DNA of 64,000 nt from Embleya scabrispora. GTDB taxonomy: Bacteria; Actinomycetota; Actinomycetes; Streptomycetales; Streptomycetaceae. Positions 1 through 64,000 of the stretch are shown here, piece by piece. The first letter of the stretch is position 1. Every line of letters starts with the position of its first letter. Both the position numbers and the translations under genes were made by a program. The notes beneath the pieces were generated by a model. It was given only the letters and a program-made list of their open reading frames with translations, was not told where the DNA came from and ran no database searches. The stretch is from the NCBI RefSeq assembly GCF_002024165.1, contig NZ_MWQN01000001.1, positions 5,001,501 to 5,065,500 on the forward strand, written 5' to 3'.

Positions 1-585
1 GAAGCCGATCGCGCGCCGCCCGGCGGGCAGTCCCGCCGCGATCCCGGCCAGCGTGCCGCCGGTGCCCACCGCGACGCAGACCGTGTCGACGTCGTCGCCG
101 AGTTCGGCGGGCAACTCCGCGCACCCGCGCACGGCGGCCTCGTTGCTGCCGCCCTCGGGCAGTACGTACGCCGGCCCGTGTGCGGCGAGCAGTCGCTCCA
201 GCACCTGTGGCGTGTGCTTGGCCCGGTAGGTGGCGCGGTCCACGAACACCAGCCGCATGCCGCGTTCGGCCGCGAAGGCGAGCGACGGGTTGAGCGGGCG
301 GTCGGCGAGCTCCTCGCCGCGCACCACGCCGACGGTGGCCAGGCCGAGCGCGCGGCCGGCGGCGGCGGTGGCCCGCAGGTGGTTCGAGTAGGCGCCGCCG
401 AAGGTCAGCAGGGTGTGCTCGCCCCGCTCGCGGGCCGCCGCCAGGTTGTACTTCAGCTTGCGCCACTTGTTGCCCGGCACCTCGGGATGGATCAGGTCGT
501 CGCGCTTGAGGCGCAGGCGCAGGCCGAGAGCGGTCAGGCGGGGATCGGACAGCTCGCACAGCGGCGAGGGCAGACGTGGTCGCAC
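1..585 (-). CDS. PLP-dependent deaminase, ACC deaminase/D-cysteine desulfhydrase family (3' end cut by window)
   Basis: The minus-strand frame opens at a GTG at 585 and stays open for 195 codons to the window edge, so the C-terminal part is missing. The protein carries KRDDLIHPEVPGNKWRKLKYN; the GNKxRKL motif holds the lysine that forms the Schiff base with PLP in this family. FGGAYSNHLRA follows, then PEGGSNEAA and a glycine-rich GTGGT loop that would grip the PLP phosphate. Family members deaminate 1-aminocyclopropane-1-carboxylate or desulfhydrate D-cysteine. The substrate cannot be fixed from this part. The next gene is divergent, across a 341 bp gap. The start is the first good GTG before the conserved core; a slightly earlier start is not excluded. 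Confidence 0.8.
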   Translation of the reverse strand, partial: MRPRLPSPLCELSDPRLTALGLRLRLKRDDLIHPEVPGNKWRKLKYNLAAARERGEHTLLTFGGAYSNHLRATAAAGRALGLATVGVVRGEELADRPLNPSLAFAAERGMRLVFVDRATYRAKHTPQVLERLLAAHGPAYVLPEGGSNEAAVRGCAELPAELGDDVDTVCVAVGTGGTLAGIAAGLPAGRRAIGF

Positions 586-926
586 CCGGGCAGGGTCGCA
601 CGTCGGCCGGTTCGGCGCCGTCGGTGGTGGAGCCGGTCGGCGGCGTCGGTGGTGGGCCGGCTGTCGGAGTGGCCTGTCACGGTGGACGGGACGGGAGCGG
701 TTCGACGCGAACGTGCTCGAACATCGATCGAACACGCCGGTTCGCCCGGTACTGCGGCAATGACGTTGACGTGGGTGGGGGAGAGAGCTTTACTGGCAAA
801 CGGGATCGAACTTTTGTTCGAGAAAGAAGTTCGATTCGAACGGCACGGGGCAAACGGATGGGCAGCCGGGGTCGCGGTGCGTGGGGAAGCGCATCGCGGC
901 CCGGGCTTCGGCAGAGGAGGAGCCGT
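586..926. other. Intergenic control region between the deaminase gene and the mutagenesis operon
   Basis: No convincing coding frame. The right half is relatively A/T-rich and holds several GAAC/GTTC half-sites: a perfect LexA-type palindrome at 806-821, a second palindrome GTTCGATTCGAAC at about 829-841, and a looser pair (CGAAC, 6 bp, GTTCG) near 726-741. A purine-rich GGAGGAG lies just before the ATG at 927. Confidence 0.6.
806..821. promoter_or_regulatory. LexA (SOS) box
   Basis: TCGAACTTTTGTTCGA is a perfect 16 bp palindrome that matches the Gram-positive/actinobacterial LexA operator (CGAAC, 4 bp, GTTCG). It lies 105 bp before the first gene of the operon that contains dnaE2 and dinB, where DNA-damage control is expected. 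That LexA binds here is inferred from the motif. Confidence 0.85.
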
Positions 927-1214
927 ATGACGCGTCTGCACACCGATCCGGTGGAGGTGCTGCGCAATGGTGGGGACCCCGCGCGGTTCCTGTGGCACGA
1001 CCGGCTCTACGTGGTCCGGGAAGTGCTCGGCCACTGGGTCGAGACCGGCGAGTGGTGGCAGCACGCGCGTTCGCGGGCCGCCGTCGTGACGACGGGGGAG
1101 CGCGAGGTGTGGCGTGTGGAGGCCGGAGCCGGTCGCAGCGCGCCACTGGGCGTCTACGACCTCAGCCTGGACGCCGGCGCCGGTACCTGGACGCTGGCTC
1201 GGACCGCCGATTGA
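927..1214 (+). CDS. DUF6504 family protein
   Basis: A 95-residue protein with ATG at 927 behind a strong GGAGGAG. It is rich in tryptophan and charged residues: FLWHDRLYVVREVLGHWVETGEWW, then a short beta-rich C-terminal half (VWRVEAG, GVYDLSLD, WTLARTAD). This matches the small DUF6504 proteins found beside dnaE2/dinB in actinomycetes. Function unknown. It is the first gene after the LexA box, and the next gene begins 12 bp after its stop. The position suggests an accessory role in translesion synthesis, comparable to a mutasome accessory subunit (inference from context). Confidence 0.75.
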   Translation: MTRLHTDPVEVLRNGGDPARFLWHDRLYVVREVLGHWVETGEWWQHARSRAAVVTTGEREVWRVEAGAGRSAPLGVYDLSLDAGAGTWTLARTAD

Positions 1215-1226
1215 GGAGGTGACTCC

Positions 1227-1742
1227 GTGAGCGCAAGCGCGAGCGCGAGTGTGCGCACGAGTGTGAACCAGTCCGCCCACATCCCCGAGCCGCCGCCGAT
1301 CCGACGAGCGCCGGTGCGCTGGTCGTCCGCCCCGCGCGGCGCGCTCGACCTGCTGGCCCAGGCCCGGCGCGGGCTCACGGAGGCCGCCGTCAACCCCGAC
1401 GCGGCGGAGCGCTACGCCACCGCCCACCTGGCCGCGCTGCGGGTGGCCGCGGCCGTGCTCGCCGCCCGCGCACAGGCCGACGAGCAGCGCCCGGGCCGGC
1501 GCCGGCGGGCCCCGCGCAGCGCGTGGGAACTGCTGCCGAAGGTGGCGCCAGAGCTGGTCGAGTGGGCCGCCTTCTTCGCGTCCGGCGCCCGCAAGCGCGC
1601 CGCCGCCGAGGCGGGCCTGCCCGGCGCGGTCACCGGCCGCGAGGCCGACGACCTGATCCGCGACGTCGAGACCTTCTTCCGCCTGGTGGTGCGCCTGCTC
1701 GCACTGCCCCCGATCCCGGCCTCGCCCCCTCCCGTCGACTGA
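1227..1742 (+). CDS. SAV_6107 family HEPN domain protein
   Basis: A 171-residue protein starting at GTG 1227 behind GAGGAGGTGA. The first 40 residues are low complexity (Ser/Ala/Pro). The rest is predicted all-helical: ALDLLAQARRGLTEA, ERYATAHLAALRVAAAVLAARAQ, SAWELLPKVAPELVEWAAFFASGARKR, ADDLIRDVETFFRLVVRLLAL. The spacing of ARRGL, YATAHLAALR and VETFF resembles the SAV_6107-type HEPN helical bundle often found next to actinobacterial dnaE2. I do not see a classical HEPN RxxxxH nuclease motif, so a structural or binding role fits better than RNase activity. It lies between DUF6504 and dnaE2 in one operon. Confidence 0.75.
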   Translation: MSASASASVRTSVNQSAHIPEPPPIRRAPVRWSSAPRGALDLLAQARRGLTEAAVNPDAAERYATAHLAALRVAAAVLAARAQADEQRPGRRRRAPRSAWELLPKVAPELVEWAAFFASGARKRAAAEAGLPGAVTGREADDLIRDVETFFRLVVRLLALPPIPASPPPVD

Positions 1743-1752
1743 ACTGCACGCC

Positions 1753-1797
1753 TTTCTCGAACGCCCCTTTCTCCAACGCCCCGCCCTCGAACGCCCC
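1753..1797. repeat. 15 bp tandem repeat, three copies, in front of dnaE2
   Basis: Three adjacent 15 bp units: TTTCTCGAACGCCCC (1753-1767), TTTCTCCAACGCCCC (1768-1782), GCCCTCGAACGCCCC (1783-1797). They fill most of the 77 bp between the HEPN gene and the dnaE2 ATG. If dnaE2 began upstream they would encode repeats of F/P-S-N-A-P. Two units carry a CGAAC half-site, but none has a GTTCG partner. Confidence 0.7.
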
Positions 1798-1819
1798 CAC
1801 CCAAGAACCGGCACCACCC

Positions 1820-4800
1820 ATGAACCGACCGAATCGATCGAACCGCCCCTTCGCCCACCTGCACGTCGCGTCGGGGCATTCGATGCGCTACGGCGTCTCG
1901 CACCCGCGCATCCTGATCGAGCGAGCGGTCGAACACGGCCTGGACACCCTCGCGCTGACCGACCGGGACGGGGTGTACGGCGCGGTCGCCTTCGCGCGCG
2001 GCTGCCTCGCGGCGGGCATCCGGCCGATCCTGGGCGCCGACCTCGCGGTGCTGCCCGCCGAGCCGGATCCCGTCGCGCCGGGCCGGATCCGGCGCACCCC
2101 CGCGCGCGGCGGCGCGTTCACCGACGCCGGGCACCCCCGGGTCACCGTGCTCGCCCGGGGCAAGGCCGGTTGGGCCGCGCTGTGCCGGCTGATCAGCGAC
2201 GCGCACCGGCGCGACCGGGCCAACCCGGTGACCACCTGGGAGGCGCTGGCCGCGACCGACGGCGCCGTGGTGGTACTGGCCGGACCCGACTCCGAGGTCG
2301 GCCGGGCGCTCGCCGCCGACCGGCCCGCGCTCGCCGAACGACTGCTCGCCCGGGCCCGCGCCGTCATGCCCGACGATGCCCTGTACCTCGAACTGGTGTG
2401 CCACCTCGCGCCACCGGGCCGAGCCGGATCCGCCGTCCACGCGGCCCGGATGCTCACCCTCGCCGACACCCACCGCGTGCCCGCCGTACTCACCAACGCG
2501 GTGCGCTACGCCGACCGCGAGGACGCGGTGGTCGCCGACGTGCTCGACTCGGCCCGCCGACTGGTCCCGCTCGGCCCGCACCACCTGGCCCGCACCGGCT
2601 CCGAGGCATACCTCAAGCCCACCCTCGACATGGTCGCCGTCGCCGCCGAGATCACCTGCCTGGCCGGCCGGGGCACCGCCGCCGCGCTGCTCGGCGCCGG
2701 CCGCGCGCTGGCCGACGAACTGGTCCTGGACCCGGTCCGGGACCTGGGCCTGGGCAGCGTGTTCTACCCCGAGCCGGAGGTGCTGGGCGTGCCCGCGAGC
2801 CGGGCCGGCGCCGAACTGCGCGCGCGGTGCGAGGCGGGCCTGGGGCTGCGCGGCATCGCCCCCACCACCGAGGCGCTGGGTCGCCTCGACGACGAACTGG
2901 CGCTGATCGGCCGACTCGGCCTGCCGTCCTACTTCCTGACCGTGGCCGGCGTGGTCGACCTGATCCGGGACATGGGCGTGCGCTGCGCTGCCCGCGGCTC
3001 CGGCGCGGGCAGCCTGGTCAACCACCTGCTCGGCATCTCCGGCGTCGATCCGCTCCGATACGGCCTGCTGATGGAGCGTTTCGTCTCGGACCGGCGCACC
3101 GCGCTGCCCGACATCGACGTCGACGTCGAATCCGCCCGCCGTACCGACGTCTACCGGCGGATCATGGAGGTCTTCGGCCCGGAGCGCTGCGCCTGCGTGT
3201 CGATGGCCGAGACCTACCGCGCCCGGCACGCCATCCGCGACGTCGGCGCGGCCCTGGGCCTGGCCGCCGGCGAGATCGACGAACTGGCCAAGGCGTTCCC
3301 GCACATCCGCGCCCGCGACCTCGGTCCGGCCCTGCGCGACCTGCCCGAACTGCGCAACCACCGGCTCGCCCGGGACGGCGGCTTCGACGGCCTGTTCGCG
3401 CTCGCCGCCCGACTCGACGGCCTGCCCCGACACCTCGCCCTGCACCCGTGCGGCGTACTGCTGTCCAATCCCACGCTCCTCGACCGCACCCCCGTGGAGA
3501 CCTCCGCGCAGGGCTTCCCGATGAGCCAGTTCGACAAGGAGGACGTCGAACACCTGGGACTGCTCAAGCTCGACGTGCTCGGGGTGCGGATGCAGTCCGC
3601 GATGGCGCACGCGGTGGCCGAGATCGAACGGGTCGACGGCGCCGCCCCCGACCTGGACACGATCGCGCACGACGACCGGGCCACGTTCGACCTGATCCGC
3701 TCCACGCGCACCCTCGGCTGCTTCCAGATCGAATCGCCCGGACAGCGCGAGTTGATCGGCAAGTTCGCCCCGGAGACGTTCGAGGACATCATCGTGGACA
3801 TCTCGCTGTTCCGGCCCGGCCCGGTCAAGAGCGACATGGTCACCCCGTTCCTGGCCGCCCGCCAGGGCTGGACCGAGCCCTACTACATCCACGAAAGCCT
3901 CCGCGAGGCGCTGGCCGAGACCTGCGGTGTGGTGGTCTTCCACGAACAGGTGATCCGGATCATCCACATCGCCACCGGATGCGACCTCGCCCGCGCCGAC
4001 GTGGCCCGCCGCGCGCTGGGCAGCCACGAGCGAAAACCCGCCGTCCGGGACTGGCTGTACGAACTCGCCGCGCACCGCGGCTACAGCCGGCCGGTGATCG
4101 ACAAGATCTGGGACGTCCTGGAGGCCTTCGCCTCGTTCGGCTTCTGCAAGGCGCACGCCGCCGCCTTCGCGCTGCCCACCTACCAGTCCGCCTGGCTCAA
4201 GGCGCACCACACCGCCGCGTTCCTGGCCGGCGTGCTCACCCACGACCCCGGGATGTACCCCAAACGGTTGATCCTGGACGACGCGCGCCAGTTCGGCGTG
4301 CCGATCCTGGGCGTCGACGTCAACCGCTCCGACGACGTCTACCGGGTCGAACCCCTCGCCGAGGGACCACCCGGCATCCGGATCCCGCTGGCCGAGATCA
4401 AGGGCATCGGCGCCGACGAGGTCGCCCACGTGCTGGCCCACCGCCCGTACACCTCCCTCGTCGACTTCCGGGCCCGCAGCGGCGCGTCCCGCCCGACCAC
4501 CGAACGGCTGATCACCATCGGCGCGTTCGACGCCGTGCACCCGGCCCCGACCACCCGCCGCGACCTGCTCCTGCAACTCGCCGACCTGAACCGCCTCGGC
4601 CGAGCCGGCCGGGCCCGGGGCGGCCGACACCAGGAGGGCGCCGAACTCGACCTGGGCCTGGCCCCCGACATCCCGCCGGCCACCGGCCTGCCCGAGTTCA
4701 CCGACGTGGAACGGGTGCGAGCCGAACTCGACGTGCTCGGCCTGGACGCCGGCCGCCACGTGCTCGACTTCCACGCGCCGTTCCTGGCCGACCTGGGCGT

Positions 4801-5299
4801 CACCCGCGCCCGCGACCTGCTGAACCGGCGCAATCGCGCCGAACTGCTGGTCGCCGGGGTCAAGGTGGCCACCCAGACCCCGCCGATCCGATCCGGCCGC
4901 CGGGTGATCTTCCTGACCCTGGACGACGCCACCGGACCGGTCGACACCACCTTCTTCGAGGACGCCCAGGACCCGTACGCGGCCACGCTGTTCCACTCCT
5001 GGCTGCTGGTGGTGCGCGGGGTGCTGCGCCGCACCGGACCGCGCGGCGTGTCGCTGCGGGCCACCGGCTGCTGGGAGTTGGGCGCGCTGCACGACGCCTG
5101 GAGCATCGGCGGCGTCCCGGCGGTGCACGAGCTGATGGCCCAGGCGCGGCCGGCGCCCGCCGCGCCCGCCGAGCGCCGGGTCCTGGTGCACGCCAGCGGC
5201 TTCAAGGTCTCCCCGTACGCCGACCTGCGTCCCGCCGGCACCGCGGCCAAGCAGGCCCCGCGCAAGCTGTGGCACGCCAGCCCCGGGAGCGCGGGATGA
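1820..5299 (+). CDS. dnaE2: Error-prone DNA polymerase III alpha subunit (DnaE2/ImuC type)
   Basis: A 1159-residue C-family polymerase, the usual DnaE2 length. The N-terminal PHP domain begins FAHLHVASGHSMRYG, with the HLH pair at residues 13 and 15 and ALTDRDGVYG after it. The palm has the catalytic aspartates in PDIDVDVE (D431, D433, D435), preceded by CAARGSGAGSLVNHLLGI. Later come the helical finger region (GFCKAHAAAFALPTYQSAWLKAHH) and an OB-fold region near 1000-1080. DnaE2 enzymes extend past lesions and cause induced mutation. The family and the upstream LexA box support damage induction. The ATG at 1820 directly precedes the PHP domain but lacks a clear Shine-Dalgarno; the frame is open upstream, so a longer form cannot be excluded. 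Confidence 0.93.
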   Translation: MNRPNRSNRPFAHLHVASGHSMRYGVSHPRILIERAVEHGLDTLALTDRDGVYGAVAFARGCLAAGIRPILGADLAVLPAEPDPVAPGRIRRTPARGGAFTDAGHPRVTVLARGKAGWAALCRLISDAHRRDRANPVTTWEALAATDGAVVVLAGPDSEVGRALAADRPALAERLLARARAVMPDDALYLELVCHLAPPGRAGSAVHAARMLTLADTHRVPAVLTNAVRYADREDAVVADVLDSARRLVPLGPHHLARTGSEAYLKPTLDMVAVAAEITCLAGRGTAAALLGAGRALADELVLDPVRDLGLGSVFYPEPEVLGVPASRAGAELRARCEAGLGLRGIAPTTEALGRLDDELALIGRLGLPSYFLTVAGVVDLIRDMGVRCAARGSGAGSLVNHLLGISGVDPLRYGLLMERFVSDRRTALPDIDVDVESARRTDVYRRIMEVFGPERCACVSMAETYRARHAIRDVGAALGLAAGEIDELAKAFPHIRARDLGPALRDLPELRNHRLARDGGFDGLFALAARLDGLPRHLALHPCGVLLSNPTLLDRTPVETSAQGFPMSQFDKEDVEHLGLLKLDVLGVRMQSAMAHAVAEIERVDGAAPDLDTIAHDDRATFDLIRSTRTLGCFQIESPGQRELIGKFAPETFEDIIVDISLFRPGPVKSDMVTPFLAARQGWTEPYYIHESLREALAETCGVVVFHEQVIRIIHIATGCDLARADVARRALGSHERKPAVRDWLYELAAHRGYSRPVIDKIWDVLEAFASFGFCKAHAAAFALPTYQSAWLKAHHTAAFLAGVLTHDPGMYPKRLILDDARQFGVPILGVDVNRSDDVYRVEPLAEGPPGIRIPLAEIKGIGADEVAHVLAHRPYTSLVDFRARSGASRPTTERLITIGAFDAVHPAPTTRRDLLLQLADLNRLGRAGRARGGRHQEGAELDLGLAPDIPPATGLPEFTDVERVRAELDVLGLDAGRHVLDFHAPFLADLGVTRARDLLNRRNRAELLVAGVKVATQTPPIRSGRRVIFLTLDDATGPVDTTFFEDAQDPYAATLFHSWLLVVRGVLRRTGPRGVSLRATGCWELGALHDAWSIGGVPAVHELMAQARPAPAAPAERRVLVHASGFKVSPYADLRPAGTAAKQAPRKLWHASPGSAG

Positions 5300-5351
5300 C
5301 CTCCGTACACGCTCTAAGGTGGAACCCGACCGGTTCCGGAGGAGGGTGTTC

Positions 5352-6110
5352 GTGTCCGACCAGACGCGCAGGCGCAGCTCGATGCGCACCGCCGTCGTGT
5401 GGCAGGTGCTGCGCGAGGCGTTGGACCGACGGGCCGAGGCGGCCGGGCGGGACGTCCTCGACGTGCTCGACACCGGCGGCGGCACCGGCAACCTCGCGGT
5501 GCCCATCGCCCGACTCGGACACCGGGTCACCGTTGTCGACCCCAGCCCCGACGCGCTCGCCGCGCTGGAGCGCCGGGCCGCCGAGGCCGGGGTCACCGAC
5601 CTGGTCCGCGCCCTCCAGGGCGACACCCACGACCTGTTCGACGTGGTCGAGCCGGACGCCGCCGACGTGGTGTTGTGCCACGGCGTCCTCGAGGTCGTGG
5701 ACGACCCCGCGGCCGACCTCGGCCGGATCGTCCGCGCGCTGCGCGCCGGCGGCACGCTCAGCCTGCTCGCGGCCAACCGCACCGGCGCGGTCCTGGCCCG
5801 CGCCCTCGCCGGGCACTTCGACCAGGCCCGCGACCTGCTCGTCGACCCCGAGGGCCGCTACGGCCCGGCCGACCCGCTGCCGCGCCGGTTCACCGTCGCC
5901 GACCTCACCGCGCTGGTCGCCAAGGCCGGTTTGGCGGCGGGCCCGGTGCACGCGATCCGGGTCTTCGCCGACCTGGTCCCGGGCGTCCTGGTCGACGACC
6001 CGGGCTCGTTCGACGCCCTCCTCGACCTCGAACGCGCCGCGGCCGAACAGCCCGAGTACCGCGCCCTGGCCACCCAACTGCACCTGCTCGCGGGCAAGCC
6101 GGCGGCTTAG
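5352..6110 (+). CDS. Class I SAM-dependent methyltransferase
   Basis: A 252-residue Rossmann-fold methyltransferase. Motif I is VLDTGGGTGNLAVPIARLG, the acidic end of beta-2 is VTVVDPSPDALAALERRA, and motif IV/V is ADVVLCHGVLEVVDDP followed by LRAGGTLSLLAANR. The GTG at 5352 is chosen because GGAGGAGGG ends about 7 bp before it; GTGs at 5346 and 5319 are in frame but poorly spaced. The C-terminal half (RRFTVADLTALVAKAGL) is typical of small-molecule or tRNA-type SmtA/UbiE-like enzymes. Substrate unknown. It sits between two translesion polymerases, 52 bp after dnaE2 and 66 bp before dinB, which is consistent with co-transcription. Confidence 0.85.
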   Translation: MSDQTRRRSSMRTAVVWQVLREALDRRAEAAGRDVLDVLDTGGGTGNLAVPIARLGHRVTVVDPSPDALAALERRAAEAGVTDLVRALQGDTHDLFDVVEPDAADVVLCHGVLEVVDDPAADLGRIVRALRAGGTLSLLAANRTGAVLARALAGHFDQARDLLVDPEGRYGPADPLPRRFTVADLTALVAKAGLAAGPVHAIRVFADLVPGVLVDDPGSFDALLDLERAAAEQPEYRALATQLHLLAGKPAA

Positions 6111-6176
6111 CTCCGCCTTCGGCCCGGGGCCCGCTTCCTCCCACCTCGGCCGCGACGCCCGGACGGGCGGTGCCGG

Positions 6177-7388
6177 ATGAGCACCGCCCGGTCCGCACCG
6201 CCGCAGGCGATCATGCACGTCGACATGGACGCCTTCTACGCGTCCGTCGAGATCCGCCGCGACCCGACGCTGCGCGACACCCCCCTGGTGGTGGCCGGCC
6301 AGGGCCCGCGCGGGGTGGTGCTCTCCGCCACCTACGACGTGCGCGCGCTGGGCGTGCACGCCGGCCAGGCCACCTCCCGGGCCCGCCGGCTCGCCCCGCA
6401 CGCGCTCTTCCTCTCACCGGAGTACGACGACTACGCCCGCGTCTCCGGCGGCGTCATGGAGGTGCTGCGCTCGATCACCCCGCGCGTGGAGCCGCTGTCC
6501 CTGGACGAGGCGTTCCTCGACCTCGCGGGCGTCACCCGCCGTCTGGGCCCGCCGGAGACGGTGGGCGAGTCGATCCGCGCCCGGATCTTCGACGAGCAGG
6601 GCATCACCTGCTCGGTCGGCATCGCGGACACCAAGTTCACCGCCAAACTGGCCGGCGCCCTGGCCAAACCCGACGGGCTCAGCGTGATCCGCCCCGAGCA
6701 GGTGGTGGACTTCCTGCACCCGCTTCCGGTGGACCGCCTGTGGGGCGTCGGCGAGCGCACCGGCGCGTTGTTGACCGATCTGGGCCTGACCACCATCGGT
6801 GATGTCGCCCACACCTCGGTCGAGACGCTGAGCCGCGCGCTCGGCGCCGCCGCCGGGCGCGGGCTGTACGAACTCGCCTGGGGACGGGACCGCCGGCCGG
6901 TGATCCCCTGGGAACCCGAACGCAGTATCGGCGCCGAGGAGACCTTCCCCACCGACGTGGACGACCCGGTGGCGATCCGCCGCACCCTGCTCGCCCTCGC
7001 GCACCGCACCGCGACCCGGCTGCGCCGGGCGAAGACGGCCGGGCGGACCGTCACGATCAAGATCCGGTTCGCCGACTTCAGCACCATCACCCGCAGCAAA
7101 ACCCTGCGCGAGGCCACCGACGTGGGCCACGAGATCTACCACGTGGCCTGCCTGCTGCACGGCGCGCTGGGCCTGGAACGGGCCCGGCTGCGCCTGGTCG
7201 GGATCCGGGTGGAGGGCCTGGTCGGCGGCGCCTGCCCGCGCCAACTGGTGCTCGGCGAACGGGATACGGGCCGGCGCGAGGTGGAGCGCGCGGCCGACGC
7301 GGTGCGCGGCCGATTCGGCGATTCGGCGCTCACCGCCGCCACCCTGCTCGGTCGCGGGCCCCGTGCCCGAGGCCCGCGAGGGCGCTGA
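6177..7388 (+). CDS. dinB: DNA polymerase IV, Y-family translesion polymerase
   Basis: A 403-residue Y-family polymerase. The first catalytic aspartate is D16 in IMHVDMDAFYASVE; the second acidic pair is D110-E111 in PLSLDEAFLDL. The thumb helix-hairpin-helix follows (RLWGVGERTGALLTDLGLTTIGDVA), then the little finger (TIKIRFADFSTITRSKTL). A QLVLGE segment near the C-terminus resembles the beta-clamp-binding peptide, although the final hydrophobic residue is replaced. ATG 6177 is the first start; an internal ATG at 6213 would remove 12 poorly conserved residues. It is the last gene of the LexA-boxed operon. In other actinomycetes the Y-family partner of DnaE2 is the inactive ImuB, whereas this one keeps its catalytic residues. 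Confidence 0.93.
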   Translation: MSTARSAPPQAIMHVDMDAFYASVEIRRDPTLRDTPLVVAGQGPRGVVLSATYDVRALGVHAGQATSRARRLAPHALFLSPEYDDYARVSGGVMEVLRSITPRVEPLSLDEAFLDLAGVTRRLGPPETVGESIRARIFDEQGITCSVGIADTKFTAKLAGALAKPDGLSVIRPEQVVDFLHPLPVDRLWGVGERTGALLTDLGLTTIGDVAHTSVETLSRALGAAAGRGLYELAWGRDRRPVIPWEPERSIGAEETFPTDVDDPVAIRRTLLALAHRTATRLRRAKTAGRTVTIKIRFADFSTITRSKTLREATDVGHEIYHVACLLHGALGLERARLRLVGIRVEGLVGGACPRQLVLGERDTGRREVERAADAVRGRFGDSALTAATLLGRGPRARGPRGR

Positions 7389-7605
7389 ACCGCCGCCCGC
7401 CGCCGGCCCCGGGCCCCCGCGCGCCGCCGCCGCGGACCCGCCCGGCCCCGTCCCTCAGCGCGAACCCGCCCGGGCCGCATATCATCGAAGCCCTGACCGG
7501 GGGACATGAGCGTGCGTCGGGCAGGGCACAACTGTGGGAAGGGGCGGGAATCGATGTGGTGAACCCTCACGCGGTGCCGGGTGTCGAGCCCGTGCCGAGG
7601 GTGGC

Positions 7606-7634
7606 TTTCACGACAGCGATTACCTGCCTATCCT
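7606..7634 (+). promoter_or_regulatory. Candidate promoter of the DUF3040 gene
   Basis: TTTCAC (7606-7611) and TATCCT (7629-7634) are separated by 17 bp, 45 bp before the GTG at 7679. The rest of the 290 bp gap after dinB shows no coding signal. Confidence 0.45.
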
Positions 7635-7678
7635 GAAAGGGCCGCAAGGTCGCGTCGCGGCCGACGAAGGAGGACGCC

Positions 7679-8071
7679 GTGCCGCTCTCAGAGCACGAGC
7701 AGCGCATGCTTGAGCAGATGGAGCGAGCGCTCTACGCCGAAGATCCCAAATTCGCGACAGCGCTCGAAGCAGCCGGCATGCGCCGGCATACCCGGCGACG
7801 CACCGTTCAGGCGATCCTCGGATTCCTGCTCGGCATCGTCCTGTTGATGACCGGCATGATGGTCCAACAGATCTGGGTCAGTGTCATCGGCTTTCTGGCG
7901 ATGCTCGGTGGGGCGCTCCTCGCGGTCACCGGATGGCGCCGGGGGCCGGCGACGCCCGACGCGGGCGAAGGCGGCGGCGCGGGCCGCGGTCGCGCGCCGC
8001 GCCGGCGCAAGGCCAAAGTGATGAACCGCATCGAGGACCGCTGGCGTCGTCGACGCGAGGAGAACGGCTGA
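7679..8071 (+). CDS. DUF3040 domain membrane protein
   Basis: A 130-residue protein from GTG 7679 behind GAAGGAGGA. It opens with MPLSEHEQRMLEQMERALYAEDPKFA, the hallmark of DUF3040. Two membrane helices follow at about 42-61 and 65-80 (AILGFLLGIVLLMTGMMVQ, VSVIGFLAMLGGALLAVTGW), then a strongly basic tail (GRAPRRRKAKVMNRIEDRWRRRREE). DUF3040 proteins lie close to the division cluster in many actinobacteria. Their function is not known. A bidirectional hairpin terminator lies about 100 bp downstream. Confidence 0.85.
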   Translation: MPLSEHEQRMLEQMERALYAEDPKFATALEAAGMRRHTRRRTVQAILGFLLGIVLLMTGMMVQQIWVSVIGFLAMLGGALLAVTGWRRGPATPDAGEGGGAGRGRAPRRRKAKVMNRIEDRWRRRREENG

Positions 8072-8170
8072 CGTTCGGCGCGTACCGCACCGCGTCGACG
8101 ACGCGACCGGGCAGGCCCGGTCGCCACGGGTGAGTCCCGGGCGCGACGTCGAGACGGGGCGGCATACGAG

Positions 8171-8239
8171 ACGACAACGCCGGTGGCGGTGACCTCCGAG
8201 GGAATCGGAGGCCACCGCCACCGGCGTTTTGTCGTCGTG
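8171..8239. terminator. Long bidirectional hairpin terminator
   Basis: A G/C-rich inverted repeat: CGCCGGTGGCGGTG and CCTCCG pair with CGGAGG and CACCGCCACCGGCG around a short loop near 8200-8205. Flanking AACG/GTTT and ACGACA/TGTCGT extend the stem and leave a T-run at 8226-8229. It separates the DUF3040 gene (plus) from the transglutaminase gene (minus). Confidence 0.85.
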
Positions 8240-8296
8240 CCCGGTGCCCGGTGTCCGCTGCCCCGGGTCGGGCGGGCGGCCGGGGCCGCCCGCCGC

Positions 8297-10138
8297 TCAG
8301 CCGAGGTCGGCCGGCTTCGGCGTGCCGCCCGGGCCCTCGCCCCGGCGACGCCGCGGCAGCCGGGGCCGGAACCGCTCGGCGAGCGCGTACCGGCGCTCGG
8401 CCCGGCTCGGCCCGCCCCGACGGCGCAACGACGGCGGGAGCAGGCTCGCCCGCAACCGTCGACCGCGTCCGGCCCGGGCCAGCAGACCCCGGCGCACCGC
8501 CCGCACGTCCTCGCCGAGGCCCGGCTCGCGGACCGGCGGGGTGGCCGCGTACAACAGCCGCTCGGTGGCGAGCGCGATCCGGGGCAGCGCCTCGCGGGCG
8601 GCGAGCACGGCCGATCCCGCCGCGAGTCGCCCGGTGTCGTCGGCTTCCCCCGCACCGTCGGCGGCGGGGGCGTCGACCGCCAGCACGGCGAGCAGCCGTT
8701 CGGCGGCCTGGCGCGGAGTCTCCGCCTCCGGTGCCGGGTGGCCCAGGTCGCGGGCGGTGTCCAGCACCTCGGCCCAGCCGCCGAGCACCGGCCCGGCGCG
8801 GTCGTCGGCATCGACGTCGGCCGCCACGTCCCGGGTGAGCGCCGCGAACCGGCGTCGCCGGACCCGGGCGCGGACCAGCATCGGCGCCACCACGAGCAGC
8901 ACCACCAGCAACACGGCCCCGCCGATCAGCAGCACCCGGCCGGACAGCCGCGGCCCGTCCGAGGAGGCGCCGACGGCGGCCGGCGCGCTGGTCGTGGCGG
9001 TCGACGGCCCGGCGCTCGGCACCGTCTGCGGCTGCTTGGAGGGCAGGTCGCCCGCACTGCCCGGAGTGGCCGACGGTGCGACCGGTGCCACGTCCTGCTG
9101 GGCGTAGGACGGCGAGTTGCCCCGGGAGGGGGTCGGCTCGAACCGGATCCAGCCCGCGCCGGAGAAGTACAGCTCCGGCCACGCGTGCGCGTCGTGGCTG
9201 CTGACCTTGTAGCTCATGTCGGCCTGCTGCGTGCCGGGGATGAAGCCGACCGCGATCCGTGCCGGGATGCCCAGGGTGCGGGCCATCACCGCCATCGCGG
9301 AGGAGAACTGTTCGCAGTAGCCGACCTTCTGCTCCAGGAAGTTCTCCAGCGCCGAGGCGCCGTTGCCCGGCGGGACCTTGGTGTCGTAGCGGAACTGGTT
9401 GGAGCGGGCGAACCACTCCTCCAGGTTGCGGGCCCGGTCGTAGGAGGTGCCGTTGCCGCCGATCCGCAACGCCTGCTGGCGGATCCGGTTCACCATGTCG
9501 GAGGGCAGGTTCAGCGCCACGTAGGGCGCGAGCGCGGGCGGCGGCGGGCCGGCGGCCTTGAGCTGGGCGGGGGTCGGTTCGACGTCGAGGCTGGTCACCG
9601 TCCAGCCGAGGCCGCGCAGACCCTGCTTGTTGTCGGCCAGCAGCAGGCGGCCCTCGGGCTCGTAGCGCCAACTGCCCTTCACCTGGACCTGCGTCGCCGG
9701 GTAGGGCATCGGCAGCGAACCCTGGTCGTAGTCCCGGTCGGACTCGACCCGGGTGACCACCTCGGAGGTGCGCACCCCCTGGTCCAGGCCCGGCGGCTTG
9801 GGGAAGTCCTTGGGCACGTCGATCAGTTGCCGCTCCGACGGCTGCCAGGAGCGGCCGTCGAACCGGTCGAGGGAGGAGATCCGCAGATAGATCGAGCCGG
9901 GCGTGGCGGAGTTGGTGCGGTAGCGCATCAACTCCCGGTTCTCCGCCCGGTTCAGCTCGTCGGAGAGCTTGACCACGGGGTTGATCGTGGTCAGCCGATG
10001 CGACTGGGGCCCGTTGTCGTTCTTGTCCAGGAGCCGGTTCGCGCTCAGCGGGATCAGCGCGGGCACCGCCACGGCCACCGCCAGGGCGGCCACGCCGATC
10101 CGGCCGCCGCCGCGGGCGGGCGGGCGGTACTGGCGCAT
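8297..10138 (-). CDS. Transglutaminase-like protein, C-terminal part of a TgpA-type protein split by a frameshift
   Basis: 613 residues from ATG 10138. After one membrane helix (IGVAALAVAVAVPALIPL) comes a long extracytoplasmic region with a transglutaminase core: KVGYCEQFSSAMAVMARTLGIPARIAVGF (catalytic Cys), SSHDAHAWPELYF (His) and GWIRFEPTPSRG (Asp region). Then a low-complexity Ser/Thr/Pro linker, a second membrane helix (VLLIGGAVLLVVLLVVAPMLV) and a cytoplasmic DUF4129-like tail. Intact TgpA proteins have six or so N-terminal helices; here those are encoded in a different frame at 10054-10749, overlapping this one. A missing base in the C/G run at 10151-10156 would explain the split. The product may be a separate protein starting at 10138, or part of an inactivated gene. 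Confidence 0.75.
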   Translation of the reverse strand: MRQYRPPARGGGRIGVAALAVAVAVPALIPLSANRLLDKNDNGPQSHRLTTINPVVKLSDELNRAENRELMRYRTNSATPGSIYLRISSLDRFDGRSWQPSERQLIDVPKDFPKPPGLDQGVRTSEVVTRVESDRDYDQGSLPMPYPATQVQVKGSWRYEPEGRLLLADNKQGLRGLGWTVTSLDVEPTPAQLKAAGPPPPALAPYVALNLPSDMVNRIRQQALRIGGNGTSYDRARNLEEWFARSNQFRYDTKVPPGNGASALENFLEQKVGYCEQFSSAMAVMARTLGIPARIAVGFIPGTQQADMSYKVSSHDAHAWPELYFSGAGWIRFEPTPSRGNSPSYAQQDVAPVAPSATPGSAGDLPSKQPQTVPSAGPSTATTSAPAAVGASSDGPRLSGRVLLIGGAVLLVVLLVVAPMLVRARVRRRRFAALTRDVAADVDADDRAGPVLGGWAEVLDTARDLGHPAPEAETPRQAAERLLAVLAVDAPAADGAGEADDTGRLAAGSAVLAAREALPRIALATERLLYAATPPVREPGLGEDVRAVRRGLLARAGRGRRLRASLLPPSLRRRGGPSRAERRYALAERFRPRLPRRRRGEGPGGTPKPADLG

Positions 10139-10749
10139 CGGCGGATGGCCGGGGGGATCGGCGGGGCCAGGGGCCGGCCCCAGCGCAGCAGCCGCTCGCG
10201 GCCCTCCGCGAGCAGCAGCAGGACGTAGGCCAGCGCCGCGATCAGGAAGACCGCCCAGCCGAGGCCGGACTGGGACAGCGCGGCGGGCACGCTGTAGAGC
10301 GCGAGCAGAGGCAGGCCCGCCGGCGCGGCCTGGGCGTAGGTCACCGCGATCATGTCCACGATCACGGCCACGCCGCCCATCACCGTGAGCAGGATCGCGA
10401 CGATCCCGGGCGTGGCGGGCGCGGGCGTGCTGAACTCGCGGATGTCCTGCCCGCCGGCACGCATCAACTCCACGAACGCGTCGACGCTGCTCGGGGTCGG
10501 GATCGGGCCGCTGGCGTCGGGGACGCAGACCAGAAGCAGGTAGGGCACCAGGGCGGCGACCTGGGTCAATCCCACGATCGGGCGCGGCACCCGGATCCGC
10601 CGGGCTCCCTCGCCGACCAGGGCGACCAGCAGGATCGCGCCCAGTCCCTGGGCGATCCAGCCGCCCGCGTCGACCAGCGGGAGCAGTGCGGACGAGGTCA
10701 GCGCGGTCGCGAGGGCCGCGACCAGGGCCAGACGCAGTCGGCCGGTCAT
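10054..10749 (-). CDS. TgpA-type N-terminal membrane domain (DUF3488), 5' part of the split transglutaminase gene
   Basis: 231 residues from ATG 10749, overlapping the DUF58 gene stop by ATGA. About six hydrophobic helices are visible (LALVAALATALTSSALLPL, IAQGLGAILLVALVG, LTQVAALVPYLLLVC, IVAILLTVMGGVAVIVDMIAV, LPLLALYSVPAALS, WAVFLIAALAYVLLLLAEG), followed by RERLLRWGRPLAP. After about codon 200 the sequence turns into low-quality Arg/Pro/Trp-rich residues and stops at 10054, while the homologous continuation appears one frame away. A -1 shift near 10151-10156 would join the two parts into one protein of roughly 815 residues. The MoxR-DUF58-TgpA order is a well-known conserved gene set. Confidence 0.7.
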   Translation of the reverse strand: MTGRLRLALVAALATALTSSALLPLVDAGGWIAQGLGAILLVALVGEGARRIRVPRPIVGLTQVAALVPYLLLVCVPDASGPIPTPSSVDAFVELMRAGGQDIREFSTPAPATPGIVAILLTVMGGVAVIVDMIAVTYAQAAPAGLPLLALYSVPAALSQSGLGWAVFLIAALAYVLLLLAEGRERLLRWGRPLAPPIPPAIRRCASTARPPAAAAGSAWPPWRWPWRCPR

Positions 10750-12155
10750 GGCCGTTCCCCTCCGTCGACGGTGGAGCCCCCGATCGTGGGCGCCGCGCGC
10801 GGGCGCGGCGGCGGGCCCGGGGCGGCGGGCGTGGGTACGGGCGCGGGGGACGCGGGGGCGGCGGCGCGCGCGGTGCCGGCATAGGACATCGAGCCGGCGG
10901 CGGCCGGGTCGCCCACCCGGCCGGCCGAGCGCCACAGTTCGGACAGCCGGGAGCCGGCCCGGGCGGAGAGCACCCGCCAGCCGGCCTGGCGGAGCAGGCC
11001 CACCGCGCTGTCGTGCGGCAGCGCGCCGGGTACCCGGCCCCACGTGTTCACGTCCAGGACGATCGCGACTCCGCGCCCGGACCGGTGTCGGGCCCGGCCG
11101 AGCCGCTTGACGTCGTCCTCGGTCAGCGCGCCGAGCACGGCGACGGTCAGGCCGCCGCCCGCCGGGTCGCGCAGGGCGGGCTCGGCCTGGTCCAGGGCGC
11201 TCACCGGCACCGTCTCCACCACCGCGAGCGCGTCCAGCAGGAAACCCTCCAGGTCGCCGGGCGCGGCCCGGATGCCCTCCAGGTCCCCGGCGAGCGCGTC
11301 GCCCTCGGCGTCGAGCAGGCGGGTGGTGTAGCCGCGCCGGCACAGGTGTACGCCCACGGAAGCGGCGGCCGAGACCACCCATTCGAAGGACGAGGCCGGT
11401 CCGTCGCCCACGTGCGCGCCGGCACGGGTGTCGATCAGTACGGTGGCCCGGTTCTGCCAGGCCTGTTCCTCGCGGCGCACCATCAGTTCGCCGCGGCGGG
11501 CGGTGGAGCGCCAGTGCACCCGGCGCACGTCGTCGCCGTGCCGGTACTCGCGCGGGACCACGTCCTCCTCGCCGGACGCGGACACGTTGCGGGCGTGGCT
11601 GTCGCCGTAGCCGGTCCACTCGCCGCCCAGGTCCACCGCAGGCAGCGGCTGCACGGCCGGGGTGACCACGAGGGTGTCCCGGGCGGCGAAGGAACGGGTC
11701 AACTCGCACATCCCGAACGGATCGGCCATCCGCAACCGCAGCGGGCCCACCAAAAAACGCCCGCGCAGATCCGAGCGCACCCGATAGGACACGTGCCGGT
11801 TGCCGTGCGGCTCGATCCGGTCCAGCACGAAGCGGGGCCGCGAGCCGAGGACGTAGGGCACGTGGTCCTCGAGCATCAGCAGACCGGTGGGGATGCGCGA
11901 GACGTTGTCCACGCGCAGCCGCACCTGGGACTCGTGGCCGACCGCCACCCGGGGCGGCTCCAGCCCCCGGGCGCTGGTGACCAGGTGCCGGGTGCGGGCG
12001 ACGATCAGGACCGCCACCAGCGGCAGCGCGGTGAGCAGGAAGCCGACCCGCAGCAGGTCGCGTTGACCCAGGACCACCGCGCAGATGCTCGCGGCGATCC
12101 CCGCCGCGAGGAAGGAGCGCCCCCGGGTGGTCAGGCCGGACAGTGCGGTACGCAC
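10746..12155 (-). CDS. DUF58 domain protein
   Basis: A 469-residue protein from ATG 12155. Two membrane helices lie at the N-terminus (SFLAAGIAASICAVVLG, VGFLLTALPLVAVLIVA). A beta-rich segment follows, then the DUF58 core EDVVPREYRHGDDVRRVHWRSTARRGELMVR, after which a von Willebrand A-like fold begins (RATVLIDTRAG). The C-terminal 60 residues are Ala/Pro-rich and probably disordered. It lies one base after the MoxR stop and overlaps the next gene by four bases, so the three genes form one translationally coupled unit. In such units the MoxR ATPase is thought to act as a chaperone for DUF58 partners; the exact role here is unknown. Confidence 0.88.
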   Translation of the reverse strand: MRTALSGLTTRGRSFLAAGIAASICAVVLGQRDLLRVGFLLTALPLVAVLIVARTRHLVTSARGLEPPRVAVGHESQVRLRVDNVSRIPTGLLMLEDHVPYVLGSRPRFVLDRIEPHGNRHVSYRVRSDLRGRFLVGPLRLRMADPFGMCELTRSFAARDTLVVTPAVQPLPAVDLGGEWTGYGDSHARNVSASGEEDVVPREYRHGDDVRRVHWRSTARRGELMVRREEQAWQNRATVLIDTRAGAHVGDGPASSFEWVVSAAASVGVHLCRRGYTTRLLDAEGDALAGDLEGIRAAPGDLEGFLLDALAVVETVPVSALDQAEPALRDPAGGGLTVAVLGALTEDDVKRLGRARHRSGRGVAIVLDVNTWGRVPGALPHDSAVGLLRQAGWRVLSARAGSRLSELWRSAGRVGDPAAAGSMSYAGTARAAAPASPAPVPTPAAPGPPPRPRAAPTIGGSTVDGGERP

Positions 12156-12156
12156 G

Positions 12157-13344
12157 TCAGCGCGCCGCCCCGGAACCCGTGCCGCCGAGGCGGCCGTCGG
12201 ACGGTACCGGCGCGTAGCCCTCGTGCGCGGTCGGCGCCTGCGTCGGGTACGGCCGGCCGCCGTTGTGGTGCGGGACGCCGCCCGGGTAGGGCTGGTGGGC
12301 GGGCGGCACCGGCGGGGCGGGCACGATCTGCGGCGCGCCGACCGCCCGGCCCTGGCCCGCGTGCGGGGCCTGGCCGGCGGGGGCGCCGGGGACCGGGACC
12401 TGGCGCACGATGTCGGCGACGATCTGCTCCGGGGTGCGCCGGGCCATCTGCGCGTCGGCGGTGGGCAGCAGGCGGTGGGCCAGCACCGAGACGGCCAGGG
12501 TCTGCAGATCGTCCGGCAGGACGTAGTCGCGGTTGTCCAGGGCGGCCGCCGCCCGGGACGCGCGGACCAGGTGCAGGGTGGCGCGCGGCGAGGCGCCCAG
12601 GCGCAGTTCGGGCGAGCGGCGGGTGGCGTTGACCAGGTCGACCGCGTAGCGCGCGACGGCCGGGGACACGTGCACCCGGCGTACGGCGTCGGCGAGGCGG
12701 ACCAGGTCCCGTGCGTCGGCGACCGGGGTCAGGTCGGTCAGCGGGGAGCCCGCGCTGTGGCCGCCGATCATCCGCAACTCGGCGTCGATCGCCGGGTATC
12801 CCATCGAGACGCGGGCCATGAACCGGTCCCGCTGCGCCTCGGGCAGAGGATACGTTCCCTCCATCTCCACCGGGTTCTGCGTCGCGATCACCATGAACGG
12901 CGCGCTCAACTCGTAGGTGGTGCCGTCGACGGTGACCTGGCGCTCGGCCATGCACTCCAGGAGCGCGGACTGGGTCTTCGGCGAGGCCCGGTTGATCTCG
13001 TCGCCGACCACGATGTTGGCGAAGATGGCGCCCGGCTTGAACTCGAACTCGCGCTTCTCCTGGTCGAAGACGCTGACGCCGGTGATGTCCGAGGGCAGCA
13101 GGTCCGGGGTGAACTGGACCCGACGCATGTCGCAATCGACGGATCGCGCGAGGGCCTTCGCCAGCATCGTCTTGCCGACTCCCGGAACGTCCTCGACGAG
13201 GAGGTGGCCCTCGGCCAGCAGCACCGTCAAGGCGAGGCGGACGACCTCGGGCTTGCCCTCGATCACGGTCTCCATGGCCCCGCGGATCCGATCGGTGGTG
13301 ACCGTCAGATCCCCCAGACCGGCCTGATCGTTGAACGTCGACAC
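12157..13344 (-). CDS. MoxR family AAA+ ATPase
   Basis: A 395-residue protein from GTG 13344. The AAA+ core shows Walker A in VEDVPGVGKTMLAKALA, Walker B in NIVVGDEINRASPKTQSALLE, sensor 1 in FMVIATQNPVEMEGTYPLPEAQRDRFM and the C-terminal lid with PRATLHLVRASRAAAAL. These are the standard MoxR motifs. The last 80 residues are Pro/Gly/His-rich and disordered, an extension beyond the usual length of about 320. First gene of the minus-strand unit with DUF58 and TgpA. The 824 bp upstream, shared with the divergent mraZ, should contain its promoter. Confidence 0.92.
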   Translation of the reverse strand: MSTFNDQAGLGDLTVTTDRIRGAMETVIEGKPEVVRLALTVLLAEGHLLVEDVPGVGKTMLAKALARSVDCDMRRVQFTPDLLPSDITGVSVFDQEKREFEFKPGAIFANIVVGDEINRASPKTQSALLECMAERQVTVDGTTYELSAPFMVIATQNPVEMEGTYPLPEAQRDRFMARVSMGYPAIDAELRMIGGHSAGSPLTDLTPVADARDLVRLADAVRRVHVSPAVARYAVDLVNATRRSPELRLGASPRATLHLVRASRAAAALDNRDYVLPDDLQTLAVSVLAHRLLPTADAQMARRTPEQIVADIVRQVPVPGAPAGQAPHAGQGRAVGAPQIVPAPPVPPAHQPYPGGVPHHNGGRPYPTQAPTAHEGYAPVPSDGRLGGTGSGAAR

Positions 13345-14092
13345 CCGTGCCCCTCCCTGGAACCGCGTTGTGCACGCCCTGGGTCAGGGCCACAGGCCGA
13401 TTCTCCCGGTAGCGTGCGCTGCCGTCACCCCGTTGGACGGCCCGGACAACGCGCATTGCGACTCCGGACGGTAGCCGACGCGGCGTGGAGGGCGATCCGG
13501 TCGGCACGAAAGGCTTCGGCCGAGACGGGTCGATTCCCTCGATGGTGCCGCGCCGATCCGGAATTCGGGTCGGCGGGAGAGGCGACGGAGCCTATGACTG
13601 CTCGGGACGTCTTCCGGTTGCACGTCGGAGAGCGGGAAAACCTCGCGCGGCAGGCCGGTGGTGACGTCGTGGACGAAACCGCGCACTTCTCGCGGTGCGG
13701 CGGGAACGGGGAGCGGCGCACCCGGTTCATCGACCGGTGCACGTCGCCGTCGAGATCGACGAACGCCTCGACCGCACTGCTCCGCGTAGAGGCGGCTGGC
13801 TGCGACAAGACGATCGGCCATGGTCGGGACGTTGTCGATCGCGAGCCCGACGTGCCTCGTGGGGGAGCCGCACCGCCCGATATGCGGACGACCCGTGACA
13901 TTCTCGCGCTATGAGCGCTAATCCCGGAATGGGAGATTCATACCGGGAGCCCAGAGGTGAAAAGGCTGAAACCCGCGCCCGGTGCGGGGGAGTGGCGTGC
14001 GGGGGGCGCGCAATCGGGTGGTTCTTCCGATGCACCCCCTCTGACCTGGGCTTTTATTCCCCTTGGGACCAGAGTGACGCGCCCGAAAAGGG

Positions 14093-14120
14093 TTGACCGT
14101 GGGGTTTGGTGGAGTAGAGT
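14093..14120 (+). promoter_or_regulatory. mraZ promoter
   Basis: TTGACC (14093-14098), 16 bp, TAGAGT (14115-14120): a good vegetative sigma-factor promoter 48 bp before the mraZ ATG. The -10 element lies inside the MraZ box repeats, which suits autorepression. Confidence 0.7.
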
Positions 14121-14138
14121 GGCGGGAAATGGAGCCCA
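14099..14138 (+). promoter_or_regulatory. MraZ box: 10 bp direct repeats
   Basis: GTGG recurs at 14099, 14109 and 14119, with ATGG at 14129, an exact 10 bp period (GTGGGGTTTG, GTGGAGTAGA, GTGGCGGGAA, ATGGAGCCCA). Known MraZ operators are GTGG-type repeats spaced one helical turn apart just before mraZ. Binding is inferred from this pattern and position. Confidence 0.75.
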
Positions 14139-14168
14139 CAAGCTCCTGACGGCGGCCGGAGGTGCTCG

Positions 14169-14609
14169 ATGTTCCTGGGCACATACGAGCCCCGATTGGA
14201 CGACAAGGGCCGGCTGATCCTGCCGGCGCGGTTCCGGGACGAGCTGGCGGAGGGCCTTGTGATCACAAAGGGGCAGGAACGCTGCCTCTATGTGTGGCCC
14301 ATCGCGGAGTTCACCCGGATCGCCGAGCAGTTGGGCCGAGCCCCGGTGACCTCGAAGGCGGCGCGCGACTACATGCGCGTGCTCTACGCCGGGGCCTCCG
14401 ACGCGGTGCCGGACAAGCAGGGGCGGGTGCTGGTGCCGCAACCCCTGCGCGACTACGCGGGTCTGGACCGGGACAGTCGGGACTGCGTCGTCATCGGGAC
14501 CAACACCCGGGTCGAGCTGTGGGCCGCCCAGACCTGGCACGACTACCTCGCGGAGCAGGAGCGGTCCTTCGCCGTGTTGTCCGAGGAGGTGCTGCCCGGC
14601 CTGATCTGA
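14169..14609 (+). CDS. mraZ: Transcriptional regulator MraZ
   Basis: A 146-residue protein from ATG 14169 behind GGAGG. It has the two tandem AbrB-like half-domains of Mra[27 protein letters not shown] at the N-terminus and [25 protein letters not shown] from about residue 75. Each contains the DxKGRxxx[10 protein letters not shown] loop that contacts DNA in the ring-shaped oligomer. MraZ represses its own promoter and modulates the dcw operon. The repeats overlapping the promoter directly upstream are the expected target. It is the first gene of the division cluster. Confidence 0.95.
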
Positions 14610-14891
14610 GCCGATCCGAGCGCGGCGATGCCCGCCGCGTCTTCTCGAGCTCCCCGAGTCGCATCCTCACAACGTGGTCTTGCCCGGCGCACCTGCGGCG
14701 AGGTCTCCACCCGCTCCGAGCTTTCTGGCACTCCTTCCCCGGTGCCAGAGGTCACTTCCCCAGACGAGCGGGCGGGGACCTGGCGGCACGGTTCGCGGCA
14801 GGTTCCGCGAGAAGGTTGTACCTCGGCCTCTAGACTGCGGGTTTCCGCACGACGAAGGGCCCGGAGTGAACGCGACGATGGTGGAGGGGCC

Positions 14892-15845
14892 GTGACGGCA
14901 CCCGCCCACATTCCGGTCCTGCTGGAGCGGTGTGTCGACCTGTTGGCCCCCGCGTTGCGCGCACCCGGAGCGATCGTGGTGGACGCGACGCTCGGCATGG
15001 GCGGGCACAGCGAGGCCCTGCTCACCGCCTTCCCCGAGGTACGGCTGATCGGCCTCGACCGCGACCCCGAGGCGCTGGAGCGCTCCGCGGCCCGGCTCGC
15101 GGGTTTCGGCGAGCGGGCGACGCTGGTGCACGCGGTGTACGACGAACTGCCCGAGGTGCTGGACCGGCTCGGGATCGAGCGGATCGACGGCATCCTGTTC
15201 GACCTCGGCGTGTCCTCGCTGCAACTGGACCGGGCCGATCGCGGCTTCGCCTACGCGCAGGACGCGCCGCTCGACATGCGGATGGACCCGACCGTGGGCA
15301 TCACCGCGGCCGACATCCTGAACGGCTACACCGCCGCTGAGTTGGCCCGGATCCTGCGCGACTTCGGCGAGGAGCGGTTCGCCCGCAGGGTGGCCGACGC
15401 GATCGTGCGCGAGCGGGAGAAGGAGCCGTTCACCACGAGCGCGCGGCTGGTCGACGTGGTGCGCACCGCGATCCCGGCCGCGACGCGGCGTACCGGCGGC
15501 AATCCCGCCAAGCGCACCTTCCAGGCCCTGCGGATCGAGGTCAATGGGGAACTCGCGGTGCTGGAGCGGGCGTTGCCGGCCGCCGTGCGGGCGCTCGCGC
15601 TGCACGGGCGGATCGTGGTGATGTCCTACCACTCGCTGGAGGACCGGATGACCAAGCGGGTGTTCGCGGCCGGCGCGCAGAGCAAGGCGCCGCCGGACCT
15701 GCCGGTGGTGCCGGAGGAGTTGCAACCGCGGTTCAAGCTGCTCACACGCGGTTCGGAGAAGGCGAGCGAGCGGGAGAACGAGGAGAACCCGCGCGCGGCA
15801 TCGGTGCGGTTGCGGGCCGCGGAGCGGGTGCGGGAAGACCGGTGA
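14892..15845 (+). CDS. rsmH: 16S rRNA (cytosine1402-N4)-methyltransferase
   Basis: 317 residues from GTG 14892 behind [24 protein letters not shown] at the start, SAM motif I in [34 protein letters not shown] and the catalytic-region [15 protein letters not shown] are all diagnostic of RsmH (MraW). The C-terminal [16 protein letters not shown] is also conserved. It methylates N4 of C1402 in the ribosomal P site using SAM. The 282 bp between mraZ and rsmH contain no further gene. The C-terminal stretch is highly charged ([28 protein letters not shown]), which is normal for the family. Confidence 0.95.
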
Positions 15846-15870
15846 ATCGACGCGGCGGACGGGGGAGCCG

Positions 15871-16455
15871 ATGAGCGGCGCGGCGAAGACGATGACTCGG
15901 ATCCGCCTGGTCGCGCGCCGGGCGAAGGGGACGACGCGCACGCCGTTCGTGGTGCTCGTGGTCGGTCTGCTCGGCGGCGGTCTGTTGTCCCTGCTGCTGT
16001 TGAACACCGCGCTCAACCAGGGCTCCTTCGAGGTGGGCCGGTTGCAAAAGCGCCAGGACCAGCTCACCGACGACCGCGAGGCGTTGCAGCGGGAGCTGGA
16101 CGCCAAGGCCGCGCCCGGCGAACTCGCCCGGCGGGCCCAGGAGCTGGGGCTGGTTCCGGGGGGCAGTCCGGTCTTCATCGACCCCGCGACCGGACGGGTG
16201 CTCGGGGTGCCCAAGGCCGCCACGTCCAAGCCGCCGTTGGTTCCGGAGGCCCCGGCGACGCCGGCCGGTGCCACGGCTTTGCCGCCCGCCGGTGGGGGAC
16301 CGGGCGCGCCGGCGGCCCAGCCCGGGGGCGACCCGGCCGGGGTCGCGGCTCCGGCGACTCCGGCGACTCCGGCGGCGCCGGCGACCTTGGCCGCGCCCGG
16401 CGCCGAGACTCCGGCGGCACCCGCAGCGCCCGCCGCGCCGGAAGCGGCCCGTTGA
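15871..16455 (+). CDS. ftsL: Cell division protein FtsL-like, with long Ala/Pro tail
   Basis: A 194-residue bitopic protein from ATG 15871. A basic cytoplasmic N-terminus (MTRIRLVARRAKGTTRT) is followed by one membrane helix at about 25-46 (PFVVLVVGLLGGGLLSLLLL). A short coiled coil follows (VGRLQKRQDQLTDDREALQRELDAKAAP) and ends in LARRAQELGLVPGGSPVFID, as in actinobacterial FtsL. From about residue 115 the chain is almost entirely Ala, Pro and Gly, an unusual extension of about 80 residues outside the cytoplasm. FtsL bridges FtsQ and the FtsW-FtsI synthase. It sits between rsmH and ftsI, its usual place. Confidence 0.85.
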   Translation: MSGAAKTMTRIRLVARRAKGTTRTPFVVLVVGLLGGGLLSLLLLNTALNQGSFEVGRLQKRQDQLTDDREALQRELDAKAAPGELARRAQELGLVPGGSPVFIDPATGRVLGVPKAATSKPPLVPEAPATPAGATALPPAGGGPGAPAAQPGGDPAGVAAPATPATPAAPATLAAPGAETPAAPAAPAAPEAAR

Positions 16456-16770
16456 CGCCAGGCTCCGCCGATCGTGTCGCCCGCCCGGGCGCGCGGTCCA
16501 CGGGCGGATCGGGGCCGCCGGGTGCCGCATGCCGCGAGAGGGCGGCGTGGTTCGACGTGTCGGGTTCGGGTGGCGGACGGGTCGATGTGGTCGGGTGGGG
16601 GTCGAGTGGAGGCTCGCCCGGCGCCGCGCGATCGTCCGCTCGTTGTACGGGTGTGCCGCCGGACGCGGTGCGCTGTCGCATTCGGCCTGGCGTCGCGTGC
16701 GACGTGTTGTCACATTCGGCCTGCCGCCACGTTCGGCTTGCCGCCACATTCGGCTTGAAGGGACCCCGCG
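16456..16770 (+). other. ftsL-ftsI gap with 17 bp tandem repeats
   Basis: 315 bp without a supported gene, unusually wide for this cluster. It ends in three adjacent 17 bp units: CACATTCGGCCTGCCGC (16711-16727), CACGTTCGGCTTGCCGC (16728-16744), CACATTCGGCTTGAAGG (16745-16761). A related GCATTCGGCCTGGCG lies near 16678. The last unit diverges at its 3' end to give GAAGGGA, the ribosome binding site of ftsI. Confidence 0.65.
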
Positions 16771-19686
16771 TTGACCGACGGACGCCGTGACCCCCGTGAT
16801 CCGCGCGATCCCGACGAGCCGCGTTCCGCCGGAAGGGGCCGCCGCGACGCCGGCGCCGACCCGGCCGGGTCCTCGGCGCGCCGACCCCGGCCGGCGGCCG
16901 ACCGTACGGGTGCGCCGGACGCGCGGCGCCCTCGCGGTCAGGGCGACCCGGCCGCGCCGCGTGGTACGGGTGCGCGTGACGGGGAGCGGGCGGAACCGGG
17001 CGGCCGGGCCGGCCGACCCGGGCGACCGCGCCGGCCGCGCGACGAGTCCGATCCGCCCGCGCGGCGCGCCGGGCGACCCGCGAGCCCCGACGCGCCCCGC
17101 TCGGGCCGCCCGCGCGCCGGTGACGCCGGCTCCGGCGAGCGCCCGCCGCGCCCGGCCGCCGGCGGATCCGACGCGGGCGCGCGCCGTTCGCGCGCCGACG
17201 GCGCCGTGCTCGGTGAGCGCGCGCGGCGGTCGCGGGCCGAGGACGCGGCTGCCCGGGACGGCTCGGGGCGGTCGCGGGGCGATGGCGCATCGCCTCGGGC
17301 GGGCACCGGGCGGGCGCGGAGCGCGGACGGGGGCGCGCGTCGGCCGGCGGAGCGTGCTCGGGGCGAGGGCGGCGCTTTCCGGGGCGATTCGGGCCGGGGC
17401 GATGGCGCGTCTTCCCGGGCGGACTCCGGGCGTTCGCGGCGTGAGGACGGGTCCGCGCGTCGGGGTTCGGGGCGCGGCGACAACGCGGCCCCGCGGGCAC
17501 GGACCGAGGGCGCCCCGTCGGGCCGGCCGCGCCTGGACGGTGCGTCTTCCCGGACCGACGGGCGGCCGCGGGGCGCCTCCCCCCGCGCCGGGTCCGGGGA
17601 GGACCGTGGGCGGCTTCGGGCGTCGCGGGCGCGGGAGCGTGGTGGGGCGGAGAGCGGGCCCGGTCCCGTACGGCGGGCCGGGGATGCCGCCACGCGAGAC
17701 GAGCGTTCGGCCGCCCGACGACCCCGGCCGGTGGACGGCTCGGGTGAGCGGGCCCGGTCGGAGCGGTCGCGGCCGGTGCGCGCGACCTCCGGTGCGGGCG
17801 CCGGGCGACGGTTTCGGGAGGCTGCTCGGGCCGAGCGGGCCGGGGCTTCGGGGCGGGCGCGGCCGAGCGCCGCCCGGGCCGCCCGTCCGCCCGCCCCGCG
17901 CCGGCCCGTACGCCCCGCGCGGATGGGCGACCCGCGCAAGCGGCTGCGGATCGGGCTGATCGCGCTCGGCGTGGTGCTGACCCTGTTCGCCGGCCGGCTG
18001 CTCCAACTCCAGGCACTGGACGCGCCCGCGTACGCCGCGCAGGCCGCCGCCAAGCGCACCCAGACCGTCACCGTGCCCGCCGAGCGCGGCTCGCTCACCG
18101 ACGCCTCCGGAGTGAGCCTGGCCAAGTCGGTGGACGCCTACGACGTCACCGCCGACCCCACCCAGGTGCAGAAGTACGACCCGCACGCCACCGCGCTGGC
18201 ACTCGCCCCGCTCGTGGGCGGTGACCCGGTGGCCATCGAGGCCAAACTGCGCGTCCCCAAGTCCCGCTACGTCGTGCTCGCCCCGCAGGTGGATCCCGCC
18301 GTGTGGAACACCATCCGCCAGGCGCAGAAGGACCTCGGCAAGATGCACCGCGACGACCTGGTCGGCATCTACTCGACCAAGCACAGCAAGCGGATCTACC
18401 CGGCCGGCCCGGTCGGCGCGAACCTGGTCGGCTTCGTCAACGCCACCGGCCACGGCGGCGGCGGCCTGGAGATGACCCTCGACGGGCGACTCGCGGGCAA
18501 GGACGGCCGCACCACGCAGGAGATGGTCTACGGCCGCCGAGTGCCCACCTCCGACCTCACCGGCACCCGGGCCGTGGCCGGCTCCGACGTGCAACTGACC
18601 GTCTCGCGCGACCTCCAGTGGTACGCCGAGCAGTTGATCGGCGCGAAGGTCGCCGAGACCAAGTCGGAATCCGGCACCGTGGTGGTCCAGGACGTGCGCA
18701 GCGGCCAGATCCTGGCGATGGCCACCGCACCCGGCTACGACCCCAACCACATCGGCCCGAACGACGTGCACAACCTGGGCAACCGGGCGGTGGAGGAGGC
18801 GTACGAGCCGGGCAGCACCGGCAAGGTGATGACCATGGCCGCGGTGATCCAGGAGGGCCGGGCCACCCCGGGCACCCACGTGACCGTGCCCAACCGGCTC
18901 GCCCGCGCCGACCAACTGTTCAAGGACGAGCACGACCACCCGACCCAGCAGCTCACCCTGGCCGGCGTCCTGGCCAAGTCCAGCAACATCGGCACCATCC
19001 TGGCCTCCGAACAACTGGGGCCGGGCCGCCCCGAGGCCAACGCCAAGCTGCACGAGTACCTGACCCGGTTCGGCGTCGGACAACCGTCGGGGCTGAAGTT
19101 CCCGGGCGAGACGCCGGGCATCCTGGCCCCGCCGCAGAAGTGGAGCGGGTCACAGCAGTACACCATCCCGTTCGGCCAGGGACTGTCGGTCAACTCGGTC
19201 CAGGCCACCTCGGTGTTCCAGACCATCGCCAACGGCGGTGTGCGGATCGAGCCGAGCCTGGTCAAGGGCAGCACCGACGCGGACGGGAAGTTCAAGCCCG
19301 CCGCCGCGCCCAAGTCGACCGTCGTGGTCAGCCCCGAGACCGCCCGCCAGGTGAGCGACATGCTGGAGACCGTGGTCGCCGACGACGGCGGCACCGGCAA
19401 GAACGGTCGCATCCCCGGCTACCGCGTCGCGGGCAAGACCGGCACCGCCAACCGGTTCGACCCCAAGACCGGCCACTACAACGGCTACACCACGTCCTTC
19501 ATCGGCTTCGCCCCGGCGGACAATCCGCAGGTCGTGGTGTCGGTGACGCTCCAGGCGCCGGGCATCGACGGCGGTGGCGGCAGCCTGTGCGCACCGGTGT
19601 TCCAGCAGGTGATGACGTTCGCCCTGCAGAGCCGTCGGATCCCCCCGAGCGGCACCGCGCCGCTCGATCTCCCGATCGAGTGGTGA
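16771..19686 (+). CDS. ftsI: Septal penicillin-binding protein FtsI (PBP3-type transpeptidase) with giant N-terminal extension
   Basis: 971 residues from TTG 16771, which follows GAAGGGA by 7 bp; an in-frame stop at 16756-16758 rules out an earlier start. Residues 1-384 are a low-complexity Arg/Gly/Asp/Ser/Pro leader with loosely repeated DGASxRADSGRSR-like blocks. The conventional protein begins near M385 (MGDPRKRLRIGLIALG) with one membrane helix, a PBP dimerisation domain (VPAERGSLTDASG) and the transpeptidase with its three motifs: S682-TGK, S737-SN and K889-TG. The enzyme cross-links septal peptidoglycan with FtsW and is a beta-lactam target. Related proteins are usually 600-700 residues. 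An ATG at 17923 could give a short form, but I see no Shine-Dalgarno there. Confidence 0.9.
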   Translation: MTDGRRDPRDPRDPDEPRSAGRGRRDAGADPAGSSARRPRPAADRTGAPDARRPRGQGDPAAPRGTGARDGERAEPGGRAGRPGRPRRPRDESDPPARRAGRPASPDAPRSGRPRAGDAGSGERPPRPAAGGSDAGARRSRADGAVLGERARRSRAEDAAARDGSGRSRGDGASPRAGTGRARSADGGARRPAERARGEGGAFRGDSGRGDGASSRADSGRSRREDGSARRGSGRGDNAAPRARTEGAPSGRPRLDGASSRTDGRPRGASPRAGSGEDRGRLRASRARERGGAESGPGPVRRAGDAATRDERSAARRPRPVDGSGERARSERSRPVRATSGAGAGRRFREAARAERAGASGRARPSAARAARPPAPRRPVRPARMGDPRKRLRIGLIALGVVLTLFAGRLLQLQALDAPAYAAQAAAKRTQTVTVPAERGSLTDASGVSLAKSVDAYDVTADPTQVQKYDPHATALALAPLVGGDPVAIEAKLRVPKSRYVVLAPQVDPAVWNTIRQAQKDLGKMHRDDLVGIYSTKHSKRIYPAGPVGANLVGFVNATGHGGGGLEMTLDGRLAGKDGRTTQEMVYGRRVPTSDLTGTRAVAGSDVQLTVSRDLQWYAEQLIGAKVAETKSESGTVVVQDVRSGQILAMATAPGYDPNHIGPNDVHNLGNRAVEEAYEPGSTGKVMTMAAVIQEGRATPGTHVTVPNRLARADQLFKDEHDHPTQQLTLAGVLAKSSNIGTILASEQLGPGRPEANAKLHEYLTRFGVGQPSGLKFPGETPGILAPPQKWSGSQQYTIPFGQGLSVNSVQATSVFQTIANGGVRIEPSLVKGSTDADGKFKPAAAPKSTVVVSPETARQVSDMLETVVADDGGTGKNGRIPGYRVAGKTGTANRFDPKTGHYNGYTTSFIGFAPADNPQVVVSVTLQAPGIDGGGGSLCAPVFQQVMTFALQSRRIPPSGTAPLDLPIEW

Positions 19687-19689
19687 CCG

Positions 19690-21408
19690 GTGCCGGCACC
19701 AGGCGAGGGTCCAAAGCGCGGTAGCCTGCCCGCCGTGCCCAACCGTGATCTGCGCCGCCCCGCCGAGGCGCGCCCTCAACCGCTGACCGGCCTGGCCGGG
19801 TTTCTCGACGTCCCGCTCACCGGGGGCCCGAGCGATCCGGAGGCGACGCTGACCGGCGTCACCCACGACTCGCGGGCCGTGCGCCCGGGCGATCTGTACG
19901 CGGGGTTGCAGGGCGAGCACGTACACGGCGCCGCGTTCGCCACGCAGGCCGCCGAGGCCGGCGCGGCCGCGCTGCTCACCGACCCGGCGGGCGCGGCACT
20001 TGCGGCCGGCAGCGGTCTGCCCGCCCTCGTGGTGGCCGATCCGCGCGGCCGACTGGGTGAGATCGCGGCCTGGGTGTACGGGCGGCCCGCCGAGCACCTG
20101 ACCATGTACGGCGTCACCGGCACCAACGGCAAGACCACCACCGCCTACCTGCTCGACGGCGGGCTGCGCGCGGGCGGCGGCGTCACCGGGATGATCGGCA
20201 CCGTCGAGACCCGGATCGGCGAGGAGGTGGTTCCCAGCGTGCGCACCACACCGGAGGCCACCGACGTGCAGGCGCTGCTCGCGTCGATGCTGGAGCGCGG
20301 CGTCACCGACGCCGTGATGGAGGTCTCCAGCCACGCGCTCGCGCTCGGCCGGGTCGACGGCACCGTCTACGACGTGGCGCTGTTCACCAACCTGTCCCAG
20401 GACCACCTGGACTTCCACCCGTCGATGGAGGACTACTTCCTGACCAAGGCCGACCTGTTCACGCCGCGCCGCTCACGCCTGGGCGTGATCGACGTGGACG
20501 ACGCGTACGGCCGCCGGCTCGCGAAGCTGGCGAGCGTACCGGTGCTGACCGTGTCCGCGACGGGCGACCAGGACGCCGACTGGCGGGCCGAGAACGTCGA
20601 ACTCGGCCCCGACGGCAGCCGCTTCACCGTGGTCGGGCCCGACTGCCACAAGGCCGAGGCGCGGGTGCGCCTGGCCGGCCCGTTCAACGTGTCCAACGCG
20701 CTGCTCGCGATCGTCGCGCTGACCGCCGGCGGCGTCTCGCTCGACGACGCCGTCGAGGGCGTGGGACGCACGCCGGGGGTGCCCGGGCGGATGGAGCGGG
20801 TCGACGTCGGCCAACCGTTCGAGGCCGTGGTCGACTTCGCACACACTCCGGACGCGGTCGAGACGCTGCTGCGCGCGCTGCGCCCGGTGACCTCCGGCGC
20901 GCTGACCATCGTGCTCGGCGCGGGCGGGGACCGGGACCGGGCCAAGCGCCCGTTGATGGCCTCGGCCGCCGCCCGGTTCGCCGACGCGGTCGTGCTCACC
21001 AGCGACAACCCGCGCTCGGAGGACCCGAACACGATCCTGGACGAGATGCTGGCCGGCATCCGTGCGGCCGACGCCGCGCCGGGTGCCGTGCTGGTCGAGC
21101 CGGATCGGGTCGCGGCGATCGCGCTCGCGGTGGACCGGGCCGCGCCGGGCGACACCGTGGTGATCGCCGGCAAGGGACACGAGCAGGGCCAGGAGTTCGC
21201 GAACGGGGTCAAACACCCCTTCGACGACCGCGTCGAGCTGCGCGCGGCGTTGGCCAGAACCATGCACGCCGGCCCCGCGTCCCCCAAGCAGTCCACCGAT
21301 GCGAGGATCGTGGCTCCCGCACCATCAACGCACACCCCGACGTCCGAGACCCCGAACCCAGGCGTCCCGGCGACCGGCACCTCGCGTGCCGAGGAGACGA
21401 ACCAGTGA
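19690..21408 (+). CDS. murE: UDP-MurNAc-L-Ala-D-Glu:diaminopimelate ligase
   Basis: 572 residues from GTG 19690, three bases after the ftsI stop; GTG 19735 is an equally credible start that removes 15 residues. ATP-binding loop YGVTGTNGKTTTAYLL, central VMEVSSHALALGRV and NLSQDHLDFH, and a C-terminal domain with TSDNPRSEDP. The DNPR motif marks ligases that add diaminopimelate rather than lysine; Streptomyces uses the LL isomer. It adds the third amino acid of the stem peptide in the cytoplasm. The last 50 residues are a Thr/Pro/Ser-rich tail beyond the fold. The stop overlaps the murF start. Confidence 0.94.
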   Translation: MPAPGEGPKRGSLPAVPNRDLRRPAEARPQPLTGLAGFLDVPLTGGPSDPEATLTGVTHDSRAVRPGDLYAGLQGEHVHGAAFATQAAEAGAAALLTDPAGAALAAGSGLPALVVADPRGRLGEIAAWVYGRPAEHLTMYGVTGTNGKTTTAYLLDGGLRAGGGVTGMIGTVETRIGEEVVPSVRTTPEATDVQALLASMLERGVTDAVMEVSSHALALGRVDGTVYDVALFTNLSQDHLDFHPSMEDYFLTKADLFTPRRSRLGVIDVDDAYGRRLAKLASVPVLTVSATGDQDADWRAENVELGPDGSRFTVVGPDCHKAEARVRLAGPFNVSNALLAIVALTAGGVSLDDAVEGVGRTPGVPGRMERVDVGQPFEAVVDFAHTPDAVETLLRALRPVTSGALTIVLGAGGDRDRAKRPLMASAAARFADAVVLTSDNPRSEDPNTILDEMLAGIRAADAAPGAVLVEPDRVAAIALAVDRAAPGDTVVIAGKGHEQGQEFANGVKHPFDDRVELRAALARTMHAGPASPKQSTDARIVAPAPSTHTPTSETPNPGVPATGTSRAEETNQ

Positions 21409-22826
21409 TTTCCAGCACTCTTGCCGAGATCGCCACCGCTCTCGGAGGGCGGCCGGCGGGCGGCGCGGATCCGCACGCGCACATCACCGGCGGGATGGTC
21501 GTCGACTCCCGCAAGGCCGGGCCCGGCACGCTGTTCGTGGCCGTGCGCGGCGAGCACGTGGACGGGCACGACTACGCCCGCGCCGCGATCGAGGCCGGCG
21601 CGGTCGCGGTCCTCGCCGAGCGCGACACCGGCACCCCGGCCATCCTCGTCGACGACGTGGTCCGAGCGCTCGGGCGACTCTCCCGGACGATCCTCGACCG
21701 CCGTCCCGAGACCACGGTGATCGCGCTGACCGGCTCCTCCGGCAAGACGAGCACCAAGGACCTGCTCGGCCAGGTGCTCGCCCGCCGGGGCCCGACGATC
21801 GCCCCGAGCGGCAACTTCAACACCGACATCGGCCTGCCGATGACCGTCCTGGGGGTGACCGAGGAAACCCGCTACCTGGTCGCCGAGATGGGCGCGCGCC
21901 ACGTCGGCGACATCGCCTACCTGTGCACGATCGCCCCGCCCCGGATCGGCCTGGTCCTCAACGTCGGCTCCGCGCACATGGGCGAGTTCGGCGGGCGCGA
22001 GGGCATCGCCAAGGCGAAGGGCGAACTGGTCGAGGCGCTGCCCGCCGACGGCGTGGCCGTGCTCAACCGGGACGACCCGTACGTGCGCGCGATGGCCGCG
22101 CGCACCAGGGCCCGCGTGGTCACCTTCGGCGAGAGCGCCGAGGCGGACGTACGGGCCGAGAACGTGACACTGGACGAGCGGGGACGGGCCTCGTTCACGC
22201 TGTGCGTGCCCGAGGGCAGTGCGCCGGTGATCTTGCGCCTGTACGGTGAGCACCACGTGGCGAACGCACTCGCGTGTGCCGCCGTGGCACGCGAAGTGGG
22301 CATGACCGTCGAGGACATCGCGGCCGCCCTCGGCGCGGCCGGTACGATCTCCCGCTGGCGGATGGAAGTGACCCGCAGGGACGACGGGGTGACCGTCGTG
22401 AACGACGCGTACAACGCCAACCCCGAGTCGATGCGGGCCGCACTCAAGGCCCTGGTCGCGATGGCGGGCGGCAATCGTACGTTCGCCGTGCTGGGCGCCA
22501 TGCGGGAGTTGGGCGAGGAGTCGCTGACCGAGCACGACGCGATCGGGCGACTCGCGGTACGCCTGAACATCCACCGACTGGTGGCCGTGGGCGGCAGGGA
22601 GGCCGCCTGGATCGACATGGGCGCGAAGAACGAGGGTTCGTGGGGTGAGGAGTCGGTGCTGGTGCCCGACGTAGAGGCGGCCGTCGAACTACTCCGGGGC
22701 GAACTGGCCCCGGGCGACGTCGTACTGGTGAAGGCGTCCCGAGGGGTCGCCCTGGAACGGCTCGCGGACGCGCTGTTGGCGGACGCCGCCGGGGACGACG
22801 TGAGCAACGCGGAGGTGCACGGGTGA
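21405..22826 (+). CDS. murF: UDP-MurNAc-tripeptide:D-Ala-D-Ala ligase
   Basis: 473 residues from GTG 21405, overlapping murE by four bases. Mur ligase signatures: [21 protein letters not shown] (P-loop), [34 protein letters not shown] and [13 protein letters not shown]. MurF completes the UDP-MurNAc-pentapeptide by adding D-Ala-D-Ala. The C-terminus overlaps mraY by four bases, so translation of murE-murF-mraY is coupled. Confidence 0.95.
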
Positions 22827-23881
22827 GGGCCATCCTCATCGCCGGCGGCATCGCCCTGGTGTTGTCGCTGATCGGTACGCCGCTCGCGATCCGGATCCTG
22901 GTCAAGCGCGGCTACGGCCAGCTGATCCGGGACGACGGTCCGGCCGGACACCACAGCAAGCGCGGTACGCCCACCATGGGCGGCGCGGTGATCATCCTGG
23001 CCGCGCTCATCGGCTACGGCGCCGCCAAGGCGATCACCCTGGAGACGCCGAGCGCGTCCGCGCTCCTGGTGCTGTACCTGATGGCGGGCCTGGGCCTGGT
23101 CGGCTTCGTCGACGACTTCATCAAGATCGTCAAGCAGCGCAGCCTGGGTCTGCGCGCCAAGGCCAAACTGGCCGGACAGTCGTTCGTGGGCATCTCCTTC
23201 GCGCTGCTCGCGATCCAGTTCAAGGACGCGCGCGGGTTCACCCCCGCGTCCACACACCTGTCCTTCGTGCAGGACACCGCGCTCGACCTGACGCCGGTGT
23301 TCTTCGTGATCTGGGCCTACATCCTGATCGCCGGCCACTCCAACGGCGTCAACCTCACCGACGGTCTGGACGGCCTGGCCACCGGCGCCTCGGTGATCGT
23401 CTTCGGCGCGTACACCTTCATCGGGGTCTGGCAGTACGGCCAGTCGTGCCTGAACGCGCCGGGCGTGGGCTGCTACGACGTGCGCGATCCGCTCGACCTG
23501 GCGATCGTGTCGGCGGCGATGATGGGCTCGTGTTTCGGCTTCCTGTGGTGGAACACCTCGCCGGCCAAGATCTTCATGGGCGACACCGGGTCGCTCGCCC
23601 TGGGCGGCGCGCTCGCCGGGTTGGCCATCCTGACCCGCACCGAGTTGTTGTCCGCGCTCATCGGCGGCCTGTTCCTGATCATCTCGCTGTCGGTGATCAT
23701 CCAGGTGGGCTACTTCAAGATGACCGGCAAACGGGTGTTCAAAATGGCGCCGCTCCAGCACCATTTCGAACTCAAGGGGTGGACCGAAGTACTCATCGTG
23801 GTTCGGTTCTGGATCATCGCCGGCCTGTGCGCCATTCTCGGGATCGGCATCTTCTACGCGGGCTGGGTTACGGGAACGTAA
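22823..23881 (+). CDS. mraY: Phospho-MurNAc-pentapeptide transferase
   Basis: 352 residues from GTG 22823 with about ten membrane helices. Conserved cytoplasmic motifs: [53 protein letters not shown] and LQHHFELKG, which contain the catalytic aspartates and the histidine motif. It transfers phospho-MurNAc-pentapeptide from UDP to undecaprenyl phosphate, making lipid I at the inner face of the membrane. Length and motifs are standard. Confidence 0.96.
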
Positions 23882-23886
23882 GAGAC

Positions 23887-25386
23887 GTGAGTACGAAAGA
23901 CCTGAGCACCTTCACCCATCACGGTGCGCCGTGGGCCGAGTTGTCGTTCTGCGTCGCGGGCACCGGGGTCACCGGCGCGTCCGCGGTGCGGGCGCTGCAC
24001 GGCCTCGGCGCCCGGGTCGTGGCGATCGACGGCAGCGCCGACGACAACGCGCGGCGCCGCGCCGAGGAGTTGGGCGCGCTCGGCGTCGACGTGCGGCTGG
24101 GCGACGACGAGACGCTGCCCGAGGACGTCGACGTACTGATCGCCTCGCCCGGACTGCGGCCCACCAAGCCGCTGTTCGCCGCCGCGCGCGCGGCCGGCGT
24201 ACCGGTGTGGGGCGACGTGGAGTTGGCGTGGCGGCTGCGGCCGCGGGTGAACCCCGCGCCGTGGCTGGCGATCACCGGCACCAACGGCAAGACCACGACC
24301 GTGCGGATGCTCGCCTCGATCCTGGAGGCGTCCGGCAAGCGGGTCGCCGCCGCGGGCAACGTCGGCACGCCCGTGGTGGACGCGGTGCTGGCCCGCGACC
24401 AGGACGGCGAACCGGCGTACGACGTGCTCGCGCTGGAGTTGTCCAGCTTCCAGCTGCACTGGCTGCCGACCTGGGAGGAAAGCCCCAAGGACGACGCCGG
24501 CGCGCCGCGGATGCTGGCTGCGGCGGTGCTCAACATCGCGCCGGACCACCTGGACTGGCACGGCTCGCCGGAGGCGTACGCGGCGGACAAGGGCCGGATC
24601 TACGGCGGGTGCCAGATCGCCTGCGTGTACAACCTGGCCGACCCGCAGACCGAGCAGCTCGTGCACGAGGCCGAGGTCGAGGAGGGCTGCCGCGCGGTGG
24701 GCTTCGGGCTCGGGCCGCCGGGTCTGTCCGACTTCGGGGTGGTCGACGACCTGCTGGCCGATCGCGCGTTCGTGGCCGACCGGCACAGCACCGCGGCGGA
24801 ATTGGCCACCGTGGGCGACGTGAACCCGCCCGCGCCGCACAACGTGGCCAACGCGCTGGCCGCCGCCGCGCTGGCCCGCGCCTACGGCGTGCCGCCGGTG
24901 GCGGTGCGCGACGGGCTGCGCGCGTTCCGGCCCGACGCGCACCGCATCGCGCACGTGGCCACCGTGGCCGGCGTCGACTACGTGGACGACTCCAAGGCCA
25001 CCAACGGTCACGCCGCGGCGGCCTCGCTGGCCGCCTACCGGGACATCGTGTGGATCGCCGGCGGCCTGGCCAAGGGCGCGTCCTTCGACGACCTGGTCTC
25101 CGGCGCGAAGAACCGGCTGCGCGCGGTGGTGCTGATGGGCGCCGACCGCGCGGTGATCCGGGACGCGCTCGCGCGACACGCCCCCGATGTCCCCGTGGTG
25201 GAGGTGGCCGCGACCGACACTGGGGCCATGGAACTGGTCGTGGGCGAGGCGGCGGCGCTGGCGCGTCCGGGTGACACCGTGCTGCTCGCGCCCGCGTGCG
25301 CCTCGATGGACATGTACGCCCACTACGGCAAGCGCGGCGACGCGTTCGCCGACGCGGTCCGCGGGCTCGGGCCGGCGGCGGGCTGA
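23887..25386 (+). CDS. murD: UDP-MurNAc-L-Ala:D-Glu ligase
   Basis: 499 residues from GTG 23887, five bases after mraY. FCVAGTGVTGASAVRAL is the N-terminal Rossmann motif; LAITGTNGKTTTVRML is the ATP-binding loop; LELSSFQLHW, NIAPDHLDWH and YVDDSKATNGHAAAASL are diagnostic of MurD. It adds D-glutamate, upstream of MurE in the pathway. The protein is somewhat longer than the usual 450 residues because of small insertions such as WEESPKDDAGAPR. Confidence 0.95.
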   Translation: MSTKDLSTFTHHGAPWAELSFCVAGTGVTGASAVRALHGLGARVVAIDGSADDNARRRAEELGALGVDVRLGDDETLPEDVDVLIASPGLRPTKPLFAAARAAGVPVWGDVELAWRLRPRVNPAPWLAITGTNGKTTTVRMLASILEASGKRVAAAGNVGTPVVDAVLARDQDGEPAYDVLALELSSFQLHWLPTWEESPKDDAGAPRMLAAAVLNIAPDHLDWHGSPEAYAADKGRIYGGCQIACVYNLADPQTEQLVHEAEVEEGCRAVGFGLGPPGLSDFGVVDDLLADRAFVADRHSTAAELATVGDVNPPAPHNVANALAAAALARAYGVPPVAVRDGLRAFRPDAHRIAHVATVAGVDYVDDSKATNGHAAAASLAAYRDIVWIAGGLAKGASFDDLVSGAKNRLRAVVLMGADRAVIRDALARHAPDVPVVEVAATDTGAMELVVGEAAALARPGDTVLLAPACASMDMYAHYGKRGDAFADAVRGLGPAAG

Positions 25387-25395
25387 CCGGGCGCG

Positions 25396-26715
25396 ATGGC
25401 CGCCGGTCCGCAGACCCGCGAGGCACACCCCGCGCCCGCCGACGAGCGGCGGCCGCGGGGCGGCTCGCGGCTGCCCGCGCCGCGTCCGGCCGCCGGGGCG
25501 CGCCGGATCGGGCCGCTCCGGCGGGAGCTGCGCCGGGCCATGGACAGCCCGTTGACCGCCTACTACCTGCTGCTCGGCTCCGGCCTGCTGCTCACCGTGC
25601 TGGGCCTGGTGATGGTGCTGTCCGCGTCGCAGATCACCTCTCGCACGATCTACGGCTCCTTCGACGAGATCTTCACCAAGCAGTTGATCGCGGTCGCGAT
25701 GGGCTTCCCGCTGATGTGGATCGCGTCACGTCTGCCGCTGCGCTGGTACCGCCGGTTGGCCTATCCGTTCCTGCTCGGCTGCGTCGGCGCGCTGTGTCTG
25801 GTCCTGGTGCCCGGACTGGGCATAGAGGTCAACGGCAACCGCAACTGGATCGGCTTCGGCTCGTTCCAGATCCAGCCCTCGGAGTTCGCCAAGCTGGGCC
25901 TGGTGTTGTGGGGGGCCGACGTGCTCACCCGCAAGCGCCGACTGCTGGGCCAGTGGCGGCACATGTTCGTCCCGCTGCTGCCCGGCGCGCTGATCATCCT
26001 GTTCCTGGTGCTGCTCGGCGGCGACATGGGCACCGCGATGATCATCACCGTGCTGGTCTTGGCGCTGCTGTGGATCGCGGGCGCGCCGGGTCGGCTGTTC
26101 GCCATGGCGATCGCGGTGGTGAGCGTGCTGACCACCGTGCTGATCGTGCTCAAGCCGCACCGGGCCGCCCGGTTCGCGGGTTTCCTCGACCCGTTCTCCG
26201 ACCCGGACGGCAGCACGTTGCAGGCCGCCCAGGGCATCTATTCGCTGGCCACCGGCGGCTGGTTCGGCAGTGGAATCGGGACCAGCTATGGCAAATGGGG
26301 CACTTTGCCCGAGGCGCACACAGACTTCATCTTCGCCGTCATCGGCGAGGAATTGGGTCTCGTGGGGACGCTGTCCGTACTCACCCTCTTCGCGGCCCTA
26401 GGCTATGCAGGTATCCGCGTCGCGAGTCGGACGAAAGACCAGTTCGTACGGCTCGCCGCGGGTGGCGCGACCGCGTGGATCATGGCCCAGGTCATGATCA
26501 ACGTCGGGGCGGTGCTCGGCCTGCTGCCGATCGCCGGAGTGCCGTTGCCATTGGTGTCCTACGGAGGTTCCGCCCTGCTTCCGACCATGTTCGCCGTGGG
26601 CATGCTGTTGTCCTTCGCCCGAGGTGAGCCAAAGGCCGAGGCGGCGCTCGCCGCACGCGGGCCCGGGGCGGTTCGTCGAGCGTTCGCGCGGATCCTGCCG
26701 CGCAGGGATGGGTGA
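25396..26715 (+). CDS. ftsW: Septal peptidoglycan glycosyltransferase FtsW (SEDS family)
   Basis: 439 residues from ATG 25396. A basic, Pro-rich cytoplasmic leader of about 45 residues precedes ten or so membrane helices. Family motifs: [70 protein letters not shown] (the HTDFIF aspartate is needed for catalysis in SEDS proteins) and [13 protein letters not shown]. FtsW polymerises lipid II at the septum together with FtsI, encoded upstream. The stop overlaps the murG start by four bases. Confidence 0.95.
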
Positions 26716-27815
26716 ATCAGGTGCATGTCGTCCTTGCCGGCGGAGGAACCGCCGGGCACATCGAGCCCGCTCTGGCCTTGGCGGACGCGCTGCGCCGCCA
26801 GAACCCGAACGTGGGTATCACGGCGCTCGGCACGGCCAAGGGCCTGGAGACCAAGCTCGTTCCCGCTCGCGGCTACGAACTGGCGTTGATCCCGGCCGTG
26901 CCGTTGCCGCGCAAGCCCACGCCCGAACTGATGACCGTGCCCGGCCGGCTGCGCGGCACGATCCGCGAGGCCGCGGCCGTGCTCGAGCGCACCCAGGCGT
27001 CCTGCCTGGTCGGCTTCGGCGGCTACGTCGCGTTGCCGGGCTACCTGGCGGCCAAACGCCAGGGCGTGCCGACCGTGGTGCACGAGGCCAACGCCCGTCC
27101 GGGGCTGGCCAACAAGATCGGTGCCCGCTACACCCGATTCGTCGCGGTGAGCACGCCGGACAGCAAGCTGCGCGGGGCCCGCTACATCGGCATCCCGCTG
27201 CGCCGTGCGATCGCCACCCTGGACCGCAACGCGCTGCGCGACGAGGCCCGGGCGATGTTCGGCCTGGACCCGATGCGGCCCACGCTGCTCGTGTTCGGCG
27301 GCTCGCAGGGCGCCCGGCGGCTGAACGAGACGCTGGCCGCCACCGCCCGGCAACTGCTCGCCGAGGGGGTCCAGGTGCTGCACGCGGCCGGCCCCAACAA
27401 CGAGTTGAAGATCGACTCGCCGCCCGGTGGACCGGCCTACGTCGTGGTGCCCTACCTCGACCGGATGGACCTGGCCTACGCGGCGGCCGACATGGTGCTG
27501 TGCCGGGCCGGCGCGATGACCTGCGCCGAGTTGGCCGCGGTCGGGCTGCCCGCGGCCTACGTACCGCTGCCCATCGGCAACGGCGAGCAGCGGTTGAACG
27601 CCCAGCCGGTGGTCAAGGCGGGCGGCGGTCTGCTGGTGGACGACGCCGACCTGACCCCCGACTGGATCCGCTCCTCGGTGCTGCCGGTGCTGACCGACGC
27701 GCGTCGCCTGCACGACATGGGCAAGGCCGCGGCCGAGTTCGGTCGGCGCGACGCCGACGAGGAACTGGTCCGGATGGTCCACGAGGCGATCGCCGCCGCG
27801 CGGTTGCCCCAGTAG
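26712..27815 (+). CDS. murG: UDP-GlcNAc:lipid I N-acetylglucosaminyltransferase
   Basis: 367 residues from GTG 26712, overlapping fts[23 protein letters not shown] is the N-terminal glycine-rich loop; [29 protein letters not shown] and [38 protein letters not shown] are standard GT28/MurG motifs for lipid I and UDP-GlcNAc binding. It converts lipid I to lipid II at the membrane. The GTG start is coupled to ftsW. The next gene is ftsQ; there is no murC here, unlike mycobacteria. Confidence 0.95.
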
Positions 27816-27836
27816 CCGCCGGCCCGAGGAGCGTCC

Positions 27837-28661
27837 TTGCCCGACACGAAGGAGCGCGCGCCGGCGCGCCCGGCCAGGCCCGGCCGCGCGCCGCGGCGGC
27901 GCTGGACCAATCTGCGCCCGCTCCTCGTCGTGGTGGTGCTCGTGGTGCTCGCGGGCGCCGGGTGGGCGATCGTCTACCACTCGCCGCTGCTGGACGCCCG
28001 GACGGTGTCCGTCGGCGGGCCGGTCGTGCTGCCCAAGGACCAGGTCGCCAAGGTCGCGGCGGTGCCGGTCGGCGAACCACTGGCCGGGATCGACCTCGGC
28101 GCGATCCGGGCCCGGGTGGCCGCGATCCCGCGCGTGGCCTCGGTGCACGTGGAACGCGACTGGCCGCACACGGTGCGGATCACGGTCCGCGAACGCGCCA
28201 CCGCCCTGGTGGTGCCGGACGCGGACCGCTACGCGGAGATCGACAAGGACGGCGTACGGTTCGGTACGGTGGACGCCGCGCCCGCCGGAGTGCCGATCGT
28301 CAAGGTCGACGCCAACACGGTGAGCCGGGAAACGCTACGGGGGGTGGTCCAAGTGGTCTCGGCACTGCCGCCGCCGGTCGCGCAGCGGGTACGGGACATC
28401 ACCGCCCGGACGCGCGACGACATCGTGCTGGTGCTGGACAAGGGCGAGACCGTGTCGTGGGGCGGGGCGGAGGCGTCGGATCGCAAGGCGCTCGTGCTCG
28501 CGGTGCTGCTGACGCGGCCGGCGAAGTTCTACGACGTCAGCGCGCCCGACGCGCCGGTGACCCGAACCCAACCGTTTCCCTCGCTCGCGCCGCCGGCGCC
28601 CGCGCAGTCGTTGGCTCCGGGGGCGCCCGGCACGGCGGTTTCGACCCCGAGCACGCCGTGA
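27837..28661 (+). CDS. ftsQ: Cell division protein FtsQ
   Basis: 274 residues from TTG 27837 behind GAGGAG. A cytoplasmic basic Arg/Pro leader is followed by one membrane helix at about 29-46 (LLVVVVLVVLAGAGWAIVY). A POTRA domain follows (LLDARTVSVGGPVVLPKDQVAKVAAVPVGEPL, VASVHVERDWPHTVRITVRER), then the FtsQ beta domain (YAEIDKDGVRF, ALPPPVAQRV, LVLDKGETVSWGG). The last 45 residues are Pro/Ser/Ala-rich. FtsQ recruits FtsL and the septal synthase. Short 5' spacing from murG (21 bp); 290 bp of regulatory sequence separate it from ftsZ. Confidence 0.92.
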   Translation: MPDTKERAPARPARPGRAPRRRWTNLRPLLVVVVLVVLAGAGWAIVYHSPLLDARTVSVGGPVVLPKDQVAKVAAVPVGEPLAGIDLGAIRARVAAIPRVASVHVERDWPHTVRITVRERATALVVPDADRYAEIDKDGVRFGTVDAAPAGVPIVKVDANTVSRETLRGVVQVVSALPPPVAQRVRDITARTRDDIVLVLDKGETVSWGGAEASDRKALVLAVLLTRPAKFYDVSAPDAPVTRTQPFPSLAPPAPAQSLAPGAPGTAVSTPSTP

Positions 28662-28721
28662 CCGGGGGCGGAAGCACTCGGCCACTGCGATAAAACAATA
28701 GGGACAGGTTCGGCGTGTTCG

Positions 28722-28750
28722 TTGAACCGCGTCCGATGGGGACCTAGTGT
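28722..28750 (+). promoter_or_regulatory. ftsZ promoter (best candidate)
   Basis: TTGAAC (28722-28727), 17 bp, TAGTGT (28745-28750), about 200 bp before ftsZ. A further consensus -35 hexamer TTGACA lies at 28766-28771 without an equally clear -10. An A-rich patch (TAAAACAATA, 28691-28700) precedes both. Several ftsZ promoters are known in Streptomyces; which ones these correspond to cannot be read from sequence. Confidence 0.6.
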
Positions 28751-28951
28751 CGGCCTAGCCCCAGGTTGACAAAGCAGTTATCCGCACTGTTCGGATCGGC
28801 GGCGTTCGATGCGAACAGGGCTGACTCTATACCTGAGGGTGAGGGTTTTGGTGGCTCGCGGAAATCGCGTCCCGACCTCCCCAAGTCGGCAAATGTCGGC
28901 ATGCCGGAACCACGGCACGCCGACCGGAACTCGAGGCGAGAGGCCTTCGAC

Positions 28952-30124
28952 GTGGCAGCACCCCAGAACTACCTCGCAGTCATCAAGGTGGTCGGTATCG
29001 GCGGTGGCGGGGTCAACGCCATCAACCGGATGATCGAGGTCGGTCTCAAGGGCGTCGAGTTCATCGCGATCAACACCGACGCCCAAGCCCTCCTCATGAG
29101 CGACGCCGACGTCAAGCTCGACGTCGGCCGCGAACTCACCCGCGGCCTGGGGGCCGGGGCGAATCCCGATGTCGGGCGCAAGGCCGCCGAGGACCACCGC
29201 GAGGAGATCGAGGAGGTCCTCAAGGGGGCCGACATGGTCTTCGTCACGGCGGGCGAGGGCGGCGGCACCGGCACCGGTGGCGCCCCCGTGGTGGCCAACA
29301 TCGCCCGTTCGCTCGGCGCGCTCACCATCGGCGTGGTCACGCGCCCGTTCACCTTCGAGGGACGGCGCCGCGCGAACCAGGCCGAGGACGGCATCGCGCA
29401 GCTTCGCGACGAGGTCGACACGCTGATCGTGATCCCCAACGACCGACTGCTGTCCATCTCCGACCGGCAGGTCAGCGTCCTGGACGCGTTCCGCTCGGCC
29501 GACCAGGTGCTGCTGTCCGGTGTCCAGGGCATCACCGACCTGATCACCACGCCCGGCCTGATCAACCTCGACTTCGCCGACGTCAAGTCGGTGATGTCGG
29601 AGGCGGGTTCGGCGCTGATGGGGATCGGCTCGGCGCGCGGCGACGACCGCGCGGTGGCGGCGGCCGAGATGGCCATTTCCAGCCCGCTCCTGGAGGCGTC
29701 GATCGACGGCGCCCGGGGTGTGCTGCTCTCCATCTCCGGCGGCTCGGACCTCGGTCTGTTCGAGATCAACGAGGCCGCGCAGCTGGTCAGCGAGGCCGCG
29801 CACCCCGAGGCCAACATCATCTTCGGCGCGGTGATCGACGACGCGCTCGGCGACGAGGTCCGGGTCACCGTGATCGCGGCCGGCTTCGACGGTGGACAAC
29901 CGCCGTCCAAGAGCGAGTTGGGCAAGCCCGCGGCGGCGCCGCAGCCGCCCGCGCGCCCCGAGCCGACCGGTCGCCCGGGCGGCTCGACCATCGGGCAGGG
30001 CGTACTCAACGACCCGCCGCAGACGACCTACCAGACCCCGACCACGCCGGGCCCGCGCACCCCGCTGGTGCCGGAACCGATCAAGGACGATCTGGATCTC
30101 GACATCCCGCCGTTCATGAAGTAG
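28952..30124 (+). CDS. ftsZ: Cell division GTPase FtsZ
   Basis: 390 residues from GTG 28952, chosen because the product begins [27 protein letters not shown] as in Streptomyces FtsZ; the frame is open further upstream, but that stretch is promoter DNA. GTP-binding [15 protein letters not shown], the tubulin signature [13 protein letters not shown] and the T7 loop [11 protein letters not shown] are intact. After about residue 315 a Pro/Thr linker leads to the C-terminal peptide [11 protein letters not shown], which binds SepF and other partners. FtsZ forms the Z-ring, including the sporulation ladders of streptomycetes. No ftsA is present, as usual in actinobacteria; SepF is encoded downstream. 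Confidence 0.96.
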
Positions 30125-30197
30125 AAGAAAAACGTCGTCGGCAGTCGGCGACGCAAGAGTTCGAAACAAATCGACACGACCACGAGGTGGCCCGAAC

Positions 30198-30929
30198 GTG
30201 TTCACGCGAAGGGCCGCTTCCGGCGGCGCCCGTATCGCCTTCACCGACCGGTGGGGCGGCACGGGCGCCGCGCCGTATGACGAGTTGAACCTCGGCGACC
30301 ATGTGGGCGACGACCCGCGGGCGGTGGCTGCCAACCGCGCGCGCACCGCCGAGGCGTTGGGCCTTTCGGCCGACCGGGTGGTGTGGATGAACCAGGTGCA
30401 CGGCAACACGGTGGCCGTGTCGACCGGTCCGACCGCCGAACCGGTGCCCGGCACCGACGCCGTGGTCACCGCCACCCGGGGCCTCGCGCTCGCGGTGCTG
30501 GTCGCCGACTGCACTCCGGTACTGCTCGCCGATCCGCACGCCGGCGTGATCGGCGCCGCGCACGCGGGCCGGCCGGGGCTGGCCGCCGGCGTGGTGCCCG
30601 CCACGATCGAGGCGATGCGCGGCCTCGGCGCCGACCCCGCCCGGATCCGGGCGTGGACCGGACCGGCCGTCTGCGGCGCCTGCTACGAGGTTCCCGAGGC
30701 GATGTGCGACGAAGTGTCCGCACTCGTCCCCGCCGCGCGCGCCCGCACCCGCCAGGACACGCCGGGACTCGATATACCGGCCGGAGTGTGGGCGCAACTC
30801 GCCGCGCAGGGGGTCGTGTCGGGTGAGAAATCGCACATCTGCACGCGCGAGTCGGCCGACCATTTCTCCTATCGGCGCGACCGCGTCACGGGTCGGATCG
30901 CCGGCTACGTGTGGCTCGCCGAGGACTGA
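30198..30929 (+). CDS. pgeF: PgeF/YfiH family protein (laccase-domain, peptidoglycan editing factor type)
   Basis: 243 residues from GTG 30198. AFTDRWGGTGAAPYDELNLGDHVGDDP, WMNQVHGNTV, LVADCTPVLLAD and AAHAGRPGLAAGVVPATIEAM are the conserved blocks of the YfiH/PgeF fold, with the metal-site His and Cys in VHG, DCTP and AHAG. In E. coli the homologue removes mis-made muropeptide precursors; in others purine nucleoside activity is reported. The usual HAGWRG reads HAGRPG here. It follows ftsZ by 73 bp, the conserved actinobacterial position. Confidence 0.88.
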   Translation: MFTRRAASGGARIAFTDRWGGTGAAPYDELNLGDHVGDDPRAVAANRARTAEALGLSADRVVWMNQVHGNTVAVSTGPTAEPVPGTDAVVTATRGLALAVLVADCTPVLLADPHAGVIGAAHAGRPGLAAGVVPATIEAMRGLGADPARIRAWTGPAVCGACYEVPEAMCDEVSALVPAARARTRQDTPGLDIPAGVWAQLAAQGVVSGEKSHICTRESADHFSYRRDRVTGRIAGYVWLAED

Positions 30930-30972
30930 CCCCGCGCGGGCGCGGCGGGCCGGCGTCGGCGACGATGGGCCC

Positions 30973-31698
30973 ATGGACACGCCCGATTCAGCGACCGCCA
31001 CGACCGCCCGCCGGCGGGCCGAGCTCGCCGCCAACCTGGCCGACGTCCGGGCCCGGATCACCGCCGCGTGCACCGCGGCCGGCCGCTCGCCCGAGGACGT
31101 CACCCTCGTCGTGGTGACCAAGACCCACCCCGCGAGCGACGTGCGCCTGCTCGCCGAACTCGGCGTCCGCGACGTCGGCGAGAACCGCGACCAGGAGGCC
31201 GCGCCGAAGGCGGCGGCCACCGAGGACCTCGACCTTCGTTGGCACTACGTCGGCCAATTGCAGACCAACAAGGCCAAATCGGTGGCCGGTTACGCCGATG
31301 TGGTGCACTCGCTCGACCGAATCCGCCTCGCGCACGCGCTGTCCGTCGCGGCCGAGCGGCAACAACGCTCGATCACCGCGCTGTTGCAGGTCAGCCTGGA
31401 CGAAGACCCCGCCCGAGGCGGGGTGTCCGCGACCGACCTGGCCGAACTCGCCGACGCCGTGGCCGAGGCGCCGCGACTGACCCTCGGCGGAGTGATGGCG
31501 GTGGCCCCGCTCGGCGTCGAACCCGCCCGCGCGTTCGCCCGGTTGCGAGAAATCGCAACCCGCCTACGCGAAGCCCATCCGGCTGCGAACATGGTTTCCG
31601 CGGGGATGAGCAACGACCTCGAAGCGGCCATCGAGGCCGGGGCGACACATGTACGCATCGGTACTGCGGTGCTCGGAGTCCGGCCCTCCCTCCGGTAG
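30973..31698 (+). CDS. YggS family PLP homeostasis protein
   Basis: 241 residues from ATG 30973. A single alanine-racemase-like TIM barrel that binds PLP: VTLVVVTKTHPASDVRLLAELG holds the PLP lysine, and VGENRDQEA, WHYVGQLQTNKAKSV, HSLDRIRLA, SAGMSNDLEAAIEAGATHVRIGTAVLG are family motifs. These proteins bind and buffer PLP and affect amino-acid metabolism; no enzyme activity is established. The gene lies between pgeF and sepF as in other actinobacteria. Confidence 0.92.
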   Translation: MDTPDSATATTARRRAELAANLADVRARITAACTAAGRSPEDVTLVVVTKTHPASDVRLLAELGVRDVGENRDQEAAPKAAATEDLDLRWHYVGQLQTNKAKSVAGYADVVHSLDRIRLAHALSVAAERQQRSITALLQVSLDEDPARGGVSATDLAELADAVAEAPRLTLGGVMAVAPLGVEPARAFARLREIATRLREAHPAANMVSAGMSNDLEAAIEAGATHVRIGTAVLGVRPSLR

Positions 31699-31771
31699 CG
31701 TCGCCGTGAAGTGGATCGCACGACCCACGGTGACCTCAGCCGATCCACCGTGAGACCGGAGGAAGCGGAAC

Positions 31772-32416
31772 ATGGCCGGCGCAATGCGCAAGATGGCGGT
31801 CTACCTCGGCCTCGTGGAGGACGATGTCTACGAGTATGACGATTACGATGAGGACGACATCGGCCAGGACGGCCGCGACCGGGTCGAGCGCACCGATCGT
31901 CGCGAGGAGCGACGGGACGAGCGTCGTGAGGAGCCACGTGAAGTACGCGAACCGCGTGGGGAATCGCGGGAACGTCGCGACGATCCCGTTCGTGGAGCTA
32001 CTGCCCTCCGCGAAGCGGGGGCCCTTCGTGACGAAGGCCGCCTCGAAGAACACCGCGCAACAGTGTCCGCCATGCCCGAACGCCGTCCCGAGAGCAGCAC
32101 ACCGGTGACCGTACACAAAGTCGTCAGCGAACGTGAGCCCTACCGCATCACGACGCTGCACCCGCGTACCTACAACGAAGCCCGCACGATCGGCGAGCAC
32201 TTTCGCGAGAGCACGCCCGTGATCATGAACCTGACCGAAATGGAGGACACCGACGCCAAGCGCCTGGTGGACTTCGCCGCGGGGCTCGTGTTCGGCCTGC
32301 ACGGCAGCATCGAGCGGGTCACCCAAAAAGTCTTCCTCCTATCGCCTGCTAACGTCGATGTGACAGCCGAGGACAAGGCCCGCATCGCCGAGGGCGGGTT
32401 CTTCAATCAGAGCTGA
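31772..32416 (+). CDS. sepF: Cell division protein SepF
   Basis: 214 residues from ATG 31772 behind GGAGGAAG. The N-terminal amphipathic segment [18 protein letters not shown] would bind the membrane. It is followed by a tyrosine/aspartate cluster ([10 protein letters not shown]) and about 60 residues of alternating Arg and Glu. The C-terminal SepF core starts at [31 protein letters not shown] and ends [25 protein letters not shown]. SepF anchors FtsZ to the membrane and replaces FtsA in this phylum. Residue pattern and position are typical. Confidence 0.94.
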
Positions 32417-32481
32417 GGTGTGCGAAAACTGAGGCTAGGTGCGGTCCTGACCAGAGGGACGGCACACGAGGGGGCAGGTAA

Positions 32482-32765
32482 ATGAGCATCGCGCTGGAGA
32501 TCATCCGCATCGTGCTCTACTGCTTTTTGATCGTGTTGTTCTTCCGCTTGGTGATGGACTACGTGTTCCAGTTCGCGCGGTCGTACGAGCCGCGCGGGCC
32601 ATGGTGGTACTGCTGGAGGCGACGTACTCCATCACCGATCCACCGTTGAAGTTGCTGCGCAGGTTCATTCCTCCGCTGCGCCTCGGGGGTGTAGCACTCG
32701 ACCTGTCCTTCTTCGTACTGATGATCATCGTCTACATCCTGATCTCCGTCGTGGGCAGGCTGTAA
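32482..32765 (+). pseudogene. YggT family membrane protein, frameshifted
   Basis: From ATG 32482 the first frame gives ALEIIRIVLYCFLIVLFFRL and VMDYVFQFARSYEP, the first helix of a YggT protein, then turns to Trp/Arg-rich residues and stops at 32647-32649. The continuation AMVVLLEATYSITDPP, LRRFIPPLRLGGVALD and LSFFVLMIIVYILISVVGRL is in another frame and ends at 32763-32765. Adding one base in the GGG-CC run at 32596-32600 would restore a protein of about 95 residues, the normal length. Either the assembly lost a G or the gene is truly broken. YggT proteins between sepF and divIVA are conserved in actinobacteria, which argues for a sequence error. Confidence 0.8.
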
Positions 32766-32810
32766 GCGGTACCGTCTGTCCGATGCCGACGATCACGCTG
32801 AGGTGAAGAG

Positions 32811-34100
32811 ATGCCGTTGACCCCCGAAGACGTGCGTAACAAGCAGTTCACGACCGTCCGTCTCCGCGAGGGCTATGACGAGGACGAGGTCGATGCGTTC
32901 CTCGATGAGGTCGAGGGCGAACTGACCCGACTTCTCCGGGAAAACGAGGATCTGCGAGCGAAACTCGCGGCGGCCACCAGGGCCGCCGCGCAGAGTCAGC
33001 AGCAGGCCCAGCAGCGCAAGGAGCGCGAACGCCCCGACGCACCCGTCCCGGCAGCCATATCCGGGCCGACCCCGGTTCCCCCGCCGCCCCAGATGGGTGG
33101 GCCCCAGGGAATGCAGGGCGGCCAGCACCCGATGCAGGGCGGCCCGCAGCAGCTCGGTCCCGGTGGACCGCAGCAGCACCCCATGGGGGGACCGCAGCAG
33201 CTCGGTCCCGGCATGAGCGGCCAGCACCAGCTTCAGGGTCCGCCGCAGCACCAGCTGCAGGGCGGCCCCGGCATGCAGAGCGGCCAGCACCAGCTGCCCG
33301 GTCAGCAGCAGCACCAACTGCAGCCGGGTCAGCACCAATTGCAGGGCGGCCCCGGCCTGGGCGGTCCCGGCATGAGCGGTCAGCACCAGCTTCAGGGTCC
33401 GCCGCAGCACCAGCAGCAGCTGCAGCAGCACCAGTTGCAGGGCGGCCCGCCGCAGCTCGGTCCGGGCGGACCGCAGCAGCAGATGGGCAACCCCGGTGGC
33501 GACAGCGCCGCCCGAGTGCTCGCGCTGGCGCAGCAGACGGCCGACCAGGCGATCGCCGAGGCCCGCTCCGAGGCGAACAAGATAGTGGGCGAGGCGCGCA
33601 CCCGGGCCGAGGGCATGGAGCGCGACGCGCGGTCCAAGGCCGACGCCCTGGAGCGTGACGCGCAGGAGAAGCACCGCGTCGCGATGGGCTCGCTGGAGAG
33701 CGCCCGCGCCACGCTCGAGCGCAAGGTCGACGACCTGCGCGCGTTCGAGCGCGAGTACCGCACGCGGCTGAAGTCGTACCTGGAGAGCCAGCTTCGTCAG
33801 CTGGAGTCGCAGGCCGACGACTCGCTCGCGCCGCCGCGGACCCCGGCCACGGCCTCGCTGCCGCCGGCCATGTCGTCCGCGCCGGTACCGATGTCGCAGT
33901 CGATGGCTCCGTCCATGGGCCAGTCGATGTCCCAGCCGTCGTCGATGTCGCCGGCCATGACGCCGTCGATCGGGCAGCAGATGAGCCCGGCGATGACGCA
34001 GCAGATGTCGCCGGTGCGTCCGCAGGCTCCGCAGCCGCAGCAGATGCAGCAGCCCTCGCCGATGCGCGGGTTCCTGATCGACGAGGACCCCGACAACTGA
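32811..34100 (+). CDS. divIVA: DivIVA/Wag31 polar growth protein with long Gln-rich linker
   Basis: 429 residues from ATG 32811. The N-terminal DivIVA domain is [38 protein letters not shown] and a first coiled coil. From about residue 85 to 230 there is a Gln/Gly/Pro/His-rich linker of near-repeats ([29 protein letters not shown]). A long second coiled coil follows (about 235-340: [35 protein letters not shown] and on), then a Met/Ser/Pro/Gln-rich tail and the terminal [10 protein letters not shown]. DivIVA marks hyphal tips and branch sites. The linker has duplicated DNA blocks. Confidence 0.95.
33211..33413 (+). repeat. Duplicated block inside the divIVA linker
   Basis: A stretch of about 45 bp beginning GGCATGAGCGG near 33211 and encoding [15 protein letters not shown] recurs near 33369 with a single C/T difference in the first part. 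Shorter CAGCACCAGCTGCAG-type pieces recur between. This suggests linker growth by slippage or unequal exchange. Confidence 0.7.
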
Positions 34101-34127
34101 CCGGCCACTGAGCGTCGGTCGGTCATC

Positions 34128-34168
34128 CGAGAAGCGCCCGCCCCCTTCGGGGGGACGGGCGCTTCTCG
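34128..34168 (+). terminator. Hairpin terminator after divIVA
   Basis: CGAGAAGCGCCCG pairs perfectly with CGGGCGCTTCTCG, and inner CCCCC pairs with GGGGG around TTC. Beyond the stem comes a 15 bp sequence, GGGTTTCCGGGCCTC, twice in tandem (about 34168-34197). It separates divIVA from the convergent ileS. Confidence 0.85.
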
Positions 34169-34253
34169 GGTTTCCGGGCCTCGGGTTTCCGGGCCTCGGT
34201 TACGGCGGGGCCGGGGCACGGGCGGGACGACCGCGGTCGCCCCGCCCGGCCGG

Positions 34254-37200
34254 TCAGACCTTGCGCAGCCAGAACCGCAGACCGAGCGCGGGGTCGCCGT
34301 GCTCGAACAACTCCTCGTCCTCCGGGGAGCCCTGGGCGAACTGCGTCGCCAGCACCTCGTCGGCGACCTGGCCGCCGTGCGCGAGCAGCGCCGACGTGGT
34401 CTCCTCCGACTCGTCCGCGGCCCACCACACCAGGATCCGGTCGGAGACCTCCAGGCCGCTGTTCTTGCGCGCCTCCTGGATCAGCCGGACCACGTCACGG
34501 GCGAGGCCCGCGAGCCGCAGCTCCGGGGTGATGGTCAGGTCCAGCGCCACGGTCGCACCGTCCTGGCCGGCCACCGTCCAGCCCTCGCGCGGGGTTTCGG
34601 TGACGATGACCTCCTCGGCCACCACCTCCACCGGCTCGCCCTCGACCTCGACCACCGCGGTGCCCGAGGTGCGCAGCGCCGCCGCCAGGGCCGCCGCGTC
34701 GGCCGCCGCGATGGCACCGGCCACCACGGGGGTGCGCTTGGCGAACCGCTTGCCCAGGGCCCGGAAGTTGCCCTTCGCGCTGTACTCGACCAGGTCGCCG
34801 CCCGCCTCGGACAGCGCCGCCACCGAGACCACGTTCAGCTCCTCGGCGATCTGCGCGCGCAGTTCGTCGGACAACTCGTCCCAGCCGCTCGCGCCGATCA
34901 GCGCCCGGCCCAGCGGCTGCCGGGTCTTGACGCCGGAGTCCGCCCGGGTGGCCCGGCCCAGCTCGACCAGGCGCCGCACCAGCGCCATCCGCCGCCCCAG
35001 TTCGGGCTGTACGAGGGCCGGGTCCGCGGTCGGCCAGGTCGCCATGTGCACCGACTCGGGGGCGTCGGCGGTCACCGGACGCACCAGGTCCTGCCAGACC
35101 CGCTCGGTGATGAACGGCACCAGCGGCGCCATCAGCTTCGTCACCGTGACCAACGCCTCGTGCAGCGTGGCCAGCGCGGCCGGGTCCGCGTTCCAGAACC
35201 GCCGCCGGGACCGGCGCACGTACCAGTTCGACAGGTCGTCCACGAACGCGGTGAGCGCCTTGCCCGCGCGCTGCGTGTCGTAGGCCTCCAGGGCCGCGTC
35301 CACGTCGCCCACGAGGGTGTTCAGCTCGGACAGCAGCCACCGGTCGAGCAACGGGCGGTCGGCCGGGGCCGGGTCGCTCGCGCTCGGCGTCCAGCCGCCG
35401 GTGCGCGCGTACAGGGCCTGGAAGCTGACCGTGTTCCAGTAGGTCAGCAGCGTCTTGCGGACCACCTCCTGGATGGTGCCGTGCCCGACCCGACGGGCCG
35501 ACCACGGCGAGCCGCCCGCGGCCATGAACCAGCGCACCGCGTCGGCGCCGTGCCGGTCCATCAGCGGGATCGGCTCCAGGATGTTGCCCAGGTGCTTGGA
35601 CATCTTCCGGCCGTCCTCGGCCAGGATGTGCCCCAGGCAGACCACGTTCTCGTAGGAGGACCGGTCGAACACCAGCGTGCCGACCGCCATCAGCGTGTAG
35701 AACCAGCCGCGGGTCTGGTCGATCGCCTCGGAGATGAACTGGGCCGGGTAGGACTGCTCGAACAACTCGCGGTTGCGGTACGGGTAGCCGAACTGGGCGA
35801 ACGGCATCGACCCCGAGTCGTACCAGGCGTCGATCACCTCGGGCACCCGGGTCGCCTGCTCGCCGCACGCGGTGCCGTCGGCGGCCTTGGCCGGGCAGCC
35901 GAAGACGACCTCGTCGATGTACGGCCGGTGCGGGTCCAGGTCCGACAGGTCGCGCCCGGTCAGCTCGGAGAGTTCGGCCAGCGAGCCGGCGCAGGTCAGG
36001 TGGCCCTCCTCGCACCGCCAGATGGGCAGGGGGGTGCCCCAGAAGCGGTTGCGCGAGAGCGCCCAGTCGATGTTGTTGTTCAGCCAGTCGCCGTAGCGGC
36101 CCCACTTGACCGTGTCCGGGTGCCAGTTGGTCCGCTCGTTCTCGCGAAGGAGCGCGTCCTTGACCGCGGTGGTGCGCACGTACCAGGACGGCTGCGCGTA
36201 GTAGAGCAGCGCGGTGTGGCAGCGCCAGCAGTGCGGGTAGCTGTGCTCGTACTCCAGGTGCCGGAACAGCAGCCCCCGGGCCCGCAGATCGGCCACCAGG
36301 GCCTCGTCGGCCTTCTTGAAGAACTGTCCGCCGACCAGCGGCAGCTCGGCCTCGAAGGTGCCGTCGGGGCGCACCGGGTTGACCACCGGCAGGCCGTACG
36401 CGCGGCAGGTCTCCAGGTCGTCCGCGCCGAACGCGGGCGCCTGGTGCACGACGCCGGAGCCGTCCTCGGTGGTGACGTACTCCGCGAGCACCACGAAGTT
36501 CGCGTCCTCCAGCGGCAGCAGCTCGAACGGGCGCCGGTAGGCCCAGCGTTCCATCTCCCGGCCGGTGAACCGCTCGCCGGTGGCCACCCAGCCCTCGCCG
36601 AGCGCCTTCGCGAGGAGGGGCTCGGCGACCACGAGGCGTTCGTCGCCGTCGGTGGCCACCACGTAGGTCACGTCGGGGTGCACCGCGGCGGCGGTGTTGG
36701 AGACCAGCGTCCACGGCGTGGTCGTCCACACGAGCAGCGCCGCCTGCCCGGCCAGCGGTCCGGAGGTGAGCGGGAAGCGCACGTACACCGAGGGGTCGAC
36801 GACCGTCTCGTAGCCCTGCGCGAGTTCGTGGTCGGACAACCCGGTGCCGCAGCGCGGACACCACGGCGCGACCCGGTAGTCCTGGGTCAGCAGGCCCTTG
36901 TCGAAGATCTGCTTGAGCGACCACCAGACCGACTCGACGTACTCCGGGTCCATCGTCCGGTACGCCTTGGACATGTCGACCCAGTAGCCCATCCGGGTGG
37001 TCAGGTCCTCGAACGCGCCCACGTGCGTCATCACCGACTCGCGGCACTTCGCGTTGAACTCGGCGATCCCGTAGCGCTCGATGTCCGGCTTGCCGGAGAA
37101 GCCCAACTGCTTCTCCACGGCCAGTTCGACCGGCAGGCCGTGGCAGTCCCACCCGGCCTTGCGCGGCACGTTGTAGCCGCGCATCGTGCGGTAGCGCGGG

Positions 37201-37403
37201 AACACGTCCTTGAACACGCGCGCCTCGATGTGGTGCGCCCCCGGCATGCCGTTGGCCGTCGGCGGGCCCTCGTAGAAGACCCAGCGGGGACCGTCGGCGT
37301 TCTGCGCGAGGGAGCGCTCGAAGATGTCGTTGTCCCGCCAGAACGCGAGGACCTCGTGCTCCATGGCGGGCAGGTCGACCTGCGCCGGTACCGGGCGGTA
37401 CAT
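34254..37403 (-). CDS. ileS: Isoleucyl-tRNA synthetase
   Basis: 1049 residues from ATG 37403, preceded by GGAAGGAAG. Class I signatures: PTANGMPGAHHIEARVFKD carries the HIGH-like motif at 55-58 (GAHH), and GRKMSKHLGN the KMSKS motif (K600-MSKH). The editing domain lies between, with WTTTPWTL. VAPWCPRCGTGLSDHEL is the internal zinc-type element. There is no CxxC pair near the C-terminus, which ends FWLRKV; this matches the eukaryote-like IleRS2 form rather than the classical bacterial form. IleRS2 enzymes are known for natural mupirocin tolerance. Expression is probably controlled by the T-box leader upstream. Confidence 0.95.
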   Translation of the reverse strand: MYRPVPAQVDLPAMEHEVLAFWRDNDIFERSLAQNADGPRWVFYEGPPTANGMPGAHHIEARVFKDVFPRYRTMRGYNVPRKAGWDCHGLPVELAVEKQLGFSGKPDIERYGIAEFNAKCRESVMTHVGAFEDLTTRMGYWVDMSKAYRTMDPEYVESVWWSLKQIFDKGLLTQDYRVAPWCPRCGTGLSDHELAQGYETVVDPSVYVRFPLTSGPLAGQAALLVWTTTPWTLVSNTAAAVHPDVTYVVATDGDERLVVAEPLLAKALGEGWVATGERFTGREMERWAYRRPFELLPLEDANFVVLAEYVTTEDGSGVVHQAPAFGADDLETCRAYGLPVVNPVRPDGTFEAELPLVGGQFFKKADEALVADLRARGLLFRHLEYEHSYPHCWRCHTALLYYAQPSWYVRTTAVKDALLRENERTNWHPDTVKWGRYGDWLNNNIDWALSRNRFWGTPLPIWRCEEGHLTCAGSLAELSELTGRDLSDLDPHRPYIDEVVFGCPAKAADGTACGEQATRVPEVIDAWYDSGSMPFAQFGYPYRNRELFEQSYPAQFISEAIDQTRGWFYTLMAVGTLVFDRSSYENVVCLGHILAEDGRKMSKHLGNILEPIPLMDRHGADAVRWFMAAGGSPWSARRVGHGTIQEVVRKTLLTYWNTVSFQALYARTGGWTPSASDPAPADRPLLDRWLLSELNTLVGDVDAALEAYDTQRAGKALTAFVDDLSNWYVRRSRRRFWNADPAALATLHEALVTVTKLMAPLVPFITERVWQDLVRPVTADAPESVHMATWPTADPALVQPELGRRMALVRRLVELGRATRADSGVKTRQPLGRALIGASGWDELSDELRAQIAEELNVVSVAALSEAGGDLVEYSAKGNFRALGKRFAKRTPVVAGAIAAADAAALAAALRTSGTAVVEVEGEPVEVVAEEVIVTETPREGWTVAGQDGATVALDLTITPELRLAGLARDVVRLIQEARKNSGLEVSDRILVWWAADESEETTSALLAHGGQVADEVLATQFAQGSPEDEELFEHGDPALGLRFWLRKV

Positions 37404-37700
37404 GTGGCTTCCTTCCGCGGGCTGTGATGCGTGCCTACCGAAGGGACGAGACGGCCGTCGGCCGATCCCGCGGTACCACCCTTCTTGGCCGCGCGCCGCC
37501 CGATCCGCCAACCGTGCCCGGGCGGGCACAACCCTCTCGTCTGCGCGAGGGCCGGTTCTACGGGTCGCTCCGCAGCCGGACCGACCTTTCCTCCGACAGC
37601 TCCGGGGTGATCTTCACCTCGCGCACACCCCCGGGCTCACACCGTCCCCGGGTCGCTGGCGGCTGCGTGCGACGCTACTCGTCCCCATCGACACCGTCTC
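37404..37700 (-). promoter_or_regulatory. Isoleucine T-box leader of ileS (translational type)
   Basis: On the minus strand, the T-box bulge sequence GGGTGGTACCGCGG is at 37481-37468. Farther 5', GAGGTGAAGATCACC places an AUC isoleucine specifier at 37611-37609. GAAGGG (37484-37479) can pair with CCCTTC (37445-37440) as antisequestrator; the same CCCTTC can instead pair with GAAGG inside the Shine-Dalgarno GGAAGGAAG (37416-37408). This mutually exclusive pairing fits actinobacterial ileS T-boxes that respond to uncharged tRNA-Ile by freeing the ribosome site. A TACAAT at 37715-37710 is a plausible -10. Confidence 0.88.
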
Positions 37701-37935
37701 GCTCTGCGGATTGTACGACCCGCGCGGACCCTCGCGCCTCCGAGTTCACCCGACCCCAGGTGCATAACGATCCGCTCGGGAACCGGTAACGAACGGGACA
37801 CGTAGAAGAGGGATAAGCGTGGTTGCGTCTGGGCACAACCGATTTACGTCGCCGCCCCGGCGCAATCAGTGACGGGACGGCGCGTCCGGTTGTCCGGAGC
37901 GACCCATCCCTAAGCGAAACAAGGGGGCCGTGAAC

Positions 37936-38496
37936 ATGACGGATACAGAGAAGGCGAGTGGCGGGCGGACGCGTCGTGCGACCACGACGGCCGCGCCGCG
38001 AGCCTCGGTACGGGGAGGAACGGGACGCACCGTGAAGGCGACTGCACACGTGACGACCTCGACCGCGATGCTCCCGACACCGCCGAGCGGGTTCCATGAG
38101 CCGACGATGTACATCGTCCGGCCGGGGGAGGACCCCTGGGACGACGCGGAGCTGCGCGAGGTGCGCGAGGGCCTGATCGAGACCGCGCACGAACTGCGCG
38201 CGGAGATCGCCGTGTCGGAGAACGGCATCGCCGATCTGCTGCGCGACTCGGGGGAGGGCGCGGGCGACGATCAGGCGGACACCGGGACCAAGAACTTCGA
38301 GCGCGAGCACGAGATGTCCCTGACCAACAACGCGCGTGGCATGCTGCTCCAGTCGGAGAAGGCGCTGCGGCGCCTCGCCGACGGGACATACGGGGCCTGC
38401 GAGTCGTGTGGTTCGGCCATCGGCAAGGCACGCCTGCAGGCGTTCCCGCGTGCGACCCTGTGTGTGACCTGCAAGCAGCGCGAAGAGCGCCGGTAG
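37936..38496 (+). CDS. TraR/DksA C4-type zinc finger protein
   Basis: 186 residues. ATG 37936 sits 8 bp after AAGGGGG; an in-frame GTG at 37930 is too close to it. The first 60 residues are Thr/Arg/Ala-rich. The core starts at [25 protein letters not shown], continues as a coiled coil, and ends in [42 protein letters not shown], whose CESC and CVTC pairs bind zinc as in DksA/TraR. Such proteins may act in the RNA polymerase secondary channel. The role of this actinobacterial branch is not known. It lies between ileS and lspA. Confidence 0.88.
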
Positions 38497-38527
38497 CCGC
38501 CGCGGCCGCCGGCGGCGCGTCCGAGGA

Positions 38528-39370
38528 CTGGAGCACGCCATCGGCACCGGAGCGGAACGACGGGAAGACGCGGAGTCGCAGGCCCCCGCGGGGGAGCCGG
38601 ACACCGGGGCGACCGGGGGCGGGGCGGGCGGCGACGAGCCGACCGCGCCCGCCGGTTCGCGTACCCGTCGCTACATCCTGGTCCTGCTCGGGGTCGCGGC
38701 CGTCGCCTACGCCCTGGACCTGATCAGCAAGCTGATCGTGGTGAAGAAGCTCGAATACCACGCCCCGATCGACATCCTCGGCGACTGGCTCCAGTTCCGG
38801 GCCACCCGCAACGCGGGCGCGGCGTTCGGCATGGGCCAGGGTCTGACCATCGTGCTCACGGTGATCGCCAGCGCGGTGATCGTGGTGATCCTGCGGCTGG
38901 CCCGCAAGCTGAACAGCCTGCCCTGGGCGATCGCCCTCGGCTTGCTGCTCGGCGGTGCGCTCGGCAACCTCACCGACCGGATCTTCCGCTCGCCCAGCGT
39001 GTTCGAGGGCCACGTGGTGGACTTCATCGCGCCCAAGCACTTCGCGATCTTCAACCTGGCGGACTCGGCGATCGTGGTGGGCGGCTGCCTGATCGTGCTG
39101 CTGTCGTTCCTGGGTCTGCAGCCGGACGGTACGCGGGAGGGCGACGACGAGGGCGGGGACGACGAAGGCGGGGAAGAGGGCGCGGACGAGGCGTCGGCGA
39201 AGGCCGAGGCCGGCCGTGCTGCCGGGAACGGGGTCGTGGACGCGCCCGCCGGGGCCACGCGGGCGTCCGCGGCGGCGTCCTCCGGGACCGCCGAGCGGGC
39301 GGCCGAGGACCGGGACGGTGACCACGCCGTCGAGTCCGGTCCGGATGCCGGGCATACTCGTATCTCGTGA
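38528..39370 (+). CDS. lspA: Lipoprotein signal peptidase (signal peptidase II); start codon unclear
   Basis: Aspartic protease of the membrane that cleaves prolipoproteins. The catalytic aspartates are in LGNLTDRIF and [12 protein letters not shown]; four membrane helices are predicted, the first being [23 protein letters not shown]. That helix lies upstream of the first ordinary start (GTG 38738). Between the preceding stop at 38494 and 38737 there is no ATG, GTG or TTG in any frame. The listed start is CTG 38528; ATC 38540 is another possibility, as is a base error or an indel. From 38528 the protein would have 280 residues, including an acidic C-terminal tail ([21 protein letters not shown]) that is not part of the catalytic fold. 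It overlaps the next gene by four bases. Confidence 0.85.
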
Positions 39371-40311
39371 CTGTCAATCCCGGCTCCCCCGAAATCCGCA
39401 CGCTTCCCGTTCCCGACGGCCTCGAAGGCGAGCGGGTCGATGCCGCGCTCTCGCGGATGTTCGGCTTCTCGCGCACCAAGGCGGCCGAGCTGGCCGCCGC
39501 CGGGAAGGTGCAGCTCGACGGCCGGGCGGCGGGCAAGTCCGACCGGGTGGTCGGCGGAGCCTGGATCGAGGTCGAGATGCCGGGCGTGCCCCGGCCGGTG
39601 CAGCTCGTCGCCGAACCCGTGCCCGGCATGCGGATCGTGCACGACGACGACCACATCGTGGTGATCGACAAGCCGATCGGCGTCGCCGCGCACCCCAGCC
39701 CCGGCTGGACCGGCACCACCGTGGTGGGCGGCCTCGCGGCGGCCGGCTACCGGATCTCCACCTCCGGCGCGGCCGAGCGCCAGGGCGTGGTGCACCGCCT
39801 GGACGTGGGCACCTCGGGGCTGATGGTGGTGGCCAAGTCCGAGCGCGCCTACACGCTGCTCAAGCAGCAGTTCCGCGACCGCACGGTGGACAAGCGCTAC
39901 CACGCGCTGGTTCAGGGCCACCCGGACCCGCACACGGGCACCATCGACGCGCCGATCGACCGGCACCCCACGCACGACTACAAGTGGGCCGTGGTGATGG
40001 GCGGCAAGCCCAGCGTCACGCACTACGACACGATCGAGGCGTTCCGCGCCGCGAGTCTGCTGTCGATCAAGCTGGAGACCGGGCGCACCCACCAGATCCG
40101 GGTGCACATGGCGGCGCTGCGGCACCCGTGCGTGGGCGACCTGACCTACGGCGCGGATCCGACGCTGTCCAAGCGGCTGGGCCTGGAGCGGCAGTGGCTG
40201 CACGCGGTGAGCCTGGCCTTCGAGCACCCCGGCGACGGTACGTGGGTGCGGTACGAGAGCGGCTACCCGGCAGACCTGACCGCGACCCTCGAGCGGGTCA
40301 CCGACAAGTGA
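39367..40311 (+). CDS. RluA family pseudouridine synthase
   Basis: 314 residues from GTG 39367, overlapping lspA. An S4 RNA-binding domain lies at about 20-75 ([31 protein letters not shown]). The catalytic domain has [17 protein letters not shown] with the nucleophilic aspartate, and [26 protein letters not shown]. The arrangement is that of RluC/RluD enzymes that isomerise uridines of 23S rRNA. Position next to lspA is conserved widely (ylyB type). The exact target site cannot be assigned. Confidence 0.93.
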
Positions 40312-40333
40312 GGCGGGTCACCGGCAGGTGAGG
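40294..40333 (+). repeat. 20 bp tandem duplication at the end of the pseudouridine synthase gene
   Basis: CGGGTCACCGACAAGTGAGG (40294-40313) is followed at once by CGGGTCACCGGCAGGTGAGG (40314-40333), and a decayed third copy may follow to about 40354. Each contains the TGA that ends the gene in the first copy. Confidence 0.7.
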
Positions 40334-40436
40334 CCGGGTTTCCGACCGGTGAGGCAATTGCCCGCCGGCCGGTGATTCGGCGGAGATTCGGGGAAGCCTC
40401 CAAGATCGAATCGCAGTCGATCGGTCCGGGGGTGGA

Positions 40437-42026
40437 GTGGCCCAGCTCACGCTGCTGTTTCTGTTGATGTTCGGCACGGTCGTGGTGGTGCCGCTCGCGG
40501 GCCGATTGCGGCTGCCCTTTCCGGTGCTGCTGACGCTGTACGGCGTGCTGCTCGGGTGGCTGCCGTTCGTGCCCAACCTGCGGATCGACCCCGACCTGCT
40601 GCTGCCACTGCTGTTGCCGCCGCTGTTGTACGCGGCGGCGCAGCGGTCGAGTTGGCGCGAGTTCGCGGCCAACGCCCGACCGATCACGCTGCTCGCGGTC
40701 GCGCTCGTGCTGGTGACCACGGCGGCGGTGGCGGCCGTGGCGGATGCGATGATCCCCGGGCTGCCGCTGGCGGGCGCGGTCGCGCTGGGCGCGCTGGTGG
40801 CGCCGCCGGATCCGGTGGCGGCTACGGCGGTGGCCGGGAGTCTGCGGTTGCCGCGGCGGCTGGTGGCGATCCTGGAGGGCGAGGGGCTGTTCAACGACGT
40901 CACCTCGCTCGTGCTCTACCAGGTCGCGGTCGCGGCGGTGGTGGGCGGTACGTTCTCGCCCGTCGAGGCGGCGGGCATGTTGGCGCTGTCCGCGGTGGTC
41001 GGCGTCGGGATCGGCTTCGCGGTCGGGCTGGCCGGGCGGTTGTTGCTCGGCCGGCTGGACGAGCCCACGCTGCAGACGCTGCTCACCCTCCTGGTGCCGT
41101 TCCTGGCCTACGTGGTCGCCGACGAACTGCACGGCTCGGGCGTGCTCGCGGTGTTGACCACGGCGTTCTATCTGGGCTCGGTCGCCGAGGACGCGGACAA
41201 CGTGGTCGGCAGGCTCACCGGGCGCTCGTTCTGGGAGGTCGTGGACCTGGTCGTGACCGGTGTCGCGTTCGGGGTGATCGGTCTGGAGATGTGGGAGATC
41301 TTCCACGATCTGCGGGGCGATCGGGGCCGGCTGTTCCTGGAGGCGGGCGCGGTGGTGCTGACCCTGATCGTGGTGCGGGGCCTGTGGTTGTTCCCGGTCG
41401 CGGCGCTGGCGCGGCGCCTGCACGCACGGCTGCCGACCACCGGCGAGACCCAGACCCCGGATCCGCGCGAGACCGTGGTGGTGTGGTGGGCCGGGATGCG
41501 CGGCGTGGTGACGATCGCGCTCGCGCTGGCGCTGCCGCTGACCACCGACGCCGGTGACGCCTTCCCGGAGCGGCAACGACTGGTCGCGATCGCGTTCTGC
41601 GTGATCGTGGTGACGCTGCTGCTCCAAGGGGTCAGCCTGCCGTGGTTGGTGCGCCGGCTCGGGGTCTCGGAGACGGACGATGCGGAGAGCCACGAGGAGC
41701 GTCGGATCGCGGCGGCGGCGACGAAGGCCGCACTGCGTCGGCTGCGCGAACTGGACGAGCAGCGCGATCTCCCGGACGAGATGGTGCAGCGGTTGCGGGC
41801 CCGGCAGAAGGCGCTCCTGGCCGAGTTGAAGCCGGAGGGCATGGGCGAGGAACTGGCGGACGCGGTGGTCGAGCGCTCGCGGCGGATCAAGCTCCTGCAC
41901 GAGATCGAGGCCGAGATGACGGCGGCGGCGCGGCGCGAGGTGATTGCGGCTCGGGGGCGCCGAGGGGTCGACCCGGCCGCGGCCGACCGGGTCCTGCGGC
42001 GGCTGGATCTGCGCAGCGTGCGGTGA
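40437..42026 (+). CDS. Na+/H+ antiporter, CPA1 family
   Basis: 529 residues from GTG 40437. About twelve membrane helices; the transport-site region is LGALVAPPDPVAATAVAGSLRLPRRLVAILEGEGLFNDVTSLVLYQ, with the paired aspartate-type motif of CPA1 exchangers, and VVVWWAGMRGVVTIALALALPL later. The last 120 residues form a cytoplasmic, helical, Arg/Glu-rich tail (RRLRELDEQRDLPDEMVQRLRARQKALLAELKPEG). It would exchange cytoplasmic Na+ or K+ for protons; the ion is not predictable. Confidence 0.92.
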   Translation: MAQLTLLFLLMFGTVVVVPLAGRLRLPFPVLLTLYGVLLGWLPFVPNLRIDPDLLLPLLLPPLLYAAAQRSSWREFAANARPITLLAVALVLVTTAAVAAVADAMIPGLPLAGAVALGALVAPPDPVAATAVAGSLRLPRRLVAILEGEGLFNDVTSLVLYQVAVAAVVGGTFSPVEAAGMLALSAVVGVGIGFAVGLAGRLLLGRLDEPTLQTLLTLLVPFLAYVVADELHGSGVLAVLTTAFYLGSVAEDADNVVGRLTGRSFWEVVDLVVTGVAFGVIGLEMWEIFHDLRGDRGRLFLEAGAVVLTLIVVRGLWLFPVAALARRLHARLPTTGETQTPDPRETVVVWWAGMRGVVTIALALALPLTTDAGDAFPERQRLVAIAFCVIVVTLLLQGVSLPWLVRRLGVSETDDAESHEERRIAAAATKAALRRLRELDEQRDLPDEMVQRLRARQKALLAELKPEGMGEELADAVVERSRRIKLLHEIEAEMTAAARREVIAARGRRGVDPAAADRVLRRLDLRSVR

Positions 42027-42229
42027 GGCGATGCCGCTTCCGGGGGCCCTTGCCGAGCTCGGCCCCTCGGAGGTGGGCCGTCCTCAAACGCCGGACGGGC
42101 TGTGTTTGGGGTTGCGTTCGGTGTTTGACGTCGTCGTTCGCAGGCGCCTGCGGCGGGCTGGGGGCGGTTGGGGTCGGTATTGTTGGGGGTTTGTTGTTTG
42201 GGGATTGGTCTTCGGAAGGAATCGTTCTC
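42027..42229 (+). other. T/G-rich leader with one copy of the dispersed repeat
   Basis: 203 bp without a gene. TCCTCAAACGCCGGACGGGCTG (42081-42102) matches the unit that is tandemly repeated at 58964-59244. The following 120 bp are richer in T than the rest of the window (GTTTGGGGTTGCG, TTGTTGGGGGTTTGTTGTTTGG) and lead to GGAAGGA, the ribosome site of the next gene. Confidence 0.6.
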
Positions 42230-42829
42230 GTGGCCCGCATCGTGTTGTTTCACTCGGCCTATGGGCTGCGGCCCGCTGTTCAGGATGCGGCCGGGTGGTT
42301 GCGGGGGCTCGGGCACGAGGTGGTTGTGCCGGATCTGTATGACGGGCGTTGCACCGAGTCCATCGAGGAGGGGATGGAGATCAAGGATGAGATCGGTGCG
42401 GACGAGTTGATCCGGCGCGCGGTGAAGGTGGCTGCCGGGCTCGGTGAGGGGCTTGTGTATGCCGGGTTCTCGCTGGGGGCCTCGATCGCGCAGAACGCCG
42501 TGTTCGCGGATCGTACGGCGGCCGGCCTGTTGATGTTTCACGGCACCTCCGACCTGCGTGAGGACGCCGTGACGGAGGTGCCGGTGCAGTTGCATGTGGC
42601 CGAGCCGGATCCGTTCGAGACCGAGGACTGGCTGGGGACCTGGTACCTGGGCATGCGCCGCGCCGGGGCCGATGTGGAGATCCACCGCTACCGGGGCGCC
42701 GGTCACCTGTTCACCGATCCCGGGCTGCCGGACTACGACCGCGAGGCCGCCTCGCGGGCCTGGGCGATCGCCTCGGACTTCCTCAGCGAGATCGACTCGG
42801 CCGCGGCGGCCGCGGCGGCCAACGACTGA
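42230..42829 (+). CDS. Dienelactone hydrolase family alpha/beta hydrolase
   Basis: 199 residues from GTG 42230 behind GGAAGGA. ARIVLFHSAYGLRPAVQDAAGWLRGLGHEVVVPDLYDG is the N-terminal family motif. The nucleophile elbow GFSLGAS carries serine (S81), where classical dienelactone hydrolases have cysteine. The acid is probably in HVAEPDPFETEDW, and the histidine is in GAGHLFTDPGLPDYD. Substrate unknown; a small esterase is likely. The last 97 bp overlap the end of the MscS gene on the other strand. Codon use in the first third is slightly less GC-rich than in neighbouring genes. Confidence 0.88.
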   Translation: MARIVLFHSAYGLRPAVQDAAGWLRGLGHEVVVPDLYDGRCTESIEEGMEIKDEIGADELIRRAVKVAAGLGEGLVYAGFSLGASIAQNAVFADRTAAGLLMFHGTSDLREDAVTEVPVQLHVAEPDPFETEDWLGTWYLGMRRAGADVEIHRYRGAGHLFTDPGLPDYDREAASRAWAIASDFLSEIDSAAAAAAAND

Positions 42830-43983
42830 GGCTTCTTGGCCAGGCTCACGTACTTGCGCGGACCGGTCTGCGCCGGCACCTGCGGGATCGGGCGCGCCTT
42901 CGCGAAGCGCCCGTTTCCGCTGTACGGGCCCACCGCCTCGTTGCCCAGCGGCGCGGGCGCGGTGGCGATTCGGGGCAGCGCGTACGGGTGTTCGCGGCGC
43001 AGGTAGTCGAGCAGCTTCTCGCGGACCTCGCAGCGCAGCGTCCACAGGTCGTCGGAGTCGCGGGCGGTGACCACCGCGCGGATCAGGATCGTGGTCGGCG
43101 TGGTGTCGGTGACGTACAGGCTCCAGCCTTGGCCGTCCCACAGGCCGGTGTCCTTGAGGATCCGGTGCAGTTCGTCGCGCAGTTCGCCCACCGGCGCCGA
43201 GTGGTCCAGGTGCAGGAACACCGTCCCGGTCATCCGGGTGTCGGTGCGCGACCAGTTCTCGAACGGCCGCGAGGTGAAGTAGGACACAGGCATCACGATC
43301 CGGCGCTGGTCCCACGTGTTGACCACCAGGTAGGTCAGGGTGATCTCCTCGATGGTGCCCATCTCCTGGTTGACCACCACCGAGTCGCCGATCCGGACCA
43401 TGTCGCTGAACGCGATCTGCAACCCGGCGAACAGGTTGGCCAGCGCGCTCTGCGCGGCCAGACCGGCCACCACGCCGAGCAGGCCGGCGGAGGCGAGCAG
43501 GCTGGTTCCGATCGTCTTCATGCCCGGGAAGGTCATGATCATCGCGGCGAAGGTGATGATCCCGACGATCGCCACCGCGGTGCGTCGGATCAGCGCGATC
43601 TGGGTCTGTATCCGGCGCACCCGGCCGGTGTCCGTCGCGTTCGCCGCGTAGCGCTCGAACGAGGTGTTCACCAGCAGGGTCACCGCGTGCACGATCAGCC
43701 ACGCGCAGGCCGCGATCACCGCGAGCACCAGGATGTGCCGGATCATGCCCCGACTGCGCTCGGGCAGCGCGGCGGCGGGCTCGGCGAGCAACAACATCGA
43801 GGTGCCGAGGGTCGCCACGATCGAGGCGCGGCCGCGCCGCGCCATCGACCACAGTGGTCCGGTCAGTGGTTTGCGGGTCTGTACTTCGCGGGCCAGGCGA
43901 GCCATTCCCCAGGTCACCAGGCCCGTGAAGGCGATCACCGAGACGAGCACGATCAGCGGGCGAAGTATGTGCCACACGTCCAC
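42733..43983 (-). CDS. Mechanosensitive ion channel, MscS family
   Basis: 416 residues from GTG 43983, which follows GGGAGG by 8 bp; the frame is open further upstream but that part lacks membrane character. Membrane helices lie at about 6-25, 60-75, 82-105 and 135-155. The pore helix and beta domain are LLASAGLLGVVAGLAAQSALANLFAGLQIAFSDMVRIGDSVVVNQEMGTIEEITLTYLVVNTWDQRRIVMPVSYF, a clear MscS signature. The C-terminal domain ends in a basic, Ala-rich tail. It protects against osmotic downshock. The stop lies inside the convergent hydrolase gene. Confidence 0.92.
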   Translation of the reverse strand: MDVWHILRPLIVLVSVIAFTGLVTWGMARLAREVQTRKPLTGPLWSMARRGRASIVATLGTSMLLLAEPAAALPERSRGMIRHILVLAVIAACAWLIVHAVTLLVNTSFERYAANATDTGRVRRIQTQIALIRRTAVAIVGIITFAAMIMTFPGMKTIGTSLLASAGLLGVVAGLAAQSALANLFAGLQIAFSDMVRIGDSVVVNQEMGTIEEITLTYLVVNTWDQRRIVMPVSYFTSRPFENWSRTDTRMTGTVFLHLDHSAPVGELRDELHRILKDTGLWDGQGWSLYVTDTTPTTILIRAVVTARDSDDLWTLRCEVREKLLDYLRREHPYALPRIATAPAPLGNEAVGPYSGNGRFAKARPIPQVPAQTGPRKYVSLAKKPQSLAAAAAAAESISLRKSEAIAQAREAASRS

Positions 43984-44137
43984 GTCGAAGGCCTCCCAGG
44001 GGCTTGTGGTCAAACCCGTACCGTACCCGAGCCCGCCGAGGTCACCCCTCGCCTCGCGGGGCGCGTGGGAGGCGTGCCGGGGGTTCACGGGGGCGGTAAC
44101 GTGCGAGTTCGGGTGGTGCACGGCACGGAGGACCGCG

Positions 44138-44776
44138 ATGTCCAAATGGACCAGGATCGGCAGGGCCGGCTTCGGCGCGGTGCGGCGCGGACAGCGGTTC
44201 CGCAGCGCCTCGCGGGCCGCGGAGCAGCGCTCCGCCGAGGCCGGCGCGACCGCCTTCGACTCGGATGTGGACACCCGGCTCACCGCGCGGCAGACCGCCC
44301 TGCTGATCCGCTATCTGGTGGGCAAGGTGGTGCTGGGCCGGCTGGAATTCGTCTTTCTGGTCAAGTATCTGCTTGTGGTGCTCGGCCTTCCGACGCTGTT
44401 TCTGTTTCCGCCGCTGGGGATCGCGCTGCTCGTCCTGTTCTGCCTCGCCGCGCTGGTGCAGTGGATGATCTCGCGGGCGATCGGGCGGCTCGCCGCCTTT
44501 CGTCGGCTGGATGCCGCCGAGGGGGAGTTGACCGACGCGGCGACCGTGTGGTGGCCCAACCTCAAGCGCGAGACCGCCCGGGTGGGCCTGCCGACCCGTC
44601 CGCTCCCGCTGCTGCGCCTCGCCGCCGCCCGGGCGACGCGGCGGCTGGACCCCGAGCGTGAGGCGGCGTTCGCGGCGATCGACTGGCGGGCGGTGCTGCC
44701 GCGCGACCAGTGGCGGCGGGCCCGGGTGCTGCTCGCCGAGGAGGCGGGCGGCGGACCGGCCGGGCGGACCGCGTAG
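44138..44776 (+). CDS. Membrane protein of unknown function
   Basis: 212 residues from ATG 44138. A basic N-terminus (SKWTRIGRAGFGAVRRGQRFRSASRAAEQR) is followed by two hydrophobic helices at about 68-85 and 88-108 (VFLVKYLLVVLGLPTLFLF, GIALLVLFCLAALVQWMI), then a soluble helical tail (AEGELTDAATVWWPNLKRETARVG, EREAAFAAIDWRAVLPRDQWRRARVLL). I do not recognise a family. It precedes the ABC transporter by 94 bp and may belong to that unit. Confidence 0.7.
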   Translation: MSKWTRIGRAGFGAVRRGQRFRSASRAAEQRSAEAGATAFDSDVDTRLTARQTALLIRYLVGKVVLGRLEFVFLVKYLLVVLGLPTLFLFPPLGIALLVLFCLAALVQWMISRAIGRLAAFRRLDAAEGELTDAATVWWPNLKRETARVGLPTRPLPLLRLAAARATRRLDPEREAAFAAIDWRAVLPRDQWRRARVLLAEEAGGGPAGRTA

Positions 44777-44869
44777 AGTCGTCTGGTCGTGTGTCACCCC
44801 GCGCGCACCTGACGCGCGTCGCGGGCCGCACGCCGTCACCACCACCTTCAGGACGACGCGCGGGGTCGG

Positions 44870-45898
44870 ATGTACAAGCTGCCCGGAACGGACGAGCGGA
44901 GCGTGACCATTCCCGGCGAGCGCGCGAACGCCGGCCCGTGCTTCACGGTGCGCGGCCTGACCAGGACCTATCGCACCGGGCGCCGGCGCGATCGGCACGT
45001 GGTCACCGCCAACGACACGATCGACCTGGACGTGCGCCGGGGCGAGATCTTCGGCCTGCTCGGACCCAACGGCGCGGGCAAGTCCACCCTGGTCCGCCAG
45101 CTCACCGGCCTGCTCCGGCCCGACTCCGGCAGCATCGACCTGCTCGGCCACGACCTGGTGCGCCGCCCCGACGTGGCCGCCCGACTGGTCGCCTACCTCG
45201 GCCAGGAGTCCGGCGCGCTGGACGAGTTGACCGTCGCCCTCGCGATCGAGACCACCGCCCGGCTGCGCGCGCTCGACGCCCACCGGGCCCGGGCCGAGCG
45301 CGACGCGGTGCTCGACGAACTCGAACTCGGCCCGATCGCGGACCGGCCGCTGAAGAAGCTCTCCGGCGGCCAGCGCCGGCTGGCCTGCGTGGCCACCGCG
45401 CTGGTGGGCGATCGGCCCGTGCTGGTCCTGGACGAGCCGACCACCGGCATGGACCCGGTCGCGCGCCGCGCGGTGTGGGCCGCGGTGGATCGCCGCCGGG
45501 CCGACAGCGGCGCCACCGTGCTCCTGGTCACCCACAACGTGATCGAGGCGGAGACCGTGCTGGACCGGGTCGCGGTGCTCGACGAGGGCCGGGTGATCGC
45601 GTGCGACACCCCCGGGGGCCTGAAGGCCATGGTCGGCGACGAGGTCCGGCTCGACCTGGTCTGGCGGGCCGACCCGCCGATGGACGACCCGGCGGTCGGT
45701 ATGCTCGCGCGCAGCGCGGTGCGCACCGGCCGACGCTGGAGCACCCGGATGGAACCGGGCATGGCCCGCGAACTGCTCGCCAGCGTCACCTCCGGGCCGG
45801 CGTTCGAGGCGCTCGACGACTTCACGCTGTCCACGCCGAGCCTGGAGGACGTCTACCTCGCGCTCGGCGGCCGCCACCAGGGACTGGTCAAGGGATGA
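44870..45898 (+). CDS. ABC transporter ATP-binding protein
   Basis: 342 residues from ATG 44870. Walker A GLLGPNGAGKSTL, Q-loop LVAYLGQESGALDELT, signature KKLSGGQRRLACVATALVGD, Walker B VLVLDEPTTGMDP and H-loop VLLVTHNVIEAE are all canonical. The C-terminal 90 residues form a DrrA-like extension. This is the ATPase of an ABC-2 type exporter; drug or lipid export is the usual role. A GTG at 44903 could also start the protein. The permease gene overlaps by four bases. Confidence 0.92.
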   Translation: MYKLPGTDERSVTIPGERANAGPCFTVRGLTRTYRTGRRRDRHVVTANDTIDLDVRRGEIFGLLGPNGAGKSTLVRQLTGLLRPDSGSIDLLGHDLVRRPDVAARLVAYLGQESGALDELTVALAIETTARLRALDAHRARAERDAVLDELELGPIADRPLKKLSGGQRRLACVATALVGDRPVLVLDEPTTGMDPVARRAVWAAVDRRRADSGATVLLVTHNVIEAETVLDRVAVLDEGRVIACDTPGGLKAMVGDEVRLDLVWRADPPMDDPAVGMLARSAVRTGRRWSTRMEPGMARELLASVTSGPAFEALDDFTLSTPSLEDVYLALGGRHQGLVKG

Positions 45899-46716
45899 AG
45901 GTGTCGACCCCAGGAAGTGCAGCGAGCATCGAGACCGCGCCGGCGCGCCCGGTCGAACCGGTCGCCCCGGCGCCGGGCACGCCGCTCGGTGCCGGGCTGC
46001 TGACCGTCTACCGCGCGCAGTTGTCCCGGGTGCGGGTCTCCCGGGTGCCGCTGCTGTTCGTCGCGGTGTTCCAGTCGGTGGGCATCATGATCCTGATGCG
46101 CGGCGTGGTGGACACCGGCAGCGACAGTGCCCGCGAGGCGGTGGTGGCCGGATCCAGTGTGCTCGTGGTCGCCTTCGTCGCGCTCAACCTGCTCGCCCAG
46201 CACTTCGGCAACCTGCGCGCGGCCAACGCGCTCGACTACTACCTGACGCTGCCGGTGCGCCCGGCCGCCGTGGTGCTCGGCATCGCCGCCGCGTACGCGT
46301 CCTTCACGCTGCCCGGCACGGTGGCCACCGCGGTGATCGGCGCGCTGATGTTCCAGCTGCCGCTGGCCAACCTGTGGGTGCTGCTGCTGGTCGTACCGCT
46401 GTCCGGCGCCGCCCTGGCCGGCATCGGCGCGGTCTTCGGGCTGCTCGCCCCGCGTCCGGAACTGGCCACACTGCTCGGCCAGTTGGGTATGTCGGCGGCG
46501 CTGCTGCTCGGCGTGCTGCCGGAGGATCGCATGCCGGAGGTGATCGTCCTCGGCCGGGACCTGCTGCCGTCGTCCTACGGGGTGGACGCGTTCATCGCGA
46601 GCTACGGCGACCCGAACTGGGCGGCGGTGGCCGGCAATCTGGCGGTCTGCGCGGGAGTCGGCGTGGTGATGCTCTCGCTGGCCACCTGGGCCTTCAGGCG
46701 CAGTACCCGGGCGTAG
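45895..46716 (+). CDS. ABC-2 type transporter permease
   Basis: 273 residues from ATG 45895, overlapping the ATPase gene by ATGA. About 40 mostly disordered residues precede six membrane helices, the ABC-2 layout (VPLLFVAVFQSVGIMILM, AVVAGSSVLVVAFVALNLLA, AAVVLGIAAAYASFTLPG, NLWVLLLVVPLSGAALAGIGAVFGLL, LLGQLGMSAALLLGVLP, VAGNLAVCAGVGVVMLSLATW). NLRAANALDYYLTLPVRP is the coupling-helix region. It forms the membrane part of the exporter; substrate unknown. Confidence 0.88.
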   Translation: MKVSTPGSAASIETAPARPVEPVAPAPGTPLGAGLLTVYRAQLSRVRVSRVPLLFVAVFQSVGIMILMRGVVDTGSDSAREAVVAGSSVLVVAFVALNLLAQHFGNLRAANALDYYLTLPVRPAAVVLGIAAAYASFTLPGTVATAVIGALMFQLPLANLWVLLLVVPLSGAALAGIGAVFGLLAPRPELATLLGQLGMSAALLLGVLPEDRMPEVIVLGRDLLPSSYGVDAFIASYGDPNWAAVAGNLAVCAGVGVVMLSLATWAFRRSTRA

Positions 46717-46795
46717 CCGACGCCCTTCGACCACCGGACACATCGCCGCGCGGGGCCGACCCGCGGGCACGAGCCGTACATGGGACGCTGACCAG

Positions 46796-47506
46796 ATGAC
46801 GTCTGCCGGGGATATCGACCCCTACCCGTCGCCCGAGGGCGCGCACGTGGGCTTCGCGCCCGGGTACGACGCGCCCCCCTCGCTGTGGCGGCGCTACCGC
46901 ACCGACGTGCTCGCGTTCGCCGCGGTGGTCGCGGCCTGCCTGGTGGTGGGCGCGATCGTGGGCGTGGTCTGGGAGCAGATCACCCCGAGAGTGCCGCTGA
47001 TGGCCACCAAGGAGGGCGTCTTCCAGGTCTCGCCCGAGACGGAGACCTCGATCGCCCTGGACGGCTGGTTCGCGGTGTGCGGCGTGGTGGCCGGCATCGT
47101 GCTCGCGCCGCTCGCGTTCTGGCGGTTCCGTCGGCAGGGCGTGGCGACCGCGCTCGCGCTGACCGTCGGCGGGATCGCCGGCGCGTATCTGGCGTTCAAG
47201 GTCGGCGTGGCGCTCGGCCCGGACGGGATCGCCGACGAGGTGCGTCGCGTCGGCCTGGGCAAGCGCTTCGACCAGGAGTTGGACCTGAAGGCCAAGGGCG
47301 TGTTGCTGCTGTGGCCGATCGCGTCGATGGTGATCTTCCTCGGCCTGTCCGCCGGGTTCGCTCCCGCCGAGCGGCGGGAGACGTTCCAGGGGCCGTGGCC
47401 GTGGGCACCCCAGGGCCCGGACCGAGAGCACGCCCCGGGCCCGTTCCCGGGTGCGACCGTGCCCGCCCCGGTCGACCTCACCAAGCACGGCTCCGACGAG
47501 GGCTGA
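46796..47506 (+). CDS. Four-helix membrane protein, possibly DUF2567-like
   Basis: 236 residues from ATG 46796. Four hydrophobic helices: DVLAFAAVVAACLVVGAIVGVVWEQ (about 37-60), FAVCGVVAGIVLAPLAFW (about 86-104), VATALALTVGGIAGAYLAFKVG (about 110-130) and GVLLLWPIASMVIFLGLSAGF (about 165-185). The external loop between helices 1 and 2 (ITPRVPLMATKEGVFQVSPETETSIALDGW) recalls actinobacterial DUF2567 proteins. Function unknown. Downstream genes are convergent. Confidence 0.75.
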   Translation: MTSAGDIDPYPSPEGAHVGFAPGYDAPPSLWRRYRTDVLAFAAVVAACLVVGAIVGVVWEQITPRVPLMATKEGVFQVSPETETSIALDGWFAVCGVVAGIVLAPLAFWRFRRQGVATALALTVGGIAGAYLAFKVGVALGPDGIADEVRRVGLGKRFDQELDLKAKGVLLLWPIASMVIFLGLSAGFAPAERRETFQGPWPWAPQGPDREHAPGPFPGATVPAPVDLTKHGSDEG

Positions 47507-47579
47507 TCCCCGCGGGGCGGTACACGGGGCCGGCTCGTGCGGGGCGATCCACGCGGCCGACCCCCACGGGCCGAAGAGC

Positions 47580-48077
47580 CTAGACCCGCCCCACCGGAGC
47601 CGTCACCGCGTCCGTGAGCCGGATCAGGTCGGCCGGGGCCAGTTCGATCTCCAGGCCCCGGCGGCCGGCCGACACGTACACGGTCTCCAGCGCGAGCACC
47701 GAGGCGTCCACCACCGTGGGGTGCCGGCGCTTTTGGCCGAGGGGGCTGATGCCGCCGAGCACGTAGCCCGTGGCCCGCTCGGCCGCCGCCGGGTCGGCCA
47801 TCGCCGCGCGCTTTCCGCCGACCGCCGCGGCCAGCGCCTTGAGGTCGAGCCGGCCCGCCACCGGGACCACCGCGACGGTGAGCGCGCCGTCCACGTCGGC
47901 GAGCAGCGTCTTGAACACCCGCTCGGCCGGCACGCCGAGCACCGTCGCGGCCTCCTCGCCGTACGAGGCCGCGTCCGGGTCGTGGGTGTACGCGTGCGTC
48001 GTGAACGCCACGCCCTCGCGGGTCAGCGCCACCGTCGCCGGGGTGCCCTGTCCGCCCTTGGTCCTGCCCTTCGCCAT
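47580..48077 (-). CDS. ybaK: Cys-tRNA(Pro) deacylase, YbaK/EbsC family
   Basis: 165 residues from ATG 48077. The editing fold is clear: ATVALTREGVAFTTHAYTHDPDAASYGEEAATVLGV, VFKTLLADVDGALTVAVVPVAGRLDLKALA, and ERATGYVLGGISPLGQKRRHPTVVDAS with the GGISPxGxK motif of the active site. It hydrolyses cysteine mischarged on tRNA-Pro. The next gene upstream, on the same strand, is the LON-domain gene, 65 bp away. Confidence 0.92.
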   Translation of the reverse strand: MAKGRTKGGQGTPATVALTREGVAFTTHAYTHDPDAASYGEEAATVLGVPAERVFKTLLADVDGALTVAVVPVAGRLDLKALAAAVGGKRAAMADPAAAERATGYVLGGISPLGQKRRHPTVVDASVLALETVYVSAGRRGLEIELAPADLIRLTDAVTAPVGRV

Positions 48078-48142
48078 GCCGGCGCGCCCTTCGGTCGAGT
48101 CGGTCGGGCCCGAGGCGAGCGGCGCCGCCTCGGCCGGTCCGG

Positions 48143-48820
48143 TCAGTTGGGTTCGATGTTCTGCCGCAACAACTCGATCGCCGGCAACGACGGCAGGTGG
48201 TCGAGCAGCGCCGCCTCGCGGCGCAGCAGTTCCACCTCGGCGGTCAGCCGGGCGGTCGCGTCCTCCGCCTCCAGCAGCCGCTGCTTGTCGTGCGGGTCGA
48301 GCACCACCGCGGCGGCCACCAGGTAGGACAGCACGACCGGGTCGTCGGGCAGCTCCGGCAGGCTCATCGGGGTGCGCTGCTGGGCGGTGAGCAGCCGGCG
48401 CTGATACTCGGCGAAGGCCCGGGTCGCGGCCAGTCCGAGTACGTCGGCCCGCTCCCCGGGCGGATCGGCCAGGTATTCGACCTCGGCATACAGATACGGC
48501 CCCGAGTCGTCCACCGAGACCAGCTCGAACCGGGTCGCACCCGTGGCCACCAGGTCGTAGCGGCCGTCCTCGTGCGTCTTGATCGTGGCGATCTCCGCCG
48601 TGCAGCCCACCGGGTGCAGCACCGCGAGCGGATCGCCCTCGATGTCGCCGACCTCACGCCCGGTGCGCAGCGCCACCACGCCGAAGCGCTGCTCCGCCTG
48701 GGGCAGCGCCTCCAGGTCCCGGACCAGCGCGCGGTATCGCTCCTCGAAGATGTGCAGGGGCAGCACCAGACCCGGATAGAGCACCGAGTTGAGCGGGAAA
48801 AGCGGAAGCCGGTCGGTCAC
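48143..48820 (-). CDS. LON peptidase substrate-binding domain protein
   Basis: 225 residues from GTG 48820; TTG 48829 is an alternative. RLPLFPLNSVLYPGLVLPLHIFEERYRALVRDLEAL and FGVVALRTG open the Lon N-terminal (LAN) domain. A helical bundle follows (DKQRLLEAEDATARLTAEVELLRREAALLDHLP). It has neither the ATPase nor the protease part of Lon. Possible substrate-recognition adapter; role unknown. A TACTCT at 48834-48829, eight bases before the GTG, suggests a leaderless transcript, divergent from hisD. Confidence 0.88.
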   Translation of the reverse strand: MTDRLPLFPLNSVLYPGLVLPLHIFEERYRALVRDLEALPQAEQRFGVVALRTGREVGDIEGDPLAVLHPVGCTAEIATIKTHEDGRYDLVATGATRFELVSVDDSGPYLYAEVEYLADPPGERADVLGLAATRAFAEYQRRLLTAQQRTPMSLPELPDDPVVLSYLVAAAVVLDPHDKQRLLEAEDATARLTAEVELLRREAALLDHLPSLPAIELLRQNIEPN

Positions 48821-49152
48821 GGTGACCAAGAGTAGGCCCTGACCGCCGGAGCGCGTCGATCATTGATCCCACCCACGATGGAGCACCCGGGTCGCGCCCG
48901 CCGCCGCGGCCCCGGCGAGGATCCGACCGAGCAGAATCGACGAGTGGGCGGGCCACTGGCCGGGCCCGGTCGGCCTCCACGCGGCGTCCTGACCGAGCGT
49001 CACCACCGGCGGGTCGCGCTCGGATGCCCCGGCGGTGGGCTCAGCCGTGGTCCCCCGACATCGGAAGGCTGCCGCGTCCCGCCCACGATCGCGCGTCTCA
49101 CTGTCCGACACGCGAGCACGTATGGTTCGGCGCCGTCTCTACACTGGGGCGG
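48821..49152. other. Divergent intergenic region between the LON-domain gene and hisD
   Basis: 332 bp without a supported gene. Promoter elements appear at both ends, with -10-like hexamers placed so that transcription would begin at or beside each GTG. Nothing else recognised. Confidence 0.5.
49140..49145 (+). promoter_or_regulatory. hisD -10 element, probable leaderless start
   Basis: TACACT ends seven bases before the hisD GTG at 49153, so transcription would start on the first base of the codon. No Shine-Dalgarno precedes the GTG. The -35 region is not clear. Confidence 0.55.
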
Positions 49153-50508
49153 GTGATCTCCCGTATCGACCTGCGCGGTCCCGCCTCGCGGGCTGTCCTG
49201 GACAGCCCCGCCGCACTGCGCGACGTGTTGCCCCGAGCCGAACTCGACGTCGAGGCGGCCCTGGAGAAGGTCCGCCCCCTCTGCGAGGACGTCAGGCATC
49301 GCGGCGTCGAGGCGCTGATCGAGATCACCGAGCGCTTCGACGGTGTACGACTGACCGACATCCGGGTGCCCGCCGAGGCGATCGCCGCTGCCCTGGACAC
49401 GCTCGCGCCCAAGGTGCGCGCGGCCCTGGAGGAGTCGATCCGCCGGGCCCGCGCGGTGCACCGCGAGCAGCGCCGGCAGGACGTCACCGTGCAGGTCGTG
49501 CCGGGCGGCACGGTCACCGAGCGGTGGGTGCCGGTCGAGCGGGTCGGGCTGTACGTACCGGGCGGCAACGCCGTCTACCCGTCGTCCGTGGTGATGAACG
49601 TGGTCCCCGCCCAGGAGGCCGGCGTCGCCTCGATGGCGGTCGCCTCGCCGCCGCAGGCCGGCTTCGGCGGGCTGCCGCACCCGACCATCCTGGCCGCGTG
49701 CGCGCTGCTGGGGGTGGACGAGGTCTACGCCGTGGGCGGGGCACAGGCGATCGCGATGTTCGCGTACGGCGCGGGCTCGTGCGCGCCGGCGCACCTGGTC
49801 ACCGGCCCCGGCAACATCTGGGTCGCCGCCGCCAAGCGGCTGCTCAAGGGCCGGATCGGGATCGACGCCGAGGCCGGGCCGACCGAGATCGCGGTGCTCG
49901 CCGACGACACGGCCGACGCGGGCCACGTCGCGGCCGACCTGATCAGCCAGGCCGAGCACGACACGCTGGCCGCGTCGATCCTGGTCACCGACTCCGAGGC
50001 GCTGGCCGACGCGGTCGTGGAGGAGTTGAAGGTCCGGGTGGACGCCACCCGGCACCGCGAGCGGGTCACCGAGGCGCTGGCCGGCCGGCAGTCCGGGATC
50101 GTGCTGGTGGACTCGGTCGACGACGGCCTCGCCGTGGTGGACGCCTACGCCGCCGAGCACCTGGAGATCCAGACCGCCGACGCGGGCGCGGTCGCCGCCC
50201 GGGTGCGCAACGCCGGCGCGGTCTTCGTCGGCGCGTTCGCCCCCGTCTCCCTCGGCGACTACTGCGCCGGGTCCAACCACGTGCTGCCCACCGGCGGCTG
50301 CGCCTGCCACTCGTCGGGCCTGTCCGTGCAGTCCTTCCTGCGTGGGATCCACGTCGTGGACTACTCGCGCGCGGCGCTCGCCGACGTCGCCGAGCACGTC
50401 AGCGTGCTGGCCGACGCGGAGGACCTGCCCGCGCACGGCGCCGCCGTGCGGGCCCGCTTCGCGACCGGCGAACTGTCCGGCCTCGCGGCGTGGGAGGAGG
50501 GCTCGTGA
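49153..50508 (+). CDS. hisD: Histidinol dehydrogenase
   Basis: 451 residues from GTG 49153 (product starts [18 protein letters not shown]). Conserved blocks: [67 protein letters not shown] with the metal/NAD region, [12 protein letters not shown], and [26 protein letters not shown]. It oxidises L-histidinol to histidine in two NAD-dependent steps. First gene of the his operon; its stop overlaps hisC by four bases. Confidence 0.95.
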
Positions 50509-51617
50509 GCGATCTGGACCGGCTGCCGATCCGCGCCGAACTGCGCGGGCAATCGCCGTACGGCGCGCCGCAGTTGGATGTCCCGGTGCGGCTCAACACG
50601 AACGAGAACCCGTACCCGCTGCCGGCCGCCCTTGTGGCCCGGATCGCCGAGCGGGTCGCCGCCGCGGCCCGCGACCTGAACCGCTATCCGGACCGGGACG
50701 CGGTCGAACTGCGCACCGCGCTGGCCGACTATCTGTCCCGGACCGGCGACTACCCGCTGGGCCCGGAGCGGGTGTGGGCGGCCAACGGCTCCAACGAGGT
50801 GCTGCAACAACTGCTCCAGGCGTTCGGCGGCCCCGGGCGCACGGCGCTGGGCTTCGACCCGTCCTACTCGATGCACGCGCTGATCGCGCGCGGCACCGGC
50901 ACCGGGTGGATCTCGGGCGCGCGCGGCGCCGACTACACGATCGACCTCGACGAAGCGCTGGCGCGGATCGCCGAACACCGTCCGAACGTGGTGTTCCTGT
51001 GCTCGCCGAACAACCCCACCGGCACCGCGCTCGCCGGCGAGGTGGTCGAGCGGGTGTACGACGCCGCGCAGGCCGCCCGGCCGTCGCTGGTGATCGTGGA
51101 CGAGGCCTACGTCGAGTTCGCGCACACCGCGTCGCTGCTGCCGCTGCTCGAGGGCCGGCCGCACCTGGTGGTGAGCCGGACCATGTCCAAGGCGTTCGGC
51201 GCGGCGGGCCTGCGGCTGGGCTATCTCGCGGCGGACGCCGCGGTGGTGGACGCGGTGCAACTGGTGCGCCTGCCGTACCACCTCTCCGCGGTCAACCAGG
51301 CCACCGCGCTGGCCTGCCTGGAGTTCGAGGACACCCTGCTCGGCTACGTGCGCGAGCTCAAGGAACAGCGCGACCGGCTGGTGGGGGAACTGCGCGCGCT
51401 CGGCTGCGAGGTGACCGACTCCGACGCCAACTTCGTGCAGTTCGGCCGCTTCGAGGACCCGCACGCGATCTGGGCGGAGATCCTCGAACACGGCGTCCTG
51501 GTCCGCGACAACGGGGTCCCGGGCATGTTGCGGGTGACCGCCGGCACGGACGCCGAGAACACGGCCTTCCTGGACGCGATGCGGCACGTTCTCAAAAGCG
51601 CGCGTCCGAAGGACTGA
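50505..51617 (+). CDS. hisC: Histidinol-phosphate aminotransferase
   Basis: 370 residues from GTG 50505, overlapping hisD. Fold-type I PLP enzyme: [69 protein letters not shown] and the PLP lysine in [20 protein letters not shown]. It converts imidazole acetol phosphate to histidinol phosphate with glutamate. Next gene hisB after 21 bp. Confidence 0.95.
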
Positions 51618-51638
51618 GAGAAAGTCGAAATCACCGTC

Positions 51639-52235
51639 ATGGCAAGAACCGGTCGCGTCGAACGCGCCACGAAGGAAACCTCCGTCGAGGTCGAGATCGA
51701 CCTGGACGGCACGGGGAAGGTCGATGTCGCCACCGGCGTCGGCTTCTTCGACCACATGCTCGACCAGCTCGGCAAGCACGGCCTGTTCGACCTGACCGTC
51801 AAGACTCGCGGCGACCTGCACATCGACGCGCACCACACGATCGAGGACACCGCCCTCGCGCTCGGCGCCGCGTTCCGCCAGGCCCTCGGCGACAAGAAGG
51901 GCATCCGCCGCTTCGCGGACGCCTCCGTGCCGCTGGACGAGGCGCTGGCCCAGGTCACCGTGGACCTGTCCGGCCGGCCCTACCTGGTGCACTCCGAGCC
52001 GGACCGCATGGCGCCGATGATCGGCCCCGACTACGACACCACGCTGACCCGGCACATCCTGGAGTCGTTCGTCGCCCAGGCGCAGATCTGCCTGCACGTA
52101 CACGTGCCGTACGGGCGCAACGCGCACCACATCGTCGAGGCGCAGTTCAAGGCGCTCGCCCGGGCACTGTCCGACGCGTGCGTGCTCGACCCGCGCCGGG
52201 CCGGCGTGATCCCCTCGACGAAGGGCGCGCTGTGA
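51639..52235 (+). CDS. hisB: Imidazoleglycerol-phosphate dehydratase
   Basis: 198 residues from ATG 51639. Two repeated half-domains with metal-binding histidines: [49 protein letters not shown], and [42 protein letters not shown]. This is the monofunctional enzyme, without the phosphatase domain found in enterobacteria. It makes imidazole acetol phosphate with manganese. Confidence 0.95.
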
Positions 52236-52387
52236 GCACCGGTGCGATGATCCTGATCGTGTTCGGGCTCTTCCTGGTCGGCGGGGTCATCTCGTTCGCC
52301 AAGCAGGGCCTGCCCAAGAGTGTGATCGCCCTGCTCGCCATCGGCGCGTTCTTCTCGATCGCGGCCGGCGTCCTGAAGATCGGATAG
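52232..52387 (+). CDS. Small membrane protein in the his operon
   Basis: A 51-residue protein from GTG 52232, overlapping hisB by four bases. Two hydrophobic helices ([18 protein letters not shown] and [18 protein letters not shown]) are separated by a short basic loop KQGLPKS. hisH follows after four bases, so it is well embedded in the operon. Function unknown; a similar small gene at this place is usual in streptomycetes. Confidence 0.8.
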
Positions 52388-52391
52388 GCGC

Positions 52392-53030
52392 GTGCCCAAG
52401 AAGGTCATCGTCCTCGACTACGGATTCGGGAACGTGCGCTCGGCCGAGCGGGCGCTCGCGCACGCCGGCGCCGACGTCGAGATCAGCGCGGACCAGCACG
52501 CCGCGCTGAACGCCGACGGGCTGCTCGTGCCCGGCGTCGGCGCGTTCGCGGCGTGCATGGAGGGCCTGCGCGCGGTCCGCGGCGACACCATCGTGGACAA
52601 GCGGCTCGCCGGCGGCCGGCCGGTGCTCGGCATCTGCGTCGGCATGCAGATCCTGTTCACGCGCGGCGTCGAGCACGGGGTGGCCACCGAGGGCTGCGCC
52701 CAGTGGCCGGGCACGGTCGAGCGACTGGCCGCCCCCGTGGTGCCGCACATGGGCTGGAACACCGTCGAGGCGCCCGCGGACAGCGTGCTCTTTCGCGACG
52801 CCGCGCCCGACACGCGCTACTACTTCGTGCACTCCTACGCGGTGCGCACGTGGGAGATGCCGGTGGTTCAGGACGGCCCGCACATCCCGCCCGGCGTCAC
52901 CTGGAGCACGCACGGCACACCGTTCGTGGCCGCCGTGGAGAACGGCGCGCTCAGCGCCACCCAGTTCCACCCGGAGAAGTCCGGCGAGGCCGGCGCGCAA
53001 CTGCTGCGCAACTGGCTCGAGACGCTGTAG
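52392..53030 (+). CDS. hisH: Imidazole glycerol phosphate synthase, glutaminase subunit
   Basis: 212 residues from GTG 52392. Class I glutamine amidotransferase: [28 protein letters not shown], nucleophile cysteine in [27 protein letters not shown] and the catalytic His-Glu in [17 protein letters not shown]. It supplies ammonia to HisF, encoded three genes later. A 91 bp gap separates it from priA. Confidence 0.95.
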
Positions 53031-53121
53031 CCCGCGCGGTGCGCGTGCCGCGCCGCACCGCGATCGCCCCGACCGCACCCCGTCCGCACTTCCGACCGAA
53101 CTGCTGAGGATCCCAAGCGTC

Positions 53122-53856
53122 ATGACCCAGACCCACCGCCTCGAACTGCTGCCCGCCGTCGATGTCGCCGACGGCCAGGCCGTCCGCCTGGTCAAGGGCG
53201 AGGCCGGGTCGGAGACCTCCTACGGCGACCCGCTGGCCGCCGCCCTGGCCTGGCAGAGCGCCGGCGCCGAGTGGATCCACCTGGTCGACCTGGACGCCGC
53301 GTTCGGCAAGGGCAGCAACCGCGAACTGCTCGCCGAGGTGGTCGGCAAGCTCGACGTCAAGGTCGAGTTGTCCGGCGGCATCCGCGACGACGCCTCCCTG
53401 GAGGCCGCGCTCGGCACCGGCTGCCGCCGGGTCAACCTGGGTACCGCCGCGCTGGAGACGCCGGACTGGGTGCGCTCCGCGATCGCCCGGCACGGCGACC
53501 GGATCGCGGTCGGCCTGGACGTGCGCGGCACCACGCTGGCCGGGCGCGGCTGGACCCGCGAGGGGGGCGAGCTGTTCGAGACGCTGGCCCGGTTGGACGC
53601 CGACGGCTGCGCCCGCTACGTGGTCACCGACGTGAACAAGGACGGCACCCTCGCGGGCCCTAACCTGCAGTTGCTGCGCGACGTGTGCGCGGCCACCGAC
53701 CGCCCGGTGGTGGCCTCGGGCGGGGTGTCCTCGCTGGCGGATCTGCGCGCCATCGCCGAACTGGTGCCGCTGGGTGTGGAAGGCTCGATCGTCGGCAAGG
53801 CGCTGTACGCCCAGGCGTTCACCCTCGAAGAGGCGTTGGAGGCGGTGTCCCGGTGA
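53122..53856 (+). CDS. priA: Phosphoribosyl isomerase PriA (HisA/TrpF dual enzyme)
   Basis: 244 residues from ATG 53122. TIM barrel of the HisA family: [37 protein letters not shown] holds the first catalytic aspartate, [35 protein letters not shown], and [20 protein letters not shown] the second aspartate. In Streptomyces and Mycobacterium this protein also replaces TrpF, which links histidine and tryptophan synthesis; dual function is inferred from the family. Stop overlaps ridA. Confidence 0.94.
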
Positions 53857-54284
53857 CGGGAAGCGACAATTCGGCAGGCTCCGGTAGCTCGGACGGCATC
53901 GAGCGGTACGCGTCCGGCGGCCGGTGGGAGGACGCGTTCGGCTACTCGCGCGCGGTCGCCGTCGGCGACTACGTGCACGTGTCGGGCTGTACCGCGATCG
54001 TCGAGGGCAATCTGGCCCACGAGGGCGACCCGCACCACCAGGCGCTCGCCGCCTTCCGGATCGCGCTGGACGCGCTCGAGCACTTCGGGCTCGGCGCGGC
54101 GGACGTGGTGCGCACCCGGATGTACATCACCCACTCGCGCGACTCGGACGACGTCGGGCGCGCGCACGGCGAGCTGTTCGGCGAGGTGCGACCGGCCGCC
54201 ACGATGGTCGTGGTGGCCGGGCTGATCGACTCCCGGATGCTCGTCGAGGTCGAGGTGGACGCGTACCGGGGGAGGGCGTCGTGA
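53853..54284 (+). CDS. RidA family protein
   Basis: 143 residues from GTG 53853, overlapping priA by four bases and hisF by four bases. Conserved blocks: [67 protein letters not shown] and [26 protein letters not shown], with the Arg and Glu used by RidA to hydrolyse reactive imines. The usual cysteine near the active site is replaced or shifted. Its coupling to priA and hisF suggests service to the pathway, for example clearing PLP-derived enamines (inference). Confidence 0.88.
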
Positions 54285-55042
54285 CGTTGGCCGTACGGGT
54301 GATCCCGTGCCTGGACGTGGACGCCGGCCGGGTGGTCAAGGGCGTCAACTTCGAGAATCTGCGGGACGCGGGCGATCCCGTCGAGATGGCCCGGGTGTAC
54401 GACGCCGAGGGCGCGGACGAGTTGGTCTTCCTCGACATCACCGCCTCCTCGGGCAATCGCGAGACCACCTACGACGTGGTCCGGCGCACCGCCGAGCAGG
54501 TGTTCATCCCGCTCACCGTCGGCGGCGGGGTGCGCGCGGTCGAGGACGTGGACCGGCTGCTGCGGGCCGGCGCGGACAAGGTGGGCGTGAACACCGCGGC
54601 GATCGCCCGGCCGGAGTTGATCGCCGAGATCGCCGACCGCTTCGGCTCCCAGGTGCTGGTGCTCTCGGTGGACGCGCGGCGGCGCCGCGACGGCGCGCCG
54701 GGCTTCGAGGTGACCACGCACGGCGGGCGCACCGGCACCGGCATCGACGCGGTCGCCTGGGCGGCGCGGGCGGCCGGGTTGGGCGCGGGCGAGATCCTGC
54801 TCAACTCGATGGACGCCGACGGCACCAAGGACGGCTACGACCTGGAGTTGATCCGCCTGGTCCGGGCCGAGGTGGGCATCCCGGTGATCGCCTCCGGTGG
54901 CGCGGGCGCCCTGGGGGACTTCGTCCCGGCCGTGGAGGCGGGCGCCGACGCGGTGCTCGCGGCCAGCGTGTTCCACTTCGGCATGTTGCGGATTCCGCAG
55001 GTCAAGGACGTATTGCGGGAGGCGGGACAGCCGGTGCGCTGA
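54281..55042 (+). CDS. hisF: Imidazole glycerol phosphate synthase, cyclase subunit
   Basis: 253 residues from GTG 54281. TIM barrel: [31 protein letters not shown] has the first catalytic aspartate; [78 protein letters not shown] (second aspartate) and [10 protein letters not shown] are family motifs. It forms imidazole glycerol phosphate and AICAR from PRFAR and ammonia, with HisH. Last gene of the operon; terminator follows. Confidence 0.95.
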
Positions 55043-55062
55043 GCCTCGAACCGGGCGAGGGA

Positions 55063-55088
55063 GCCGACCGCGGTGCGGTCGGCTTTTT
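55063..55088 (+). terminator. Intrinsic terminator after hisF
   Basis: GCCGACCGC (55063-55071), a three-base loop, GCGGTCGGC (55075-55083), then TTTTT. A classical rho-independent structure. Confidence 0.92.
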
Positions 55089-55100
55089 CGCGTCGGGATG

Positions 55101-55143
55101 CGCAATCTTTATTGCGAAAGACTTATTGCGAAAGAACTCTTTC
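55101..55143 (+). promoter_or_regulatory. Operator region of the ArsR-type regulator
   Basis: CGCAAT-CTTT-ATTGCG (55101-55116) is a perfect inverted repeat. TTATTGCGAAAGA occurs twice, at 55109-55121 and 55123-55135, exactly 14 bp apart. GAAAGAACTCTTTC (55130-55143) is another perfect palindrome. This A/T-rich cluster lies 18 bp before the regulator ATG and probably overlaps its promoter. Autoregulation is the likely reading. Confidence 0.75.
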
Positions 55144-55161
55144 ACATCTATCGTGGGAGGC

Positions 55162-55728
55162 ATGAGCGAGCAGCCCGCGCCCCGGCGGATGATCAAGGAC
55201 GTACAGACCCTCAAGGTGTTCACCCACCCGCTGCGGATCTCGCTGCTGCGGATGCTGCACGCCGGCGGACCGGCCACCGCGTCGATGCTCGCCAAACGGG
55301 TCGACGCGACCCCGGCCCTGGTCAGCTACCACGTGCGCACGCTGGCCGCGCACGGCTTCGTGGTGGAGGACCCCGAGCACGCCGAGGACGGGCGCGAGCG
55401 CTGGTGGAAGGTGGTCGAGGACCTGACCTTCTCGCTCGGCGACTTCGCCGAGGACCGGGTCGGGCGGGACCTGTCCACGAGCATCGTGCGCGTGCTCGGC
55501 TCGCAGTCCGAGGACCGCTACCGCCGGTTCCTGGACGAGGTCGAGTCGTGGGGGCCGGAGTGGGCCGGCGCCGCCTTCAGCGGTGCGCCGACGCTCCGGC
55601 TGACCGCCGACGAACTGCGCGAACTGGGCGAGGCGCTCCAGGAGTTGGTGGATCGATACCGGGACCGGTCGACCCCCGGCGCGGAGCATGTCGAGGTCTA
55701 CGTCCGAGGTTTCCCGTACCGCATGTGA
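55162..55728 (+). CDS. ArsR family transcriptional regulator
   Basis: 188 residues from ATG 55162 behind GGGAGG. The N-terminal winged helix is KVFTHPLRISLLRMLHAGGPATASMLAKRVDATPALVSYHVRTLAAHGFVVEDPEHAEDGRERWWKVV. The C-terminal half (SLGDFAEDRVGRDLSTSIVRVLGSQSEDRYRRFLDEV and so on) is helical and differs from metal-sensing ArsR proteins; no cysteine cluster is present. It resembles the HTH_20 type regulators paired with MFS exporters. The MFS gene follows 85 bp later and is the probable target, together with its own promoter. Confidence 0.88.
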   Translation: MSEQPAPRRMIKDVQTLKVFTHPLRISLLRMLHAGGPATASMLAKRVDATPALVSYHVRTLAAHGFVVEDPEHAEDGRERWWKVVEDLTFSLGDFAEDRVGRDLSTSIVRVLGSQSEDRYRRFLDEVESWGPEWAGAAFSGAPTLRLTADELRELGEALQELVDRYRDRSTPGAEHVEVYVRGFPYRM

Positions 55729-55813
55729 GCGCACGGGCGCCGCGCCCGTGCGCCCGGTGTTCATCGGCATCCGAGCCGCCCGCCGCCCATCGAGTACCGG
55801 AACGGGGAGCACC

Positions 55814-57052
55814 ATGGCCGTACCCGACACCGCGACGGGCGTCGCGACCGCGACGCCCCGGCCCGCGCACCGCGATCCGCGGGTGCTGGCCTGGCTCGGC
55901 GCGTTCACCGCGTCGCTGATCGGCGACCAGATCTGGTTCCTGGCGCTGTCCTGGACGGCGGTGCGCGGCGGTGACGGCACGCAGACCGGCCTGGTGCTGG
56001 CCGCCGGTTCGCTGCCCCGGGCATTGCTGATGTTGCCCGGCGGGGCGATCGCCGACCGGTACGGGCCGCGCCGGGTGCTGATCGGCAGCGACCTGGTGCG
56101 CTGCCTCGTGATGGTGATCGCGGCGTTCGCGGTGGCGGCGAGCAGCCCGGCGATCTGGCTGCTGATCACGATCGCGCTGGTGTTCGGCGCGGTGGACGCG
56201 CTGTTCATGCCCGCCGTCGGGGCGTTGCCGGTGCGGCTGACCGCCCGCTCGCAACTGGTCCGGGTGCAGGGCATGCGCTCGTTGTCCCAGCGGGTGGCCA
56301 CCGTGGTGTCCGCGCCGATCGGCGGCGCGGTGCTCGCCTGGGGCGACGCCGAACTCGCCTTCACGCTGAACGCGGCCCTGTTCGGGCTCTCCCTCGCGCT
56401 GCTGTGGCGGCTGCGCCCGGGGCCCGCGCCCGAACCGGAACCGGGCTCCGAGGAGCCGGAGTTGGGCCTGCGTGCCGGGCTGCGCCACGTGTTCGGACAT
56501 CCCTTCCTGCGGCCGCTTCTGATCATGATCGCGCTGATGGAGTCGGGCTTCACCATCCCGATGAACATCGGCATCGTGCTGCTCGCCGACGACGCGGGCT
56601 GGGGGCCGGGCGGGATGGGAACGGTGCTGGGCGGGTGGGGGATTGGTGCCGCGATCGGCGCGCTGGGGCTGACCGTTGTCGGTCGGGTGCCGCGTCCGGT
56701 GATCGTGCTGCCGGCGGGGATGCTGGGAATGGCCGGCGGTCTGGTCGGCCTCGGCTACGCGCCCGGGGTCGGCGTCGCGGTGGCCTGTGCGGCGGTCCTG
56801 GGCGTGGGCACCGGCGTGGTGGGCGGGGCCGGGAGCGCGCTGGTGCAGACCACGTGCGCGCCGAGCGCGCTGGGCCGGGTGACCGCGTTGCAGATGATGT
56901 TCGCGGTCGGCCTGATCCCGCTGCTGTACCCCGTCGGCGGTCTGATCGCCACGGAGTTCGGTCCCTCGGCCTTGTTCGCCGGCGGCGGGGCGGCGATGCT
57001 CGCCGGCATCCTGGTCGCGTTGACGAGCGGATCCTTTCGGCGTCGGCCCTGA
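55814..57052 (+). CDS. MFS transporter
   Basis: 412 residues from ATG 55814 behind GGGGAG. About eleven or twelve membrane helices; LPGGAIADRYGPRRVLIGSDLVRCLVM contains the loop 2-3 motif of the superfamily. The central cytoplasmic loop is acidic and proline-rich (GPAPEPEPGSEEPELG). The set of helices and the neighbouring ArsR-type gene point to a drug or metabolite exporter of the enterobactin-exporter (EntS)-like group. Substrate unknown. Confidence 0.88.
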   Translation: MAVPDTATGVATATPRPAHRDPRVLAWLGAFTASLIGDQIWFLALSWTAVRGGDGTQTGLVLAAGSLPRALLMLPGGAIADRYGPRRVLIGSDLVRCLVMVIAAFAVAASSPAIWLLITIALVFGAVDALFMPAVGALPVRLTARSQLVRVQGMRSLSQRVATVVSAPIGGAVLAWGDAELAFTLNAALFGLSLALLWRLRPGPAPEPEPGSEEPELGLRAGLRHVFGHPFLRPLLIMIALMESGFTIPMNIGIVLLADDAGWGPGGMGTVLGGWGIGAAIGALGLTVVGRVPRPVIVLPAGMLGMAGGLVGLGYAPGVGVAVACAAVLGVGTGVVGGAGSALVQTTCAPSALGRVTALQMMFAVGLIPLLYPVGGLIATEFGPSALFAGGGAAMLAGILVALTSGSFRRRP

Positions 57053-57158
57053 CGTCGGGTTACGGAAGGATTCCGGTCGCACAACGATCATCTGACTCGA
57101 AGTCAAGTAGTTGGGGCCGGCCGAGCGCGAGGTTCACCCGATCGGGCAGGCTAGGCAC

Positions 57159-57989
57159 ATGACGATGCCGCCATCACCCGGACAGGGTGGCTACCCCGGA
57201 TACGGGCAGCAGCCAGGCCAGGGTTATCCGAGCAACCAGCCGTACCCCGGGCAGCAGTACCCCCAGGGCGGGCAGCAGTACCCACCTCCACCGCAGAACC
57301 CGTACGGTGGCGGCGGACCGCAGTATCCCGGCAACTACGGCGGTGGCGGGGGCTATGGCGGCGGCATGCCGCCGGGCCCCAACCAGGGCGGCTCCGGCAA
57401 GGGCCCGCTGATCGCCGTGGTGATCGCCGCGATCGTCGTGGTCGGCGGGATCATCGCCACCCTCGTGGTGGTCCTGGGCGGGGACGACAAGAAGAAGTCG
57501 GCGTCGCCCACGCCCGCTCCGACCACCTCGGCCGTGTCCTCGCCGAGCGCCACGCAGAGCGCGCCGCCCACGACCCGCCCGACCACCAGCCGCCCGACCG
57601 CGCCGCGCACCACCTCGTCCGGCGGCACGGACCCGACCATGCCCTCCGAGGTCCAGTACGTCGACCTGTCCAAGGGCGACTGCGTGACCCTGGACACCAC
57701 CTCGGGCACCATCGACAAGAAGACGTGTACCTCCACGCACAACGGCGAGGTCATCATGACCTACGAACTGACCGGCAGCACCTACCCGGGCGAGTCGGCG
57801 ATCACCGACCAGACCGAGACCAAGTGCACGCCGGCGCTGACCGCGGCGGTGAACGGGCGCTCCGACGCCTCGCAGTTCACCTTCACCTACACCTTCCCGA
57901 AGCAGCCGGGCTGGGACATCGGTCGGCGCAAGGTGACCTGCATCGCGAAGTACAAGTCGGGGCAGACACTCACCAAGCCCCTGCGCTGA
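57159..57989 (+). CDS. Single-pass surface protein with Gly/Tyr/Pro-rich cytoplasmic part, septum-formation-like domain
   Basis: 276 residues from ATG 57159. Residues 1-80 are Gly/Gln/Tyr/Pro-rich (PGQQYPQGGQQYPPPPQNPYG). One membrane helix follows at about 86-106 (LIAVVIAAIVVVGGIIATLVVVL), then a Thr/Ser/Pro linker of about 55 residues. The external domain starts at VQYVDLSKGDCVTLD and has four cysteines (DCV, KTCTS, TKCTP, VTCIA). The pattern matches actinobacterial Septum_form/DUF4190-like secreted domains. Function unknown. The gene downstream is a paralogue. Confidence 0.75.
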   Translation: MTMPPSPGQGGYPGYGQQPGQGYPSNQPYPGQQYPQGGQQYPPPPQNPYGGGGPQYPGNYGGGGGYGGGMPPGPNQGGSGKGPLIAVVIAAIVVVGGIIATLVVVLGGDDKKKSASPTPAPTTSAVSSPSATQSAPPTTRPTTSRPTAPRTTSSGGTDPTMPSEVQYVDLSKGDCVTLDTTSGTIDKKTCTSTHNGEVIMTYELTGSTYPGESAITDQTETKCTPALTAAVNGRSDASQFTFTYTFPKQPGWDIGRRKVTCIAKYKSGQTLTKPLR

Positions 57990-58024
57990 CCGAGCGCTCG
58001 GCCCTTGGGGGAGGGATCGACGTG

Positions 58025-58921
58025 ATGAGCAGTCCCGGCGGATATCCCGGCGGTGATCGGGGCGGCGGCAACCCGGGCGCCGGCGGCTACGGCAACTCCG
58101 GTGGGGGAGGATACGGCGGCGGCGCCGGCGGTGGTTATCCGGGCGGCCCGGCGGGGCCCCCGCCCGCGAACCCGCCCCCGTACCCGCCGTATGACGGTCC
58201 GACCATCGGCGGTCCGCCCTATCGCGCGGGCCCGCCCTACGGAGGCGGCGGCCCGCCGTACGGCGGAGGTCCGCCCTACGGCCCGCCCGCCGGGCCACCC
58301 ACCGGGCCGCCCGGCGGCGGCCGGAGCGGTCGCGCGGTGGCGATCGTGGTGGTCGTCGCGCTGGTGATCGCCGGCGGTGTGATCGCCCTGGTGGTGAGCC
58401 TGGGCGACGACGGCAAGAGCGACAAGGCGGGCCCGACGCCGAGCGCGACCCGGCCCACGAGTGCGCCGCCGAGCGACGCCGCTTCGCCCACGGACTCGCC
58501 CGAGCCGCCCACGAGCGAGCCGCCGGCCACGGAAGCCCCCACCTCGCCGCCGGCGACCAACCCCAACGGCAGCGTCGCGGTCCGCAAGGTCCCGCTCAGT
58601 CCGGGCGACTGCATCTCGTTCACGGCCGGGAGCACCGACGTGAACAAGGTCGGGTGCACCACGCCGCACGACGGGCAGCACATCGAGAACGTCGCGCTGC
58701 CGGACGGGGCCTGGCCCGGCGAGGCGGAGATGGACACCAAGGCGTCGGCGGTGTGCAAGCCGATCACCGAACCGGTGATCGGGCGTCAGCCGGATGCGGG
58801 GCAGTTGACCTGGCTCTACATCTACCCGAAGGAATCGGGTTGGGCCTCCGGTGATCGTGAGGTCCAGTGCCTGGTGTCCTACTCGGACGAGACCAAAAAG
58901 CTGACGGCGCCCCTGCAATAG
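58025..58921 (+). CDS. Paralogous single-pass surface protein with septum-formation-like domain
   Basis: 298 residues. ATG 58025 is preferred; GTG 58022 is adjacent, and GGGGGAGGG lies about 9 bp upstream. Same architecture as the preceding gene: Gly/Pro/Tyr-rich cytoplasmic part (PPYGGGGPPYGGGPPYGPP), one membrane helix (VAIVVVVALVIAGGVIALVVSL), a Pro/Thr/Ser linker, then VPLSPGDCISFTAGS with four cysteines (DCI, VGCTT, AVCKP, VQCLV). Sequence identity between the two external domains looks moderate, and cysteine positions are conserved. The two genes are 35 bp apart and probably arose by duplication. Confidence 0.75.
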   Translation: MSSPGGYPGGDRGGGNPGAGGYGNSGGGGYGGGAGGGYPGGPAGPPPANPPPYPPYDGPTIGGPPYRAGPPYGGGGPPYGGGPPYGPPAGPPTGPPGGGRSGRAVAIVVVVALVIAGGVIALVVSLGDDGKSDKAGPTPSATRPTSAPPSDAASPTDSPEPPTSEPPATEAPTSPPATNPNGSVAVRKVPLSPGDCISFTAGSTDVNKVGCTTPHDGQHIENVALPDGAWPGEAEMDTKASAVCKPITEPVIGRQPDAGQLTWLYIYPKESGWASGDREVQCLVSYSDETKKLTAPLQ

Positions 58922-58963
58922 GTTTTCGGCCACGAACGATGCCGGCCGGCCTCCGGCCCGGTT

Positions 58964-59244
58964 GGCCTCAAGCGCCGGCCGGGCTGATTTGGCCTCAAGC
59001 GCCGGCCGGGCTGATTTGGCCTCAAGCGCCGGCCGGGCTGAGTGGCCTCATGCGCCGGCCGGGCTGGTTGGCCTCAAGCGCCGGCCGGGCTGAGTGGCCT
59101 CATGCGCCGGCCGGGCTGGTTGGCCTCAAGCGCCGGCCGGGCTGAGTGGCCTCAAGCGCCGGCCGGGCTACTTGGCCTCAAACGCCGGCCGGGCTGGTTG
59201 CGGCGGCCGGGCTGGGTGGGCTCATGCGCCGGCCGGGTTGGTTT
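58964..59244. repeat. Tandem array of 26-27 bp repeats
   Basis: Nine adjacent units of GGCCTCAAGCGCCGGCCGGGCTGA(G/T)T run from 58964 to 59199 (27, 27, then seven of 26 bp), followed by a shortened copy near 59200-59217 and a diverged copy 59218-59244. Variation is limited mainly to A/T at position 8 and the last four bases (GATTT, GAGT, GGTT). There are no spacers. Each unit contains the palindrome CCGGCCGG. The array fills the space between two convergent genes. A single related copy lies at 42081-42102. Confidence 0.92.
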
Positions 59245-59259
59245 GGTGTGCTCGCCGGG

Positions 59260-61128
59260 CTATGAGGGCTGGGTGGGTTTTTGTTGGGCTGTCCAGGAGG
59301 CGTGGAGGCGGGCGTAGATGCCTCCGGTGGCGGCCAGTTGTGTGTGGGGGCCGCGTTCGACCAGTTTTCCGGCGTCGAACACCAGGATCTCGTCCGCCGA
59401 TTCGGCCGTGGACATCCGGTGCGCGATGAACACCGCGGTGCGGCCCCGGGTCAGGCCGTCCAGCGCCCGGTTGATCCGGACCTCGGTGGCCGGGTCGACC
59501 GCCGACGTCGCCTCGTCCAGGACCAGCAGGTCCGGATCCGCGATGTAGGCCCGGACCAGCGCGACCAACTGCCGCTCGCCCGCCGACAACGACTCGCCGC
59601 GCTGCCCCACCCGGGTGTCCAGGCCGCCGGCCGGCCCCGCGAGCCAGTCGGCCAACCCCAGGTCGGCGAACGCGGCGACGATCGCCGCGTCGTCCGCGTC
59701 CGGCCGGCCGTACCGCACGTTCTCCCGCAGCGTGGCGTCGAACAGGAAACCCTCCTGCGGCACCATCACCACCCGCGCCCGCAGCGACGAGAAGCGCACC
59801 CGGGGCAGGTCGACGCCGTCGAGCAACACCCGGCCCTGGTCCGGGTCGACCAGGCGGGTGAGCAGCTTGGCGAACGTGGTCTTGCCCGAGCCGGTCTCGC
59901 CGACCACCGCCACCCGGGTCCGGGGCGCGAGCGTGACGTCCACGTCGTGCAGGATCCGCGGGCCGCCGGGATAGCCGTACGAGACGTGGTCGAACCTCAC
60001 CTCGACCGGGCCGCGAGCCAACTCCTCGCCCGCCTCGCCCGGATCGGCGATGTCCGGCTCCGCGTCCAGCACCTCCAGCACCCGACGCCAGCCCGCTAGC
60101 GCGTTCTGCGCCTCGTTCAGAATCTCCACGCCCATCTGCACCGGGCCCACGAACAACGTGACCAGGAACAGGAACGCGACCAGCTCGCCCACGCTGAGCT
60201 GCCCGTCGATGCCCAGCCACACCCCGACCACCACCACAAGCCCGTTGGCCAGGCCGACCACGAACTCGCCCATCGGGAAGGTCAACGCGACGAACAACTG
60301 GGCCCGGGTCTGCGCGTCGCGGTGCGCGTCGACCGACTCGTCGATCCGGCGCGCGGTGCGCTCCTCGATGCCGTGCGCGCGCACGATCGCGGCGCCCACC
60401 ACCGGCTCCGAGATCGCGCCGAGCATCCGGCCCATGGCGACGCGCACGTGCGAGTACGCGGCGGCGATCCGCTTCTGTACCGCGCGCATGAAGAAGTACA
60501 GCGGCGCGAAGCACACCCACACCAGCAGGGTCAACTGCCAGGAGTAGACGAACATCAGCACCGTCACCAGCGCGATCTGCCCGACGCTGACGATCAGCAA
60601 CAGGCCGCCGAACTGGATGAATCGGCTGATCGTGTCCACGTCGCCGGTCACCCGCGAGACCAGCGAGCCGCGCTTCTCGGACTGCTGGTGCAGCGTGGAC
60701 AGGTCGTGGATGTGCCGGAAGGCGGCCACCCGCATCGTGGACAGGCCGCGCTCGCTGGTGCGGTACAGCCGCACGTTCATCGCGTACGCGGACACCGCGG
60801 TGACCACCACCGCGAGCGCGGCGAGCGCGGCCATGGTGCGTACCACGGTCAGGTCGGGGCCGGCGTCGGCGCGCAGACCCCGGTCGATGGTCTGCTGCAC
60901 GGCCAGCGGCACCACGATCCGGCCGGCCGTGCCGATCACGGCCAGCAGCAGGGTGACGATCAGACCCTCGGTGAACTCCGGAGTCATCCGCAGGCCGCGG
61001 CGCAGCACGCTCAGACCCGACTCGATCGGCTTGTCGGCGTCGGCGGCTATTCGGGAGCCCGACTTCGTCTCCGGCTCGGGTTCGGGTTCGGGTTCGGCCG
61101 GCTTGGGCACGGCGGTGGCGATACTCAT
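59260..61128 (-). CDS. ABC exporter subunit, canonical ATPase half (heterodimer partner)
   Basis: 622 residues from ATG 61128, overlapping the upstream gene by ATGA. An N-terminal Glu/Pro repeat (EPEPEPEPE) is followed by a six-helix type I exporter domain and an ATPase domain. Walker A VGETGSGKTT, Walker B LLVLDEATSAVD with the catalytic Glu, and switch His in VFIAHRMST are intact; the signature motif is degenerate (LSAGE). The upstream partner has the opposite pattern, so the two form a heterodimer with one working and one degenerate site. Export of lipids, peptides or drugs is typical; substrate unknown. Confidence 0.92.
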   Translation of the reverse strand: MSIATAVPKPAEPEPEPEPETKSGSRIAADADKPIESGLSVLRRGLRMTPEFTEGLIVTLLLAVIGTAGRIVVPLAVQQTIDRGLRADAGPDLTVVRTMAALAALAVVVTAVSAYAMNVRLYRTSERGLSTMRVAAFRHIHDLSTLHQQSEKRGSLVSRVTGDVDTISRFIQFGGLLLIVSVGQIALVTVLMFVYSWQLTLLVWVCFAPLYFFMRAVQKRIAAAYSHVRVAMGRMLGAISEPVVGAAIVRAHGIEERTARRIDESVDAHRDAQTRAQLFVALTFPMGEFVVGLANGLVVVVGVWLGIDGQLSVGELVAFLFLVTLFVGPVQMGVEILNEAQNALAGWRRVLEVLDAEPDIADPGEAGEELARGPVEVRFDHVSYGYPGGPRILHDVDVTLAPRTRVAVVGETGSGKTTFAKLLTRLVDPDQGRVLLDGVDLPRVRFSSLRARVVMVPQEGFLFDATLRENVRYGRPDADDAAIVAAFADLGLADWLAGPAGGLDTRVGQRGESLSAGERQLVALVRAYIADPDLLVLDEATSAVDPATEVRINRALDGLTRGRTAVFIAHRMSTAESADEILVFDAGKLVERGPHTQLAATGGIYARLHASWTAQQKPTQPS

Positions 61129-62975
61129 GAAGCCGTGGCCTCCTCGGCCTCGCTGACGTCGATGTCGGTGTCGAGTTCCCGCTCCGCGTCCTCGCGCGCG
61201 GCGCGTTCGTACGCGTTGACCAGGCGGCGGTAGCCCACCGAGCGCTCCAGGAGCGTGTGGTGCGGGCCGCGGTCGAGCACCCGGCCGCCCTCGATGTAGA
61301 CCACCTCGTCGGCGAGCGCGATGGTGGCCTTGCGGTAGGCGACCACGACCACCGTGGCCGGTCCCGCGTCGCGCAGCCCGTGCAGGATGGCCGCCTCCAC
61401 GCGCGGGTCCACCGCGGAGGTGGCGTCGTCCAGGACGAGCAGGCGTGGTCGGCGCACCAGCGCCCGGGCCAGCGCGATCCGCTGACGCTGGCCGCCGGAG
61501 AGGGTGGTGCCGCGCTCGCCGACCTGGGTGTCCAGGCCGTCGGGCAGCGCGGCGACGAAGTCGGCCTGGGCGATCCGCAGCGCCTCGTGCACCGCGGCGT
61601 CGTCCAGATCCAGGCCCAGGGTGATGTTGTCGCGGACGCTGTCGTCGAACAGGAACGCCTGCTGGGGGACCAGCGCGGCGGTGGCCGCGATCCCGCCCCG
61701 CCGGTAGTCGCGCAGGTCGGTGCCGTCGAGCAGGATCCCGCCGTCCACCGGGTCGACCAGCCGGACCAGGAGCGAGACCAGGGTGGACTTGCCGGATCCG
61801 GTCGGGCCGACGACGGCGATGGTGCGCCCGGGTTCGACATCGAAGGCCACGTCGTGCAGCACGTCGGTGTCGTCGCTGTAGCCGAAGCGCACCGCGCGCG
61901 CCTCCAGGCGGGCCGGACCGGCCGCCGCGTCGCCGCCCTCGGTCTCGCCGTAGGTGTGCTCGCCCTCGGCGTCCAGCACGCCGCGGACCCGGTCGTAGCC
62001 GACCACGGAGCGCGGCATGTCGCCGAGCAGCCAGCCGATCGCCCGGACCGGGAAGGCCAACAGGGTGAACAGGTAGGCGACCTGTACCAGGTCGCCCGGG
62101 GCCAGGTTGCCGTGCGAGACCCGGACCGTGCCGACCACCAGGACCAGCAGCACGCCGAAGCCGGGCAGCGCCTCCAGGATCGGATCGAACAGCGCCCGGA
62201 CCCGGCCCACCGCGATGTTCGCGTCGGCCAACTCCCGCGACGCCGCCGCGAACCGGGTGGTCTCCTCGCTCTCCCGGCCCAGCGTCTTGACCACGAGCGC
62301 GCCGTCGAAGCTCTCGTGCGCGATCTCCGCGACGTCGGCGCGCAACTCCTGCGCGCGCATCGCCAGCGGCCCCTGCCTGCGCTGATAGACGATGTTGAGC
62401 GCGGCGATCGCCGGGAAGATCACGAAGCCGACCAGGGCCAGCGCCCAGTCGGTGATCACCATCGAGATCGCCGCGACGAACAGCATCACCACCACGCCGG
62501 TGGCCATCGGCAGCGGCGCCACCGGGTTCCACGCCGCCTCGACGTCGGCGTTCGCGTTGGACAGCAGCGTGCCGGTCGGGTGGCGGTGGTGCCAGGCGAG
62601 CGGCAGCCGCAGGTATTGCCGGGTGACCCGGCGGCGGAAGGTGGCCTGGAGGCGGTACTGCATCACGCCCGCCCACAACCGCCGACCGATCACGCCGAAC
62701 GCCTTGAGCAGCGCGACGCCGAACACCGCCGCGAACGCGCCGATCAGCGCGCCCGCCGTGGTGTGCCCGTCGCGGAAGGCCGGGATGATCACGTCGTCGG
62801 TGACCCGCCCGAGCACCAGCGCCGAGCCCACCGTCATCACGCCGTACACCGCGCTCGCGCTCACCGCGGCGGCGAAGATCCGAGGTTCCTCGCGGATCGC
62901 GACGCCGAGTACGCGCAGTCCTTGTCGCAGAACGACCTTGTCCGCCACGGGGCTCACTTTCACGCGGATTGCCAT
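61125..62975 (-). CDS. ABC exporter subunit, degenerate ATPase half (heterodimer partner)
   Basis: 616 residues from ATG 62975; ATG 62993 and the start at 63050 are alternatives, and none has a strong ribosome site. Six membrane helices, then an ATPase domain: Walker A VGPTGSGKST and signature LSGGQRQRIALARAL are canonical. The residue after Walker B is Asp instead of Glu (LLVLDDATSAVD), and the switch histidine is Tyr (VVVAYRKAT). This is the non-catalytic side of an asymmetric exporter. Translation is coupled to the partner gene. Confidence 0.9.
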   Translation of the reverse strand: MAIRVKVSPVADKVVLRQGLRVLGVAIREEPRIFAAAVSASAVYGVMTVGSALVLGRVTDDVIIPAFRDGHTTAGALIGAFAAVFGVALLKAFGVIGRRLWAGVMQYRLQATFRRRVTRQYLRLPLAWHHRHPTGTLLSNANADVEAAWNPVAPLPMATGVVVMLFVAAISMVITDWALALVGFVIFPAIAALNIVYQRRQGPLAMRAQELRADVAEIAHESFDGALVVKTLGRESEETTRFAAASRELADANIAVGRVRALFDPILEALPGFGVLLVLVVGTVRVSHGNLAPGDLVQVAYLFTLLAFPVRAIGWLLGDMPRSVVGYDRVRGVLDAEGEHTYGETEGGDAAAGPARLEARAVRFGYSDDTDVLHDVAFDVEPGRTIAVVGPTGSGKSTLVSLLVRLVDPVDGGILLDGTDLRDYRRGGIAATAALVPQQAFLFDDSVRDNITLGLDLDDAAVHEALRIAQADFVAALPDGLDTQVGERGTTLSGGQRQRIALARALVRRPRLLVLDDATSAVDPRVEAAILHGLRDAGPATVVVVAYRKATIALADEVVYIEGGRVLDRGPHHTLLERSVGYRRLVNAYERAAREDAERELDTDIDVSEAEEATAS

Positions 62976-63270
62976 GGATTCACCGGAATCCATGGGAACG
63001 AAGCCGCCGCGAACGGGGCTGTCGACGATGTTTGTCCGATGAACGTACAAGGCGCCGCCGACCGTGCCGATTCCCCGTCCGCCCCGCCGCCTCGATCCGG
63101 ATCACCGGCCTCCGGGCGGATTGGAGCAGACCATTCCCGCATGTCACCCTGTTTCGGGCGCCCCCCGGCGAACGGGCTCGCGACGCCGCGGTTACCCGCA
63201 ACCAAACCCCGGGTCGGGCTCGTCTCCACGGGCGTGCCCTGACCATGATCGATAGACCGAGGACGCCGCT
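62976..63270. other. Divergent intergenic region between the ABC exporter and the esterase gene
   Basis: 295 bp with no supported gene. It should hold both promoters. No clear operator or hairpin seen. Confidence 0.45.
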
Positions 63271-64000
63271 GTGGGCCTCACCAGCCTCAAACTGATCATC
63301 CTGCTGTGCCTCGTCACCGTCGCGGCGGCGTCGGCGGCCGTGTTCTTCTGGCCCAAACTCTCCCGCCAGCACGTGGTGCCCATCCTGGGCCGGGTCGGCA
63401 TCCTGCTGAGCACGCAGGTCCTGCTCCTGGCCACGGTCGCGGTGATCGGCAACCGCTACTTCGTCTTCTATACGACCTGGGACGACCTGTTCGGGCGCAC
63501 CGGCAAACCGGTGCTGAACTTCGGCGAGACCGGCCCCGGCGACATGCCCAAGCTGGTCAAGGAGAAGGGCACCGAGACGATAGACGTCCCGCAGGGGAGC
63601 AACCCCCAGGTCGCGGGCCAGATCATGCAGGTCGACCTGGTCGGACGACGCAGCGGGATGGGCACACCCGCGCTCGTCTACCTGCCGCCGCAATACTTCC
63701 AGGCCCAGTACAAGGACCGGCGCTTCCCCGTCGTGGTCACGCTCACCGGCTACCCCGGCAACGAGCGCAACCTGGTCACCCGCCTGGAGCTGCCCAAGAT
63801 CGCCGCCAACGAGATCGCCGCCGGCCGGGTCCAGCCCACCATCTACGTGATGATGAAGCCGAGCGTCGGCCTCGACCGCGACACCGAGTGCACCGACGTG
63901 CCCGGTGGCCCGCAGGTCGGCATGTTCTTCAGCCAGGACCTGCCCGAGGCGATAAACCAGGCCTACCGGGTCGCCCCGGGACCGCGCGGCTGGGCCATGC
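63271..64000 (+). CDS. Membrane-anchored esterase, alpha/beta hydrolase fold (3' end cut by window)
   Basis: Starts at GTG 63271 behind CCGAGGACG and stays open for 243 codons to the window edge. Two membrane helices occur at about 5-28 and 36-60 (LIILLCLVTVAAASAAVFFW, ILGRVGILLSTQVLLLATVAVIG). The external part starts the putative esterase domain: QIMQVDLVGRRSGMGTPALVYLPPQYF, RFPVVVTLTGYPGNERNLV, PTIYVMMKPSVG, ECTDVPGGPQVGMFFSQDLPEAI. This resembles the esterase D/antigen 85-like family of actinobacteria. The serine nucleophile, expected soon after, is outside the window. Confidence 0.85.
   Translation, partial: MGLTSLKLIILLCLVTVAAASAAVFFWPKLSRQHVVPILGRVGILLSTQVLLLATVAVIGNRYFVFYTTWDDLFGRTGKPVLNFGETGPGDMPKLVKEKGTETIDVPQGSNPQVAGQIMQVDLVGRRSGMGTPALVYLPPQYFQAQYKDRRFPVVVTLTGYPGNERNLVTRLELPKIAANEIAAGRVQPTIYVMMKPSVGLDRDTECTDVPGGPQVGMFFSQDLPEAINQAYRVAPGPRGWAM

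Follow-up and report, generated by a model that had tools for sequence, protein, structure and literature searches.

Timinskas et al. (2026; PMC12926913) predicted a mutasome of the type DnaE2B-[ImuB-C]-PolY-RecA, with Tessaracoccus lapidicaptus as the exemplar, and AlphaFold models were reported as supporting all 11 of their complex types; no bench test of this type was seen. Related systems are the ImuA-ImuB-DnaE2 cassettes of M. tuberculosis and proteobacteria, in which a DnaE2 is under LexA control and an ImuB-C domain is present. For M. tuberculosis, the parts of PMC6511836 used here describe the C-terminal domain of ImuB as the part that binds DnaE2 and ImuA'. The Geobacter lexA-imuB-C-polY operon, described in the same parts of that paper, has a free ImuB-C and an active PolY under damage control but no DnaE2. 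Streptomyces carry a DnaE2B-iPolY pair (dnaE2-dinB2/dinP), and in S. venezuelae treated with mitomycin C the relevant parts of PMC9380542 give a 30.6-fold increase for dnaE2 and 13.7-fold for dinP, with LexA binding there. According to the section of PMC3919608 concerned, a dnaE2 mutant of S. coelicolor reportedly lacks any phenotype; its gene belongs to the sister clade, and the result counts against the mutasome reading given below.

The locus described here lies in a window of 64,000 nucleotides, the whole stretch of Embleya scabrispora DNA that was analysed. It shares with the T. lapidicaptus type a DnaE2 of the DnaE2B clade, a free ImuB-C, an active-type PolY and the absence of ImuA and ImuB, and the T. 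lapidicaptus locus itself (an 11/12 LexA-like box, DUF6504, DnaE2 and DinB) groups with Embleya in both polymerase trees. As the same composition had been predicted from T. lapidicaptus, and as the two group together, the Embleya operon is not a new kind; judged by its gene content it is a further member of an already predicted mutasome type, and the composition itself is not new. It adds a HEPN protein and a methyltransferase, neither of which was found in the T. lapidicaptus locus, and the words HEPN, methyltransferase and LexA are absent from the main text of PMC12926913. With the Streptomyces pair it has in common a sister DnaE2 clade, LexA control (shown in S. venezuelae) and often the same DnaE2 tail, but the catalytic motifs are absent from the Streptomyces iPolY (by eye), which forms a separate PolY clade, whereas the Embleya PolY keeps its catalytic residues; no DUF6504 was found beside dnaE2-iPolY in the 4 Streptomyces loci examined. 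In contrast to ImuA-ImuB-DnaE2, no ImuA was found, ImuB-C is separate, the Y-family protein is of the active type, and the DnaE2 is about 30% identical and belongs to another clade. We consider it probable that this is a LexA-controlled translesion-synthesis operon whose products assemble into a DnaE2B-[ImuB-C]-PolY-RecA mutasome.

The LexA box and the gene order behind it

A perfect LexA/SOS palindrome, TCGAACTTTTGTTCGA, was located at 806..821 (+ strand) by exact-pattern search, and conforms to the S. venezuelae LexA motif tCGAAC-N4-GNNCGa as given in the part of PMC9380542 consulted. The pattern TCGAACNNNNGTTCGA has a single exact copy in the 10,958,352-base genome, which is this box, and the reversed-pattern control gave 0. 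The sequence of the box is identical in E. hyalina and E. scabrispora. Behind it, all on the + strand, follow genes for DUF6504, HEPN_SAV_6107, DnaE2, a methyltransferase and a Y-family polymerase, with intergenic gaps of 12, 77, 52 and 66 bases calculated from the coordinates. The sequence-only reading had described both this palindrome ahead of a five-gene set and the order of the genes, and the genome-wide search, the Pfam matches and the coordinates bear it out.

A putative promoter was read by eye at 766..794 (+ strand), consisting of TTGACG (766-771), a 17 bp spacer and TTTACT (789-794), and ending 11 bases before the start of the box. Neither hexamer differs in two further Embleya species; the spacer shows one change in E. 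scabrispora. A sigma-70 scan of 600-8300, which demands A at position 2, returned no promoter. The LexA operator is placed at the putative promoter, a feature that, from its position, would suit membership of the LexA regulon. One terminator-like site was detected in 600-8300, on the - strand, with a shuffle mean of 1.5.

The same gene order behind one LexA box was seen across many actinobacterial families. Among 80 named DUF6504 loci, a perfect box stands in the 500 bp upstream of 59, and 14 more have one matching at 11/12 bases. As a check on chance, 60 perfect boxes were counted in the 39,231 bp upstream of these 80 loci vs 1 in the other 1,041,864 bp. In 69/80, DnaE2 follows downstream of DUF6504 in the same orientation (some of these matches are partial), and where there was enough flank DinB is present in 51/57 loci and, with the long flank, the methyltransferase in 38/57.

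DUF6504 and the two polymerases

The first gene (927..1214, + strand) encodes a DUF6504 protein of 95 aa (PF20114, E 4.6e-19), for which the best reading is a free-standing ImuB C-terminal domain. PF20114 exceeds its cut-off at the C-terminal end of 4/10 proteobacterial ImuBs and stays below it in 4, matches 0/3 actinobacterial ImuBs, and one ImuB carries the NCBI name 'DUF6504 family protein'. Comparison of DUF6504 with an ImuB-C profile gave Prob 95.9 and E 5.7e-9, and with actinobacterial ImuB-C alone the match was weak (Prob 28.9); loci L096 and L119 were left out of a profile as badly extracted. The AlphaFold2 model of the Embleya protein has six strands and one helix, with a mean pLDDT of 80.7. 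A further match of DUF6504, at Prob 68.5, is to a single DUF402 protein, which belongs to a different family, so a common strand pattern may account for part of the DUF6504/ImuB-C signal. Kinship of DUF6504 with DUF402 was kept as no more than a lead; ImuB-C compared with this DUF402 protein gives Prob 0.4. From these profile matches, homology of DUF6504 to the ImuB C-terminal domain is likely. It had been suggested beforehand that DUF6504 could be an unrecognised adapter: its position and its ImuB-C homology favour the adapter, but 'unrecognised' is out of date, as PMC12926913 (2026) already predicts free ImuB-C together with DnaE2B and an active PolY.

DnaE2 (1820..5299, + strand; 1159 aa) retains the polymerase Asp motif PDIDVD and has an altered PHP metal site in the alignment. 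Its NCBIfam scores are 611.8 bits for the DnaE1 model and 606.6 bits for the error-prone DnaE2 model, both under their cut-offs. A tree of 43 rows, made with a quick method, places it together with the DnaE2 of T. lapidicaptus (SH-aLRT 95) and in one group with the Streptomyces type (100); seven ImuB-linked DnaE2s (100) and two DnaE1s fall outside. The DnaE2B label is borrowed from PMC12926913. The protein ends in RKLWHASPGSAG, which is not of the SRDF type seen at the ends of the ImuB-linked DnaE2 rows, and a tail resembling LWHxSPGSxG is present in 68/71 DnaE2B sequences. Tails were recovered from 19/20 stretches (L276-L295, with none from L286). The tail tryptophan is kept in 11/15 family copies in genomes where no DUF6504 was detected and is missing from one with DUF6504 (G249), indicating that the tail is independent of DUF6504. 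The tail was therefore rejected as a docking peptide for DUF6504, as the presence of the tryptophan does not track that of DUF6504.

The Y-family polymerase, DinB/PolY (6177..7388, + strand; 403 aa), has the motifs HVDMDAFY and SLDEAF, so the catalytic Asp/Glu residues are kept as originally read, and from these motifs it is predicted to be of the active type. Both motifs are retained in 48/53 operon DinB frames. The Embleya protein also contains QLVLG, which we take to be a clamp-like motif. By eye its tail resembles the RecA N-terminus (RFGDSAL vs NFGKGSV), and a RecA-NT-like profile built from 47/53 tails scored 3.8 bits, where the highest score among 1,000 shuffles was 6.6. The protein shares one side of a branch with the T. 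lapidicaptus PolY at 98/98 in a first tree, which held 8 wrong-strand rows, and at 99 in a corrected tree rebuilt with a quick method, which gave the same three groups; some DinBs of no group also fall inside this branch. The inactive Streptomyces DinB2 was considered as a decayed copy of the operon DinB, and this was rejected because the trees place it in a clade of its own and do not nest it within the operon DinBs.

Alternative arrangements of the same genes

An unlikely reading, but the one that survives best among the alternatives, is that LexA co-induces DnaE2B and DinB and each works alone, with DUF6504 serving just one of the two or some other repair step. DUF6504 can occur apart from DnaE2B, which counts against the mutasome: loci L200 and L214 have an 11/12-base box, DUF6504, HEPN and methyltransferase and no polymerases, genome G248 has DUF6504 and no DnaE2B, and in family f65 DUF6504 was matched in 12/14 sampled genomes and a DnaE2B-level match was found in none of them (in the single f65 genome looked at, ImuB goes with a DnaE2 of the other type). 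DnaE2B is in turn common without DUF6504, being present in 91/130 family genomes lacking it vs 19/20 with it, a difference that is suggestive and does not amount to tight co-occurrence; a 21st genome (E 0.003) was left out as its match lies in a DUF402 protein, some 4-5 kb from dnaE2-dinB2. Free ImuB-C also occurs beside other repair genes, as noted in part of PMC3765255. Against separate action stand the single order behind one LexA box over so many families, the trees, in which both polymerases form groups matching the operon type, and the likely homology of DUF6504 to the DnaE2-binding part of ImuB.

The HEPN_SAV_6107 protein (1227..1742, + strand; 171 aa; PF18726, E 1.7e-35) had also been proposed as an adapter, and it could be imagined as the adapter that is otherwise lacking, or as a subunit that regulates the mutasome. 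It does sit between DUF6504 and DnaE2 in 59/69 loci in which these two genes follow each other, and is well conserved, with RYAxAH (R62-H67) nearly invariant in 50 rows and placed near the domain start in an RX4-6H motif check. However, 9/69 of these loci, including that of the published exemplar T. lapidicaptus, lack it and leave no space where it could lie, and it is present in 145/150 family genomes, most of them without DUF6504, which is found in about 20/150. For these reasons we regard a role of the HEPN protein as adapter or subunit as improbable. In all 12 family loci without DUF6504 that were examined HEPN adjoins the methyltransferase, with no operon polymerase nearby, and the portion of a HEPN survey dealing with the family lists it without a catalytic motif and without context (PMC3710099). 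The class I methyltransferase (5352..6110, + strand; 252 aa) has CmoM as its best NCBI model, at 103 bits against a cut-off of 366, and like HEPN it is read as an optional passenger.

A canonical ImuA-ImuB-DnaE2 mutasome with ImuA and ImuB encoded elsewhere can practically be dismissed: its precedent is a general one, the split cassettes of mycobacteria (in part of PMC6511836), and against it neither ImuA' nor ImuB was found in the genome and the DnaE2 lies outside the ImuB-linked clade, without its tail. The genome searched is 98.6% complete. PF00817 found two proteins, both of the active type, and the same model recovers ImuB-like proteins in other genomes. An ImuB profile found just these two DinBs (83.5 and 62.5 bits) and no ImuB, its control scores of 756-825 bits in five genomes being so by construction, as its rows were drawn from the same five genomes. 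With an ImuA' sequence of G198 as query, Embleya gave 15.7 bits (E 0.04) vs 49-134 bits in the four other genomes with ImuB. The sequence-only reading, which saw no ImuA/ImuB homologue and proposed this search, was correct genome-wide for whole proteins, but not for the ImuB C-terminus, to which DUF6504 appears homologous.

Proposed action and meaning

Under the mutasome reading, LexA would sit on 806-821 in the undamaged cell, just downstream of the promoter, and block transcription. On damage, RecA would trigger self-cleavage of LexA and the induced genes would be read as one unit, on a single transcript. The products would then assemble as a mutasome of the DnaE2B-[ImuB-C]-PolY-RecA type, in which the Y-family polymerase would reach the stalled fork via clamp and RecA. 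DUF6504, as free ImuB-C, would bridge to the PHP domain of DnaE2B, like the fused ImuB C-terminus in models of ImuA-ImuB-DnaE2, and DnaE2B, its PHP proofreading site altered, would extend the mismatched end, with mutagenesis as the outcome. HEPN and the methyltransferase would be co-transcribed passengers left from an older gene neighbourhood next to the dcw (cell-division) cluster. A more speculative version, which we put forward tentatively and think rather doubtful, is one SOS-induced complex with two active polymerases from different families, in which PolY inserts across from the lesion, DnaE2B extends and free ImuB-C is an exchangeable clip joining the two; ImuB would be a later fused, burnt-out form, and HEPN an optional co-induced RNA- or ribosome-facing arm.

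What is added to the known prediction is the link between DUF6504 and ImuB-C, the LexA box present at the majority of the 80 loci, and the DnaE2B C-terminal tail. The ImuB-C part of a predicted actinobacterial mutasome class is now tied to a Pfam name, so such operons may be found from ordinary annotation. The Embleya operon would allow the role of the ImuB C-terminus to be asked about in a setting where no dead polymerase is attached to it, and offers a genetically simple case, in a soil actinomycete, of whether two active translesion polymerases can share one complex.

Layout and conservation of the operon

The five genes of the operon are all on the + strand with gaps of 12-77 bases, and encode DUF6504 (927-1214), HEPN_SAV_6107 (1227-1742), a DnaE-type polymerase (1820-5299), a class I methyltransferase (5352-6110) and a Y-family polymerase (DinB/PolY, 6177-7388). 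A perfect LexA palindrome ahead of the operon, as claimed from the sequence alone, was borne out; TCGAACTTTTGTTCGA is located at 806-821, with no other exact copy in the genome (10.96 Mb, 8 contigs, completeness 98.6%). By eye, the box is preceded, at a distance of 11 bases, by a promoter-like pair (TTGACG-17-TTTACT), and both hexamers are also present in two further Embleya species. Immediately 3' of the box is a second palindrome, GTTCGATTCGAAC (829-841), which differs by one base in E. hyalina and is not conserved in E. scabrispora. The operon lies upstream of an apparent dcw cell-division cluster, including an mraZ-like frame at ~14.1 kb.

A six-row DUF6504 alignment was scanned against one genome per species, giving 89 relatives, of which 80 named loci were retained. 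Their titles are actinobacterial, except for one labelled spirochaete and one 'uncultured bacterium'. The operon of L197, on a contig labelled as a Spirochaetaceae MAG, looks actinobacterial, and this is perhaps a binning error. A perfect LexA box was found within 500 bp upstream in 59/80 loci, and 11 of its 12 bases in 14 more; the remainder of the same loci (1.04 Mb) contains one perfect box. DnaE2 matches lie 3' of DUF6504, on the same strand and within 5 kb, in 69/80 loci, including a few partial matches (e.g. L191, L260, L269), and eight of the 11 loci lacking one run out within 3.5 kb, the exceptions being L200, L214 and L264. The HEPN gene is between DUF6504 and DnaE2 in 59/69 loci, has no room in 9/69 and was not found in one. 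Where the downstream flank reaches 7.9 kb or more (57 loci), 51 loci carry DinB and 38 the methyltransferase. As can be seen from these counts, the LexA box, DUF6504, DnaE2 and DinB are the core of the operon.

DUF6504 at times occurs without DnaE2B, the Streptomyces/Tessaracoccus clade of DnaE2. Two Streptacidiphilus loci (L200, L214) have an 11-of-12 LexA-like box, DUF6504, HEPN and the methyltransferase, and both polymerases are absent. Locus L113 (genome G388, family f65) carries DUF6504 and HEPN together behind an 11-of-12 box, TCGAACAAAGATTCGA, at 6403; DnaE2B is absent, and ImuA', ImuB and the other type of DnaE2 occur in that genome. In a Nocardioides MAG (L264), DnaE2B (3709-7839) and DUF6504-HEPN point away from each other on opposite strands, and perfect LexA boxes at 7816 and 7917 stand around the space that separates them.

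The polymerases and the search for ImuA and ImuB

NCBIfam alone did not decide between DnaE1 and DnaE2 for the DnaE-type polymerase, which shares 48-55% identity with the Streptomyces type and ~30% with ImuB-linked DnaE2. A quick tree of 43 rows places it with the Tessaracoccus lapidicaptus protein within the operon clade (SH-aLRT 95); this clade is sister to the Streptomyces type, and seven ImuB-linked rows and the genome's two DnaE1 rows lie apart. The protein keeps PDIDVD, but has Tyr and Arg at two positions assigned as PHP ligands, which are Asp and His in the genome's DnaE1. Its C-terminus is RKLWHASPGSAG, and [LV]W[HQ]xSxGSxG is at the extreme end of 68/71 operon-type frames reaching the C-terminus (the three exceptions look like broken or truncated frames, and a few genomes are represented by two rows); ImuB-linked rows have SRDF-like ends in its place. 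This tail does not depend on DUF6504.

In L191, an Embleya scabrispora locus, the operon dnaE2 looks truncated: from ~8821 the match covers just residues 1-407 of the window's DnaE2, after which a methyltransferase match starts. That genome has a further DnaE2B on contig C147. The window's genome has a second, frame-broken DnaE2B (L273, G000:C5:180214-183177) and a second DnaE1 (L274, C5:141828-145073) on the same 357-kb contig, perhaps a plasmid.

Both catalytic motifs are kept in 48 of 53 operon DinB frames, Glu replaces the second Asp in four and one is broken. These DinBs form one group in the tree, to which neither ImuB nor the inactive Streptomyces DinB2 belongs. In the four loci with Glu (L239, L259, L263 and L266; three Ornithinimicrobium and an Actinomycetales MAG) SMEEAF stands against SxDEAF, which may perhaps be a step towards an inactive PolY. 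Our own test for the RecA-NT motif in PolY gave no confirmation.

The sequence-only reading had also proposed a Y-family member that keeps its catalytic residues and no visible ImuA or ImuB, and both proposals were supported by the searches. PF00817 found two proteins in the genome, both of the active type, and the ImuB profile found nothing beyond these two, although its five strong matches are the genomes that supplied its rows. PF00817 does pick up ImuB-like proteins in genomes of groups f3, f6, f7, f8 and f65. An ImuA' query scored 49-134 bits in four further ImuB genomes and had no convincing match in the window's genome. At L169 (G192, 6201-16374) a partial HEPN match, ImuA', ImuB, ImuB-linked DnaE2, a methyltransferase and a DinB near the operon type occur together, and the canonical cassette seems to occupy the slot held by DUF6504-DnaE2B in the window.

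DUF6504 and the HEPN protein as candidate adapters

The HEPN protein, proposed as an adapter, is a poor candidate: besides the nine loci without room for it, it is carried by 145/150 genomes of the window's own family, against ~20/150 for DUF6504. Twelve family loci that lack DUF6504 were examined, and in each of them the HEPN gene adjoins the methyltransferase with no operon polymerase near. The likeliest reading is that it belongs to an older neighbourhood which came to be co-transcribed with the operon. The available text of a HEPN survey gives neither catalytic motif nor context for HEPN_SAV_6107 (PMC3710099).

For DUF6504, the other proposed adapter, the evidence points to ImuB-C, the C-terminal domain of ImuB. 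Of 14 control genomes, Pfam PF20114 (cut-off 24.2 bits) matches only that of Caulobacter vibrioides, which carries imuB. Near the C-terminus of ten proteobacterial ImuBs it scores above the cut-off in four, below it in four and has no match in two; none of three actinobacterial ImuBs match. One matching ImuB is named 'DUF6504 family protein' by NCBI. Profile comparison of 16 free DUF6504 proteins with the ten ImuB C-termini gave Prob 95.9 (E 5.7e-9), but just 28.9 with six actinobacterial C-termini; the two ImuB sets gave 76.1 with each other. As a yardstick, one DUF402 protein gave Prob 68.5 (E 4.6e-5) with DUF6504 and 0.4 with ImuB-C. This protein (L177, 2824-3504) resembles DUF6504 across FxWRxRxYxV, is 4-5 kb from dnaE2-dinB2 in G023, and is a possible lead to the DUF6504 fold, not directly to ImuB-C. 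An AlphaFold2 model of DUF6504 (56-row alignment; mean pLDDT 80.7, pTM 0.70) consists of six strands plus a short helix and has no clear PDB relative, in agreement with the reported beta-barrel of ImuB-C, which likewise lacks close relatives in the PDB (PMC12926913).

Proposed mechanism and place among known mutasomes

LexA would cover the start region and DNA damage would release the block; every step downstream of the operator is one that we infer. Free ImuB-C, the same domain as a separate protein, should bridge DnaE2B and PolY by analogy with ImuB, whose C-terminus is modelled as docking to the PHP domain of DnaE2 (PMC12926913), and RecA would stand in for ImuA. For Streptomyces, the sister system, both binding by LexA and induction have been shown (dnaE2 30.6-fold, dinP 13.7-fold; PMC9380542), but no phenotype is reported for the S. 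coelicolor dnaE2 mutant in the text available (PMC3919608).

Free ImuB-C has been known since 2013 (PMC3765255). The combination of DnaE2B, active PolY, ImuB-C and RecA is not listed in the accessible part of a 2019 survey (PMC6511836), and was defined as a type, in Actinobacteria only, by Timinskas et al. in 2026 (PMC12926913). Their available main text has no mention of HEPN, methyltransferase, LexA or SRDF, and the word DUF6504 was not found in the literature searched. The adapter proposal for DUF6504 is supported as regards its likeness to ImuB-C, but the combination had already been predicted. The exemplar of the type is T. lapidicaptus (PMC12926913), the same species as our locus L255, and the Embleya operon belongs to an already described kind.
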